From positions 115,648,609-115,712,608 of the forward strand of contig CM077151.1 of NCBI GenBank assembly GCA_039583875.1: a stretch of DNA of 64,000 bases, given 5' to 3'. The translations under genes and the position numbers were made by a program. This DNA is from Platanthera guangdongensis (Eukaryota > Streptophyta > Magnoliopsida > Asparagales > Orchidaceae). Below are positions 1 to 64,000 of the stretch, in pieces. Under the pieces are notes generated by a model. That model did not search any database and was not told where the DNA came from. It saw only the letters and a list, made by a program, of their open reading frames with translations. The first letter of the stretch is position 1. Every line of letters starts with the position of its first letter.

Positions 1-2
1 GA

Positions 3-2080
3 AACCAGGTATCTCTAACACCTACTGCTTTGACAGAGGTTTTTCAATTAAAATCTGGAGAAGATTTTGTTGAGCTTTCTGGAGAGGAGTTTTCTAATAT
101 GCTTGAAAGGATGGGACATTCAAAAGCGAACCCTAGCAAATTGCTTAAGAAAAATCTGTCTGTTGAGTACAGATTTCTAGCTGATGTTGTTGGAAAAGTA
201 TTGTTGGCCAAACACTCAGCTCATGATACCATATCTACGTATCAGCTCTGTCTGATGGGTGCCCTGGTGGACAAGAAGCAACTCAACTGTGGAGAAGTTT
301 TTTTTGATTTGATTAAGAAAAAGATTAACAAGAACTTTGTTAATTTTGGAAGGATTTTAGGGCTGTTCCTTCACCACAGATGCCCTGCACTGCTTGTTTC
401 CAGTGGGATGTACATCAATGCCTCCAAGAGGCTCACCTGTGCCCTATTTGGAAAATGGGACAGACAAATTGTGAAGCCCAGCAGGCCCTCTGCAATCTCA
501 TCTTCAGGTAGAAGGATTGCTTCAGTCTCTTCCCCTCAGGTTTCTGCCCCTGCAGAATACTTGTCTGCTTCATCTCCTCCTCCTCCACCTCCTGTTTCAT
601 CACAATTTCCACCCCATCTCCAACTTCAATTGCTTCTCCAACTCAACCACTCACTAAAGAAATCTTCCATCCTCTACATCCCTACCCACACCTGGATATT
701 GATTTATCCTCTCATATTCCATCTTTCACTCTTATAGATGATTCCTATATGGATGATTCTCCTTCATCCCCTCCTGAGCCACCATCTTCATCCACCTCTT
801 ATCAACAACTACTTCAGGACATAATTACTCAACCATCCTTCACACCATCCATTTCCATTCCACTCTCTTCCATCTCCACAATTCCAATTTCCCAACCATC
901 ATTTCCACAATCCACAGGTTCTCCACCAACATCTCCTGCTGCTCCAACCTTCATTTCTACCTCATCCATCCCTACCTCTACTCAAGTCCCTCTTGAGCAA
1001 GTAGATCTTCCAGCCCTTGCAGACAGGTCATATGAGCTGATAGCTCCAAGGCTATCCCTCTTGCTGGAGACCTCTTTGGCTCCACTTCTAAAAACAGTTC
1101 TGGAACTGTCTGCCATGCTTTCTTCTTTTCTTCCTTCTCAGGCAATCCCTTCTTATGGGTGCCTTGATCCAGTTCTCACTGAATCTAGGCAGGGGGAGAT
1201 GCCTTATGAAGTTGAAAGTTTTCCTGCTGTTGTATCCTCAGTCCAAGCTCCAGTAGCACCAGTTGCATTCATCACAGTGGACCTCAGGTCACTGTTGTCA
1301 GTTTTTGATTCTGTGTATTTCAACTACCTTCCAGTCCAGCATTCTGAAGATATTACTAAGGCAATTTTGCCTATTTCCAGATGTGACCCCAGCCTGATAA
1401 GCTCTTATATACATTCCATCAATGCTGTTGACACTGCTCCTACTGCTGTTATTGATGTTTCTGTCAGTTCTGATATTGCTGTTTTTGAGGACATGCATAT
1501 GACAGAGGCATTTGCTCTTGAGCCTGCTGTTACTGCTGCTGTTGCTCCTTCTGAAGTTGATTTTCCAGTTTCATCTGTTACTACTGCCTCCATTACTGCT
1601 GTTGTAGCTTCTATTTCTGAAATTAATGTATCTGAATCTGCTGTCATAACTCATTCTGCTAGTGTTACTTCTACTCCACTTCCTGCTGTAGCTGCTGCTA
1701 CTGTTCCTATTTCTGCTGTTTCTTCTGCTCAGACTCAACAACAGAAAGATTACCTCAAAAGGATTGATGCAGTGTATGATAATCCTCCAAGCTCAGACAG
1801 TGATCAGTTTAGGACTGACTCAGATGATTCCTCTGCTACAATTGCAAGGAAAAGGAAAGTCAGAAGCAAATCTATGAAGAGAGTTCCTCCAGAAAAGGTG
1901 AAAGATACAAATGACATTCCATACTATATACTGCATGATTGCCCTATCATAAAACCTTGGATGCAATACTCCAGGAATCAATTGAAAGCTATGAAGAAGA
2001 AAAGAAAGTATGAGAAAGGATCTTCACATTTCAATCCTCCTCCTCCTCCTCCTTCACCTGATGCAGGTGCAGGTTGTTAA
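3..2080 (+). pseudogene. 3' ORF (ORF3) protein of a Sirevirus-like copia element (A), 5'-truncated
   Basis: The frame is open from the window edge, so the true start lies upstream. The first ~150 residues match the ORF3 proteins of elements C and D seen here: a block reading LADVVGKVLLAK, then a helix-rich stretch ending NFGRILGLFLHH, then LFGKWDR. C has LSEIVGKVILSK, NLGRILSLYLAG and LFSRWDR at the same spacing. A Pro/Ser/Thr-rich region follows, then an Ala/Val/Ser-rich region, then a basic tail with ARKRKVRSKSMKR and a poly-Pro end. A 1-nt frameshift between about 600 and 740 moves the reading from frame 3 to frame 2. The domain resembles the 'putative plant transposon protein' family. Its biochemical role is unknown. 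The end of the ORF abuts an LTR-like segment, so its natural C-terminus may be missing. Confidence 0.7.
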
Positions 2081-2745
2081 CCCCTCAGTCCGCAACATCC
2101 TACAAGGTGCCAAGCCCCCCTTTCCAAGAGGCGCGGACGCAATTAGGCAGTCCGCCCAGTCCGACAAAGCAGCGGTAATCAGCCACCAAGGATGGTTCCC
2201 AGCGGCGGATTCAAGGTCGTGTCCGCTCAGTCCGCCGTGCCCTGGGATCTGGACTCTACAACGGCAGACTCAGTGTCTCGTCCTCCCAGGCCGCTGTCCT
2301 CCAGCAGGATCGCGCCTAGCAGTAGCAGATGGAAGCTCCAGCCCGCGAGCCCAGTCCGCCCCTTCTGCGCGGACTGGCGTGTTCTTTCTTTTTTACTTCC
2401 CGTCACTGCGACCCGGTTCTCCTGTACCCCGGGCAGTCGGTTATTTTAGCCCTGCCCGTTTGGGCAGGACCCCTATCCTATAAATAGGGGGGAGGTGGTG
2501 CACCCAGGGCACGCTGACTCGGACCCAGGAGCCTACTTGTTAAAGGCTGCGGACTCGAATCTTGTACCTTGCGGACTCCTCCTCGCTTTGATCCTATCAA
2601 CCTTTTCATTTCACTTGTAACCGAATCATTCTTCAATCAAGGGAAAGCCCGTCGTAAGAGAGGCATTCAGGCCACGACGGGCGAAGTTTGTTGTTGACGT
2701 GGCTCACGGCCCTGCTGTTCTTCCTGCCCTCATCCGCTAAGTAAC
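2075..2745 (+). repeat. LTR-like segment (J) with AGTCCGC/GCGGACT motifs
   Basis: This GC-rich, non-coding block lies between the ORF3 of A and the Athila-like RT. It starts with TGTTAACCCC and holds a TATA-type box (CTATAAATAGG near 2478-2488). About six copies of AGTCCGC or its complement GCGGACT are scattered through it. It ends just before recognisable RT coding sequence. I read it as an LTR or solo LTR because of the terminal TG, the TATA box and the lack of coding. No partner LTR or target duplication is visible, and the right end is approximate. Confidence 0.4.
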
Positions 2746-2749
2746 AACT

Positions 2750-5560
2750 ACTGAAGCTTATTGAACTTTTAAAATGACATAAGACGGCAGTAGATTGGAC
2801 CATAACAGATATCCGGGGAATCATCCCATCCTTATACATGCATAAGATCCGCATGGAGGAGTCATGCAAAAGATCAATTGAACCCCAACGCCATCTAAGC
2901 CCACCGATGAAGGAGGTGGTAAGGAAATAAATCATTAAATAGCTAGACCCAGAGGTCATCTAACCTATCTTGGATAGCTTATGGGTGTCGCCGGTGCAGT
3001 GTGTCCCAAAGAAAGGAGGGATGACGGTGGTGAGAAACGAGAAGGGTGAGTTAGTACCCACTAGAACAGTTACTGTGTGGCAGATTTGTATACACTATAG
3101 GAAGTTAAATAAAGTCAACATGAAGGATCATTTTACCCTTCCTTTCATTGATCAAATTCAGGATAGACTGACGGGGATTGATTTCTTCTACTTTCTAGAT
3201 GGTTACTCTGGTTACAATCAGATTATGGTAGACCCAGAGGATCAAGAGAAAACATCTTTCACCTGCCCCTTTTGGACATTTGCATTTAGAATGCTGCCCT
3301 TTGATCTATGTAATGCACTAGCCACTTTCCAGCATTGCATAATTGCACTCATCACGGATCTTCTAGAAGAGGGCGAAGACCCTAAGGATTACAACATTGA
3401 GATTTATATGGATGATTTCTCCATCTTTGAAAAGTCATTTGAGGCTTGCTTCGTCTGCTTAGAGAGGGCGCTCGCGCAGTTTGTGGAGACTAACTTGGTG
3501 TTGAACTGGGAGAAATATCACTTCATGGTCTGTGAGTGTATAGTGTTGGGCCACCATGTCTCTAGGAGTGGGTTAGGTATGGATAAGGCGAAGTTAGGCA
3601 TGATAGAGTAGTAACCCCCACCCAAAAAATGTGAAGATGCTGAGGAGCTTCTTAGGACAGGCCGATTTCTACCGTAGATTTATCAAAGATTTCGCAAAAA
3701 TAGCAATGCCGTTGAGTGGTTTATTGTAAAAGGACGCGAAGTTTATTTCAGAAATGAGTGTTTAGAAGCGTTCAAAGTGCTAAAAAAACGTTTGACCATG
3801 GCACCTATTGTTGTGACACCTGATTGAAAAGAGCTTTTTGTTTTGATATGTGAAGCAAGTGATTATGCGGTGGGAGTTGTCTTGGGATAAATGCGGGAGA
3901 AGATATTCCATACGATAGCCTACGCTAGCAAAACCCTCATTGACACCCAAGTAAACTACACAACCACCGAGAAGGAATTATTGGCGGTAATCTTCGCGTT
4001 CGTGAAGTTTAGGTCATATCTCCTATGAATGAAGGTTATAGTGTACACCGACCATGGCACAATTCGTTATTTTATGGAGAAACAATATGTGAAACCTCGA
4101 TTGATCCGGTGGGTACTTCTATTACAAGAGTTTGACGTGGAAATCAAATATAGGAAAGAAATGGAAAATCCGATAGCAGACCATCTATCTAGGATTGAGA
4201 ACACTACCCAATTATTACCTCTTGAGATCGATGAGAGATTCCCTGATGAGTGGATGTTGTCCATAGATGAGAGCTCAGCACCTTGCTATGTGGAATTTGT
4301 AAACTATTAATCAAGCAACATTGTGCCACCTGAATTACCTTATCAACAAAAGAAGCGTTTTTTACATCAGGTGAAGTCTTACATGTGGGATGATCCCTTA
4401 TTGTTCAAAGTTGGCGCTGATAGAATTGTGCGGAGATGCATACCCGAGGAGGAGATGAGAGGGATGTTAGAAAAGTGTCATAGCTCCCCTTATGGAGGTC
4501 ATTTTAAGGGAACGAGGACGACAATCAAGGTGCTTGAGACTGGATTCTTTTGGCCTAATTTATTTAAGGATGCTAATGTATTTGTGAAGTAATGCGATAG
4601 AAGCCAACAAAGTGAAAATACATATAGGAATGAATGGATGCCCATGAATATAATGCTGGAAGTTGAATTATTTGATGTATGGGGTATAGATTTCATGGGA
4701 CCGTTCGGGAACTCGAATGGTAACCTATTCATATTATTGGTCGTGGACTTTGTATCTAAGTGGGTGGAAGCGATCGCGACACTGAAGAATGATGCCAAAG
4801 TAGTCCTTAACTTTTTAAGACACCATATATTCAATCGATTCGGAATACCGAGAGAAATTCTTAGTGATGGAGGAAGTCATTTCTGTAATAATCAGTTCAC
4901 CGCATTACTAAACAAATTTGGGATACTCATAAAGTTGCGCACGTACATCATCCCCAAATGAATGGGTTAGCGAAAGTGTGCAATATGGAGATACAAAAGA
5001 TTCTAGAAAAGATAGTGAGCACCAACCGTAGAGACTGGTCACAAAAGTATGCTGATGCATTATGGGCATATCACACTGCCTTTAAAACTCCCATTTGATT
5101 AACCCCGTACCGGATGGTCTATGGAAAGTCTTGTCATCTGCCTCTAGAATTAGAACACCAGGCATTCTGGGCGATTAAAAACATAAATTATGATTTTCGT
5201 GATGCCAGTAAGAAGAGACTTTTGAAATTGAATGAACTAGAGGAGATTCAGATGTATGCATATGAAAACTCGAGAATTTATAAAGAGCGCACGAAAAGAA
5301 GGCATGATCGACGCATGCAGGAAAAATACTTTGAGCCAGGACAACTTGTTCTTTTATTCAACCCTCGCTTAAAGTTGTTCCCCGGGAAGCTCAAGTCAAG
5401 CTGGTCGGGCCTGTTTAAGGTTAAAACTGTGCATCCTTATGGATCTATAACCATTTTAAATGAAATTGATGAGACTGAGTTCAAGGTGAACGGAGAGATA
5501 CTGAAGTTATATTTGGGAAGCTACGATGACCAAGCGGTGTCATGTGTAGTGCTTCTCTAG
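2750..5560 (+). pseudogene. pol: Athila-like pol: RT, RNase H and integrase, decayed
   Basis: Domains in order: RT from ~2750 (SLYMHKIRMEE, then DSLWVSPVQCVPKKGG and YRKLNKVNMKDHF), with the catalytic segment IYMDDFSIF near 3403-3430; RNase H about 3640-4310 ([10 protein letters not shown] and the DHLSRIEN end); integrase zinc region 4323-4592 (CHSSPYGGHF); integrase core 4638-4961 (DVWGIDFMGPFG, SDGGSHF); integrase C-terminal part 5114-5560 (MVYGKSCHLP to KLYLGSYDD). The domains are spread over several frames with stops at, for example, 3609, 4308, 4590 and 4959, so no full polyprotein can be made. The phrases WVSPVQ-VPKKGG and FLDGYSGYNQI are typical of Athila RT. Confidence 0.85.
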
Positions 5561-6588
5561 TTAGGCAAAGTCCTGCCGGGACTCATAAATTAGGCGCTTG
5601 TTGGGAGGCAACCCATCAGTTACTATATCTATAATATATAAAATAATATAAATATAATTATCACATTATTAAAATTCACTAAGGTTATAGGTTTAAAGTC
5701 TTGGAAGATAGAGAAAATTGCACAACGTTGAAAGATTTTGAAAAAAAATGATGATGATAAAAATAAGTTAAAAATTAACTGCAACCCGAAAAACTGGGTT
5801 ATAATTTAATTTTTGCTGTCTAATTAACATAGAGGGCGCAGTAAAAATGTCATCATAATAATTTTGGGAATTAACTACAACCCGAAAAATAGGGTTGCAA
5901 TTTAATTTTTTCTGTCCACTTACACTACAAGGCGTAGTGAAGAGGCGTGGTCCGGTTCAACGGAATGGTCACGATTTAGGCCGGAATCGAAAATAAACTG
6001 CAACCCGAAAAATCATGTTGCTATTTAAATTTTTCTGTCCCTTAACGAGGCATGGCCCGGTCTAACTGAACCGGTCCCGCTCATTTTCTCCAACCCAATC
6101 CCGCTTTACCCCACCGGTTCATTTCCTTTTATTCTATTCCCCATCTCCGCCCGTGACCTAGGGCACAGGAAGTGCGAATCGGCGGGGCAACTACAACCGT
6201 GGAAGAGCCTGCGCGGGATTCGTCAATGATTTGCGCCGACGAGAGAGACGGTGGGAGGAGCTTTCCATTTCGACGGAGGGAAGCTCGGAAGGCACAGAAC
6301 AAATTAGCCGGAGGTAGCGTTTTAACTTGCAAAGAGAACGGCTTGAAGTCGAGCGATCATGAAGGTAATCTGAGCAACCTTAATTACAATAAATCTGTGG
6401 AACCTTGTGTTGTATTCCTCCCCTTAGCATGCATTACCTGTTAGGTTAAGGATGCGACTTCAAGGAAACACGGGAAAGGCAAAGGGAAGGAGATAACAAA
6501 AAAAGGGGGGAGGTTTATGACAGAAGGAGCTATGAGTCCTTACTAGTCATTACAGTCTACCTCGTTCATCTACGAAAGTGGATTCGAG
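5561..6588 (+). other. Non-coding spacer between Athila pol and the env-position ORF
   Basis: No coding sequence is recognisable here. The start (GGCAAAGTCCTGCC, then GGGAGGCAACCCA) reads like the usual sequence just after an Athila pol stop. It contains the three-copy repeat described separately and a GC-rich stretch at about 6050-6330. Short ORFs in the latter have no recognisable product. Confidence 0.5.
5774..6050 (+). repeat. Three spaced copies of a hairpin-containing repeat
   Basis: Copies start near 5774, 5870 and 5993. Each reads AACTGCAACCCGAAAAA (or a close variant), then GGGTTG, then an AATTTAATTTTT tract and CTGTC. CAACCC and GGGTTG within a copy can pair across the GAAAAA loop, best in the second copy. 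Period is about 95-125 nt. Confidence 0.7.
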
Positions 6589-7739
6589 ATGGAGGAGAAG
6601 AGGTGGAGTGCCAGTTATGTCAGGTTAATGAGGACGCTGTAATGGGAGAACTTCTGCCATCCGTACAATGAGGAAATCAAGATGTTGGTCTATGAGTTTT
6701 ACGCGAACATACAAATGGATGCAAACAGGGACAAGAAGGTGGTTGTGAGAGGGAAGATGGTAGATTTTTCTACAGCCGGTATCAATGCCTACTTCGACTT
6801 GTACGACAGCATCGTCGATGATCAGACGATACTTTTAGCCAAGGTACCTATAGAGGAAATGACGGCTGTGATTTGTAACGCAAGCGGACCAGTTTGGACA
6901 ACAAAGAATAGGAAGGCGGTGAGGTCGATGTTCCTTACTCGAGAAGCAAAAGAGTGGCTACTATTTGTCAACGCAAGCATCCTACGAACCTGACATCTTA
7001 ACCACGTCCATTTCGATAGGATTGCTTTGGTATACAGTATTTTGAAGATGGTAAAAATAAATGTGGGACACATCATCTCGGGGCACATATGGCTGAAGGC
7101 ACGCGAGTCGACAGTCATGTACTTATGGTTCCCCACTATCATTACCGAGCTATGCCGACTCACAGGGGTGGTTCAAACCATTGACGATCTAGTGACACCA
7201 GTTGGGCATCACATAATAGATACTGTGCTGGAAAAGAATGTAAAGGTGGCGGAGGAATCTTCAGAGAGAAGGGCAAGGATGGAGAAGTTGACGGGTATGA
7301 GGTCGGAGCTATCTCAAGACACTTCAACAGCCGTACCCATAAGAGTTGTGATCAGTCGATCTAAGCTAAGTGGTGAATAGGGCCTATCAACGGAGAATGC
7401 AGAATATATAAAGGCATATCTAAGGTGCCAACACATGTACTTCAAATCTCGATTCAAAGACATACATCAGAACCAGGAGAAGATAATGCATACAACGAAT
7501 ATCCCGGTGGCACACCATTTTATTGCCTACAGTCACAATTCGACAACGAAGGATACCTTCTTCATAGCAACCGCAGTCATGCCGACCCGGCCGACATCAG
7601 TCCGGATGAACCCGAAGTATCTGAGATGGAGACAAAGGTTGATGATGAGGAAGAGGATGTTGGAGATGATGTCAAGGACGAAGATGGAGACCATGCAGAT
7701 GAGAACGAAGTAGATGCTGGAGATGATGACAAGGAGTAG
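6589..7739 (+). pseudogene. Athila env-position ORF with a plant-transposon-protein-like domain
   Basis: Reading starts at ATG 6589 (MEEKRWSASYV) and stays in one frame to about 7560. In-frame stops fall near 6640, at 6991 and at 7378. The acidic C-terminus (DEEEDVGDDVKDEDGD) is in another frame and ends at 7739. Key segments are VYEFYANI, VVVRGKMVDFS, REAKEWLLFV, VYSILKMVKINVGHII and WFPTIITELCRLTGV. These match the 'putative plant transposon protein' domain often found in this position. It lacks an obvious signal peptide or membrane anchor, so a real envelope role is not supported. The spacing of EF-x-A, V-x-G, FS and the later G-x-I-I resembles the copia ORF3 proteins in this window. Confidence 0.7.
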
Positions 7740-8311
7740 AATTTCACTTGTTTTGTTTTTATCTACTTTTGTTTTTCATGGTGGTTTTTGATGCTTGTTT
7801 TGGATTTGATATTTTGGACCCTATATTTTGGACTGGATATATTTTAACTATGCTGATAGTACTCATAAACAATTTGATGGTGACTTTTATTTTAAAAGAT
7901 GTTTTGAATAACCATGTCCTTATCTCCTATCTTATGAAACATGCTGAATATAACTACCTAGATTATAATTTGTGATATGTTCTGATGCTTGAATTATTGC
8001 GAGTCAATGTTATGCCCTATACTATAAACTGCTCTTCTAGTCCTAGATAAGAGTTCTGCAGGTTACAACCAATTGGTTGAATTACCTCCCATGGAGTAAA
8101 AGTGTGGAGGTGTGATCAAGAAGAACATCAATGAGAAGTTCTGGACACGTATGCATATACTCAGATTTCAGGGGAGTATCTATATTTCAATTTTAAATTT
8201 TGTCCTCACCTTTATACACTTGATAGAAATCTTATTTTAAAAATATCATCATGAGTAATGCGTCTCTTTGCTCGGGACTAGCAAAGGACAAAAGTGTGGA
8301 GGTGGGGGTAG
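7740..8311 (+). other. Athila 3' untranslated region and polypurine tract
   Basis: AT-rich non-coding DNA. Two purine-rich tracts are present: AAAAGTGTGGAGGTG near 8097-8112 and AAAAGTGTGGAGGTGGGGG near 8290-8308. The second sits directly before the proposed LTR start TGTTACCC and is the likely primer for plus-strand synthesis. Confidence 0.6.
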
Positions 8312-9484
8312 TGTTACCCTTATCAATTGGGTAAGGAGTGAGCTTTCATAACTATAATTTTTGATCCCACTTCTTGAAATAATTAACGAACAAGTTAATC
8401 AAGTCTATTTAATGATCATGGTTGAGTTGGATGGTCAATCTTACGAGTTCATATTTTTAATATGAAATTAGCAAGATGGGTAAATGTTCTTTTAAAATTT
8501 CCCTCATCCACAATATACCTTAAGATAATTTGCTGCTCAGAAATATGTTTTTATTGTCTTCTAAAAATAATGATGGAAGGGCTAACAAGAACCAAATCGG
8601 AGATGTAAGCTGAAGCGTGGAGATAGTCAATTTGTAAGAATGATTAGGACTTTTCCTTGATCATTTCGTACCTTATTTCCTATACTTGATTTGATCACCA
8701 TTCATCTTTTGAGCTTGAACTTTGAATTCTCTCGTATAAATTCCCTATTTATTTTCTAAGTGTTATTTCTTAGTATGCTCCTCAACAATGAGTGTTTGTT
8801 AAAAAATAAAAAGAAGAAAAAAAAGTTTAAATGTCGTAGTGATATGTGGCCCAAGTGTCTGTACACCTACATGGAATTATCTCAACTATGACTATATATA
8901 TATATAATTGTTTAAATGTTGTAGTGATATGCATCTCAAGTGTGTGTACACCTACTTGGAATGATCCCCACTACGACTATATATATATATATATATAGAA
9001 AGACTTGACAAATGAACCTCGTAGTTTGAATAGATTTCCTCTTTGTGTTACCAACTTTGGTTTTTGCTCTTTAAGCAGTTCTTATTTCACCTGAGGGTAA
9101 TTATAGGACTAGGGTTTGTCGGTATTGAGAGGTACAGTTCTATATTTTTAAAATCGTTGCAAGGAACTTTCACCAATCATTTTCACAATGACACATTCAA
9201 TTATTCATCACAGTAAACCTCTAAAATCATGATATAAGATTATATCTCTGATTTGATAAGAAATGTAGTTCTCCAAATATTCATAGTAATTTTAATTAGA
9301 AGTCTTTATTTTCATTTTTAGTATTCCAAAACAAAAATCACCAATTTTATCTTACTTGGATTTAAGGAAAAGGCGTAACTGGTATTTGCAAGCACTGGAT
9401 TCATCACCTCTCGGTGGGAACGATTATTACTCACTCTTTTATTACTTGACACAACACGTGCACTTGCGTTTAAATACGTAGACC
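8312..9484 (+). repeat. 3' LTR of the Athila-like element
   Basis: It begins TGTTACCCTTATC immediately after the polypurine tract. It ends near ACGTAGACCA, after the stretch CACGTGCACTTGCG, a sequence usual at the 3' end of Athila/Tat LTRs. The following bases are copia RNase H-region coding sequence of element B. The LTR holds a tandem duplication with TA-runs (8823-9000). The exact right end is uncertain by about 10 nt because no 5' LTR is present for comparison. Confidence 0.55.
8823..9000 (+). repeat. Tandem duplication with TA microsatellites in the Athila LTR
   Basis: Two copies of about 88 bp run from GTTTAAATGTCGTAG through CAAGTGTNTGTACACCTAC to CTACGAC or CTATGAC and a (TA)n tract. 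The second copy has the longer TA run. GTCGTAGTG at the start and CACTACGAC at the end can pair, so each copy is a potential long hairpin. Confidence 0.75.
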
Positions 9485-9485
9485 A

Positions 9486-10180
9486 TTTAGGGCATATCAA
9501 GAGGGATAATTGGCTCTCTTCTATATCTAACTATAAGTAGGCCAGATATCTTGTATGCTACATGTGTTTGTGTTAGGTATCAGGCTTGCCCTAAAGAATC
9601 TCCCTACTCTACTGCAAAATAGATTTTGAGGTATCTTAAGAATAGATTTTGAGGTATCTTAAGGTCACAACAGATCTTGGCCTATAGTACCCTAGGATTG
9701 GGGAGTTTGAACTAATTGGCTATTCAGATGCAGATTTTGCAGGCTGCAAAGAGTACAGGAAGAGCACTTCTGGCACCTGTCAATTATTGGGAGGAAGACT
9801 AGTATCTTGGAGAAGCAAGAAGCAAACAAGTATTGCAATCTCAATTGCAGAGTCATAGTACATTTCAGCATATAGCTGCTATGCTCAGCTGCTATGGATC
9901 CAACATCAGCTCCAGGATTATAACATCCAGATAAGTAGAAGTCCATTATATTGTGATTCTATTATTGCCATCTCAATTGCTAGGAATCCTATCTCACATA
10001 GCAATACTAAGCATATTGAGATTAGATATCATTTCATTAGGGAGCATGTGGAATGTGAAGTTATCAACCTTGAGATTGTCCTAACAGACAATAAAGTGGC
10101 TGATAACTTCACAAAGCCACTTAATGAAGCAAAGTTCAAAACCTTCATGTTTGAAATGGGTATGTTGAACCTAGAATAAC
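9486..10180 (+). pseudogene. pol: Copia RNase H and RT C-terminal end (element B)
   Basis: The translation runs from RGIIGSLLYL through [48 protein letters not shown] and HSNTKHIEIRYHF to NFTKPLNEAKF and MLNLE, ending at the stop near 10178. It is the last ~230 residues of a copia polyprotein and covers the RNase H catalytic region. At least two in-frame stops occur (after YSTAK and after AES), plus a small duplication of TTTTGAGGTATCTTAAG near 9626-9663. Confidence 0.85.
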
Positions 10181-10756
10181 TTCAGTTTCTCCCCATGTGT
10201 GCAATTTATGCTTCTCTTGCATGTGGACAAGTACTTCAGGGAATTGAAGATACTTCAAGATTTTATATCTTAAGTGGTATCATGCTGGTTGAAGCACTAT
10301 CCAGATGATGAAGATAAATGGGACTATCAGGAAACATGATAGATGATGTTTCAGTTGAGGGGGAGCAAGTCCAACAATGCTCCAACACTCTCAAGTGGTT
10401 CAACGCAGCTTATTTGTAATCAAAAAGGGGGAGAGAAGATCAGAAACTCCTTGACTATTTGTAGAAGTCAAAAGGGGGATGAGAAGGATATGAATCTGTT
10501 ATTATAGGATAGGAGGATAAGGATACAAGTGGTATCAGAACTCTGAGGAGGATATGATCAAATCGATCAAGAACAGGATGGAACAATTCACGGGGAGCAG
10601 GTGTGATGTTGATCACCCTGCAGACAAGGAAGTGTGGTAACTAAACCTTCTCTTATTTAGTTAAATTTTCCAAGTTAATGATCTACTACTGCATATGTTA
10701 TTGTATGTCATTGATTCAATTGATTGATTGTTTTGACTTCTTCAAATAGGGGGTAT
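10181..10756 (+). other. 3' untranslated region and polypurine tract of element B
   Basis: Non-coding, with several GGGGGAG purine tracts. The one at 10744-10755 (CAAATAGGGGGTA) abuts the LTR and is the likely plus-strand primer. A primer-binding-site-like sequence, AGTGGTATCAGAACTCTGAG, occurs near 10529-10548, and a weaker one near 10275. Confidence 0.65.
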
Positions 10757-10954
10757 TGTTGGGTCCATTGCCCATAATGTCCTAGATTTGAAGAAGTCAA
10801 TCATGTCAATGATAAACATAAAGTTGTATTTGATGTGTGCTTAAGTTCATGCATACAGGTTATCCTTGAAACATTGATAGGGCAGGTATTCTAAGTGATT
10901 GGACATATGGACACAAAGATAGATGGAGGACAGGCAAGAATTTGCCAAAGTCCA

Positions 10955-12060
10955 AAGACGTTGAGTGAAGCTTACTCACTCAACGCCAGGTATAGGAATT
11001 TGGTTAAGTCCACAGACATTGAGTGAAGTCAACACACTCAACGCCAGATATAAGGGAATATGCTGGATAGGCTGGAAATCGCTTAAGTCCATTGGAATTG
11101 AGTGAATTATACTCACTCAATGCCAGGCAAGTAAAAGCGTTGAGTATATCTTGGTTTGTCTATGCCAAACTATTGGCTAGAAAGCAATGTGGCTAAGTCG
11201 ACATACGTTGAGTGTAGTCTACTCACTCAATGCCATAAAACAGAAAGCTGTGAGATAGTTTGAGGTAGTCAAAGCCTAAGCATAAATTGGCTGAAATGTG
11301 GCTAAGTCCACAGGCATTGAGTGAAGTCTACTCACTCAATGCCATAACATAAAAATCGTTAGGTATTTCTCAATTAGTCAAAGCCACATAAAAACTGTTT
11401 AAATATTTGACTAAGTCCACATGCGTTGAGTGAAACTTACTCACTCAACGCCATGTGATAAAAACGTTTACTGAACCTTTGTCAGTTAGAGTTTTTGATT
11501 TCACAAAAATTTGGCTAAGTCCAAATGCATTAAGTGTAATTTACTCACTCAATGCCAGATAATAGAAGAATATCTGTTAAGTAGTTTGGTGTTGAGTGAT
11601 GAAGGCTCACTCAATACTCTCAACGCCTAGTAACAGAAAGTTTGGCCAAGGAAAATGCATTGAGTGATGAAGACACAATCAATGCTCGATCTCAACGCCT
11701 AGTAACAGAAAGTTTGGCTAAGGCAAAAAGCATTGAGTGATGAAGACACACTCAATGCTCTCAATGCCAGAGAAGCAGGACTATTTTCTAAGGTAAAAAG
11801 CATGGAGTGGACTGTGTGCTCTCAACGCCTAAAGACAGATAGTGTTGAGTGGACTCAACACTCTCAACGGCTAATTATAGAAATTTTTCTAAGTATTTTG
11901 GCATTGAGTGAAGGTTGATCACTCAACGCCTAGTGACAGAATGATTAGCTAAGGACAAAAGCCTTGAGTGATGCTTGTTCACTCAATGCTTGAGATAGAT
12001 AGAAATCTATCCAAGTGTTTTGGCATTGAGTGAAGCTTACTCACTCAATGCATATACTAA
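10955..12060 (+). repeat. Array of TTGAGTGA/TCACTCAA inverted repeats in LTR B
   Basis: About a dozen units of 60-90 bp each contain a hairpin of the form GCGTTGAGTGA, 4-7 nt loop, TCACTCAACGC. Some units have CATTGAG paired with CTCAATG and others CGTTGAG paired with CTCAACG, so the A/G difference is matched on the opposite arm in many units. Units are linked by sequences such as GGCTAAGTCCAC. Confidence 0.9.
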
Positions 12061-12686
12061 AGTTGTTTGATTTTGGCCAAGTCCATGGATGGTGATGTCA
12101 GCAAAGTCAACAAAGTGAACTGTATTCATCTTAAGTGTGGGAAAGCTAAAGAACATGACAAACACCGTTGAAAGTCTACGATTTATTCCGTTAAAGCAAG
12201 ATGCATCTGTCAGTTGCAGGTGGTCCCCACAAGCTTCCTAGAGCCGTTATTCGGCAGAAGATAAAAGGGACAACTCCTGGAAGTTGAATGCAACTTTTAG
12301 GGTTTTATCCAAGACGAAAAAGTGGTTGGACTTCATCTTCTTCGCCATTGCTGCCGAGAAAAATCTTGAAGCCTTCCAGCAGAACAAAAAGTTCAATTAG
12401 CTATTGCACTTTTCTTCTGCTACAGCAAGACCAGAATGACTTCTGATAAAGAAAGAAAGGAGAGCCTTCAGTCTTTTACGTTTTCAATTAGCTGAATGCA
12501 GATATCAAGACCTAGATGTTCTTCCGTCTTCTTCAGCAAGTTCAAAATTTATATTCTGAGATTCTTCCAGCATAGGCAAAACTTCTTCCTGCTGCTGTGC
12601 AGAAAGATAGAGCTGAGATAACTCAGCCCTAATTATTGACACAGAGAAATATCTATGTGTCAAATTAATTAAACCACTATTTTTTG

Positions 12687-13135
12687 TAGGATCCTTTTGG
12701 ATCTGAGCTATTTGGCCTTTGTCTTGAGGTAGGGCAAAATTGCCTTAGCTGTAGGAGAGTTATACTCTCTGAGTGTAGGATCCAGTTTGGATCTAAGGTA
12801 GGTGATCATTTGATCACTGAGCTGTAGGGATTTTGAGCTTGAGGTAGGTGAGTCATTCTCACTGAGTTGTAGGGCACTTTTGCCTGAGATGTAGGATCCT
12901 TTGGATCTGAGGTAGGGCTTAATATCCTGAGGTAGGAGAGTCATTCTCTTTAAGGTAGGATTCTTTGTGGATCAGAGGTAGGGCTGTCCTCCCAGAATGA
13001 TTTGTAGTGCCTTTGGCCTATGGTAGGTATCTGCTGATCACTGAGTTATAGGGCACTTATGCCTGAGCTGTAAGTCTTGGAGGAGACTGAGAGATCCCGA
13101 GGGATCTGAGGTGTATGCTCTTTGAGTTGAGTTTT
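12687..13135 (+). repeat. Mini-hairpin chain in the transcribed LTR of B
   Basis: About 17 units share the frame TAGG...CTGAG, and most enclose a perfect short inverted repeat that differs from unit to unit. Stem pairs include GATCC/GGATC, GGCA/TGCC, GAGAGT/ACTCTC, GATCCA/TGGATC, GTGATC/GATCAC, GTGAG/CTCAC, AGTCT/AGACT and AGATCCC/GGGATCT. Loops are 3-6 nt. A few units (near 12917 and 12975) are degenerate. Confidence 0.9.
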
Positions 13136-13380
13136 GGAGAAGTGCCTTATCTAACTGAAAGTTAGAAAGGTGGGAGGAGAGTGGATGTATCCATAATCTG
13201 GGGACCACTATAATTTCTATGTGTGTTTTCTGTATTATTTTCCTTTTGCAGGTCCTTGAAAGCTAATAACTGCCAACACACTAAGTAACTAAAAAAGAAA
13301 CTAAAAGAAAGTCACAAGACATCAATAAACCTATTCATCCCCCTCAAGGTTGCAAGCTATCTTGAAAACAATGACTTTCA

Positions 13381-14100
13381 ACAGTATGCGGCAAGTTTGC
13401 CCATACCTTATTCGATATGGGGGCATAAGCAAACTTCGTCGCAGAAGATTTTTTCAAAGACTTGGACCAGATCCAACACTATACGGGAGTCACCAGGAGG
13501 GTGCATCTTTCTGATGGGACGAAGATGCTATCTACTACAAAATGACTTCTAAGGGTGACCATCGACGACCTAACACTCTAGGCTCCAACGATGATCTTGA
13601 AGATGCCTTACTTTGTTCTTTTCTTGAGAATGACATAGCTCACCTGGAACTATGCACAGATCTATTGCCCGACGATGAAGGTCATGCTGAGATACGACAA
13701 CACCTACGCAACCTTCGAATGTACTTTCCCAGTCTTCCGCTATTTGCTTTCTTCTATCCAGTACATCAAGGCCCACCTGTAGGGGAATGAGGTTTATCAG
13801 ATGTTATTCAAGATGATCGAGGAAAAGAACTCTATCTCCAACATCCCGATGGTATGAGATTTCGTTGATGTTTTCACAAAGAAGCTGTCAGGGCTGCCAC
13901 CGTAGCGTGAGAAGGACTTTCAGATCCAGCTAGTGCCATGGGCTAAGCCGGTATCTAGGGAAGCATATCAGATGGCCCCAAAGGAGCTAGTGGAACTCCA
14001 GAGTCAGCTATAGGAGTTAGTTGAAGCTTGGTTTGTCAGACCAAGATCCATGCTTGGGGGAGCCCCATTATTATTTGTAAAGAAGAATAATAAGACTCTC
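13381..14100 (+). pseudogene. pol: Old Ty3/gypsy protease-RT fragment (K)
   Basis: Protease-like sequence at the start reads TLFDMGA, a stop, then NFVAEDFF, which matches the gypsy protease motif LFD-S/T-GA with later decay. From ~13855 the RT start is recognisable: DFVDVFTKKLSGLPP, then LVPWAKPVSREAYQMAPKEL and GGAPLLFVKKNNKTL. The linker between has collapsed, with stops in every frame. The fragment is cut on the left by the LTR of B and on the right by element D. The RT phrases resemble those of the intact element E, but the sequence is far more diverged. Confidence 0.75.
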
Positions 14101-14671
14101 AAATTATCCTTCCATAGTTTGGGCTCTTAATGCATGCCTTGATCTTCTCAAAAAGCATCATTCCCCACTGGAATTTCTTTCTACAAATGACTCTTGTCAT
14201 TAAATCAAAAAATTCTGGAGTAATATAACTTATAGAACTTATTTTGCACAAAAGCACTTTTCCTAGGATATCAGCCAATAACTTACTTTTAGCATTCATA
14301 TATTGTCTTCTGATTGTGTGATAGGATTGAGGAATACCACAGAAACTATATGCTCACTCATAGGCTGAGCCTATTAGATCATCTTCCATATCTATTATTG
14401 GGAGTTGCAGAAGTTGAGAAACAGACAGAGCAAACATTTTTACCTTGATATTCTGAACTTTAGACTTGATGATTTTGCCATTCCTCTTAACCTTGGCATT
14501 CTGGAAGAATTCTTCAACTTCATAAGCTAGAATCTGGCATGGATGTTCAAGAATAAAGGACAACCCGTCTGTATCTAGCAGAAGAAGAACATTCTTGAAA
14601 TCATCTGATATCTCTGCAATCTCGGTAGAACTGAGTTCAATCCCGATCCCTAGCTTTGAAGACGAAGCCAT
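14100..14671 (-). pseudogene. 3' ORF (ORF3) of copia element D, truncated
   Basis: Starts at ATG 14671 (MASSSKLGIGIEL). EVEEFFQNAKVKRNG and VKMFALSVSQLLQLP align by eye with EVLEFLSRAKIDETG and VKVSPKSLRKILQLP in ORF3 of element C. A stop falls near 14354-14356. The second part (14099-14299) has LLADILGKVLLCK and SPNYGRII, which are the next conserved blocks of the family. The frame then runs into the unrelated gypsy fragment K. The gene sits downstream of pol after a CTCGAG array, as ORF3 does in C after its own array. Confidence 0.75.
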
Positions 14672-14934
14672 TGTTGTACAGAAATCGATCTTGGCTGGCC
14701 GGCGAATGAGAAAATTGACTTGCGGCAGACAACGAAGATGGAGGAAGACGAAATGGCTTTTCTCGAGAAGAAGGGTTTTGAAATCAAGAATAAAAATTCC
14801 TTGGACTGATTTCTATTTATATTTATATCTAATTGTGATGATTAAACATATAAATAATCATTTAAAATACTTGGGATGAGGCGGCTAAGCGCCTGGGTGC
14901 TGATATGAAATTTTTGAACTTGAAGGAAACTTAC

Positions 14935-15172
14935 CCACCAGATTTCTCGAGAGGACAGATTATTCTCGAGAAGAATGTTATCAGCACTCGAGTATAAGAG
15001 TCCTTGGTCTCGAGTAGAATGAGCCTTATTCTCGAGTAGAATACTCCTTGTTCTCGAGTAGAGTACTTCTTCTCGAGAAATTGTTTCTCTGTACTCGATA
15101 CATGATATTGCTGTTCTCGAGAGGCAAGTCTGCAATTCTCGAGTACAAGAGTTGTACTCGAGAAATGAAGTC
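14935..15172 (-). repeat. CTCGAG palindrome array between pol and ORF3 of D
   Basis: About ten copies of CTCGAG within TTCTCGAGAA, ACTCGAGTA or TTCTCGAGTAG lie within 240 bp. The same palindrome fills the LTR of D (21640-22282). CTCGAGAAGAAGG also occurs just upstream of the ORF3 start, near 14763. Confidence 0.9.
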
Positions 15173-15238
15173 CAAATCCTGAAATTTTCTGATTTTTGAA
15201 GTGAAATCAGATCTTGGTCCTGCCTGTTACCTTTATCT

Positions 15239-18200
15239 TCATTCTCCTTCATCCTTGTTGAGCATGCCAAGTTCTGTTTTGAAAAATGAGAACTTGGTCT
15301 CGTCCAACGGCTTCGTGAAAATATCTGCAATTTGCCTGTCTGTTGGGACATATTGTAGATCTATGTCCCCATGCTCCACATGTTCTCGGATGAAATGGTA
15401 TCGCAGCTCTATGTGCTTTGTCCGACTGTGAGAGACTGGATTGTTGTCTATTGCAATCACACTGAAGGAGTCACAAAACAAAGGGATGTCTTGGACTTTT
15501 AGATTGCAATCTTCCAGTTGGTTCTTTATCCATAGCAATTTTGCACAACAACTGCCGGCAGAAATGTATTCTGACTCGACTGTTGAAATTGCGACACAAT
15601 TCTACTTTTTGCTGCTCCAAGAAATGAGCCTCCTTCCAAGGAATTGGCAAGTCCCGAAAGTGCTTTTCCTATCATCTTTACTACTTGCAAAGTCTGCATC
15701 TAAAAAGCCAATTAATTCGCTGTCAATACTTCTTGGGTACCATAAGCCAAGATTTGGTGTTCCTTTAAGGTATCTCAAAATCCACTTTGCAGCAGCATAG
15801 TGAGATTCCTTAGAGTTCACTTGAAATCTAGCACACATACATGTTAAAAATATTATATCCGGTCTACTAGCAGTAAGGTAAAGCAAAGATCCAATTATGC
15901 TTCTGTACTTGGTTTCATCGAAAGGTTTCCCTTTCTCATCCTTGTCTAGAGACATAGTTGAACCCATTGGAGTCCTCATAGAGGTTGCGTTCTCCATTCC
16001 AAATTTCTTAATCAACTACTTGGTGAATTTCATCTAAGAGAATAAAATTTCATCTTAAGATTATTTCACCTGAAGTCCTAAAAAATACTTCAGCTCTCTC
16101 ATAATGCTCATTTCAAACTTTCCTTGCATAAGTTTGGAAATATTTTTGTAGAGGTTGTCATCAGTAGAGTCGAAAATGATCCATCTACATAGATTTGCAC
16201 TAGCAAAATCTTGTCTTTTATTTGCCTAAGAAATAATGTCTTATCTATTTTTCCTCTTATGAACTTGATCTCAAGAAGAATTTTAGATAGCGTCTCGTAC
16301 AAAGCTCGAGGAGTTTGTTTCAAACCATATAAAGCTTTGAATAAAAGATAGACATGATCAGTAAAGTTAGAATCAACGAAACCTGGAGGTTGTTCCACAT
16401 ACACTTCTTGCTTTATGTCACCATTTTGGAAGGTAGACTTCACATCCATCTGATAGACGGTGAAGCCCTTAAGTGTAGCATATGCTAGGAACAACCTAAT
16501 TGCCTCCAGCATATGTCTGGTCGAAGTCGATTCCTTCTTCTTATCAGTATCCTTTGGCGACGAGTCTGACCTTGTATTTATGATTGTTCCATCCTCGTCC
16601 ATCTTGTTCCGGTAGACCTATTTTATCCCGATGACGTTCTTTCCTTTGGGTCTTGGAACAAGCTTCCAGACATGGCAACGCTTGAACTGATTCAATTTTT
16701 CTTCCATTACCATTATCCATGATGCGTCTGAGTTTGCTTCCTCAAACTTCTTCAGTTCAACCTACAATAGAAAACTCAAATATAAATTCTCCTTAGTTGT
16801 ACCTCTACGAGTTCTGACACCATCCTGGGGATCTCCTATGATTTGGTCCATTGGGTGATCCTTCAAGTGTCTGAGCTCTAAGGCCCTTGTATTTGGAGCA
16901 TCTTCAACCACATGAGTGACTTCATCAACTTGAATGGTTTCTTCATCTTGATCATCAACCTCTCCAATTGGGGTTGGAGTGCTGATCTTGATGAACTTTT
17001 CACCTTTTTCTTCGATTGACTCATCCAAGTTTAATTCTTTCAGCCTTAAACCCGCACCTTCAAAAAACACACTAGAAGAGCTGTCTTGTAGCAAGCTCGT
17101 CTCATCAAATACAACATGAATAGATTCTTCTATAACGATGATTTTCTTATTAAATACCCTATATGTCATACTATGGTTATTATACCCTACAAAAATACCT
17201 TCAAAACTCTTTTTGCTAAATTTGGTAGTGTGATTCTTGCCATTGTTAAGGACGAAACACTTACAACCAAAGATTCTAAAATATGAAACAGTCAATTTCC
17301 TGCCCTTTATAAGTTCATAAGGTGTCTAATTGTGGTTCGTGTTTATGAGTGCTCAATTTTGCACGTGGCATTCAGTATTAATGGCTTCAGCCTAGAAGTA
17401 TTCCAGTAGTGAGGCATCACTCAACATGGTCCTGCAGGCCTCTATGAGTGTTCTATTCCTTGTCTGAGCTACTCTATTCTGTTGAGGACTATGAGAAGGG
17501 GAAAACTCATGAAAGATACCTAAGCTTTCACAAAATTCTGTCATGGCCCCAGACTTGAACTCTGTTCCATTGTCACTTCTGATTTTGACTACAGAATAGT
17601 TGTATTCATTCTGGACCTGCTGACAAAATTAGTAAAGATGTCAAAGGTATCTGACTTGTATTTTAGAATGAACACCAACACAAAGCGCGAATAGTCATCA
17701 ACAATAACCAATGTATAATCCTTACCTCCCAAACTTCTAAATTGCACTAGACCAAACAAGTCCATATGAAGTAGATGTAAACATCTATTAGAGTCTTTGT
17801 CAATAATGTTTTTAATGGTAGCCCTTGTTTTCTTGCCTTTTAGACATGCGTGACAAGGTCTATCTTTATCGCACTTGACATTTGGGGCATCACGTACTAA
17901 ATTAAGTGAAAATAATTTATTAATAGTTTTGAAATTAATATGTGCTAGTCTCTTGTGCCATTGGTCACCAAGAGACACACTATCTTTAGCCAAAAAGCAC
18001 ACTGGTGTAGAAGAGTCTATGTAAATGAAATTCAAACAAAATATATTTCTGCTACGAGTGCCTGATATAATCATTTTCATATTATCAACCGATTTTATCA
18101 CGCACTTATGTGCATGAAATTCAACTATGTATCCTTTATCGTAGAGTTGGCTTATGCTTATAAGATTGTGTTCCAATCCTTCAACATAAGCCACATCTGA

Positions 18201-18490
18201 GAAGAATACACTACTGTTAGTGATCATATCGTAGCCTTTAGTAATTCCTCGGTCTGAACCTCCAAAGATGACCTTTGGCCCGTTCATGACTGGAGAATAA
18301 TTCTGGAGAAGGCTTCTTGTCCCGGTCATATGCCGAGAGCATCCACTGTCAAAATACCAGATTGGAGTTTTTGTGGCCTTTGGACATTCCTGCAATCGCA
18401 AATCAATTTGCCTTAGGAACCTAAACAAGTTTGGGTCCTTGGTCTCTAGTTAGAACACTCCCCCAATGAGTATTAACATTATGAGTGGTC
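15239..18490 (-). pseudogene. pol: Copia pol of element D: protease, integrase, RT, RNase H
   Basis: On the minus strand: protease-type motif WYFDSGCSRHMTGTR near 18360-18310; integrase zinc region with HKRLAHINFKTI and CHACLKGKK; integrase core with HMDLFGL and VIVDDYSRF; after a frameshift near 17590 the core continues, but the last catalytic position reads VAQTRNRT where C has IAERKNRT, so the Glu is replaced by Gln. RT (16602-16108) reads [12 protein letters not shown] and YGLKQTPRA, and the active site is YVDGSFS where C has YVDDIIF. RNase H (16015-15602 and 15538-15239) ends DIFTKPLDETKF. Several stops separate these blocks. It is clearly dead by catalytic residues as well as by stops. 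Confidence 0.85.
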
Positions 18491-20748
18491 TTTCTCAAAT
18501 TGCTAACTTGTGGAGTTGCAAATTTTCTGGAATTAAACAAGCAATCAATGACAAAGTGACCAAATTTTCCGCAGCACCAACAGTCAAACCTGTTGTAGCT
18601 TTGCCTGAAATTCTCCTGCTTGACCTTTTGAGATTGTGGTCTAGCAGGGGCAGCAGTCTTAGAGGAAGAAGCTTCATGGTGATGGTAATCACATATCTTC
18701 CTCTCCTTGAGAGGCTATTCCACAATAGGCTTTACTTTTGGTGCCTTCTTGATGTTATGACCATGATTATAAGGGCCATAGCTCTGAAGAGCAATTTCTT
18801 CATATGGTGCCTTAAAGACACTTTCACCAAAGTTCCGGGGACAAGTCCATCCTTGGTAACGAGACTTGTGCTCTATATAGGTAGGCCTAGCAAAGTGACC
18901 GTAGGACGGATCAAGATCAAACTCGTTCGTTGGAAATATGACCTTCTTAAAAGAAGTCTGATCTTGAGGTGCTTTCCCCTTTTCCTTGGCCAAAGACTTC
19001 TTGGCTGCCTTATTCTTCCTTTGAGCCTTATTTCTCCTAGAAGATTTACTAGGAGCATCAATATGGCCTAGGACATCACCTTTGGCCTGAGCTTAGAATT
19101 CAGGAAAAAAAGGAAGGATAGTCTTGGGCTTTGAGAAACTTTCAACAAGTTTCTATTCCGCTGCAAGTTATTCTTCCAGTTCATTGATGATCTTCTCTTT
19201 CAGATCTAGGTGCTCAAGAGCCTTATTGTATTCTTTAATGGCAGCATTGTAATTTTCTCTTACTGAGTCTGTCTTGGCGACTTCCTCTCTCAGAGTGCTC
19301 TTTTCAGTCTTGAGAGACTTTATCTCTTTGTCTTGAGTTTTTATGACTCTTCGACATTTGTCGTAAGACTTGAAAAACTCTTTATACTGGGCCATGAGTT
19401 CATACTCATCGTCAGAAGAGCTATCCTCATGATCATGATCATACGTATCTGATTCAGAAAGAGGAGTATCAGAATTTACCTTCCCAGTGAACTGGGGTTC
19501 TTGTTCATCATCAGTTTGTGCCATTAGGCCAAAGTAGGATTCCTCTTCTTCACTTGACTCAGATGAGTCAGAGTCGCTAAGAGTCTTGCCCTTCTTGGCT
19601 ATTAGGCTCCTTTCTGTTCTCTTCTTATGATATGAAGATTTCTTTTCCTCTCTCTTTCTACCCTCCTTCTTGTGAGGGCAATCAGCGATGACGTGACCTG
19701 GCTTATTACAACAGTAACAAACTATGTCAGAAGAAATATGTTTATTCTGTTTAGTATTGTACCTGTCCTGACTACTTGGGCCTTTCTTATGTCGGTCACT
19801 ATCATGACGTGATCTTCTATGCGAGGCATCCTTGCCTCTCCATTGCTTCTTCTTGTTCAAGAATTTCTTGAACTGCCTTGAGAGTAAAGAAAACTCTCCT
19901 TCAGATAATTCTGAGCCTGAAGTGCTTGGCTCTTAAGTTTCTTCTTCACTATCTTCCTGTGCAAGAGCAGGTGAAGCAGCTTTGACCTTCCTTAAGCTAT
20001 CTACCTTCAGTGCGACAGACTTCTCCTTGGATGACGACCGACTCTTCTCTTCTTCAGCTTTTTTAGAATTGATCTGCAGCTCATATGACATCAGTTTTCC
20101 GAAGAGATTCTGAGGATCAGTCTCTGCCAACTTCCCAAACTCCCTGATAGCACAGACTTTATTATCCCATTACTTAGTCAGGGACCTTATAAACTTATCA
20201 TTCAGTTCTCCATTTATAAAGACCCATCCATATACTCTTAGGCCATTAACAATTTTGAAGAAACTTTCAAACGTATCTGCAATTGAGTCCTTTGGTCCAT
20301 GTCAGAAAGCTTCATACTTTTGATTCAATAGGGATCTTCTGTCATCCCTAACTTCTTCAATGTTTTCCATCAAGGTGATACGAGACTGTCACATTTCCTT
20401 CGTAGATTGGCATTGAATAAAATTCTGCAGTATAGAATCATTGACTGCACTTGCTATAATAATTTTAGATTTCTTGTCCAACGAGACAAGTGCAATCTCA
20501 TCTTTATCCAGATCCATCAATTTCTTGTGAACCTTTTTGGTAGGATCAATAGTAGGTATGGTCATTGGAACATAAGGACCTTCTTCAACAATCATGAAGA
20601 TCCCTGGATCCATAGCTTCCATGAAGAACTTAATCTTTTCTTTCCACAAGGGAAAGTTAGTTTTTGTGCATAGAGGAAGCTTTGCAAAATACTTGGCCTT
20701 GTCCATGCTTGGATTACTAAAAAAAAACTTTGGGGCAGAACTGTTCAA
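18491..20748 (-). pseudogene. gag: Copia gag of element D with two separated zinc knuckles
   Basis: Starts at ATG 20748 (MNSSAPKFFFS), about 40 nt after the primer binding site. The N-terminal gag block has LPLCTKTNFPLWKEKIKFFMEAMDP and SAVNDSILQNFIQCQSTKEM. The middle part (19860-19168) is charged, with the first CCHC knuckle CYCCNKPGHVIADC near 19728-19690 and a coiled-coil-like stretch ending LDLKEKIINELEE. A second knuckle, CWCCGKFGHFVIDC, lies near 18584-18545. Frameshifts and stops occur near 20390, 20131, 19932 and 19167. Two knuckles split by a long coiled coil are also seen in C and F. Confidence 0.8.
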
Positions 20749-20771
20749 GGTGTTAACCTTTTTATGAACAA

Positions 20772-20787
20772 CCTCCCTCTGATACCA
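20772..20787 (-). promoter_or_regulatory. Primer binding site of element D
   Basis: The minus strand reads TGGTATCAGAGGGAGG, complementary at its start to the 3' end of initiator methionine tRNA, two bases downstream of the LTR end. Confidence 0.85.
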
Positions 20788-20979
20788 ATTGAAAATATTT
20801 TAAATTGTCTTACCTAAATCACCTAAAGGGGCGGGGTGAATAAGTGAGTTGTGCGTCTTTTTGCGGAATAAAAAATTTAACGATTTATCCACAGAAAATC
20901 AACCAAGCAATCACAGACAACAACAAGAATTATAGTGGTTCCCCAACTTTGGGTACATCCACTTTCCACTCACCGATCT

Positions 20980-21152
20980 AGCAAAGCACTAGACTCGGGT
21001 ACTCCACTAATCTCGGATTGAAAACAATCCTACACCTTGGAACAACGTTCCTATAACTCGATCTGAAAACAGAATCTACACTCAGAAGATAAAACTCCCT
21101 GGAAGAACTCAGAGAATACAACTCCTACAACTCGGAGAAAGATCTCCTACAA
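20980..21152 (-). repeat. Mini-hairpin chain in the LTR of D
   Basis: On the minus strand, units open with TAGG or TAG and close with CGAG or CTGAG. Stems include GGATTG/CAATCC (loop TTTT), GGAAC/GTTCC (loop GTT), GGAG/CTCC and CTAG/CTAG, plus an imperfect GATTCTG/CAGATC. This is the same design as in B, C and F, with different stems. Confidence 0.85.
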
Positions 21153-21639
21153 GAATAAAATGAAATAACAAATTCAAACAGTGATTTGATCTCAGATCTG
21201 AAATACTTCTGCCTGTTCTTCTTTGTTTGAACTTTGCAGCTTTATCAAAAAATGTTGAAGAAGAATCGGTAATTTCTACGATCTGAAAATCTCTGGACTC
21301 ACACGATCAAGTAGAAGATCTGTCGTTTGAAAAGAATCTTGTTCTGTGAATCAACTTCTCTAAATTGATCTGGATCGAAAGCGCTTTGGCGATGAAGACG
21401 ATGAATGGTGGATCTCGATTTAGAAAGTAATGTCAGATTCAAAAATCTTGGAATTACTTCTTGCGGCGGCTTGTAATTCTTCTTATTTCTTCTTAGGGTT
21501 GATCAAAAATGACAAGACCTTATATAGGATTACCCTAATGGTCATAGTCATCATTAATGACATCCACGTGGACCAATCACGGGTTAATGATACTTGAAAT
21601 ACACGTCTGTCTGGACTTCGAAGTTTTCAGAGAAATAGA

Positions 21640-22282
21640 CCGGGTGTTCTCGAGAAGAAGATTTTTACTCGAGAACAAATGAATTCTGTTCACGAGAACA
21701 AAAAAGAAGTTCTCGAGAAGAAGACTTAGAGAAAAAGAGTGTGGAGGGAGAAAACAATAATCTCGGGAATGAAGGAAAGTACTTAAGAAAAATAGTGTAT
21801 AGTTCTCGAGAAGAAATATTTTGTACTCGAGAACCAAAGGCTGTCTCGAGAAAAATTACTTAGAAAAATATGTGGAGGTGGAAATCTTCATTCTCGAGAA
21901 TCATAGAAGTACTCGAGAAAAATGACGTTTTGTTCTCGAGAAGAACCATTCTGGTACTCGAGAACATATAGTCATCTCTAGAACAAATATCTAGCTCTCG
22001 AGAAAAATACTCTGGTTCTCGATAAATGACTTCTACATCTCAAAAACAAAAGATAGCCTTCTCGAGAATAATTTTATTCTTCTTGAGAAAAAGACTTAGA
22101 AAATATATGTCTAGAAAAGAAACATCTCGAGAAGAAATGTCATATAGTACACAAGAATAAAAGCCCTTCTCCAGAACAACATAAAGCTTTCTCGAGAACA
22201 ACTTCTGCCACTCGAAATTAAGACAAGTCTTACTCGAGAAATATCATAAGTCCTTCTCAAGTACAAATATAGTACTCGAGAA
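21640..22282 (-). repeat. CTCGAG palindrome array in the LTR of D
   Basis: Roughly twenty copies of CTCGAG, mostly within TTCTCGAGAA, with decayed versions such as CTCTAGAA, CTTGAGAA and CTCAAGTA, lie at 15-40 bp spacing in the U3 part of the LTR. Confidence 0.9.
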
Positions 22283-22606
22283 AAGACTTAGACTTTTTCT
22301 GAAAAACTAAAAATCTTGATTCTTCATAAAAATCTGCATCTATCTTTTCTTTTTCCCTTAGTGCTTGAAAAGGAAGTGTGTCCCAATAGAGAGGTTATAC
22401 ATGAGTCAACACCATGGATCACACAATGAGGGATTACATTCTATGGTCCTGTGTTTGAAGACTCATTGTAGATTGACATTGGTCTACACTTAGCAATTAA
22501 GTCCTGTAAACACTTAACAAAAAGAGCATCAAATACAAACTTAATTCATCTTAGTTCAAGAGTGATTTCATAAAACTCTGGGCTATTGTGTATGCAATAC
22601 CCAACA

Positions 22607-25600
22607 CCCTTTCTGGAGCCTTACCTATCAGGATACCTCTGTAATGGAAAACGAAAGCGATGGGTTGGTCCTCGCCCACCTCTAAACTGGTATCAGTACA
22701 ACCAGTCAAACCTATCGTACGCCTCAATGCTGGTGTACTAAGAGGAGCTCCGGCGTACTCTTCTCGGCTGGAACAACGGACTTTATTTGGCTAAGTGCTA
22801 ACCCACACTTGCTGAGTCAACGTATTGGTATCAGTGCGATGACCGTCCAATACCGAAGACCCACCATCTTACATTTAATGCACATGCAATATTAACATAT
22901 TTCCCACTGAGCCAAAGCTCCCCGGACTATCTCGTCCGTTACAAAACCATCCAAGCCATCGGCTCGCTGGGCTAACCTGCGCATCACCAAAACCACCGAG
23001 CCTACCGCTCGTGAGACCTAACCTTACTCCCACAACACCAGGGAGTATGAGTGTAAGTGTAATACTAGAGTATTTCTAATTAATCTTGTATTCCATTTAT
23101 TCTTATGACTTACGTTAGCCTTGAACGACCCAAGGCATTCCCTGTGAAGGGCTCTCGAGGGCACTCGGAGCTACGATGGGCTGAAGACCAAAGCTCCCTT
23201 TCGTAAGGCACTTATTATTATTGGTTTCTACCCATAACAAACCACATTTAATGTTATACTTAATCTAACCCTAGTGTATTTAACTCTTTATCCCTCTACA
23301 GGAAGTACGATGTTTCGTTGATCCCGAGCATCATTCAACACTAGTCAACCTGGTACTTCCACATCATGAATCATAATAATGAACTCATTTTTACTTCACC
23401 AAAACCAGAAAACTATTAACCCCATCTTCATATGTCCATTCCACATGCTATCACAACTTCCGCAGTTTTACTATATGCAAACCAACCTAAGCTATATGAT
23501 CTACATGACAGGAGGTACTCCAAATTTTCATCTAAAGGCCCTAAGATAATTATTGGGGATCTATCATGACACATTTAGCCTAAATCCAAAAACTTGTAAT
23601 TTTCCTAATTAATTTGGCATTTAATAAATTTCCCAAAATATAGGCCATGGGTAATTTTGAGCATGATGTACTAGATTTCGCTAAGTTATGACCACAAAAA
23701 ATTATGAACACTATATGATAGCAAAATATCAATGAATATCAAATTTCACAGATTTTCATAAATGTAATAACCTCCAAATAATTAATTCAATGTAATTCAA
23801 ATAATTAGATGTAATGAAGGGAGTACCACAATTCATTGTCCAAAATTTATATAAAAATTACCATAACTTTATTATGTTCATAAAACACGACTGACTAAGT
23901 TTCATGCAATTCTAAGGTAAGTGGTCCATATAGAAAAATACTTCAAATAAATTGACTAAAGTGCACTTTGTGTAGAGACATTCTTATAAACTCATCCAAA
24001 TAACTTGTCATAATTTTCTAAGCTTTATTATGCCCTAAAAGTTCTCTGCCCGTGTAACACAATTTTCTAGCAAGAGGTAGTATTTATTATCTATTTATCA
24101 AAATAAGGTGCACTAGCTCACTTTACACATGAAGTACTAAGAGGAAATGCCAAATTAATCCAAATAATTTTCTAGTGCATCCAAATGATATTTAATTAAA
24201 TTTTCTAGAGTTTCATATCATTCTACGACAATTAAACCACAGTTACGTCAATATCATCAAAAAGGGCAAGGTGAAGGTTATATCCTAAAGTATGAGCTAT
24301 TGTTATCTAAACATCCTATAATAAATTTCAGAGGTTAACATTACTATAAAATTACACTACCAAAATCTCATGAAGATCCAAAGTCATTGGACCCCTTAAT
24401 TATTCCTTAAGGTGCATAGACTTAATTAATTTTCAAGTGATTATTGTGGGGTGCATGTGTCCAAATACCACCAAATTCCTTCCTAGGGCATTTCACCATC
24501 CTAAGATCACATGGAATACACACCAAGTCCAAACAAGGTCATATCACACCATGTCCTTCAGAAACCCCCAAAGTTCAACCTTAGGGTTTGAACTACGGTC
24601 CTAGGGGAAATCCACCCTAATCCACACCAAACTCCATGTGAAGGTGTATTTTATCAAAATAAATCAGTAGCACAAGTTTCAACCTCTGTTGAGGTGGTTT
24701 GGTCACTCAATACCCACAAGGGACACCTTGACCTAATACCCCTTTTTGGCCTAGGCTAGGGTTTACCAAAATCCAAACCAAATCATCTCCAAATTAGATG
24801 AAATTTTATATATAGTCATATATTGTCCCCATGGACTACTCACCAAAATTTGGGAGGATTTGGAGGTCATCAGACCCTTTAATTAAACCTTACATGAAAA
24901 ATGACATATTTTCCAAAACTTTAGATATGAATGACTCATGCTCCAAATTTCAAGTCATTTGGAGTTCAGGATTGATGTGGGCACCCCAAACAATCTCTAA
25001 TCAACCCTAACTATAGACCTCACCAAAATGAGAGTTGTGGTCTGAGCTGAACTCCATATTGGTTCAAATCAATTTTAAAATAAAATAACTCATTGAGTTA
25101 CAAGTTTCATGTTGACCACTTTTTCTGAAATGGCCCCTAAGTATTTTTAATTTAAATTCCAAAATAGGTGAAATTATGTGACAGAATATACATAAATTAA
25201 ATTTAATATGATAGATCTTGCACAGATCTTAAAGTACATCGGACGGGTCCTAACTTTCTTCGACCTCCAACCAACGACTAGATCTACCCGACAAAAAGTA
25301 AACTCCAAGCCCAATTATCGGCCCTCCGACCACCTCCCCGTCCAACCACCGCCACCACCACCTTCGTTGAGGTGAGGGTTATCAGCCGTAGGTGGTTTGT
25401 CCGCCGGAGATGGCGGATTCTGGCTAACCCGACACTTCATTTTTACGGAAAAAACAATGGAAAAATTCCACTGGATCGTGCTCAATTCAGCCTGATTCTT
25501 AACTATAATGAATCCTAGATCTAACCCATGAAGAAGGATTAGAGGAGGACCATAGTGGAGGGCTAGAGTCGGGCCGATCACCGTGCCACCATCGCCGAAA

Positions 25601-26502
25601 TTTGGGATTTCGGGTTCTCTGCAACTGCACTACAAAGTGGCTCGATTTCTTCAGGTAAGTGGTGGGAAAGACTCCTCACATTCCACTGATGGTGTTTAAA
25701 GCCACAGTTGGGGAGGGGAAAGGACAAGGCATCAATGACCATTAATGGCCATTGAAAGCTTATTTCCGCCATGGAAATTCTCCTCCCCTAGTCACTGTCA
25801 TGACCGGGAAAACCCTTGGCCTTCTCCTAACAAACCAGGGGAGATGATTCCAGCAAGAAGAGAGGGGCTCTTGGCCTTCCCGACCATGAATGGCCTTCTC
25901 TCTCTTTTTCTCTCTCCTCCATTAAAGAGAAAATGGATCTTTTCTCTCTCCTTGTCACCATGGCTGAAATTGGTGATTATTTCAGCCTAAAGGCACCACA
26001 CTAACCCGTATTATTCATGGAAATAAGGTTAGCTTATGGGGGATTGGGCTTGAGCTTGAGTTAGGCCATTTGAGCTAGTTTGACTTAATACCAGGGTAGA
26101 GTTGACCTTTGTCATATTGACCTTTTAGGTTGAACCCAATGATTTCTTGGAGACCCATTGGCCTCCCCTAAGGTTTATTAAAACTTGGGTAGGGTTAGTT
26201 GGGCACGTTGGAGGCTACTTGACCCTTAATTTCGGCACTTTGACCTTTTTAGGGCTAGGGTTGACTTGTGTCAACTTAGCCTCTTTGGTTGACCCCAATG
26301 GGTCCTTGGTGACCCATTGGCCTCCTGTAGGGTTAGGGGTGCCATGGTGGGGTCATGGGGTCATGGTGAAGCCCTATGGTCACCCCTAAGCTAGTAATTG
26401 GAATTCTACAATTTGCAGACCAAGGTGGTTCACACTATAATTCCCAAGTTCAACCAAACCCTTTAGTACTTCTGAGGGTTTTGTCATGACCCAGGCATGA
26501 CA
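22607..26502 (-). repeat. Antisense gypsy-type LTR-like DNA (I), non-coding
   Basis: No coding sequence was recognised in 3.9 kb. The minus strand starts at 26502 with TGTCATGCCTGGGTCATGAC, like the palindromic start of many chromovirus LTRs. Immediately beyond it, copia coding sequence of fragment H begins, which marks a clean insertion boundary. Element D ends at the other side, so the left end is probably cut by D. Short ORFs at 25315-25990 are Pro-rich or Ser-rich and not recognisable. No primer site was found next to it. Confidence 0.4.
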
Positions 26503-26507
26503 AAACC
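26477..26507. repeat. Perfect 12-bp inverted repeat at the end of segment I
   Basis: GGTTTTGTCATG and CATGACAAAACC flank a 7-nt loop (ACCCAGG). The repeat spans the proposed LTR terminus, and part of the right arm is target sequence. Confidence 0.85.
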
Positions 26508-27160
26508 ATCCTAGGGATCTAAAAGTCTGAGGGATGATACATCTTATGCTTTGAGAATGACTAGCAGGTATCAGTCTGATCTCGGTGAAAGTCACTAGAT
26601 TGCTGTCAAGAATATCCTAATGTACTTGAGAAGGACTAAGGATACTTTATTGGTATTTAGTGAAGAGGAAGAGCTCGTTGTAAGGGGTTACATTGATGTC
26701 AGCTTCCAAACAAATAGGGATGACTCAAAGTCTTGGTTAGGGTTCAAATTTTACCTAAATGGAGGTACTGCTAACTAGAATAGTTACAAGCATGATACAG
26801 TTGTCGATTCTACAACTGAGGTCTAGTATATCGCTGTCGCAAATGGAGTGAAGTAGGCTGTTTGGAGTAAGAAATTCATTGGCGAGTAAGATGTAGTTCC
26901 TCATATTGTTCATCCCGCAATTCTCTACAGTGACAATAATGGTGCAATTGCACTTGCCTCAGAACCTAGATCTCATCAGCGCTCCAAGAACATACTTGTG
27001 AGGTTCCATCTAATTTGAGAGATTGTCGATCGAGGAGATGTGAGAATGTGTAGAGTGTCGACTGAGGAGAATATTGTGGATCCACTGACAAAGCATCTTG
27101 CATTGAGAAAGCATGATGGTCATGTTAGATCAATGGATATTAGATACCTGAATGATTAAC
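26503..27160 (+). pseudogene. pol: Copia RNase H end (fragment H), a different copia lineage
   Basis: Reads TSYALRMTSRYQSDLGES, then KNILMYLRRTKDTLLVF, RGYIDVSFQTNRDDSKS, LYSDNNGAIA, SHQRSKNILVRFHLI and VDPLTKHLALRKHDGH, ending RYLND at about 27160. This is the C-terminal part of a copia polyprotein of the Tork/Angela type rather than the Sirevirus type of B, C, D and F. At least five in-frame stops occur (for example after GGTAN, TTEV and FHLI). Its 5' part is separated by segment I. Confidence 0.8.
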
Positions 27161-29338
27161 TATAGTGATAATCTTATGGATTGTATATCTGTTGGCTATA
27201 ATAATTCATTTGATGAATAGATTACTATATACGTTTTATTTATATATTTTAGCAAGTTCTTTTATTATGTGAATTCATTTCTATTGAGATAGAATAATTT
27301 AATGAAATAAATGCCCTTAAAATTTTTGCTTCCAAAGGAGTCAAATAATGACTTGAATGTGAGAGCCTATGTTTTTAGATTCTTCATTCTTAAATGGTAC
27401 CTGGTCAAGTATCATCTTAGAAGCTAAGGGCGATGATGATGCATTAAGACTAACATGTGTTTTCATTGATGATCGGTCCTCCCAGGTCATGATATTGTTA
27501 TATCAAGTCATCACATAGGTACTTGTTAGTGAACAAGTTGTACTGGACAGACCCACCATGAGAATATTTGAGGATAGTTATATGAACGTGTCACAAGTAT
27601 GGCTCAAGTGGCAATGGTGTTTGTGGTCCTTTGACTTGAAGTCACAACATTCATTATGTGAGGAAGAGTGTGCTTCGATGCTATCAAAAGTCCAGTATTT
27701 AGAAAGTTGGATGATAAAGGTTGTTATTGGGTACGCTACAAATCATTTGGGTGTTTACGTGTGTGAAGAGATGGGATTTGTCCTCCTATATGATTAGAGT
27801 TGCATCTATGGGTCCCTTAATGGAATGAGACTGAGAAATGTATGGCCATGCTTGGCTGAGTCAATATATGATATTGCGCTCACCAATTTCTAGAACTCCA
27901 TTCTAGATCAGGAAACTGAGATTGAATAATTATGATTGTGACACGGACTATACCTCTAGTTTTATACGGATGTAAGGGACTTAGAGACATGACAACATTG
28001 ACATATTAGTCGCGATGGATTTTGAGTTCTAAACTCTTATTGCTTGCGGAGCAATGATGCAATGCTAGATGCCGCTCATTGTGATCTAGAAGTGATCAAG
28101 TATATAGCCTCACTGTCAACATAGTATGAGTCTATCAGGGTCGCACATAAGAATGTTTGGAGAAATTGGGAGATTGGATTAGTTTGGCTTTACTCATATG
28201 ATGAGTGGAATGACTTAGCTCAGCCAGTCTTTGAAAGCATCAAGTGCGTTGAGACCACTCAACGCTTTCATCGATTCAATTGTTGACTCGTTGAATGATG
28301 GCGTTGAGTGTGTTGAGTTTACTCAACAATTCGTCGAGTCAAAGTGTTGATTTGACTAGTATGTCACTTAAGCATTGAATGCATTGAGTTCACTCAATGA
28401 TTCTTTCATTCAAAGTGTTGATTCGACAGATCTGGTTCTTCGGCGTTGAATGCAGTGAGTTCACTCGATGTCTTCGTCGAGTTAAAGGGTGATTTGACAA
28501 ATCTGACACTTAGGCGTTGAGTGCGTTGAGTTCACTCTATGCCTTTGTCGAGTCAAATGTTGATTCAACGAGTTTGGCGCTGAGAGCGTTGAGGGAGTCA
28601 ATTTCACTCGACGTCTTTGTCGAGTCAAAAGTTGATTCGACAAGGCTGGCGCTATGTTCGTCGTGTATCTTATGGATAGTCTACGATTCGTCGAGTATGT
28701 TATGTATAATTGACATTTCGTAGAATATTTTATGGATACTAGACGATTCGTCGCGACAAGGGTTGTCTGGTCGAAATTCTATATTCCAATTCTTGGGTCT
28801 GTGTATAGCGACAAATTGTTCTGTTTATTCCTTTAGGTATAAATAGAAGATTTTAGGGCTTCTCAAAACAATAGTTGATTTTGTCTAAGAATACGAGCCA
28901 TACTGTACGAAAACTTGAGACCTAAAAGTCCAACGAAAACTATTCTGCGTTTGCCGATCCCATAGCCGCTGCTAAGCCCAATTCGGTGAGTGTCACCATC
29001 GTCACTTCTGTAACAGACCTAGTAGTCATTGACGATGTAGAGTGCCTTCTCCCTACCTATATCTTATTCGACAAGATTCTACGGGTCCTCCCATTCGTGT
29101 GGATTTCCTTTAGAGGTGCGGACACTATTCTGCACAAATGACTTTAGTCGCTTAGTGTTCGGCAGATCTTCTGGAACATCTAGGATGAGTATAGACTCAA
29201 TCCCGTAGAGGTAAATTTTATTTACTGCACTTTTTTCTTGATACAAGTCCATTGCTAGATCTGAAATTCTTTTGGGTTTTCTTGTTCCTTTATTTCCACT
29301 ATGCGCACAAGTGTTGTGCCATCTAGTAAAACCCAATA
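27161..29338 (+). repeat. 3' untranslated/LTR region of copia fragment H
   Basis: Non-coding, following the RNase H end of H. It contains an inverted-repeat array (28225-28640) and a TATA box (TATAAATAG, 28838-28846). The exact LTR ends were not found. The last ~260 bp, before the truncated LTR of F, have no recognised content. A minus-strand ORF across 29079-29381 overlaps that boundary and is not recognised. Confidence 0.45.
28225..28640 (+). repeat. GTTGAGTGCGTTGAG array in fragment H
   Basis: About five or six units of 70-75 bp read GGCGTTGAGTGCGTTGAG, TTCACTCAATGCC and TTTGTCGAGTCAAAGTGTTGA, then TTCGACAAGT and back to GGCG. Each unit holds two complementary pairs: TTGAGT with ACTCAA, and GTCGAGTCAA with TTGATTCGAC. 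Confidence 0.8.
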
Positions 29339-29870
29339 GTTCACTCAATGCCCAGAGCCAAAAGCATCGAGTAAAGCTCAAGCAGTCAAAGCCGCAAAAA
29401 ATCTGTCAAGAAATCTAGCCAAGTCCAGAAGCATTGAGTGAATGTAGTTCACTCAACGCCATGCAGAAAAGCATTGACAGAACATAATTCAGTCAGAGCT
29501 GTAGTATTGATTGATACAGAATCTCCTCTAAGTCCAGAAGCGTAGAGTGAAGGTAGTTTACTCAACGCCAACTCAACAAAAATTAAACTAAGTACAGAAG
29601 CGTTGAGTGAAGGCTGTTCACTCAACGCTTCAGTAAAATGGCAGGCAAAAGAAGAAAGCGTTGAGTGCAGAAGTTTCACACGACGCCATCATATAGAGAA
29701 AAATGGCTAAGTCCAAATGCATTGAGTGATTAAGTTTCACTCAATACCTAATTTGTTTGTCAGCTAAAAGGCTATATTCTTTGAGTGATAACTAATCACT
29801 CAATGCCTGGTGTTTGCAGAAAACTTACTAAGTGTTTTGGCGTTGAGTGACAAGCCTTCACTTAACGCTT
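29339..29870 (+). repeat. TTGAGTGA/TCACTCAA inverted-repeat array in LTR F
   Basis: About seven units have GCGTTGAGTGA or GCATTGAGTGA, a short loop, and TTCACTCAACGC or TCACTCAATGC. They are joined by linkers such as CTAAGTCCAGAA that also appear in B. Confidence 0.85.
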
Positions 29871-30429
29871 ATGCATAAGTGTCTGAATTTGACTAAGTCC
29901 ACAGGTGCTGACGTATGTAGAAATTCAAATTTTTCAGGAAGTCTACAGGACAAGACAAATGGTGCCCCTTACCGATGGTACATCATTTAATGCAAAAGTA
30001 TACCTACAGCTGCCAATAACTAGTGGTCCCAATGCTTAAGTAGCCGTTGGACGGCGAGATAATAAAAAAGAACAGATTAGTGAGAAGAAATTAACTTTTG
30101 GAAATAGAAGAACATCATCTTATTCCTCTCAACTGTGTTACGGAGTTTCAAAGAGGAGTTCAATCTTTTATTCTAAAAATTCAAGCAAGATAGCTGTTGA
30201 TCTACTCTTCTTCAACAACAAAGTTCAGAGATGATTCTCTATGATTTAGAAGTTGCAGCTCAAGAAAACCCTAGCTGCAGAGTCTTCACAACCCAAGCCG
30301 AACTACTCCTGAAGATATTTTCCTTGAGCTGTGAAGAAAGGAGGACAGAGTTAATCTCTATTCAGAAGGAGAAAGACATAGAGACTCTAGCTCTGGTGTC
30401 AAACATCATCAACCAACAAATACTCTTTG

Positions 30430-30785
30430 GTAGGATCATTCAGCTTTGTGTGTAAGCTTAACTTATAAAGACTGAGTGTAGGATCTTTAAGTAGATCTGA
30501 ATTGTAGGATTCAGTTGTGAATCTGAGTGGTGGGGATTTTTGCCTGATGTAGGATCTGGATCAAATCTGAGGTAGGGGAGTAATTCTATCTGAGTTATTG
30601 GGCTATCCTCCGAGCCTAAGTGGTAGGACTTTGAGTTAAAGTATGAGGTATAGCCTGGTCAGGACTGAATGGTAAGAGATTATATATCTGAGTGGTAGGG
30701 CTTTCTGCCTGAGTTATAGGACTTGTAGGAGTCTGAGAGATCATGAGGGATCTGAGTTGTAAGCTCATTGAGCCGAGTTGGAGAA
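30430..30785 (+). repeat. Mini-hairpin chain in LTR F
   Basis: Units run from TAGG to CTGAG. Stems include AGATC-type GATCT/AGATC, GATTCA/TGAATC, GGCT/AGCC, ACTTT/AAAGT, AGAT/ATCT, GACT/AGTC, AGATC/GATCT and GCTC/GAGC. Several units are degenerate, in keeping with the older age of F. Confidence 0.8.
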
Positions 30786-31083
30786 GCTTCCTTGTATAAT
30801 AAACTATTAAAAAGGTGGGAGGGATAGTGGATGTAGCCATAATCTGGGGAACCACTATAAATCTATGTCTGTTGTCTAAGTAATCTTGAAAGCTAACTAA
30901 AATGAAATCACAACACATCAAGAATAGGGAAAATATTAAAAAGACCTAAAAACCTATTCACCCCCCATCTAGGTGTTTAGCCACTCTTAAAACTAAACAC
31001 TTTCAAGTAGTATAAGAGGGAGGTTGCTCAAAAAGTATTTAACAGTCTGAGTTGATCTCCAAGAGTAGCATAAGTTTATCTTT

Positions 31084-33610
31084 ATGGATTCAAGAGAGAA
31101 ACATAAGGAGTTGGGCTCCATGAAGCTTCCTATCTCCTGTTTATGGAGGCATCTAACCCTAGAATCTTTATAACAGTTCAAGAGGGACATTTCAAGCACA
31201 TGAAGGTCTCAATTCTAGATGCAACTATCCAGACACCTAAGAAATATTCTTAGATGTCCAAGGGTGAGATCATTCTTCCTACCATGGACAAAAGATATAA
31301 AATATAATTATTAGTGCCTTTGATGATTCTATATTCCATAATCTTGTACACTGCAAGACTTCCAAGGAAATGTGGTACACTCTATTTATCTACATGGAAG
31401 GTACAGAAGAAGTCAGGGATGACCGAAAATCCCTACTTAATCAAGATTATGAAGCCTTTAGGCAGGCCAAGAAAGACGTCAGAGTTGAATGCGATGAAAA
31501 ATTCTTTAAAGTGGTGATTGAGCTAAGGACATATGGAAGGGTCTTTGGAAATTATGAGTTGAATGCCAAGTTCCTCAGATATCTTACCAAAGACTGGGAC
31601 ACCAAGATCTATGTCATTAGAGAGGCGGCTAAACTAGCTGAAAATCTTCCACACACGCTGTTTGGAAAGCTGCTTTACTATGAGATGCAGATATCTGCTA
31701 CGAAGGAAGAGGAGTCCACAAGCAGAATTCAAGCCAAGGAAAAGACTGTGGCCTTGAAGGCTGAGGGCTCCAAAAAGAGCAAAAAGAGGATTACCTCTCC
31801 TCCAAGGAGGCCTGCTGTCTCAGACAGCACCGAACCAAGCACCTCAAATGACATGTCTGATAGGTGGTTTGCTGCCTTCTCTAGGCAATATCAGAAGATG
31901 ATGATTTGGAAATAATGGAGGAACAGACCATCCTCCTCCTCTCATCACAAGAAGGATCACCACCAGCCTGACAAGAAATTCTCAAAAGGAAATAAGTACA
32001 ATTCTAAACGCAGTAAACTGTTTTCTTCTAAAATTTTTAGCTATTGTTGCAGCAAGCAAGGATATGTAATAGCTAATTATCCTGTCAAAAGAGAGGAGAC
32101 TGGAGAGAAAAAGTACCACCAACACAAGGGAAAAAAGGAAAAGAACTTCATTGCAAATAATGAAAAGAGCTGGAGTCAGGGTGACTCATCTTCTTCTGAT
32201 TCAGAAGAAGAAGCCTATATTGTGCTATTAACTGCTGTTATTAATGAAGAAGAAGACTATCCTGCAGTAAGGTAATGTATTAGGTTCCCTCTGTCACATT
32301 CAGACAGTGATACTGAGGAGGATGAAGATATCAACAACAGTTATGGGAAAATGGCCTTGTCAGATGAATGATCCAGCCAGGATCAGCCTGGTCCAGATAA
32401 GGTACACTCTCTATCTAGCTCATATATTAATTTAGACTATGAGACTAGTCCCAATTCTGATGCATCCTCATCCTGTGATAAAGATGGGTCAGAATCTGAG
32501 GAAGATGTCAATCAATTGATTGACAAGTATGGTGCCCTTCTGAATGCTTTGAAAAGAGGCAAGAAGTTTGCCAAGAAATACGCTGAGGAGATTATATCCC
32601 TACAGCTAGCTGCTTCCCAGCAGTCTAACTCAACATCTTTGGTGGAACAAGAGCTGAGGGAAAACCGCCAACTGAAGAGTATCACAATCATCCAGATTAG
32701 GAACATCAGCTATAAGAGCACAATCATTCTTGATCTTGAAGAGAAGCTCCAAAGGGAGAAAAGTATTGTGGCTAAATATTCAAAGCCTAATACAGTGTTA
32801 CCCCTGATAGACTCCTTATCTTCTCAAAAGGGTAAGAGTGGTTTGGGATACAAGAGGAACCCTAGAATTTGCTATTCCAAAGGGAAAGGCAAAGTTCTAA
32901 TTTAGCCTCCTAAGTGTTTTAAGAATGTAGTGTTATCATCAAACAGGTATGACCTAGAAAGTTTCTATAATCACTGGTTGAATGAAAGATCCACAAGTGT
33001 GAACAAAAATGTTCATAGGTATGGTGGAAGGTATTGCAAGGGGATGAGTTCTTTTAAGGCCCCACATGAGGAAATTTTGATTGCCCATCATGGAACATTT
33101 GTCTTTGGTACCCTAGCCCCCTAACATAGAAATAAGGTATTGGCCTGTGATCAAGCTCTTTGAGTAAACTCTCAGATCATAGGTAAGTAAGTAAGGTAAT
33201 CTGACTTATTTGTCTCTGATGCCATCAACAGCTTGTCCACTACAAAGAAAACCGCTATTAGTGGTATTCAAAGGAAGCCAAGTATATCTATTGACAATCT
33301 TACTTTTAGTAAATTCCTTGCTGAGAGAAACTTGAAGAGGACTGCTGCTCTCACATCTGAATAGATTACTGTTGGCTTGTCCACAAGTGAAGTTCAGAAG
33401 AGGAGATATAATATCCATGAGTGTTGGTGTTGTGGTAAAGTGGGTCACTTTACCATAGATTACTTGCACAATCCAAATGTTCATAGGGAAAGAGTCTTCT
33501 TGTCAGAAAAGCTGCAGGTAGACATGTTCAATTACAGACTAAAATGCAACAAGGACCCAAACCATATTAATGTCCTAAGGTTACCTAAATTATGGTATTC
33601 AGGATAGTCC
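31084..33610 (+). pseudogene. gag: Copia gag of element F, decayed
   Basis: ATG 31084 gives MDSREKHKELGSMKLP, matching gag of C (MGSSENHKELGSMKLP). A deletion of about 50 nt then removes the segment around KEIFGIWKERVR. The block 31370-31915 matches C well (SLLNQDYEAF, TKDWDTKIYVIREAAKL, LFGKLLYYEMQI). The first zinc knuckle is ruined (YCCSKQGYVIANYP, His and last Cys replaced by Tyr). The second, CWCCGKVGHFTIDY near 33418-33460, has also lost its last Cys. A coiled-coil-like stretch lies at 32516-32830. Stops and frameshifts occur throughout. Confidence 0.8.
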
Positions 33611-33619
33611 AATTACCCA

Positions 33620-34698
33620 TACTCCTCTATGGTACTTGGATAGTGGATGTTCCAGGCACATGATTGGAACAAGATGTCACTTGAAGGACTACACACCAGT
33701 GAAGAATGGACCTAAAGTAATCTTTGGTGGTTCATACAGAGGAGTCACAAAACGATATGGTATGATTATCAATAGCATAGTCTCCATCTAAAAAGTGGCT
33801 TATGTGGAAGGGTTGCAACATAACCTGATAAGCAAAAGCCAACTATGTGATCTTGGCTATGCTATTGTACTCCACAAGAATGAGTGTCAAATAAAGAGGT
33901 CAAGTGACCAAGAGGCCATCTTGATTGGTTATGTAGTGGAAATGTTTATTGTTTAAACTTTCTATTTTTAAGTAAAGACTCTCCTATATGTCGAGTTGCA
34001 AATAAGAGAGTCTCAAACTGTGTTCAATGGCATTAGAGACTTGCCCACTTCAACTATAAGACCATCAGTAAGCTCTTCTGTGAAGAGTTAGTCAGGAATG
34101 GTGCCAAAATGAAGTGCACCAAGGAGGGCATTTGCTCTACATGCCAAAAGGGCAAGCAGACCAAAGCTTCTATTAGGAACATTGGGGCCAAAGACTTTGT
34201 GAGGTGTTTATACATCCTACATATAGACTTTTTTGTTCCTAAGCCACTTCATAGTCTAGTTAGGAAAGTCTACACCCTTGTGGTTGTTGATGACTTCTCT
34301 ATATTTGCTTGGGTTTTCTTTCTAAAGAAAAAGTCTGAAATCCTTCATATCTTCAGGACCTTTGTCAAACAAATTTAAAAATAATTAAATAGTATTATGG
34401 TCAAAATCAGAAGTGACCATAGCATTGAATTCTAATATGAAGGCATGACAATGTTCCATGAAGAATAAGGGATTCACAAAGAATTGTTTTCTCCAAGAAC
34501 ACCCCAACAAAATGTGATTGCTGAGAGGAAAAATAAAACACTCATAGAAGTTGGCAGGATGTTGCTAAGTGACACATCTCTCGCAGAATACTTCTGGGAT
34601 GAGGCAGTAAATAGTACATATCATGTCCTGAATAGAGCTTCTATCACTAAGGATAACAAGAAGACTCCCTATGAGATAATGAAGGACAGAAAACCAAA
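33620..34698 (+). pseudogene. pol: Copia protease and integrase of element F, interrupted
   Basis: LWYLDSGCSRHMIGTR near 33630-33680 is the copia protease motif. Then come YVEGLQHNLISKSQL, the integrase zinc region (CSTCQKGKQ, 34135-34160), and the catalytic core with ILHIDFF, RSDHSIEF and VIAERKNKTLIE, which keeps D, D and E. The frame stops after DRKPN where the LTR TGTAACGCCC of E begins at 34699. Stops occur near 33789, 33954 and 34376. Confidence 0.8.
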
Positions 34699-36665
34699 TG
34701 TAACGCCCCCGATTTTCCAGTGATTTATTTAATTTCTTATTTGACGTACTATGATGTCAGAGCGTTATGTTAGCACGTGTTGATCATGTGATGTTGTTAG
34801 AGCGTGCTCTTAGCTCTTTAGGTTCCCTGCGTGGATTGGTGATGCCTGGTAGCAAGATTCCCTAGCGAGCTGGAGTCTGTTTGGCGACTCGGTGGAGCCT
34901 CTTGGGGAATGCTAGTGTTTTGGCTTCAGGAGAAATTTGCCCGAGTTTTGTTCGTCGGATTTTGTTACCGACTTTGTCGTTAGCGCGTTTTGCGTTCATT
35001 AGGTTTGACCAGCCAAATTTTGGGATTTGCGTCGGGAGTGGAAAATTTTACATTAGGAAATTAGATCGGCTAAATTTAGACTTGCTCGTCAAGTTTCGTC
35101 GCGTTCCGAGCATTTTTGGAGCCTCGGCGAGCGATTGAAGTTTGTATGTTTTCGCGTACGCCGTTAACTTTAGAAATTATTATCTCGAAAACGGTGCGTC
35201 GGAATTCGATTTCGACTTCGCCGTTGGATTCGTAGCGTCGTCTTTCGCCTACGGTGCGAATTTCGTTAGATTCGGCGCGCGTTTGGCCCTCCGTAACGAT
35301 ATATGTTATATCATTTTTTTTAATAATTATAAATATTATTATTTTATATATATATAAAGTATATAAAAAAAAGAGAAAAAGGGGGAGAGGGAATTGGTGA
35401 GAATGATTCTCACCGAATCAGCCCCCCCTGCCTTTCCCGCCGAACCATCAGCAGCCCACCCCCCCCCCCCCCCTTTTTTATATTTATGTATATATAAAAA
35501 AAAGAAAAAAGAAGACGTCTTTTCTCCTTTCCTCCAAACCAGCAGCCCCCCCCTCCTGTGCGAAAACAAAAAGGCGAGTGCGGATCCTCTCGTTCGCGAA
35601 CCTTCCGGCGGCCGCCACCGCCGATCCGGTGGACGGAATATCGATCCGATCGTGGCGTTGGAAAGCTCTCGGCGAGAGCTTCGAGATCGTGGTAAGCTTT
35701 TCCCGTTTCGGTGACCGTTTCGTCATAGATTTTTTCGGCCCTAACCCCGGTTGTCCGTTTTTTCGTAGATCTCGTCTCCGCGTGCCCCCTTTTGGACGGA
35801 TCTACGTGGTGGAGTATTTTGGGTGGACGTTTTCAAGAATGATTTGAGGCAAGTGGATTTCTCCCCTCTTGCGTGCCTCCATGGGTTGTATTTCGCCTTA
35901 TTAACTCTCCTTGTCGTAGAATACCAGAGTAGTATAGGTGAGATTAGAAATATTCCTAGGTTAGGGCTTGTGGTCGGCCTAAACTAGGAAGATATCGGAA
36001 ATTGTTTTAAGTTGAATACGGCGGGTAGGGGGAAATAATTCGGCGGGTAGGGGGAAATAATTAGGCGGGTAGTGGGAAATAATTCGGCGGGTATCGCCGA
36101 ATTTAGGTTAAGTCTATTTCGGCGGGTTTTGGTTGTAGAACTTGGTAGTTTCTAAGTGGTGTTGTCGGCTAGTTTTGGCGCCGAATCGTGGATCCTTAGC
36201 ATGTGGTAGCTGGGTTTCTGAGGGAGTATGGTACCGGGGGAGTTCGAGCCGTGGCCACCACCATTCCCTCCTTTGGACATTTTGGGTTCCTGTAAGAGAT
36301 TGGAACTCTATGTGTGTGGACCCTGTGGCGGCCCCTTTAGTACTCTTGAGACACCTGGACCTGGTTGTTCGGTTGTGACTGCTCTTAGTCTCCGACACAG
36401 GTTTGGGATTTGTGCCAGTGCTAACGATTTACAAGTTTAGGACTGTTAGTTCCTTTCATACTGTTCATTTGATGCATATTGGTTTCCTTTTTGTCTCTGC
36501 AGGCTTGAGCGGAGTTTGGTACGTTTTAGTACTTGATGCATTTCTCTCACTTTACTGATTGTTAAACTTACTTTTGTCCCTTTTTGGATTCTTTAGCTGA
36601 GATTTTCAGCATTTCTCTTGCAGGGTTGGTAACCCTTTTTGTTTCTGCTCTTTTCATTCGATTAT
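34699..36665 (+). repeat. 5' LTR of E, first part
   Basis: Begins TGTAACGCCCCCG directly after copia integrase coding sequence. It has a C-homopolymer tract near 35459-35473, TA-rich tracts near 35300-35360, and a 22-bp tandem repeat at 36019-36095. The last five bases (ATTAT, 36661-36665) are repeated after element C at 58097-58101. Short ORFs within are not recognised and are taken as chance. Confidence 0.85.
36019..36095 (+). repeat. 22-bp tandem repeat in LTR of E
   Basis: Three and a half copies of CGGCGGGTAGGGGGAAATAATT, with small changes in the third copy (AGGCGGGTAGTGGG). The last part continues as CGGCGGGTATCGCCG. Confidence 0.9.
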
Positions 36666-36809
36666 TGTTGGGTATATTGGTTTAAATGTACCTGATTTGA
36701 AGAAGCCTCACCCAACTCAATGATATACATCAAAATGTATTTGATGTATTTTGAGTTACTTGTGCAGGTTAAGTATTTGCAGGAATAAAGCAAAAAGTTT
36801 CTAAGTTCA

Positions 36810-37630
36810 TGTGTCGACACCCAGAGGAAACGTGTCGACACTTAAGAAGTCTTGTGTCGACACCCAGACAAGCAGTGTCGACCCTTGGAGTCATTGTGTC
36901 GACACCAGGGATGCTGAGTCGACACCAGACAGAAAGTGTCGACACAAGGAGCTGTGTCGACACTTAATGAAGAAAGTGCAGTAAAGCAGTGTCGACACTT
37001 AACATTTGTGTCGATACCCAGTGAAGCTGTGTCTACATCAGAAAGTGTCGACACTTGGAGCTGTGTCGACACTCAGCAAAAGTCAACAGAGACCAAGTAC
37101 AAGTGTTAACACTCAGAACAATGTGTCGACACTTAGCAGAAGACTCAACACTTGAAGAAAGTGTCGACACAAGGAGCTGTGTCGACACTTAGCAAAGAAC
37201 AGCAAAGTTCAACAAAATATTCCAAGTACAAGTATCGACACTATGGAAATGTGTCGACACTCAGCTGAAGTCTCGACAGAAGAAGAAAGTGTCGACACCC
37301 AGAGCAATGTGTCGACACTCAACAAGTATCAACAATAAAGACATGTGTCGACACCAAGAAGCAGTGTCGACACTTGATAGATACAACACATGAAGATGTG
37401 TCGACATAACGGTGTTGTGTCGACACTTAGAAGAATTCAGCAAAATTCTGAAGAACAAGTATTTGTGTCGACACTCAATTTCAGTGTCGACACATGAAGA
37501 AGAAGCAGTGTCGAGATAAAGAATCAACAACACAAGGAGTTGTGTCGACACCTTGTAGACTAGTGTCGACACTTAGACAACATGTGTCGACACTTGGTCT
37601 ATAAGTGTCTACACTTAAAGACAGAAAGTC
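36810..37630 (+). repeat. GTGTCGACAC palindrome array in the 5' LTR of C
   Basis: About 25 copies of the 10-bp palindrome GTGTCGACAC, plus decayed forms (GTGTCTACA, GTCTCGACA, GTGTCAACAC), lie at 15-45 bp spacing in the U3 region. The spacers share AGAAGC, AGGAGC and TTAGCA pieces. Almost the same array is in the 3' LTR (56283-57115). Confidence 0.95.
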
Positions 37631-37767
37631 TCGACACTTAAAGACAGTTACAGCATTTTCAAGAACTGACTGGATGACTTGACAGCTGCCATTCCAGCCG
37701 GTCTACAGCACCTGTCAGAGTTGTCAGAATTCAGTTATGGACCGGACCAGCCGGTTACCTTGAAGAA

Positions 37768-37783
37768 GGCCTATAAATAGGCC
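37768..37783 (+). promoter_or_regulatory. TATA box inside a palindrome, 5' LTR of C
   Basis: GGCCTATAAATAGGCC: TATAAATA (37772-37779) sits in the middle of GGCC/GGCC arms. The upstream sequence ACCGGACCAGCCGGT is also an inverted repeat. The identical arrangement occurs in the 3' LTR at 57242-57257. Confidence 0.85.
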
Positions 37784-37917
37784 TATGTTGTCTACAAAAA
37801 GAGAATCAACAAGTTGTTGAAGAGATTGAACACAAGTCCAAGTTCAGATTTAAAGAAGATCTAGCTATCAAGTCAAGATCTAAGAAGTTGGAGAGAGAGC
37901 TCCATCCAAGAAATCAG

Positions 37918-40831
37918 TGATGGTTAAAACTCCAAAATTATTTGCGGTCACGCGGCGACCCGGCGGTTTTATTTGAGAAAAAGGAGGAAATGAATTTATT
38001 TAAGAAAATGGGGCGCGCGTATTTATTTATTTATTTTGGCTATAAAAAGGTTAGGTTTAGATCGAGTTTTAACGAAAGGAGGCAAGTGCACCTATCGTGA
38101 GTAGTACAGGATATTCCGGGTGGAATATCGAGGTCGTATTGTTCTCGGGTCACGTTCGATTATTTCTACTCTTCCCTGGAGGGGACTATTATTTTACCGA
38201 TAATTATCTTGTCGGGTTATTTATATATAATAAAAAGCAGAAAATGACAGAAAGAAAATGAAAGCAATAAAAAGAAAGCTTGAAGGTGGTGCCGATGAAG
38301 AGCTTAGCTCTATGGCACCGAAAAAACAATTGAACTAAAATAAACTTTAAATAAAAAGAGCTCCTAAATTTCTAATTAATTAAGGCGGAGACTTGGCCGT
38401 GGAGGTTCCACTAAAATGAGCTCACCTAGCTATAGGGCTATCGCTCACCTGAACGCTAAGACTATTCGACCGGGCTCTCGTCCGACGAAGGATTCCTCTT
38501 AACGCCCGCATTACGCTAAGAACCCCGCTATTGGGTGGGGGACCCAATCCGGTAGAGTTGGCGCGCCTCCTCTCTCGAGGGTTAGTGCGGAACTCTCTTT
38601 GCCAAGGGGTGATCTGTCCATACGCACGGCCTCTCGGCGAGCGTATGGAAAACGGAAATAGGGCCCAGACATCGATATGTGGTCCTACGCGTCGTTAACC
38701 CCGGGCAAACCTTAAGTACTTTTAATTAATTAGAAAAATTAGACCTTCAGTTATTTTAAGCTATTTTATCTGTCCCAATGCTCTTCGATGCCGAGGGCTA
38801 AGAACTGTTAGCCACTCATCGGAATGGGGACGACAGCGATTGAAAGCAATAAAATTAAAGCAGAAAATGGAAAGCAGTAAATGAAAACAGTAAATGAAAG
38901 CGGTAAAATAAAGCAGTAAATTGCAAGTCCTACTCAAACAAGTAGGACTGAAGAAAGCTGTAAATTGCGAGTCCCGGCGCAACTGCGTGGGCGGGAGAAA
39001 TGAAAGCAGTAAAACGCACACACGCAAGTCCTACTCAAAGGAGTAGGAGAAAATAACTACAGGTCCTACTCAACCGAGTAGGACAAAATAAATGCAACGC
39101 ACGCACACTCTCTCTCGACATAAATGAAAACACACGCACTCTACTGAAATAAAAACCAGTCATTAAACTCAAGTGAGTAGGCGGAAAAAAGGAAAATTAC
39201 AAACTCACGCACTCTACAGAAAGTAAAATAAGCGAGCGTCATTTAACTCTTAACGAGTAGGCGGAAATAAATGCGGATACATAAAAAATTGCAAAAAAAA
39301 CTAAGTTGACGAAAAATTAAAACAACTGCATTTCTACCGCTAAAATGCGGTAGAAATGCATAAAAAGCGAAAATAAAAATTAAACGGGAAGAAAGTTTTT
39401 GCAAATAAATGCAAAAATGCAAGTGATCGAAAAATTAAAACGAATACATTTCTACCGCTAGAATGCGGTAGAAATGCATAAAAAGGGAACGAAAAATTAA
39501 AAGAACAAAAAGATTTTGGAAAATAAAGGAAAAATGCAAGTGTTTGGAAAAACAAAATAACAACATATCCCCTCTTATAATGCTATAAAAACTCCTAAAA
39601 AGTGGAAGAAAAGATAAAAGGACGAAAAATTCTACAAAACTAAAAAGTCTAAGTGAAACGAAAATGACAAAACCACTTTAAAATCGTTTTTATAGTTTCA
39701 TAAGGACGGGTGTTACAACAAAAACTAAATAGCTATTATGAAAATGAAGACATCTACTTAACAATAAAAAGAAGAAATAACATGTTACTCTCATACACAC
39801 ACACACGTATAAAAAAAACGAAAAAAAACTAAGTTAAAAACAAGAAAATAAAGATAAGATTGCATGGAGGTAGTTGTTTAGATTCATTCCAAAGCTATAA
39901 TGAGAGAAGAAAAACAAATTTTATTAACTAAAAGCACTGGTTACAAAGACACGAAAATAAAACCTAAGGAGAGGGGGAGAAAATATCCCTTACATAGCAT
40001 TTGGAACTCATCCGAGCAGCATAACTCCTTACAAAATGGATCCAAAAACTGGAACAGAAATCCAGAGCAGAAGACTGGAATTTATAGAAAAAATTTACAT
40101 GGGTCACGCCCTTGGTCACGGGCGTGACAGGGGGCGTGACAGTACTATTTGAGAAGGCGGCCGGCGATTTGACGGGAAAGTGGACTTCGGGCTGGACACG
40201 TGGCGGTCTCGCAGTGGTCACGCCCTTGGTCACGGGCGTGACAGGGGGCGTGACAGTACGGTGGATCTGGGCGCGGTGCGTCAAAAAGTCGCCGCGCGGG
40301 TCTTGTCGGGCTAGCTGGAAAGGTCACGCCCCAGGTCACGGGCGTGACTCTGGGCGTGTCGGCTGCTGTCGACACTCGACGATCGTCGAGATGAAAGTGT
40401 CGAGTTGAAAATCGTCGAGCGGAAAGAGGTGTCACGCCCTAGGTCACGGGCGTGACTCTAGGCGTGTCGGCTGGTTTCGACGATCGTTGAGCTGAAAACG
40501 TCGAGCGGGTGGACACGGGCTTGGGTCACGCCCCGTGTCGGGTGACACGGGCGTGACCCCGGGCGTGTCGGGCTTTGCACTTCAAATTTTGCTGATTTCA
40601 CGGTTTTTGACGTGTCACGCCCTGGTCACGGGCGTGACCAATATGTCACGGGCGTGACATGTCAAATTTTGGCAGATTTTTGATTTTTTCTGAAAAATAA
40701 AATAAACAAAGTTAGTATAATATTTACAAAAATAGGAGCAGTTTATTGAATAAAAATAAGTAAAAATGACAAAAATAAATGAAAACAACTAAATTAATGT
40801 ACACATAAATAGGTATATTTACAATTCATCA
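37918..40831 (-). repeat. 3' LTR of element G
   Basis: Non-coding, with several perfect hairpins: TCCTACTC/GAGTAGGA type near 38928-39083, and GCATTTCTACCGC/GCGGTAGAAATGC (39328-39359), with a second copy at 39447-39476. A GTCACGCCC/GGGCGTGAC array (40097-40660) lies near what is the U3 end on the minus strand. Small ORFs such as 39964-40435 arise from this array and are not genes. Confidence 0.9.
40097..40660 (-). repeat. GTCACGCCC/GGGCGTGAC inverted-repeat array in G
   Basis: About seven blocks read GGTCACGCCC, 2-5 nt, GGTCACGGGCGTGAC, then GGGCGTGAC or GGGCGTGTC. Short TCGACGATCGTCGA-type palindromes are interspersed near 40376-40420. The array is CpG-rich in an otherwise AT-rich element. 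The other LTR carries the same array at 45361-45920. Confidence 0.9.
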
Positions 40832-43175
40832 AATACCCCCATACTTAAGCTTTTGCTATTCCAGAGCAAAAGTTGGAGATGAACTTATAAGGAATAAAAG
40901 AAATCCTAAGTTTAGCTACCGCTTGACTTAATTAAAAGGAAGATCAAAATAAACATCCGGGGTTAAAGAATTAAATCCTAATTTATGAATTGTTATGAAT
41001 AGAGGAACAGTTTCAAAAAGACTTCTAGATAAAATAAAATAGAAAGCAAAAATTTATTTTTGTTAGTTTAACAAAGATGGATTGGATTTATATAAAAAAC
41101 TTTAGCTTAAAAGAAGTTAAACGAAATAATGCAATTTAAAAGTTATGCTCTCAAAAAATTTTAAATTAATTCTAGAATCATTGAAATGAGATAAGTGGTT
41201 TGGTGGTTTATGAAGAAGGTTTGAATATTGAGGTGAGGTAATTTTTTCTCGAACCTCCAATTTTTTTCTTTTTGGATAGTTAGGAAAACGAAATCTTATT
41301 TTCCTAACACATTAATTTTTTTCTTTCTTCATAATAAAATTAACCCAATGTATATTTGTAGAAGTAATGAATTTTATCCTCTTACTCCATATATAATCTT
41401 TTTAAATTATTGGGTGCCTATGTTTACGGAATGAAATCTTATTCCCATTAACATAAGATCTTTTAAGGGATAGGGGTAAACATGTCAAGTAAGACATGAA
41501 AAAAATGGAAGTGGGTTGATTTTTTTTTTTTTTTCAAAAAGAAAACTAGATTTTAATAAAAAAGATTTGAGAGCAACCTTTTTAAAATGAACGTTCCAAT
41601 GTTTCTAAAAGCATGAAGTAAAAATAATTGAAATCCATGGATGTTATTTTCTAACATAAAAAACGAGCTTCTATTTATAAAATTAGAAGTGGTGGTGAAA
41701 AACAAGTTCCCTACTATAAGGAAAAGACATAAAAAATTTTTTAAGACTTAACCCCAGACACTTAAATCTATCGAACTTTAATTAATAAACGAATAGTAAG
41801 CAAAGAATAACTAAAATTCGCATATAAATTAACTCGAAACTAGATTTTTGGAAAGCAAAAGGGGTTAAGATAAGGTATATTCGAATTATTTTGTTACATA
41901 ATTTAACAAAACATTTTTTGGAATTTTTAGAGTTTTTATCATTTTTTTGTGTTTTAATTATTATCTTTTTAAGATTTTTAGAGTTATTATCTTTTTTTAG
42001 GATTTTTGGTTTTCTAATTTTTTTTATTTTTAGAGTGTTTTGAGGATACATTATTTACAAGAAAGAGGAGAAAAAGAAGAGTTATTTACAAAGAAGGTAG
42101 GGGGAAAGAGAGATTTTTACAAAAAAGACAAAGTAAAAACTCGACTGCGGCCCCGCGAACAGACTCTTATTTGAATGGTTGGTTCGATGAGTCGACCGTC
42201 GCGGGCAAGCAAGACGCAAGTTTTTACAAAAAAGAAGACGAGGGGGGAAGAGAGATTTTTTTTTTTTTTTTTTTTTTTGAAGTTTTTTTTTGTTTTAATT
42301 AAAAATTTTTTGAAATTTTTTGATTTTTGCATTTTTTTTTGTATATTTGTTTTTGTTAAGTACTGAATATAAAAAGTGCAGAATAGGAAAACACCCCCAT
42401 ACTTAAACCCAACATTGTCCGCAATGTTGCAATCTAAGTATGCGGAACAGATAATATACAAAATATAATAAGTACAAAAAACAAAAACAGAGAGGGTAGA
42501 AGCTTCCCTAAGACGAGTCCGGGAGGCCCAAGTTGAAACCCTGCATTATTTAAAAGAAAAAGCAAAAAGATAACAGAAAAAACAAAAAAGATAAACTCGG
42601 CCTAAAGATCGCGGGCGGTAGGGGGGAATGTGCGTGGGGGAGTCGGAGGGAGCTAAGCCCGTAGCGACCACTGTGTGATAAAAATGTGATCCCCTAGCGC
42701 GCACAAAAGTGAAAAGCGCGCCGAATCAAAATAAAATATAATAAGTTAAATTAAAATAAAAATATATATTTTTTAAGTTTTTCATTTTTTAGTTTTTAAG
42801 TTTTTTTTGTTGTTTTTTTTTCAAAAACAAGAATGAAAATAGAAAATAAAAATATTTTTTTGTTAAGTTTTTTTTTTTCATTTTTTGGATTTTTAGTTTT
42901 TTTTTTTAGTTTAGTTTTTTTTTTACTTTTATAGTTTTTTCAAATTTTTAATTTTTAAGGTTTTTCAAAAAAAAATTTTTTTTTGTTTTGAGTTTTTCAC
43001 TTTTTTTTGGTTTTATAAATTTGTAAATATATATATATTAGTTATTATTATTATTATTATTATTATATTGGCCATATTTATATATATATATATATAAATA
43101 TATAGGTAAAATTAATAGATTTCCAGGGTTTAAAATAACGAACCGAAAATGTCCCCGGCAACGGCGCCAAAAACT
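40832..43175 (-). other. Internal non-coding region of G
   Basis: No coding sequence. Long T/A runs are frequent (for example 41520-41536, 42257-42280, 42750-43020). The polypurine tract on the minus strand is at 40832-40848 (CTTAAGTATGGGGGTATT), next to the 3' LTR. A second near-copy (GTTTAAGTATGGGGGTGT) lies at 42391-42410. The primer site is at 43153-43169. Confidence 0.8.
43153..43169 (-). promoter_or_regulatory. Primer binding site of G (tRNA-Asp)
   Basis: The minus strand reads TGGCGCCGTTGCCGGGG, the complement of the 3' end of plant tRNA-Asp. It is six bases from the LTR end. Confidence 0.85.
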
Positions 43176-46091
43176 TGATGGTTAAAACTCCAAAATTATT
43201 TGCGGTCACGCGGCGACCCGGCGGTTTTATTTGAGAAAAAGGAGGAAATGAATTTATTTAAGAAAACAGGGCGCGCGTATTTATTTATTTATTTTGGCTA
43301 TAAAAAGGTTAGGTTTAGATCGAGTTTTAACGAAAGGAGGCAAGTGCACCTATCGTGAGTAGTACAGGATATTCCGGGTGGAATATCGAGGTCGTATTGT
43401 TCTCGGGTCCCGTTCGATTATTTCTACTCTTCCCTGGAGGGGACTATTATTTTACCGATAATTATCTTGTCGGGTTATTTATATATAATAAAAAGCAGAA
43501 AATGACAGAAAGAAAATGAAAGCAATAAAAAGAAAGCTTGAAGGTGGTGCCGATGAAGAGCTTAGCTCGATGGCACCGAAAAAACAATTGAACTAAAATA
43601 AACTTTAAATAAAAAGAGCTCCTAAATTTCTAATTAATTAAGGCGGAGACTTGGCCGTGGAGGTTCCACTAAAATGAGCTCACCTAGCTATAGGGCTATC
43701 GCTCACCTGAACGCTAAGACTATTCGACCGGGCTCTCGTCCGACGAAGGATTCCTCTTAACGCCCGCATTACGCTAAGAACCCCGCTATTGGGTGGGGGA
43801 CCCAATCCGGTAGAGTTGGCGCGCCTCCTCTCTCGAGGGTTAGTGCGGAACTCTCTTTGCCAAGGGGTGATCTGTCCATACGCACGGCCTCTCGGCGAGC
43901 GTATGGAAAACGGAAATAGGGCCCACACATCGATATGTGGTCCTACGCGTCGTTAACCCCGGGCAAACCTTAAGTACTTTTAATTAATTAGAAAAATTAG
44001 ACCTTTAGTTATTTTAAGCTATTTTATCTGTCCCAATGCTCTTCGATGCCGAGGGCTAAGAACTGTTAGCCACTCATCGGAATGGGGACGGCAGCGATTG
44101 AAAGCAATAAAATTAAAGCAGAAAATGGAAAGCAGTAAATGAAAACAGTAAATGAAAGCGGTAAAATAAAGCAGTAAATTGCAAGTCCTACTCAAACGAG
44201 TAGGACTGAAGAAAGTTGTAAATTGCGAGTCCCGGCGCAACTGCGTGGGCGGGAGAAATGAAAGCAGTAAAACGCACACACGCAAGTCCTACTCAAAGGA
44301 GTAGGAGAAAATAACTACAGGTCCTACTCAACCGAGTAGGACAAAATAAATGCAACGCACGCACACTCTCTCTCGACATAAATGAAAACACACGCACTCT
44401 ACTGAAATAAAAACCAGCCATTAAACTCAAGTGAGTAGGCGGAAAAAAGGAAAATTACAAACTCACGCACTCTACAGAAAGTAAAATAAGCGAGCGCCAT
44501 TTAACTCTTAACGAGTAGGCGGAAATAAATGCGGATACATAAAAAATTGCAAAAAAAACTAAGTTGACGAAAAATTAAAACAACTGCATTTCTACCACTA
44601 AAATGCGGTAGAAATGCATAAAAAGCGAAAATAAAAATTAAACGGGAAGAAAGTTTTTGCAAATAAATGCAAAAATGCAAGTGATCGAAAAATTAAAACG
44701 AATACATTTCTACCGCTAGAATGCGGTAGAAATGCATAAAAAGGGAACGAAAAAATTAAAAGAACAAAAAGATTTTGGAAAATAAAGGAAAAATGCAAGT
44801 GTTTGGAAAAACAAAATAACAACATATCCCCTCTTATAATGCTATAAAAACTCCTAAAAAGTGGAAGAAAAGATAAAAGGACAAAAAATTCTACAAAACT
44901 AAAAAGTCTAAGTGAAACGAAAATGACAAAACCACTTTAAAATCGTTTTTATAGTTTCATAAGGACGGGTGTTACAACAAAAACTAAATAGCTATTATGA
45001 AAATGAAGACATCTACTTAACAATAAAAAGAAGAAATAACATGTTACTCTCATACACACACACACACGTATAAAAAAAACGAAAAAAACTAAGTTAAAAA
45101 CAAGAAAATAAAGATAAGATTGCATGGAGGTTGTTGTTTAGATTCATTCCAAAGCTATAATGAGAGAAGAAAAACAAATTTTATTAACTAAAAGCACTGG
45201 TTACAAAGACACGAAAATAAAACCTAAGGAGAGGGGGAGAAAATATCCCTTACATAGCATTTGGAACTCATCCGAGCAGCATAACTCCTTACAAAATGGA
45301 TCCAAAAAGTGGAACAGAAATCCAGAGCAGAAGACTGGAATTTATAGAAAAAATTTACATGGGTCACGCCCTTGGTCACGGGCGTGACAGGGGGCGTGAC
45401 AGTACTATTTGAGAAGGCGGGCGGCGATTTGACGGGAAAGTGGACTTCGGGCTGGACACGTGGCGGTCTCGCAGTGGTCACGCCCTTGGTCACGGGCGTG
45501 ACAGGGGGCGTGACAGTACGGTGGATCTGGGCGCGGTGCGTCAAAAAGTCGCCGCGCGGGTCTTGTCGGGCTAGCTGGAAAGGTCACGCCCCAGGTCACG
45601 GGCGTGACTCTGGGCGTGTCGGCTGCTGTCGACACTCGACGATCGTCGAGACGAAAGTGTCGAGTTGAAAATCGTCGAGCGGAAAGAGGTGTCACGCCCT
45701 AGGTCACGGGCGTGACTCTAGGCGTGTCGGCTGGTTTCGACGATCGTTGAGCTGAAAACGTCGAGCGGGTGGACACGGGCTTGGGTCACGCCCCGTGTCG
45801 GGTGACACGGGCGTGACCCCGGGCGTGTCGGGCTTTGCACTTCAAATTTTGCTGATTTCACGGTTTTTGACGTGTCACGCCCTGGTCACGGGCGTGACCA
45901 ATATGTCACGGGCGTGACATGTCAAATTTTGGCAGATTTTTGATTTTTTCTGAAAAATAAAATAAACAAAGTTAGTATAATATTTACAAAAATAGGAGCA
46001 GTTTATTGAATAAAAATAAGTAAAAATGACAAAAATAAATGAAAACAACTAAATTAATGTACACATAAATAGGTATATTTACAATTCATCA
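43176..46091 (-). repeat. 5' LTR of element G
   Basis: Near-identical copy of 37918-40831, with scattered single-base differences (for example in the first hairpin, where TACCGC has become TACCAC). It adjoins the tRNA-Asp primer site, so on the minus strand it is the upstream LTR. Confidence 0.9.
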
Positions 46092-46335
46092 ATCAGCCAT
46101 TGGAACTAGGCTGAGAAGAAGGGTTCAGATTTATTCTGGATCTTAAGAAGCAGAGATCAAGGATCAACTGCAGAAGGAGTCAGTCTTATTGAGTTCTACT
46201 TTCAAGAAGATTTGAAGAAAGCTAAGTCAGATTGATTCCAGCTGAGTTCTTCCAAGAACTCATCAAGAAACTCACAACTCCCCTCTCTTGTCTTTAGGTT
46301 GCTGAGTTAACAATTGTTTAATCATTTTTATCTTG

Positions 46336-46550
46336 TAGGATCCTTTGGATCTGAGTTTTGTAAGCCTATAATTATAAAGACTGAGTGTAGGGATTGAGAG
46401 CCTGAGTGTAGGAGATTGAAATCTCTGAGTGTAGGCCTTGGTGGCTGAGTGTAGGCCTTTGTGGCTGAGTGTAGGCTTTGTGGAAAAGCTGAGTTGTAGG
46501 GGCTTGGGCCTGAGGTGTAGGAACCAGTTTGGGTTCTGAGATAGTGGAGG
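46336..46550 (+). repeat. Mini-hairpin chain, 5' LTR of C
   Basis: Same nine units as in the 3' LTR (57633-57842). Three units have a substitution that weakens the stem relative to the 3' copy: AGCCT/AGACT for AGCCT/AGGCT, GGAT for GGCT, and GGGGC for GGGCC. Confidence 0.9.
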
Positions 46551-46802
46551 AGTTTGGCCGAATCTAGTACACTACTAGATAGGCGAAGGGGGAAAGTGGA
46601 TGTACCCAAAGCTTGGGGAACCACTATAAAACTCTGTGTCTACTGTGTGATTGTTGTTGGCTGTGATTGTTGCATATGTGCTGTGTTATAGTAGATAGAA
46701 TTCTGTGAAATTAACTGATTGCTGCCATAAAAAGTTAAAAAGAATTAGGTCACCTATTCACCCCCCCCCCCCTCTAGGTGTTTAGGTACTATATCTTTCA
46801 AG

Positions 46803-46814
46803 TGGTATCAGAGC
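46803..46814 (+). promoter_or_regulatory. Primer binding site of C
   Basis: TGGTATCAGAGC, complementary to initiator methionine tRNA, two bases after the LTR end. Confidence 0.95.
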
Positions 46815-46905
46815 TAAGTTCCTCAAAAAGGACTAACAGTCTGAGGAGATCCTGATTGGCAGATTCAGTCTAAGTCAAATTACAGATTCAAGAAAATCAA
46901 GAACC

Positions 46906-48947
46906 ATGGGTTCCTCTGAGAATCACAAGGAATTGGGATCCATGAAATTACCTCTATGTAGGAAAGAGATATTTGGGATCTGGAAGGAAAGGGTAAGGCT
47001 GTTTATGGAAGCCTCAGACCCTATGATTTACATCACAGTCAAAGAGGGGTCATATGTGCCTATGAAGATATCAGTTCTAGATGCAAATCAGAGAACACCA
47101 AAGGATTTTCTGAAATGATAAAGGATGAGATTGTCCTAGCCACCATGGACAAAAGGGCTCAAAACATTATAGTGAGTGTCATAGATGATGCAACTTTTCA
47201 GAATCTAATACACTGTAAGACAGCCAAAGAGATGTGGGATACCCTTATTGTGTATATGGAAGGATCTGAAGAAGTTAGGCAAGACAGAAAATCCTTGCTA
47301 AATCAAGAGTATGAAAGTTTTAGACATGGAAAGAGTGATAGCATAACTGAGTGCTATAAGAAGTTTTACAGGATAGTGAATAAACTCATGTCTTATGGAA
47401 GAGAGTTCAGTAATTATGAACTAAATGACAAGTTCCTAAGGTCCCTAACTAAAGATTGGGACACCAAGATCTGTGCCATTAGAGAAATGGCTAAGTTGGG
47501 AGAAATTCCTCCACCTACACTGTTTGGTAAATTGTTGTCATATGAAATGCAGTTGACAGTGAGGAAAGAGGAGGAGAAATCAACAAGAAATGAACATAAG
47601 GAAAGAACTGTAGCTTTCAAGACAGAAGCCCCCAGAAAGTACAGGAATAAGTCACCAACTCCACCTCCAAAGGTAGCTGAATCAGAGTCAGATGAGTCAG
47701 TCAGCACAAAATCTGAAAGCAGTGAAAGTGATGAAGACTTTGCTGCCTTCACTAGACATTTTCAGAAGTTCTTGAAGAAGAAACAGTGGAGGACAAGGCC
47801 TTCTACTTCACAGGGAAAAGAAGACTTCTATCAGAACAAAAAGGCTTCAAAGAAGGACAGGAAGAGGACTAAATCTAGCAAGGCAACTGTTTCAAAAATA
47901 GTGTGCTATTGCTGCAACAGACAAGGCCATGTTGTTGCAGATTGTCCAGAAAAGAGAAAGGAGTCTAGTGACAGGAAGAAGACTCATTTCAAAGGCAAGA
48001 AAGAGAAGTCTTTTGTTGCCAAGAAGGAGAAAACTCTGTCAGATATTTCTTCTTCAGAAACTGAGTCAGATGCTGAGGCATACATAGGGCTGTTTGTTGA
48101 AGAAGAAGAAGAAGAATTCATGCAGATTATGGATTCTATATATTAGCAAGAAGATTGTCAGTGCCAAGGACTGATGGCATTGACTGACAATGACAAAATC
48201 CTGGAGCAGCCAGGACCCAGTAAGGTACAAAGTTCATCTTTAAGTTCAGTTTCTTATGCTAGTACAGAATCAGATTCATCATCATCTAGTGATGAGAGTG
48301 TATCTAAGTCTGAGGAAGATATTCATCAGCTGATAGATGAATATAAAGTACTGTTGCAAGCTTATAAGAAGAGCAAATCCCTAGCCAAAAGTCAGGCAAA
48401 GAAAATTGTTGATCTCAAAGCTGCTGCAACAGATTCTGAGAAGTTATTTGATCAAAAGCTTAATGAGATAGCCAGGCTGAAGCACATAACAGTGATTCAG
48501 ATGGGTACTATATCATTTAAAAATGATCAAATCAAGAGTCTGGAGATTAATCTTCAGAAGGAGAGAGAGCTTGTTGCTAGGTTTTCTAAACCTAAGTCAG
48601 TGCTACCTTTAATTGATGAATTTGTTCATCACAAAGGCAAGGCTGGACTGTGTTTTATTAAACCTGCAAGGACTGAGCAGTCCAATTCCAAGTCCAAGGG
48701 CAAAGCCCCAACATTCAACAAGTCAGCTGAAGATAAGACAGCAAAGACAGTACCTAATCAAAGGTACAATAAGTTTGAATGTTGGTGCTGTGGCAAGGTT
48801 GGCCACTTTGCAATGGACTGTTGGCACAATGCTAGTGCCAAAGTGTGTAGCAAACTGCCTATTGGAAAACTAGTAGGTAGCTTTGTCAAGTTGCAAACTA
48901 ACAAGTACCAAGGACCCAAGAATACTTTGGGTTCTAAGGTTCATTAA
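46906..48947 (+). pseudogene. gag: Copia gag of element C, with frameshift and in-frame stops
   Basis: ATG 46906 (MGSSENHKELG) lies 90 nt after the primer site. The N-terminal part runs to TGA 47116. The next frame starts with an overlapping ATG at 47115 and continues with homologous gag (IKDEIVLATMDKRAQ). Compared with element F the join is one base short, so this looks like a 1-nt deletion. Retrotransposon gag region: 47200-47600 (SLLNQEYESF, TKDWDTKICAIREM). First CCHC knuckle CYCCNRQGHVVADC (47906-47947). In-frame TAG at 48144. A coiled-coil-like segment (48330-48600) and a second knuckle CWCCGKVGHFAMDC (48782-48823) follow. In-frame TAA at 48945. Confidence 0.9.
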
Positions 48948-51900
48948 TCTGTTTTGCAGGTGAGTCCAAGTGGCCATACACCAACATGGTACTTGGACAG
49001 TGGATGTTCCAGACATATGACTGGAACTAGGGGACTACTAAGGGACTACATTCCAATCAAAGATGGTCCAAAAGTAACCTTTGGTGGTTCTGAAAAAGGA
49101 ATCATCAAATGATTTGGTAACATTTCTAGTAACTTGGTTACCATTACTCAAGTGACTTATGTTAAAGGGTTGAAACACAACCTAATAAGTATAAGTCAAT
49201 TAAGTGATGTAGGGTATGACATCTCATTTGTTAAAAATGGTTGTCATATCAAGAGGTCAACTGATCAAGAGATTATTTTGACAGGTTATAGAAAGAGGAA
49301 TGTCTACTGCCTAGACATTATGTGTGAGACCAATGGTTCTCAAGTGTGTCTTGTAGCTGATGAGACAGTCTCTCATTGTGTCAAATGGCACAAGAGGCTT
49401 GCCCATCTTAACTACAAGACAATTGGCAAACTCTTTGGCAAAGAGTTAGTGAGGAATGGTCCTCAAGTTAAGTGTGTTAAAGATGGTATTTGCTCAGCTT
49501 GTCAAAAGGGCAAGCAGACTAGATCCATCTTTAGAAGCATAGAAAACAAAGATGCTGTGAGGTGTTTATACCTCTTGCATATGGATCTCTTTGGTCTAAT
49601 GCCAGTTCACAGCTTAGGTAGGAAGGTCTATACCTTTGTAGTTGTAGATGACTACTCAAGGTTTTCCTGGGTGTTCTTCTTAAAACAGAAATCTGAAACA
49701 CCCAATGTCTTCTATAGGTTTGTTAGACATATTCAGAATGAACTAAATAGTACAGTGGTCAAAATAAGAAGTGACCATGGTACTGAGTTTCAGTCTGATA
49801 GCATGACAAAACTATGTGAAGACTTTGGGTTATTTCAAGAGTTTTCTTCACCTAGAACACCTCAGCAAAATGGCATTGCTGAAAGGAAGAATAGAACCTT
49901 GATTGAGGCAGGTAGAACCCTATTAAGTGATACATCACTGCCAGAATATTTCTGGGCTGAAGCAGTTAACACTGCATGCCATGTTATAAATAGGGCTACC
50001 ATCACTAAAAGCCTAAACAAGACCCCCTATGAAGTTGTGAAAGGCAGGAAACCTAACCTATCCTACTTCAGAATCTTTGGTTGCAAATGCTTCATACTTA
50101 ACAATGGAAAGTCTTACTTAACTAAGTTTGCTGCCAAGTCCCAAGAGGGAATTTTTGTTGGGTACAACAATAACAGTAAGGCTTATAGAGTTTACAACTT
50201 ATCTACACAAGTTGTAGAAGAAACTGTACATGTAGTATTTGATGAGACTAAACTTATTAATAATGAGTTGTCTAGTAGTGCATGCAGCCCCACAGGTTTA
50301 ACAAAGAAGATGGACAAGCTCACTTTAGAAGAAGAATCTACTGCAAGACAGCAAGTAGAAGATAGTGGCTGTTGTCCAGGGGGAGAACTACATGTACCAA
50401 ATGCAGAAGAAGTACAAGGAGTATAGCAAGATGATGAAACTGAAGAGGTTCAACCAGAAGTCAGGATGCCTCCAGGCAATAGGCATCTTAGAGATCATCC
50501 AGTTGAGCAGATTATTGGAGATCCAAGAAAAGGGGGACAAACAAGGAGCAGAAACCTGAATGCAGCAGTCTACTCCAGCTTTCTATCCCAAGTTGAACCT
50601 AAGAAGTTTGAAGAAGCCATACTAGATCCACAATGGACTGAAGCAATGCAAGAAGAGATTAATCAGTTCAAAAGGTGCAAGGTCTGGGAACTTGTTCCTA
50701 AACCTAAAGACCACAATATAATAGGAACCAAGTGGATCTACAGGAATAAGATGGATGAACAACGGGTCATCATTAAGAATAAAGCAAGACTGGTTGCTAA
50801 AGGATATAGGCAAGAAGAAGGTATTGACTTTGATCAAACCTTTGCTCCAGTAGCCAGACTAGAAGCCATAAGGATGTTTCTTGCCTATGCAACCTATCAA
50901 GGATTCAAAGTTTACCAAATGGATGTCAAGTCAGCATTTCTGAATGGTAATCTTAAAGAAGAAGTCTATGTGGAACAGCCTTCAGGTTTTGTTGATTCAA
51001 CTCTACCTCATCATGTCTATAGACTTAGGAAAGCTTTATATGGGTTAAAGCAAGCCCCTAGGGCTTGGTATGAAACCCTATCTAGTTTCCTCATTGAGAA
51101 CAAGTTCTCAAGGGGGAAAATAGATAAGACTCTATTCCTTAGGGAATCTAGAGGCAAAGTTATACTAGTCCAAATATATGTAGATGACATCATATTTGGG
51201 TCTATTGAAAGCAGCCTTTGCAAAAAGTTTGCAAAACTTATGCAAGGTCAATTTGAGATGAGTAGTATGGGAGAGCTGAAGTTTTTCTTGGGTCTCCAAG
51301 TTAAACAGACTGAGAATGGTTTATCCATATGTCAGTCCAAGTTCACCCTAGAACTCATAAGGAAGTATGGTATGGATTCATCCAGCACCATGAAGACTCC
51401 TATGGGGTCAAGTATGTCTCTTAGCAAGGATGATGCAGGGAAACCTGTAGATGAAACCTTGTATAGAGGGATAGTTGGCTCTCTATTATACTTGACTACA
51501 AGTAGACCAGATATCATGTATGCTACATGTGTCTGTGCAAGGTATCAAGCCTGCCCTAAAGAGTCTCATTTGACAGCAGTCAAAAGAATATTGAGATATC
51601 TAAAGGGCACTCCCTATCTAGGCCTCTGGTACCCTAGGAATAGGGATTTTGAACTAACAGGTTATTCAGATGCAGACTTTGCAGGATGCAAAGAAGATAG
51701 AAAAAGCACTACTAGAACCTGTCAATTCCTAGGTGGGAGACTAATTTCATAGAGTAGCAAAAAGCAAACCAGTGTGGCTATCTCCACTGCAGAGTCAGAG
51801 TATGTGGCTGCAGGAAGTTGCTGTGCTCAACTTCTATGGATACAACATCAACTTAAGGACTATGGATTTCAGGTATGTAGAACTCCACTCTTCTGTGATT

Positions 51901-52121
51901 CTACTAGTGCTATTTCAATAGCCAATAATCCTGTATCCCATAGTAGAACAAAACATATTGAAATTAAATATCATTTTCTTTGGGAGCATGTAGAAAGAGA
52001 AGATATTTTACTTGAATATGTTAAGACAGATGAACAACTAGCTGATATGTATACTAAGCCCCTAGAAGAAGCTAAGTTCAATAGGTTTAAGATTGAACTA
52101 GGAATGATAAACTTAGAGTAA
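48948..52121 (+). pseudogene. pol: Copia pol of element C: protease, integrase, RT, RNase H
   Basis: Same frame as the second part of gag. Protease motif TWYLDSGCSRHMTGTR (48984-49031). TGA at 49110, probably from CGA since relatives have Arg there. Integrase zinc region HKRLAHLNYKTI and CSACQKGK; core HMDLFGL, RSDHGTEF and GIAERKNRT keeps D, D and E. TAG at 50424. RT (50590-51300) has [11 protein letters not shown] and the intact active site YVDDIIFGS. RNase H has [14 protein letters not shown] at 51750 (expected Trp), TAESEYVAAGSCC, and ends MYTKPLEEAKF. All stops can be explained by single C-to-T or G-to-A changes. The catalytic residues that I can check remain. Confidence 0.9.
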
Positions 52122-52149
52122 GTTTACAGAATTGAAATTGGCTAAGTAA

Positions 52150-52490
52150 AAAGGTGTCGACACATAGAGATATCTGTGTCGACACAGAAAGTAGGTGTCG
52201 ACACTTCAGGAAAAAGGTGTCGACACATCTAGAAAGTTAGTGTCGACACTTCAGAATATTAGTGTCGACACATGACAAGTTGGTGTCGACACAACCAAAG
52301 TGGTGTCGACACTTAAGTTTTACTCAGAATTTTCTAAGTAAGGTCTCGACTATGTGTCGAGTTGTGTGGTGTCGACACATAAACAAGTGTCGACACATAA
52401 AAACTATTGACTAAACTTGTGTCGACATATATGTGTCGAGACATTATAAGTCAGTGTCGACACTTATTGCCAGTGTCGACACAATTTAAG
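52150..52490 (+). repeat. GTGTCGACAC array between pol and ORF3 of C
   Basis: About thirteen copies of GTGTCGACAC or one-base variants, starting right after the pol stop, plus one more near 52590 just before ORF3. The motif is the same as in the LTRs of C. Confidence 0.95.
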
Positions 52491-52633
52491 TTAGCTGTCC
52501 CGCCTGTTCATCTTCAAAATTAGAAAGGTATAAATAGGGTTTTGCCTTAGTTTGTCGACACGCTTTCAAAGTTTCGAGACCAAACTTCTGTGTCGACACC
52601 TCTCTTCTCTCAAGACAAATTCTACAAACCCTA

Positions 52634-55600
52634 ATGGCACCTAAGCTGGAAGAGAACGTCAACGAAGGATACGAGCTGGTACGCGGTGCTTTCAATGATG
52701 CTAATTAAGAAATCCAGACTGTCGTAACCCTAGTAGTCTATTCAGGATTAGAATATCTTGTTTCTGAACCTACTAAAATCTGGAAGAAAGAGGTACTAGA
52801 ATTTCTTAGTAGAGCAAAGATAGACGAAACTGGATTCAAAATCAAATCCAGGGTTCATGGTGAGAAGGTGAAGGTGTCACCTAAAAGTCTGAGGAAGATT
52901 CTACAGCTGCCAAGAATTAAAGAGGAAGATGAGGTTACAGCTACAAAGACCAGGGAAGCTCTAACCTGGTGTGGACTGGATCCTAAGATGAAGCTTGGAT
53001 CAGTGTTTCTTAGAAAAGGCATGAACAATCAAGGGAAATTCCTCTCAGAGATTGTTGGCAAAGTCATACTCAGCAAGCCAGGAGGGCATGACAGAGTGTC
53101 TGCCCATATGTTTAGCATAATGACAAGGATAATCTTCACTCTAAAAACTGACTGGTATATGGTAGTTTATGAGAAGATTAAAGAAAGCTTGAAGAAGCCC
53201 AACCTGGGCAGGATTTTAAGTCTTTACCTTGCTGGTGTAATACCTGAAGTTATGAGTACAGCTGCTGGAAGCAAAATAAATCATATGAGAAAAATGGACA
53301 TGAGGTTGTTCTCTAGATGGGACAGGGTGTTGACTAAGGAGATGCCAACCGCTGAGAAGATAGTTTCTGAGAAGGAGATTCCATTAAAGAAGAAAAGGAA
53401 GACTGCTCTAGTGGCACAATAGTCCACTAGCAGCTCTGAAAGTGAAGAGCATGTTGTCTTCTCATCTGATGAGAATGTAGAAGAGCCAGCAGTAAAATCT
53501 CCTGCTCCTCAAGATGATGCTGAGATCCAGGGGGAGCTACCTCAAGCTAGCCCCATACACAAGGATCAAAGCTAGGGGGAGCTTCCAGTTGTAGATGAAC
53601 CCACTACACTAGAAAGTGAACAAGCAACAAACATTATCCTAGAGGTAATCACTGAACTCAATACTTTAGAATTTCCTATGGAAGATACTGATTTGTCTGA
53701 TGTTCATCAGCAAACTCAGCTGGATAACCAAGTCCCAGATGCTGTCTTGGAAGACACATCTGTTGCAGCTCCAATAGTTCCTGATTCAGTGGTTGAAGAG
53801 CCAAGACTTTCTCCTGCTCATTCTCAACAAGAATACACCATGGAAGATTTATTTCTAAATCTAGATCAAGAAGATTTTGATAAGGAAACTGCTGCTGAAG
53901 AGGAGAATGCTCCAGTTCAGGGGGAGCAAGTGCACATTCATGAAGTCCCTGCAAGACAGGAAACTGAGAAGGCACAAGATGTGCAGATGGAAAGGCCCCC
54001 AAGCCCTAAGGAGAGGGTGGATATAGCCAGCTCCTCAGCTTCTGAAGATGAGGAGGCTACCAGGGCTAAGAAGCAGAAACTTTATGTATTCAAAAGAAGG
54101 AGTCAAAGTTATAAGAAGGCTCTACAATCTATTGCACCACTGCCTATAGTTCAGCAAATACCATCAGTTGATTATAGTGCATTGATGGTTGCTATGCAGA
54201 TCAAGTTGGATGAGCACAGAAAGGCAGTAGAGAAGTATGTGGATGAAGGGCAGAAATCATTGCAATTTGATCTGGCCCATGATATTAAATCCATAAGATT
54301 TGAGATGAATCTTAACAAGAAGGAGATGACAGACTGCTTTCACAAAGGGGGAATGCAGTGGTGTACTTAGCTACACACCAAGAAAAGATTAAGGCTCAAG
54401 TTGATGACATAGCCCTGAAGCAAGGATATGTACTTGAAAATCAACTTAGAATGAATGACAATTTGACAGAATCTCATAATGCAATTGTCACAGAACTAAA
54501 GAACATAGCTGCTGGACCTTCTATCTCTACTGCTACTGTTAAAGCTGAATTTGACAAGGTATTTCAAGAAGAAATCAATGCTGTTAAGACTGCTATTCAA
54601 GACTCCCAGAAGGCCATATCTGAACAACTTAAAAAGCTCAAACCTTTCTTTAAATATGGAGTCAGATACTTGGATAATCAAATCAGATTCCAGAAGGATG
54701 ATGTCAGAGATCACATGGCTAGAGAAGTCATAAAGGGGGAGAGAGTTTTAGTCAAAGCTGGCTCTGATCATGCCAAATGGATATATAATTCCATCAGAGC
54801 TACACTGGGCTATCCTCCACTTTGTGATGATGACAATGTTGCTGAATCTGGAATTCAGCCTGCCTATTTAGGAGGGGAGCAACCAGAAGTGGCTCAAGTT
54901 ATCTATCCTCCTCCAGATTTTGAAATGGTGCAAGCTGACATTCATCACATGTATAGCCCAACTGAAGGGAAGTCTAATGTCATTCTGGAAAAAGTGGTTC
55001 AGCCTATATCTGAACCACTTTTTCAAGAATGACATTAGACTTCCCATCAGTTGGGCTATACATGTGATGAATATCAGCTTGCACCATTTCAAAATCTGGA
55101 GTAGGATAGATAACTTGAGCCACTTCTAGTTGCTCCCCTCCTAAATAGGCAGGCTGAATTCCAGATTCAACAACATTATCATCATCACAAAGTGGAGGAT
55201 AGCCCAGTGTAGCTCTGATGGAATTAGATATCCATTTGGCATGATCAGAGCTAGCTTTGAAATGGTGCAAGCTGATATTCATCACATGTATAGCCCAACT
55301 GAAGGGAAGTCTAATGTCATTCTGGAAAAAGTGGTTCAGCATATATCTGAAGCTATGCAAGTAGCTCTTCAGAAAGAAGAAGAAGCTCTACAGAAAGAAG
55401 AAGAGACTAGACTTTCTAAGAAGAGGTTTAGGGAACAAGCTGAACAAAGGCCAGACTTTGAGCAGTGGAGCCCTACCTCTAGAAACATTATATTAACTGT
55501 CTGGAAAGCTGCCAAGGATAACATTCAAGACAGGAACAAATGGTTCTCTGAAACTGAATGGAGGAAACATGAATCAAGGCAGGAGGCCATAGTTCAACAT

Positions 55601-55828
55601 AGAAGGAAGGCCAAGATGGGAAAGCTACCTCCTACTGCTCTGGAGCCTAGCAAGTACTTTCCAAAGCCATACCATTACTTTGAAAGGCAGAAGATTAAAG
55701 CAGAAGAGCTTAAGAAGAAAGACTTGAAAGGCAAGATGCCTGCTGATGCTGAAGTTGCTGATGCTCCTGTTCAAGCTAAAGTTCAAGTTGACAAAGGAAT
55801 AGTGATTAAGGAGCCAGAACTGAAATAG
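52634..55828 (+). pseudogene. ORF3 of copia element C, broken by stops and a fold-back
   Basis: ATG 52634 (MAPKLEENVNEGYELV). TAA at 52706, then the conserved domain: KEVLEFLSRAKIDETG, VKVSPKSLRKILQLP, LSEIVGKVILSK, KPNLGRILSLYLAG and LFSRWDRV, about 52760-53340. Then a basic KKKRK stretch, TAG at 53420, an acidic region rich in E/D/S/P, another stop near 53571, and a basic block KKQKLYVFKRRS (54068-54100). After a frameshift at about 54358 a coiled-coil-like part follows. A 251-bp fold-back (54752-55260) disrupts the frame, which resumes at 55256 and ends IKEPELK at 55828. Function unknown; KKKRK and KKQK suggest a possible nuclear protein. Confidence 0.8.
54752..55350. repeat. Fold-back inverted duplication plus third copy in ORF3 of C
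   Basis: Arm 1 (54752-55002) and arm 2 (55010-55260) are inverted copies of 251 bp around a 7-nt loop CCTATAT, with about ten differences by eye. A third, direct partial copy of 54919-55013 follows at 55256-55350. The arm 2/third copy join shares TTTGA with the source. Confidence 0.95.
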
Positions 55829-56138
55829 ATTTAGAATTTTCTTGAAGTTTACTTTGTAATCTTTTTGATGTAAAACATTTTGTGAACTTCTGAAAATGAA
55901 TATGACAGATATTAGAACAATGTGTTATATGTTAAAACTATTTCATATTTGTTCTGTGATGATGTCTATGTCTATTTCATATTTGTTCTGTGATGATATA
56001 TTTGTATACATGTGTGATTAATACATGTTTATGTTTACCCTGCTGTATATAATCCTGCTTTACATCATTGTGTAATTTTATTTATGAATGGTGTATATCA
56101 TTGACTAAGGGTTATGACTTCTCCAAATAGGGGGAGAT
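55829..56138 (+). other. 3' untranslated region and polypurine tract of C
   Basis: AT-rich and non-coding, with a short tandem duplication of TATTTCATATTTGTTCTGTG near 55940-55995. The polypurine tract AAATAGGGGGAGA (56126-56137) adjoins the 3' LTR. Confidence 0.85.
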
Positions 56139-58096
56139 TGTTGGGTACATTGGTTTAAATGTACCTGATTTGAAGAAGCCTCACCCAACTCAATGATATA
56201 CATCAAAATGTATTTGATGTATTTTGAGTTACTTGTGCAGGTTAAGTATTTGCAGGAATAAAGCAAAAAGTTTCTAAGTCCATGTGTCGACACCCAGAGG
56301 GAAAGTGTCGACACTTAAGAAGTCTTGTGTCGACACCCAGACAAGCAGTGTCGACACTTGGAGTCATTGTGTCGACACCAGGGATGCTGAGTCGACACCA
56401 GACAGAAAGTGTCGACACAAGGAGCTGTGTCGACACTCAATGAAGAAAGTGCAGTAAAGCAGTGTCGACACTTAACAGTTGTGTCGACACCCAGTGAAGC
56501 TGTGTCTACATCAGAAAGTGTCGACACTTGGAGCTGTGTCGACACTCAGCAAAAGTCAGCAGAGACCAAGTACAAGGGTCGACACTCAGAACAATGTGTC
56601 AACACTTAGCAGAAGAGTCAACACTTGAAAAAAGTGTCGACACAAGGAGCTGTGTCGACACTTAGCAAAGAACAGCAAAGTTCAACAAAATATTCCAAGT
56701 ACAAGTGTCGACACTATGGAAATGTGTCGACACTCAGCTGAAGTCTCGACAGAAGAAGAAAGTGTCGACACCCATAGCAATGTGTCGACACTCAACAAGT
56801 ATCAACAATAAAGACATGTGTCGACACTAAGAAGCAGTGTCGACACTTGACAGATACAACACATGAAGATGTGTCGACACAAAGGTGTTGTGTCGACACT
56901 TAGAAGAATTCAGCAAAATTCTGAAGAACAAGTACTTGTGTCGACACTCAATTTCAGTGTCGACACATGAAGAAGAAGTAGTGTCGAGATAAAGAATCAA
57001 CAACACAAGGAGTTGTGTCGACACCTTGTAGACTAGTGTCGACACTTAGAAAAACATGTGTCGACACTTGGTCTATAAGTGCCGACACTTAAAGACAGAA
57101 AGTCTCGACACTTAAAGAGAGTTACAGCATTTTCAAGAACTGACTGGATGACTTGACAGCTGCCATTCCAGCCGGTCTACAGCACCTGTCAAAGTTGTCA
57201 GAATTCAGTTATGGACCGGACCAGCCGGTTACCTTGAAGAAGGCCTATAAATAGGCCTATGCTGTCTACAAAAAGAGAATCAATAAGTTGTTGAAGAGAT
57301 TGAACACAAGTCCAAGTTCAGATTTAAAGAAGATCTAGCTATCAAGTGAAGATCTAAGAAGTTGGAGAGAGAGAGCTCCATCCAAGAAATCAGCCATTGG
57401 AACTAGGCTGAGAAGAAGGGTTCAGATTTATTCTGGATCTTAAGAAGCAGAGATCAAGGATCAACTGCAGAAGGAGTCAGTCTTATTGAGTTCTACTTTC
57501 AAGAAGCTTTGAAGAAAGCTAAGTCAGATTGATTCCAGGTGAGTTCTTCCAAGAACTCATCAAGAAACTCACAACTCCCCTCTCTTATCTTTGGGTTGCT
57601 GAGTTAACCATTGTTTAATCATTTTTATCTTGTAGGATCCTTTGGATCTGAGTTTTGTAAGCCTATAATTATAAAGGCTGAGTGTAGGGCTTGAGAGCCT
57701 GAGTGTAGGAGATTGAAATCTCTGAGTGTAGGCCTTGGTGGCTGAGTGTAGGCCTTTGTGGCTGAGTGTAGGCTTTGTGGAAAAGCTGAGTTGTAGGGCC
57801 TTGGGCCTGAGGTGTAGGAACCAGTTTGGGTTCTGAGATAGTGGAGGAGTTTGGCCGAATCTAGTACACTACTAGATAGGCGAAGGGGGAAAGTAGATGT
57901 ACCCAAAGCTTGGGGAACCACTATAAAACTCTGTGTCTACTTTGTGATTGTTGTTGGCTGTGATTGTTGCATATGTGCTGTGTTATAGTAGATAGAATTC
58001 TGTGAAATTAACTGATTGTTGCCATAAAAAGTTAAAAAGAATTAGGTCACCTATTCACCCCCCCCCCCTCTAGATGTTTAGGTACTATAGCTTTCA
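56139..58096 (+). repeat. 3' LTR of element C
   Basis: TGTTGGGTACATTGG to ATAGCTTTCA, uninterrupted, 1958 bp. Contents in order: terminal inverted repeat GGTACATT/AATGTACC, GTGTCGACAC array (56283-57115), TATA in palindrome (57242-57257), mini-hairpin chain (57633-57842), box GTGGATGTACCC-like (57892-57925; here GTAGATGTACCC), and C-tract. Confidence 0.95.
57633..57842 (+). repeat. Mini-hairpin chain, 3' LTR of C
   Basis: Nine units, mostly joined by CTGAGTGTAGG. Stems in order: GATCC/GGATC, AGCCT/AGGCT, GGCT/AGCC, GAGATT/AATCTC, GCC/GGC, GCC/GGC, GCTT/AAGC, GGCC/GGCC, GAACC/GGTTC. Loops are 2-10 nt. The chain starts about 380 nt downstream of the TATA box, so it is within the transcript leader if that box is used. 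Confidence 0.95.
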
Positions 58097-58868
58097 ATTA
58101 TTATCTGATGTTTCTTGCCACTTGTTTTATTATTTCTTGCTGAGGTATTCTTCTTTTTAATGCCTCAGGTTCAGGTCTGTAGCCGGCTGAATGTCTAATT
58201 TCAGGAGTTCCCTTGTTGACTGCATTATGGGAGTGTTTTCCTCACCTGTTGAGGTAGTTCTTTAGCTTTGTAGTAGTACAGATGTGCATGCTCGCCAGCG
58301 AGTTCGTGTCATGTTGTTGACGCTCGTTGGTGATTTTCCTTGGTGATACTAAGTCTTTGCTTAGCTGCTAGTTTACCTGTTTTGTGGTAGTCACTTGCTC
58401 TCTGGGAATGTTTTATGCTAGGTTGCTAGTTACTTTAAAACCTATAAAAAAAACTATTATATGTATTGCATGATCAGCATGTTTTATAAAAGCTCAATCA
58501 TTATTTTCTAAATGCGTAAAAAGATTGTTTTCTTTATAAATATTATAAATTGAAATCTAGGATCTTGCATAGTGTAAGTTGTCCTCTTAGGACACTTATG
58601 CGCTCTTTTAGGATGTTAAGCATAAATGAAGTATTTTTCCGCTATGTATAAAAAATAGTTTTCAAACCGTGGACTATCTGATCCACTGAGCTGAGGGATA
58701 CGGCCAATTAATTTAAAAATCAGTTTTCTATTCATTTTAACTTATGATTTGAAGGTTTAGAGTGTTGCCTGAGCGTCAGCAGTTATACCCTGCTTGACGT
58801 GGCATCACAGCTCGTAGTTATCTTGTGCTCTGATTTATTTATTAATGAGAAAAATGCGGGTTGTGACA
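58097..58868 (+). repeat. 5' LTR of E, second part
   Basis: Resumes after element C with the duplicated ATTAT and ends TTGTGACA, two bases before the primer site. Non-coding. Confidence 0.85.
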
Positions 58869-58870
58869 GT

Positions 58871-58883
58871 TGGTATCAGAGGG
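58871..58883 (+). promoter_or_regulatory. Primer binding site of E
   Basis: TGGTATCAGAGGG, complementary at its start to initiator methionine tRNA, two bases after the LTR end. Confidence 0.9.
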
Positions 58884-59021
58884 AGGTTGCTTGACAAATT
58901 GTCGGGCAACCTGTCCCTGTAAGTATTATGTGTTTAGAGTCATATCATACACACACCGATATGTCATCAGCACGTCTTGGCTGAAGCACGAACACTACAC
59001 TCATAGCATGACATGAAGTAT

Positions 59022-59210
59022 ACGAGGCATATTATGTAGTATGGGATGCATAATATGTGTTTGTATATGGATCCACCATAGGAGGCAACATGTGAGGGTT
59101 ATGTAGTATGAGATGCATAACCTCACCACATGAATACGGCAAGCACATTTTCTTTTTTCGTTGCATGGAAATGTTATGTAGTATGGGATGCATAACATTT
59201 TCATGTGTAC
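59022..59210 (+). repeat. Three stem-loops with a near-constant loop in the leader of E
   Basis: Loop TAGTATGGGATG (TAGTATGAGATG in the second). Stems: CATATTATG/CATAATATG (59028-59057); TGAGGGTTATG/CATAACCTCA with one bulged G (59093-59125); AAATGTTATG/CATAACATTT (59169-59200), extendable to 15 pairs with one G-U. They lie between the primer site and gag. Confidence 0.9.
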
Positions 59211-59554
59211 GCCGCTCATAACATGTATTAGGGCCTTTTTAGAATGCATAGCACAATCATGCATAGCATAACATTGCATAAGGACAACGTGCCAAGCTAA
59301 AGATTTGCAGGATGACATGTGTACACACATAATTTTTGAGTCAAAAAGAATATAAATTCATGCATTCCCGATCTAGGCACAAGAGTTAGTGTGATGATAG
59401 TGAATCATCGTAGGATAAGCATAACATCATTATTGAAAATCCTAGAGCAAGTTAGTAGCATGAGTAAGTACTTAAGTATGTATTGTTTGTACTATGTTGT
59501 TTGGTTCTAGTGAGTGGGCTAGGTGTCTGATTAGTGTTTTGTTGTTCCATTAGG

Positions 59555-60685
59555 ATGTCGAGGAGTCCTTCGACAAGGTTGACTCCCCAATCGGAGGGAG
59601 AATCTTCAGGTGCGTAGAGCAGTGCAATGATAGAAGGTCTGCGACAAAGCAATGAAGCCTTGTCAAAGCAAGTAGTGGATTTGCAGTCTCAGGTCCAGTC
59701 CTTGTTAGCAGTTGTTGCAGGGAAAATTTCGAGAGTTCAGGACCCTGTTGTGGGTCAAGCTGTCCATGTTCCCCCCGCTCCTCTGGTGCCTCCGGTCGTG
59801 GTGCCACCAGAGATGACCTTTATTTCTCAGTTTCAGCGACTTAGGCCTCCGACGTATGATGGCAAGGCAGATTACATGGTCTTAGACGATTGGATGATAT
59901 CAATCGAAGAGATGTTCTCATACTCTGGGATCACTGATAATCAGAAAGTGATGTTAGCCGCATATCAGCTCAAAGGGTTGGCAAAGGGCTGGTGGCTGAG
60001 GGAGAAAGAAGGTCTGAAGGACGGGTGTTCCTGGGAGTCCTTTAAGGAGCTACTTCTGAGCAAGTTTCTGCCATCGGTCGAGAGGGACCGTCTGATGAAT
60101 GATTTCCTGCACTTAAAGCAGAGGCAGCTCACGGTTAGTGAGTACGAAATCGAGTTTAATAAGCTAAGCCGATTTGCCCCAGACTTGGTGAGTTCCGATG
60201 AAAATAGAAGCAAGCAATTTCTGGCTCGGCTAAGGAGTGACGTCCAGCAATTAGCAAGTGCCTATGCGACATCAAGTTATGCTGGTATAGTGGAAGCTGC
60301 CTTAAAGGTAGAGGCAATTGATAACGCCAAGAATCGAGATCAACAACTTAGAAAAGATAAAAGAAAGTCTGATGAGGGTAAGAGTACTCAGGTCCCTGAC
60401 GCTGCTCCGAGGAAGAGAAACAAAGAGGTATGTAGTTTCTGTGGCCGACCGGGCCATCCATTGGAAAGGTGCTATCAAAGATTAGGAGCTCAGAAGAAAG
60501 AGCAGATTCATGCGATCCAAGGTATCCCAAAGAAAGACTTGTTTTGTTCTGTATGCAAGAAGTCGGGGCACGATGCTGCCCATTGCTGGAAGAAGGCGAG
60601 AAGTTGTTTCTTGTGCGGTCAAGAGGGTCATCTCAAGTATCAGTGCCCACAAGCTCAGCTTACTCTGCAGCCAATTCCTCTTTAG
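59555..60685 (+). pseudogene. gag: Gypsy gag of element E with three zinc knuckles
   Basis: The likely start is ATG 59555 (MSRSPSTRLTP), with an in-frame TAG at 59615; an ATG at 59627 follows in the same frame. A short coiled coil (EALSKQVVDLQSQVQSLL) comes first. The capsid-like domain begins FQRLRPPTYDGKADYMVLDDW and includes LKGLAKGWW, FLPSVERDRLMNDFLHLKQ and YEIEFNKLSRFAPDLV. Three CCHC-type knuckles end the protein: CSFCGRPGHPLERC, CSVCKKSGHDAAHC and CFLCGQEGHLKYQC (60430-60645). A TAG at 60683 ends the frame. The same frame continues to about 60779 (VDKGKGKLNVVSMEEAQ), so this TAG also looks like a premature stop. Confidence 0.85.
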
Positions 60686-60779
60686 GCTTTGCCGCCGCCG
60701 CAGCGAGTGGACAAGGGAAAAGGAAAGTTGAACGTGGTCTCTATGGAGGAAGCTCAGGCGTCCACGCAAGTGATATCAG

Positions 60780-60864
60780 GTTAGATTCTCCCCTAGTTTT
60801 AATGTTTAGCTCATAGTTATAGTTTTGAGCGTTCGCTTCCTTAGTCGTGTGTGCAATTTTATAG
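60780..60864 (+). other. Intron-like 85-nt segment between gag and protease of E
   Basis: It begins CAG/GTTAG and ends TTTTATAG/GA. It is AT-rich and non-coding. Removing it joins the gag frame (ending QVISG) in frame with the protease lead-in [17 protein letters not shown], with one TGA in between at 60867. It may instead be a small insertion. Confidence 0.4.
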
Positions 60865-63800
60865 GATGATTTAAGGTAAAGAACCGCTGGGCGCGTGTTC
60901 TGTTCGATTCCGGCGCTACCCCACTCATTTGTGGCTAGGGCCTTCGTAGAGCGTTACCGTTTGGATCTCGATCGTGTTGGTGATGCGTTCTGTGTCAAGT
61001 TTCCTTCAGGTGAATCTGTAGTTTCGGATCAGGGTATTCCGAGTTGTCCGATTTTACTAGGCGATTTTCTCGCGATTGCTGATTTGAAGCTGTTGGATCT
61101 GGAAGACTTCGACGTGATCCTAGGCATGGACTGGTTGTCCAGATATGATGCTGTGATCCAATGCAAGGGTAAATGCTTGGACTTCAGGATGGACAACGGT
61201 CAGCCCGGGAGTGTTTACGGTTATCTGCGCCAGGATTCTCTGACTTTATTGGCGGTATGTGCTCGGAAGCTTGTAGATTCCGGATGTTTTGCTTGTTTGG
61301 TTTCGGTTTTAGAAACCAAGGTTAGTTTGTCGTGTTTGGAGGAGATCCCGGTGGTTCGTGATTTTTCTGATGTCTTTCCAGCTAATCTTCCTGGTCTCCC
61401 GCCTGATCGAGACATGGAGTTTGTTATAGATTTGGAGTCGGGTACGCGTCCTATTGCCAAGGCGCCTTACCGGATGGCCCCACGCGAACTGGAGGAGTTG
61501 CGTATCCAGTTAGACGAGTTGCTTGAGAACGGATTTATAAGGCCGAGTTCTTCGCCTTGGGGTGCTCCCGTTTTGTTCGTCAAGAAAAAAGATGGGTCGA
61601 TGAGGTTGTGCATCGATTATAGAGAGCTAAATAAGGTAACGATCAAGAATAGGTATCCGTTGCTGAGGATAGATGATTTGTTTGATCAACTGCGAGGCAG
61701 CGCCGTGTTCTCTAAGATTGACCTTCGTTCGGGCTACCACCAGTTAAGGATCCGTGAATCAGATATCCCGTGGACTGCCTTCCGTTCCAGACATGGACAT
61801 TTTGAATTTTTGGTGATGTCGTTTGGTTTGACCAACGCACCTTCTGCTTTCATGGACATGATGAACAGGGTTTTCAAGGACTTTCTGGACAAGTTTGTAG
61901 TCGTATTTATAGACGATGTGTTGGTGTATTCACGCAATGTTGAGGAGCATGACCAACATTTGCGTCTAGTTTTATCTGCCTTGAGGGACCATAAGTTGTT
62001 CGCCAAGCTAAGTAAATGCGAGTTCTGGTTGCCTCAGGTTTCTTTCCTGGGTCATGTGGTTAACAAGGACGGAATCTCTGTCGACCCAGAAAAGATAGCC
62101 GCAGTTATGGAATGGACGAGGCCTGCCACACCCAAAGAAATAAGAAGCTTCCTAGGGTTGGCTGGCTACTATAGAAGATTTGTAGAGGGTTTCTCTACAT
62201 TATCTGCGCCATTGACCAAATTGACGCAGAAGAATGCAGCCTTTGTGTGGAGCGATAAGTGCGAAGAAGCGTTCCAAGAGCTAAAGAATAGACTGTGCAC
62301 TGCTCCGATATTGACATTGCCTACGGAAGGATTAGACTATGCCGTTTACGTGGACGCATCCCACGTGGGTCTTGGTTGTGTGCTGATGCAAGAAGGAAAA
62401 GTGATTGTGTATGGGTCAAGACAGCTCAAGATTCATGAAAGAAACTACCCTACGCATGACTTGGAATTCGCAGCAGTTATTTATACATTGAAATTATGGA
62501 GACACTTGTTGTATGGCGCGCAGTACAAGATTTATACAGATCATAAGAGTTTGAAGTACGTCTTCACTCAAAAGGAGTTGAACTTGCGCCAGCGCAGATG
62601 GTTAGAGTATGTGGTTGATTATGAAGTGGAGATCCTATACCATCCGGGTAAGGCTAACGTGGTAGCCGACGCCTTAAGCAGGAAGACAGGGAAAAGTTTC
62701 AATCTCTCCACTGAGTTGTTAGTAGAAGAGTTCCTTTTAATGGATATTTCACTTGGTAGATGTGACTCGCCAAGCAGTTTGGAAGTGTCTGAGCCTTCAT
62801 GGATTTCTCTTACGAGGCTTCATCAAAAGGACGATCCTGATCTACTACACCTTCATAATAGAACTGAGAAGGGGGAGCTGCCTGACTTTTCGATCGATGA
62901 CGCGGGTACTCTAAAGTACCGCGGTAGATTTTGCATCCCCAATTTTCGAGATATTCGAGTTAAGTTATGCAGTGAGGCACACGGTTCAAGTGTGGCCTAC
63001 CATCCAGGGTCTACAAAAATGTATAAGGACTTGAAACAGATTGTCTGGTGGATTGGCATGAAGGGTGACATTGCAAGGTTTGTGTCAGAATGTTATACGT
63101 GCAAAAGAGTTAAGGCTGATCATGGAAGGCCTGGTGGAAAATTAGCGCCTTTAGAGATTCCAACTTGGAAGTGGGAGAGTATCTCAATGGATTTCATTAC
63201 TGGTTTGCTGAGATCTCCCCGAGGGCATGACTCTGTTTGGGTGATTGTTGATAGATTAACAAAGTGTGCGCACTTCGTACCCTTTCAGATTGGTTACTCG
63301 ATGAAAAAGATAGCGGAACTATATTTGAATGAAGTTATCAGGTTACATGGAGTACCCGTAAGTATAGTATCAGATCGAGACTCCAGGTTTATGTCTCGTT
63401 TCTGGAAGAGCCTTCAAGAAGGATTGGGAACTGACTTGAGATATTCTACCGCATATCATCCACAGACCAATGGTCAAACGGAGCGTGTTAATCAGATTGT
63501 GGAAGATATGATCCGTTGTTATATATTAAACCACGGAGGAGCGTGGGATGAACGCTTGAGGTTGATGGAGTTCGCATACAATAATAGTTATCAAGAGAGT
63601 CTGCAAATGGCTCCTTTCGAAGCACTATATGGAAGACGATGTAGAACTCCTCTATTTTGGGCTGAGGTTGGTGAGACGCCGATGTTAGGTCCAGATGCCT
63701 TAGAAGAAATGGAAGTCTCTGTAAAGCTTATTCGAGAGAAGCTTCGGATAGCTCAAGAGCGATACGAGAAGAACGCCAATCGGCGTAGTTCCGTTTTGGA

Positions 63801-64000
63801 ATTTTCTGTGGGGGACATGGTATTCCTTAAGGTTTCCCCGATGGTTGGAGTGAAGAGGTTCGGTAAGAACCATAAGTTGGACCCAAGGTATGTGGGACCA
63901 TTCAAAATTGTGGAGCGGATCGGTGTGTCAGCCTACAAGTTGAAATTGCCCGCAAATTTTCCTGGCGTGCACAATATTTTTCACGTGAGCCAACTGCGGA
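60865..64000 (+). pseudogene. pol: Gypsy pol of E: protease, RT, RNase H, integrase; runs off the window
   Basis: Protease [11 protein letters not shown] is followed by one extra C in a C-run (60919-60922), which shifts the frame. TGA at 60867. From 60922 a single open frame runs to the last base: THE protease remainder HSFVARAF and [16 protein letters not shown] with [28 protein letters not shown] and FIDDVLVYS (61909-61935); RNase H with [33 protein letters not shown] and DALSRK; integrase zinc region with CYTCKRVK; core [15 protein letters not shown] and GQTERVNQ (D, D, E kept); C-terminal [22 protein letters not shown] chromodomain, expected in this lineage, would lie beyond the edge. Apart from the 5' lesions the gene looks young. 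Confidence 0.9.

Follow-up and report, generated by a model that had tools for sequence, protein, structure and literature searches.

Sireviruses are Ty1/copia elements described by a set of sequence signals in and around the LTR. According to the sections of PMC2829016 that define them, the 5' LTR ends in CA followed by ATTGG or AGTGG and the 9-nt PBS TATCAGAGC, the PPT octamer has an AT/TG attachment site and a flanking inverted repeat, a polyC integrase signal is present, and palindromic repeated motifs (RM boxes) with a CGG-CCG core lie upstream of the TATA box. Maize Sirevirus LTRs contain palindrome-rich cis-regions that have been linked with small RNAs (Bousios et al. 2016, cited in PMC10760457). 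Both the palindrome boxes of Sireviruses and an LTR structure associated with small RNAs are already known. In other systems, retroviral packaging leaders carry tandem short hairpins and unpaired G-rich motifs for Gag, and multivalent RNAs of the CsrB/RsmZ type repeat one short motif across hairpins with differing stems. To our knowledge, few studies have dealt with packaging signals and leader signals in plant retrotransposons.

Here we describe a chain of short hairpins in an LTR within a 64-kb stretch of Platanthera guangdongensis DNA (the window), together with its relatives in the source assembly (one genome of 4.25 Gb in 274 contigs). The likeness to retroviral leaders is one of possible working only: they have few hairpins with the motif in loops, whereas the chain has up to 20 with the motif between them. 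CsrB/RsmZ-type RNAs are bacterial regulators, unrelated to the chain, and also carry their motif in loops. The RM boxes are closest, being found in the same kind of element and giving many short dyad-symmetric units per LTR, but they repeat one palindrome upstream of TATA, while the chain has differing stems, asymmetric links and G.U bases and lies downstream (PMC2829016). It is not one repeated palindrome: 34 distinct left-arm triplets occur among copies of family C and 44 among those of family B, decay included. The maize cis-regions, likewise structured LTR RNA, are clusters of one palindrome, and compensating heterologous stems are not described in the account of them in PMC10760457. In the text of Bousios et al. 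2010 (PMC2829016), the words 'hairpin' and 'stem-loop' do not occur, and nine passages on palindromes, tandem or inverted repeats and secondary structure are without such a chain. The original prediction knew of no described element with this feature; no chain of compensating heterologous hairpins downstream of a promoter was found in the open-licence papers searched.

The chain is located in the 3' half of a Sirevirus-type LTR, downstream of the promoter (table 1). This LTR (2.6 kb, family B) is assigned to the Sirevirus type because its PPT-junction inverted repeat (arms at 10735 and 10787, with the variant tract AGGGGGTAT before TG) and its polyC-rich signal near the LTR end (13330) match the descriptions in PMC2829016. 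Chains of this type are present in three more LTR families of the window (C, D and E), where the polyC-rich signal is found at 30955 (C), at 46755 and 58052 (D) and, on the minus strand, at 20835 (E). Element D has TTTCA AGTGG TATCAGAGC at the end of its 5' LTR (46796-46814) and the PPT octamer GGGGGAGAT at 56130-56138, followed by TG, with inverted-repeat arms at 56116 and 56169. It was also scanned for protein domains, and three of six frames match copia-type gag/pol (PF14223, gag_pre-integrs, rve and RVT_2). The palindrome arrays of the window have cores other than CGG-CCG, namely GTGTCGACAC and TTGAGTG..CACTCAA; the published Sirevirus element Tnd-1 is likewise without the CGG-CCG core (PMC2829016).

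Table 1. Positions in the window of the hairpin chains, their LTRs and neighbouring signals.
Feature	Position	Strand	Basis or remark
Family B 3' LTR, Sirevirus-type (Ty1/copia), holding the chain	10757..13370	+	TGTTGG... start, ...ACA end, PPT-junction inverted repeat, polyC signal
Array of near-identical palindromes (TTGAGTG...CACTCAA), Sirevirus-type repeated motif upstream of promoter	11010..12070	+	sequence, tandem repeats
TATA-like box, weak	12261..12267	+	sequence
Chain of 19-20 hairpin units	12687..13135	+	link (GAG-N-UGUA or GAGGUA), base G.U + G-C, variable stem, loop
Extra hairpin directly past the chain (CTAAC...GTTAG)	13150..13166	+	innermost pair T-A in B, A-T in C
Conserved terminal hairpin-like block AGTGG...CCACT	13180..13209	+	present in families B, C, D and E
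Related short chain, family E LTR	20992..21152	-	partly closed by G-C (CCGAG), not G.U
Related chain, family C LTR	30430..30779	+	sequence, shuffle and arm-swap tests
Element D 5' LTR	about 36666-37917 + 46091-46800		split in two pieces
Related chain, element D 5' LTR	46335..46540	+	shuffle test
Element D 3' LTR	56139-58096		
Related chain, element D 3' LTR	57632..57837	+	9/9 units paired

Several other features of the window were recorded. Element D spans about 36666-58096; nested in its 5' LTR, and splitting it, is a younger element (37918-46092) whose 2.9 kb LTR copies share 99.3% identity. Inside D, a palindrome array of GTGTCGACAC at 52154-52499 precedes post-pol ORFs (52709-55828), as in envelope-bearing Sireviruses; one of the two ORFs scanned has a Pfam match, sub-threshold only (PF20167). 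The remains of a broken Ty3/gypsy-like protease and reverse transcriptase, read by eye, adjoin the B LTR at 13400-14110, and CTCGAG palindrome arrays at 21600-22300 (minus strand) and 14980-15080 belong to the LTRs of a minus-strand copia element. A scan of the whole window with Rfam 15 at gathering scores gave no match, and no tRNA was found in a tRNA scan of the same 64 kb.

The chain was found where the original prediction had placed it. Its repeated units are real, but they number 19-20, not about 17, and form a more regular chain than was claimed. The alignment of 40 copies of family B has 19 units with 110 pairs, and the segment analysis gives 19 segments, the first of which holds two hairpins, making 20 hairpins; the exact word TAGG occurs 15 times in 12600-13200. 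In the window copy, 100 of the 110 consensus pairs are formed, nine are broken and one is without a base. The prediction that most units enclose a stem was correct as to the stems, but the stemless units are mostly decay of this copy. In B, 17 of 19 units have G.U as the majority pair at the outer end of the stem and the other two have A-U; the second pair is G-C in all 19. A TATA-like box had been reported about 400 nt upstream; the site lies 426 nt before the first unit, and the chain starts 376 to 426 nt downstream of such a site in E, D and B. Taken singly, the hairpins are weak (17 of 19 segments at -5.2 to -8.8 kcal/mol). Past the chain, the terminal block is present as an exact pattern at 36 of 103 loci, and a TATAAA-like sequence and a GU-rich stretch follow it. 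This block, of the form AGTGGATGTA..CC..GGGGA(A)CCACTATAA, could pair with itself and is seen at 13180-13209, 30826-30856 and 46595-46625.

The claim that the stems differ while pairing is kept withstood three kinds of control. When unit interiors were shuffled with the end letters fixed, the inner pairing of 21 in the window B chain was reached in none of 2000 shuffles (mean 4.0); the C total was reached in 1 of 2000, and those of both D chains and of E in none. In the arm-swap test, which compares each unit's own arms with arms of different units of the same copy and requires three inner Watson-Crick pairs, own arms paired in 322/530 cases against 477/6644 swapped in B (40 copies, anchor-defined units), 156/281 against 122/2492 in C, 11/18 against 2/144 in D and 2/3 against 1/6 in E. 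Under a looser rule (pairs 2-4, G.U allowed), the D figures are 246/256 and 318/1944. Finally, hairpins detected by pairing alone reached 21.9 per kb against 9.7 in dinucleotide shuffles (maximum 19.7), and 20.9 against 8.8 in the B copies. The corresponding densities are 5.2 against 10.1 shuffled upstream of the B chain, 16.0 against 11.4 upstream of the D chain and 0 against 6.9 downstream of it.

Folding of the whole chain gave a milder result than local pairing: z -2.74, with 1 of 100 shuffles as good. A further whole-chain result is z -2.22 (4/200 as good), and the decayed 5' LTR copy of D gave z -1.17 (26/200). Of 200 interior shuffles of the D chain, 195 are less stable than the chain itself. 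With spans of up to 40 nt, pair probability exceeds 0.8 in five of the nine D hairpins and is at or below 0.19 in four; these four lose to pairings between units in the folding model, which leaves out co-transcriptional folding and bound protein. That global folds miss some local hairpins is a real weakness of the hairpin-array reading. We also asked whether pairing among the different stems of a chain is avoided. Cross pairing between units within a copy occurred at 454/3226 (0.141) in B, where the B-C and B-D rates are 0.166 and 0.125; at 184/1108 (0.166) in C, with 0.150 for C-B and 0.128 for C-D; and at 21/438 (0.048) in D (12 of 30 loci used), with 0.111 for D-B and 0.157 for D-C.

The assembly was searched with patterns that fix only ends and links. 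The CTGAG form, a two-unit pattern with the inner stems free, gave 53 011 matches against 2 for the same pattern written backwards; the CGAG form gave 2951 against 4 in its control, and a links-only pattern 3904 against 16. Several of the matches listed form same-strand pairs about 11 kb apart, the spacing expected of the two LTRs of one element. In IMG/VR, the chain pattern matched three records, all simple tandem repeats. Since pattern searches fix the links by design, freer evidence on the links comes from hairpins found by pairing alone: in the B copies, GGTA or TGTA precedes 204 of 370 and GAG follows 218 of 370. Mimicry of U1 or the 5' splice site by the link (GAG/GUAGG) was considered and dropped, because the link reads GAGUUGUAGG in many families.

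Base pairs at variable positions were tabulated for 102 distinct CTGAG units (71 distinct listed rows; the step used 35 listed CGAG-form rows, and duplicates were removed by eye, so that a few may have been missed). Pairs 3-6 are formed in 93/102, 96/102, 89/101 and 78/87 units, against 47, 42, 55 and 44 expected if the arms were independent, or 1.6 to 2.3 times expectation, and all four Watson-Crick pair types are present at pairs 3 and 4. The links-only units (n = 86), in which the letters GG and CT were not fixed, gave 80/86, 85/86, 77/86 and 70/81 against 58, 45, 53 and 37; their nearly constant pairs 1-2 are close to expectation. They include a third class of stem, GATCC...GGATC, closed by G-C. 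In 286 distinct units, a count that added further units taken as distinct, G.U outnumbers A.C by 45:17 at pairs 3-5 and by 86:23 at pairs 3-6, against 140:104 among private changes in B copies (Fisher 0.03 and 0.0001); the comparison is approximate, the units being related by ancestry and the counts not independent. The excess of G.U over A.C points to pairing of the sense-strand RNA.

Comparison of families was confined to the closest copies: 40 were scored of 7642 (B), 4360 (C), 1413 (D) and 3256 (E) first-look candidates, and 40, 30, 30 and 0 of them, respectively, were taken into the comparisons. The 40 scored D candidates are 95-100% identical, and family D is young. Between B and C, one homologous unit pair is T-A in 38 of 39 B copies and A-T in 25 of 30 C copies, the other five C copies being paired as well, and the innermost pair of the post-chain hairpin is T-A in 35 of 40 B copies and A-T in 29 of 30 C copies. 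Over 109 column pairs (40 B and 30 C copies, alternative helices included), three changed on both sides and are still paired, one of them resting on a single C copy, ten changed on one side and are still paired, and 23 changed and are unpaired. Alternative helices, not taken as unit stems, hold 21 of these 23. Of the other two, one lies on the loop side and is hardly present in C, and the second, which forms the base of the last unit, reads A-C there and is truly lost in that family.

Covariation was thus found between families, but across the copies of family B it is near chance: the 40 copies show 49 double changes, 38 of them still paired, where independent change of the two sides predicts 35.9. 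Within a family such changes carry little information, since a G-C pair deaminated twice becomes A-T and still pairs. Divergence in B is about equal in stems (7.8%), loops (8.8%), links (7.4%) and outside the chain (7.0%), which suggests that inserted copies decay neutrally and that selection is visible between families only. On the strength of the compensation between families, the four Watson-Crick pairs at variable positions and the G.U excess, we consider the chain very probably a selected RNA structure, in agreement with the structural alternative of the original prediction.

On balance we favour a modular RNA hairpin array after the Sirevirus promoter, in which both pairing and links are selected and which may serve, as its likeliest function, as a multivalent protein-binding platform. 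About 6 to 20 short hairpins would stand in a row in the part of the LTR after the promoter, each stem variable in sequence and kept by selection for pairing. The single-stranded links between them, GAG-N-UGUA, would change little and lead into a stem base of G.U or G-C. The links repeat while the stems vary, which argues for selection on link sequence and stem pairing, since duplication with homogenization would keep both alike. The array would change in size by gain and loss of whole units, the stems afterwards drifting by compensatory change; among 30 D copies, 19 have nine units, nine have eight, one has seven and one has six. Judging from its place after the TATA-like box, the array probably sits in the 5' leader (U5, or R-U5). 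AATAA is found 36-39 nt past TATA in D and E (none was seen in B or C), and an LTR study, in the part on Sire elements, infers a very short R for them (PMC3601003); U5 is favoured over R for these two reasons. The stems would then act as spacers holding many copies of one link motif open, and a protein would bind many times, for packaging or dimerization of genomic RNA. The element's own Gag is the simplest partner because the chain would lie in the leader, and we tentatively suggest a putative Gag or packaging platform. More speculatively, the array may represent a novel type of retroelement RNA: a bead-chain leader that passes on as information only its pairing and its links. Its stems would drift, the array would change by whole units and the number of links would set the strength of multivalent binding to a Gag-like or host protein.

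The array could instead be part of the RNA 3' end signal: in a long R, hairpins would gather the UGUA of the links for poly(A) site choice before the CCACTATAA block and the GU-rich stretch. UGUA, which recurs in the links, serves as an upstream element in the selection of poly(A) sites, and the TATAAA-like sequence and GU-rich stretch past the terminal block fit this as well. However, the AATAA of D and E and the short R (PMC3601003) would place the chain in U5, and the GAG half of the link is left unexplained, so we do not think this likely. Alternatively, the array, which would stand between cap and gag, may influence how the leader is translated (through the passage or entry of ribosomes, or as insulation rich in stop codons) and have no packaging role. 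Most links do contain UAG or UAA, and CTGAG contains UGA, but CCGAG units are without UGA, the leader contains AUG (by eye) and the single hairpins are weak; this role is unlikely.

A third alternative is template switching, either while DNA is replicated or when the element's reverse transcriptase meets a nascent hairpin. It would copy arm onto arm and yield pairing free of structural selection, as the original prediction also allowed. Such a mechanism has been described for RNA genes (PMC8794818) and would explain perfect stems and multi-base compensation. Pair orientation at pairs 3-6 (sums over the CTGAG table) is biased to C-G (106 against 49 G-C), a bias of the kind that arm copying with reverse polarity could leave, and is even for A-T and T-A (85 and 82). 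The account of the mechanism in PMC8794818, however, proposes G-C over C-G, the opposite of what is seen here. Copying across the base would moreover turn G.U into a Watson-Crick pair, whereas basal G.U is kept in 17/19 B units and 69/86 links-only units; G.U also exceeds A.C, as sense-RNA pairing would give, and the recurrence of the links beside stems of many sequences is left unexplained. Template switching is not needed to explain the data, and we regard it as quite improbable. We consider it very improbable that the units serve, in the manner of the repeated motifs upstream of TATA, as palindromic DNA sites for a transcription factor. Arrays of palindromes are usual in Sirevirus LTRs (PMC2829016) and occur in the window too, but the chain is downstream of TATA, its stems have no sequence in common and most of them close with G.U, a mismatch in DNA; the G.U excess over A.C also speaks against this reading. 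Chance or ordinary tandem repeats, suggested by the flanks and some stems common to units, are refuted by the shuffle, swap and backwards-pattern controls, and their probability is negligible.

The hairpin-array reading suggests that structured LTR RNA in Sireviruses extends beyond the palindrome boxes already known to precede the promoter. Because a single genome holds tens of thousands of pattern matches, spread over families that differ in age, selection on RNA structure can be read from DNA alone, and the array offers ready material for testing what binds the recurring links.
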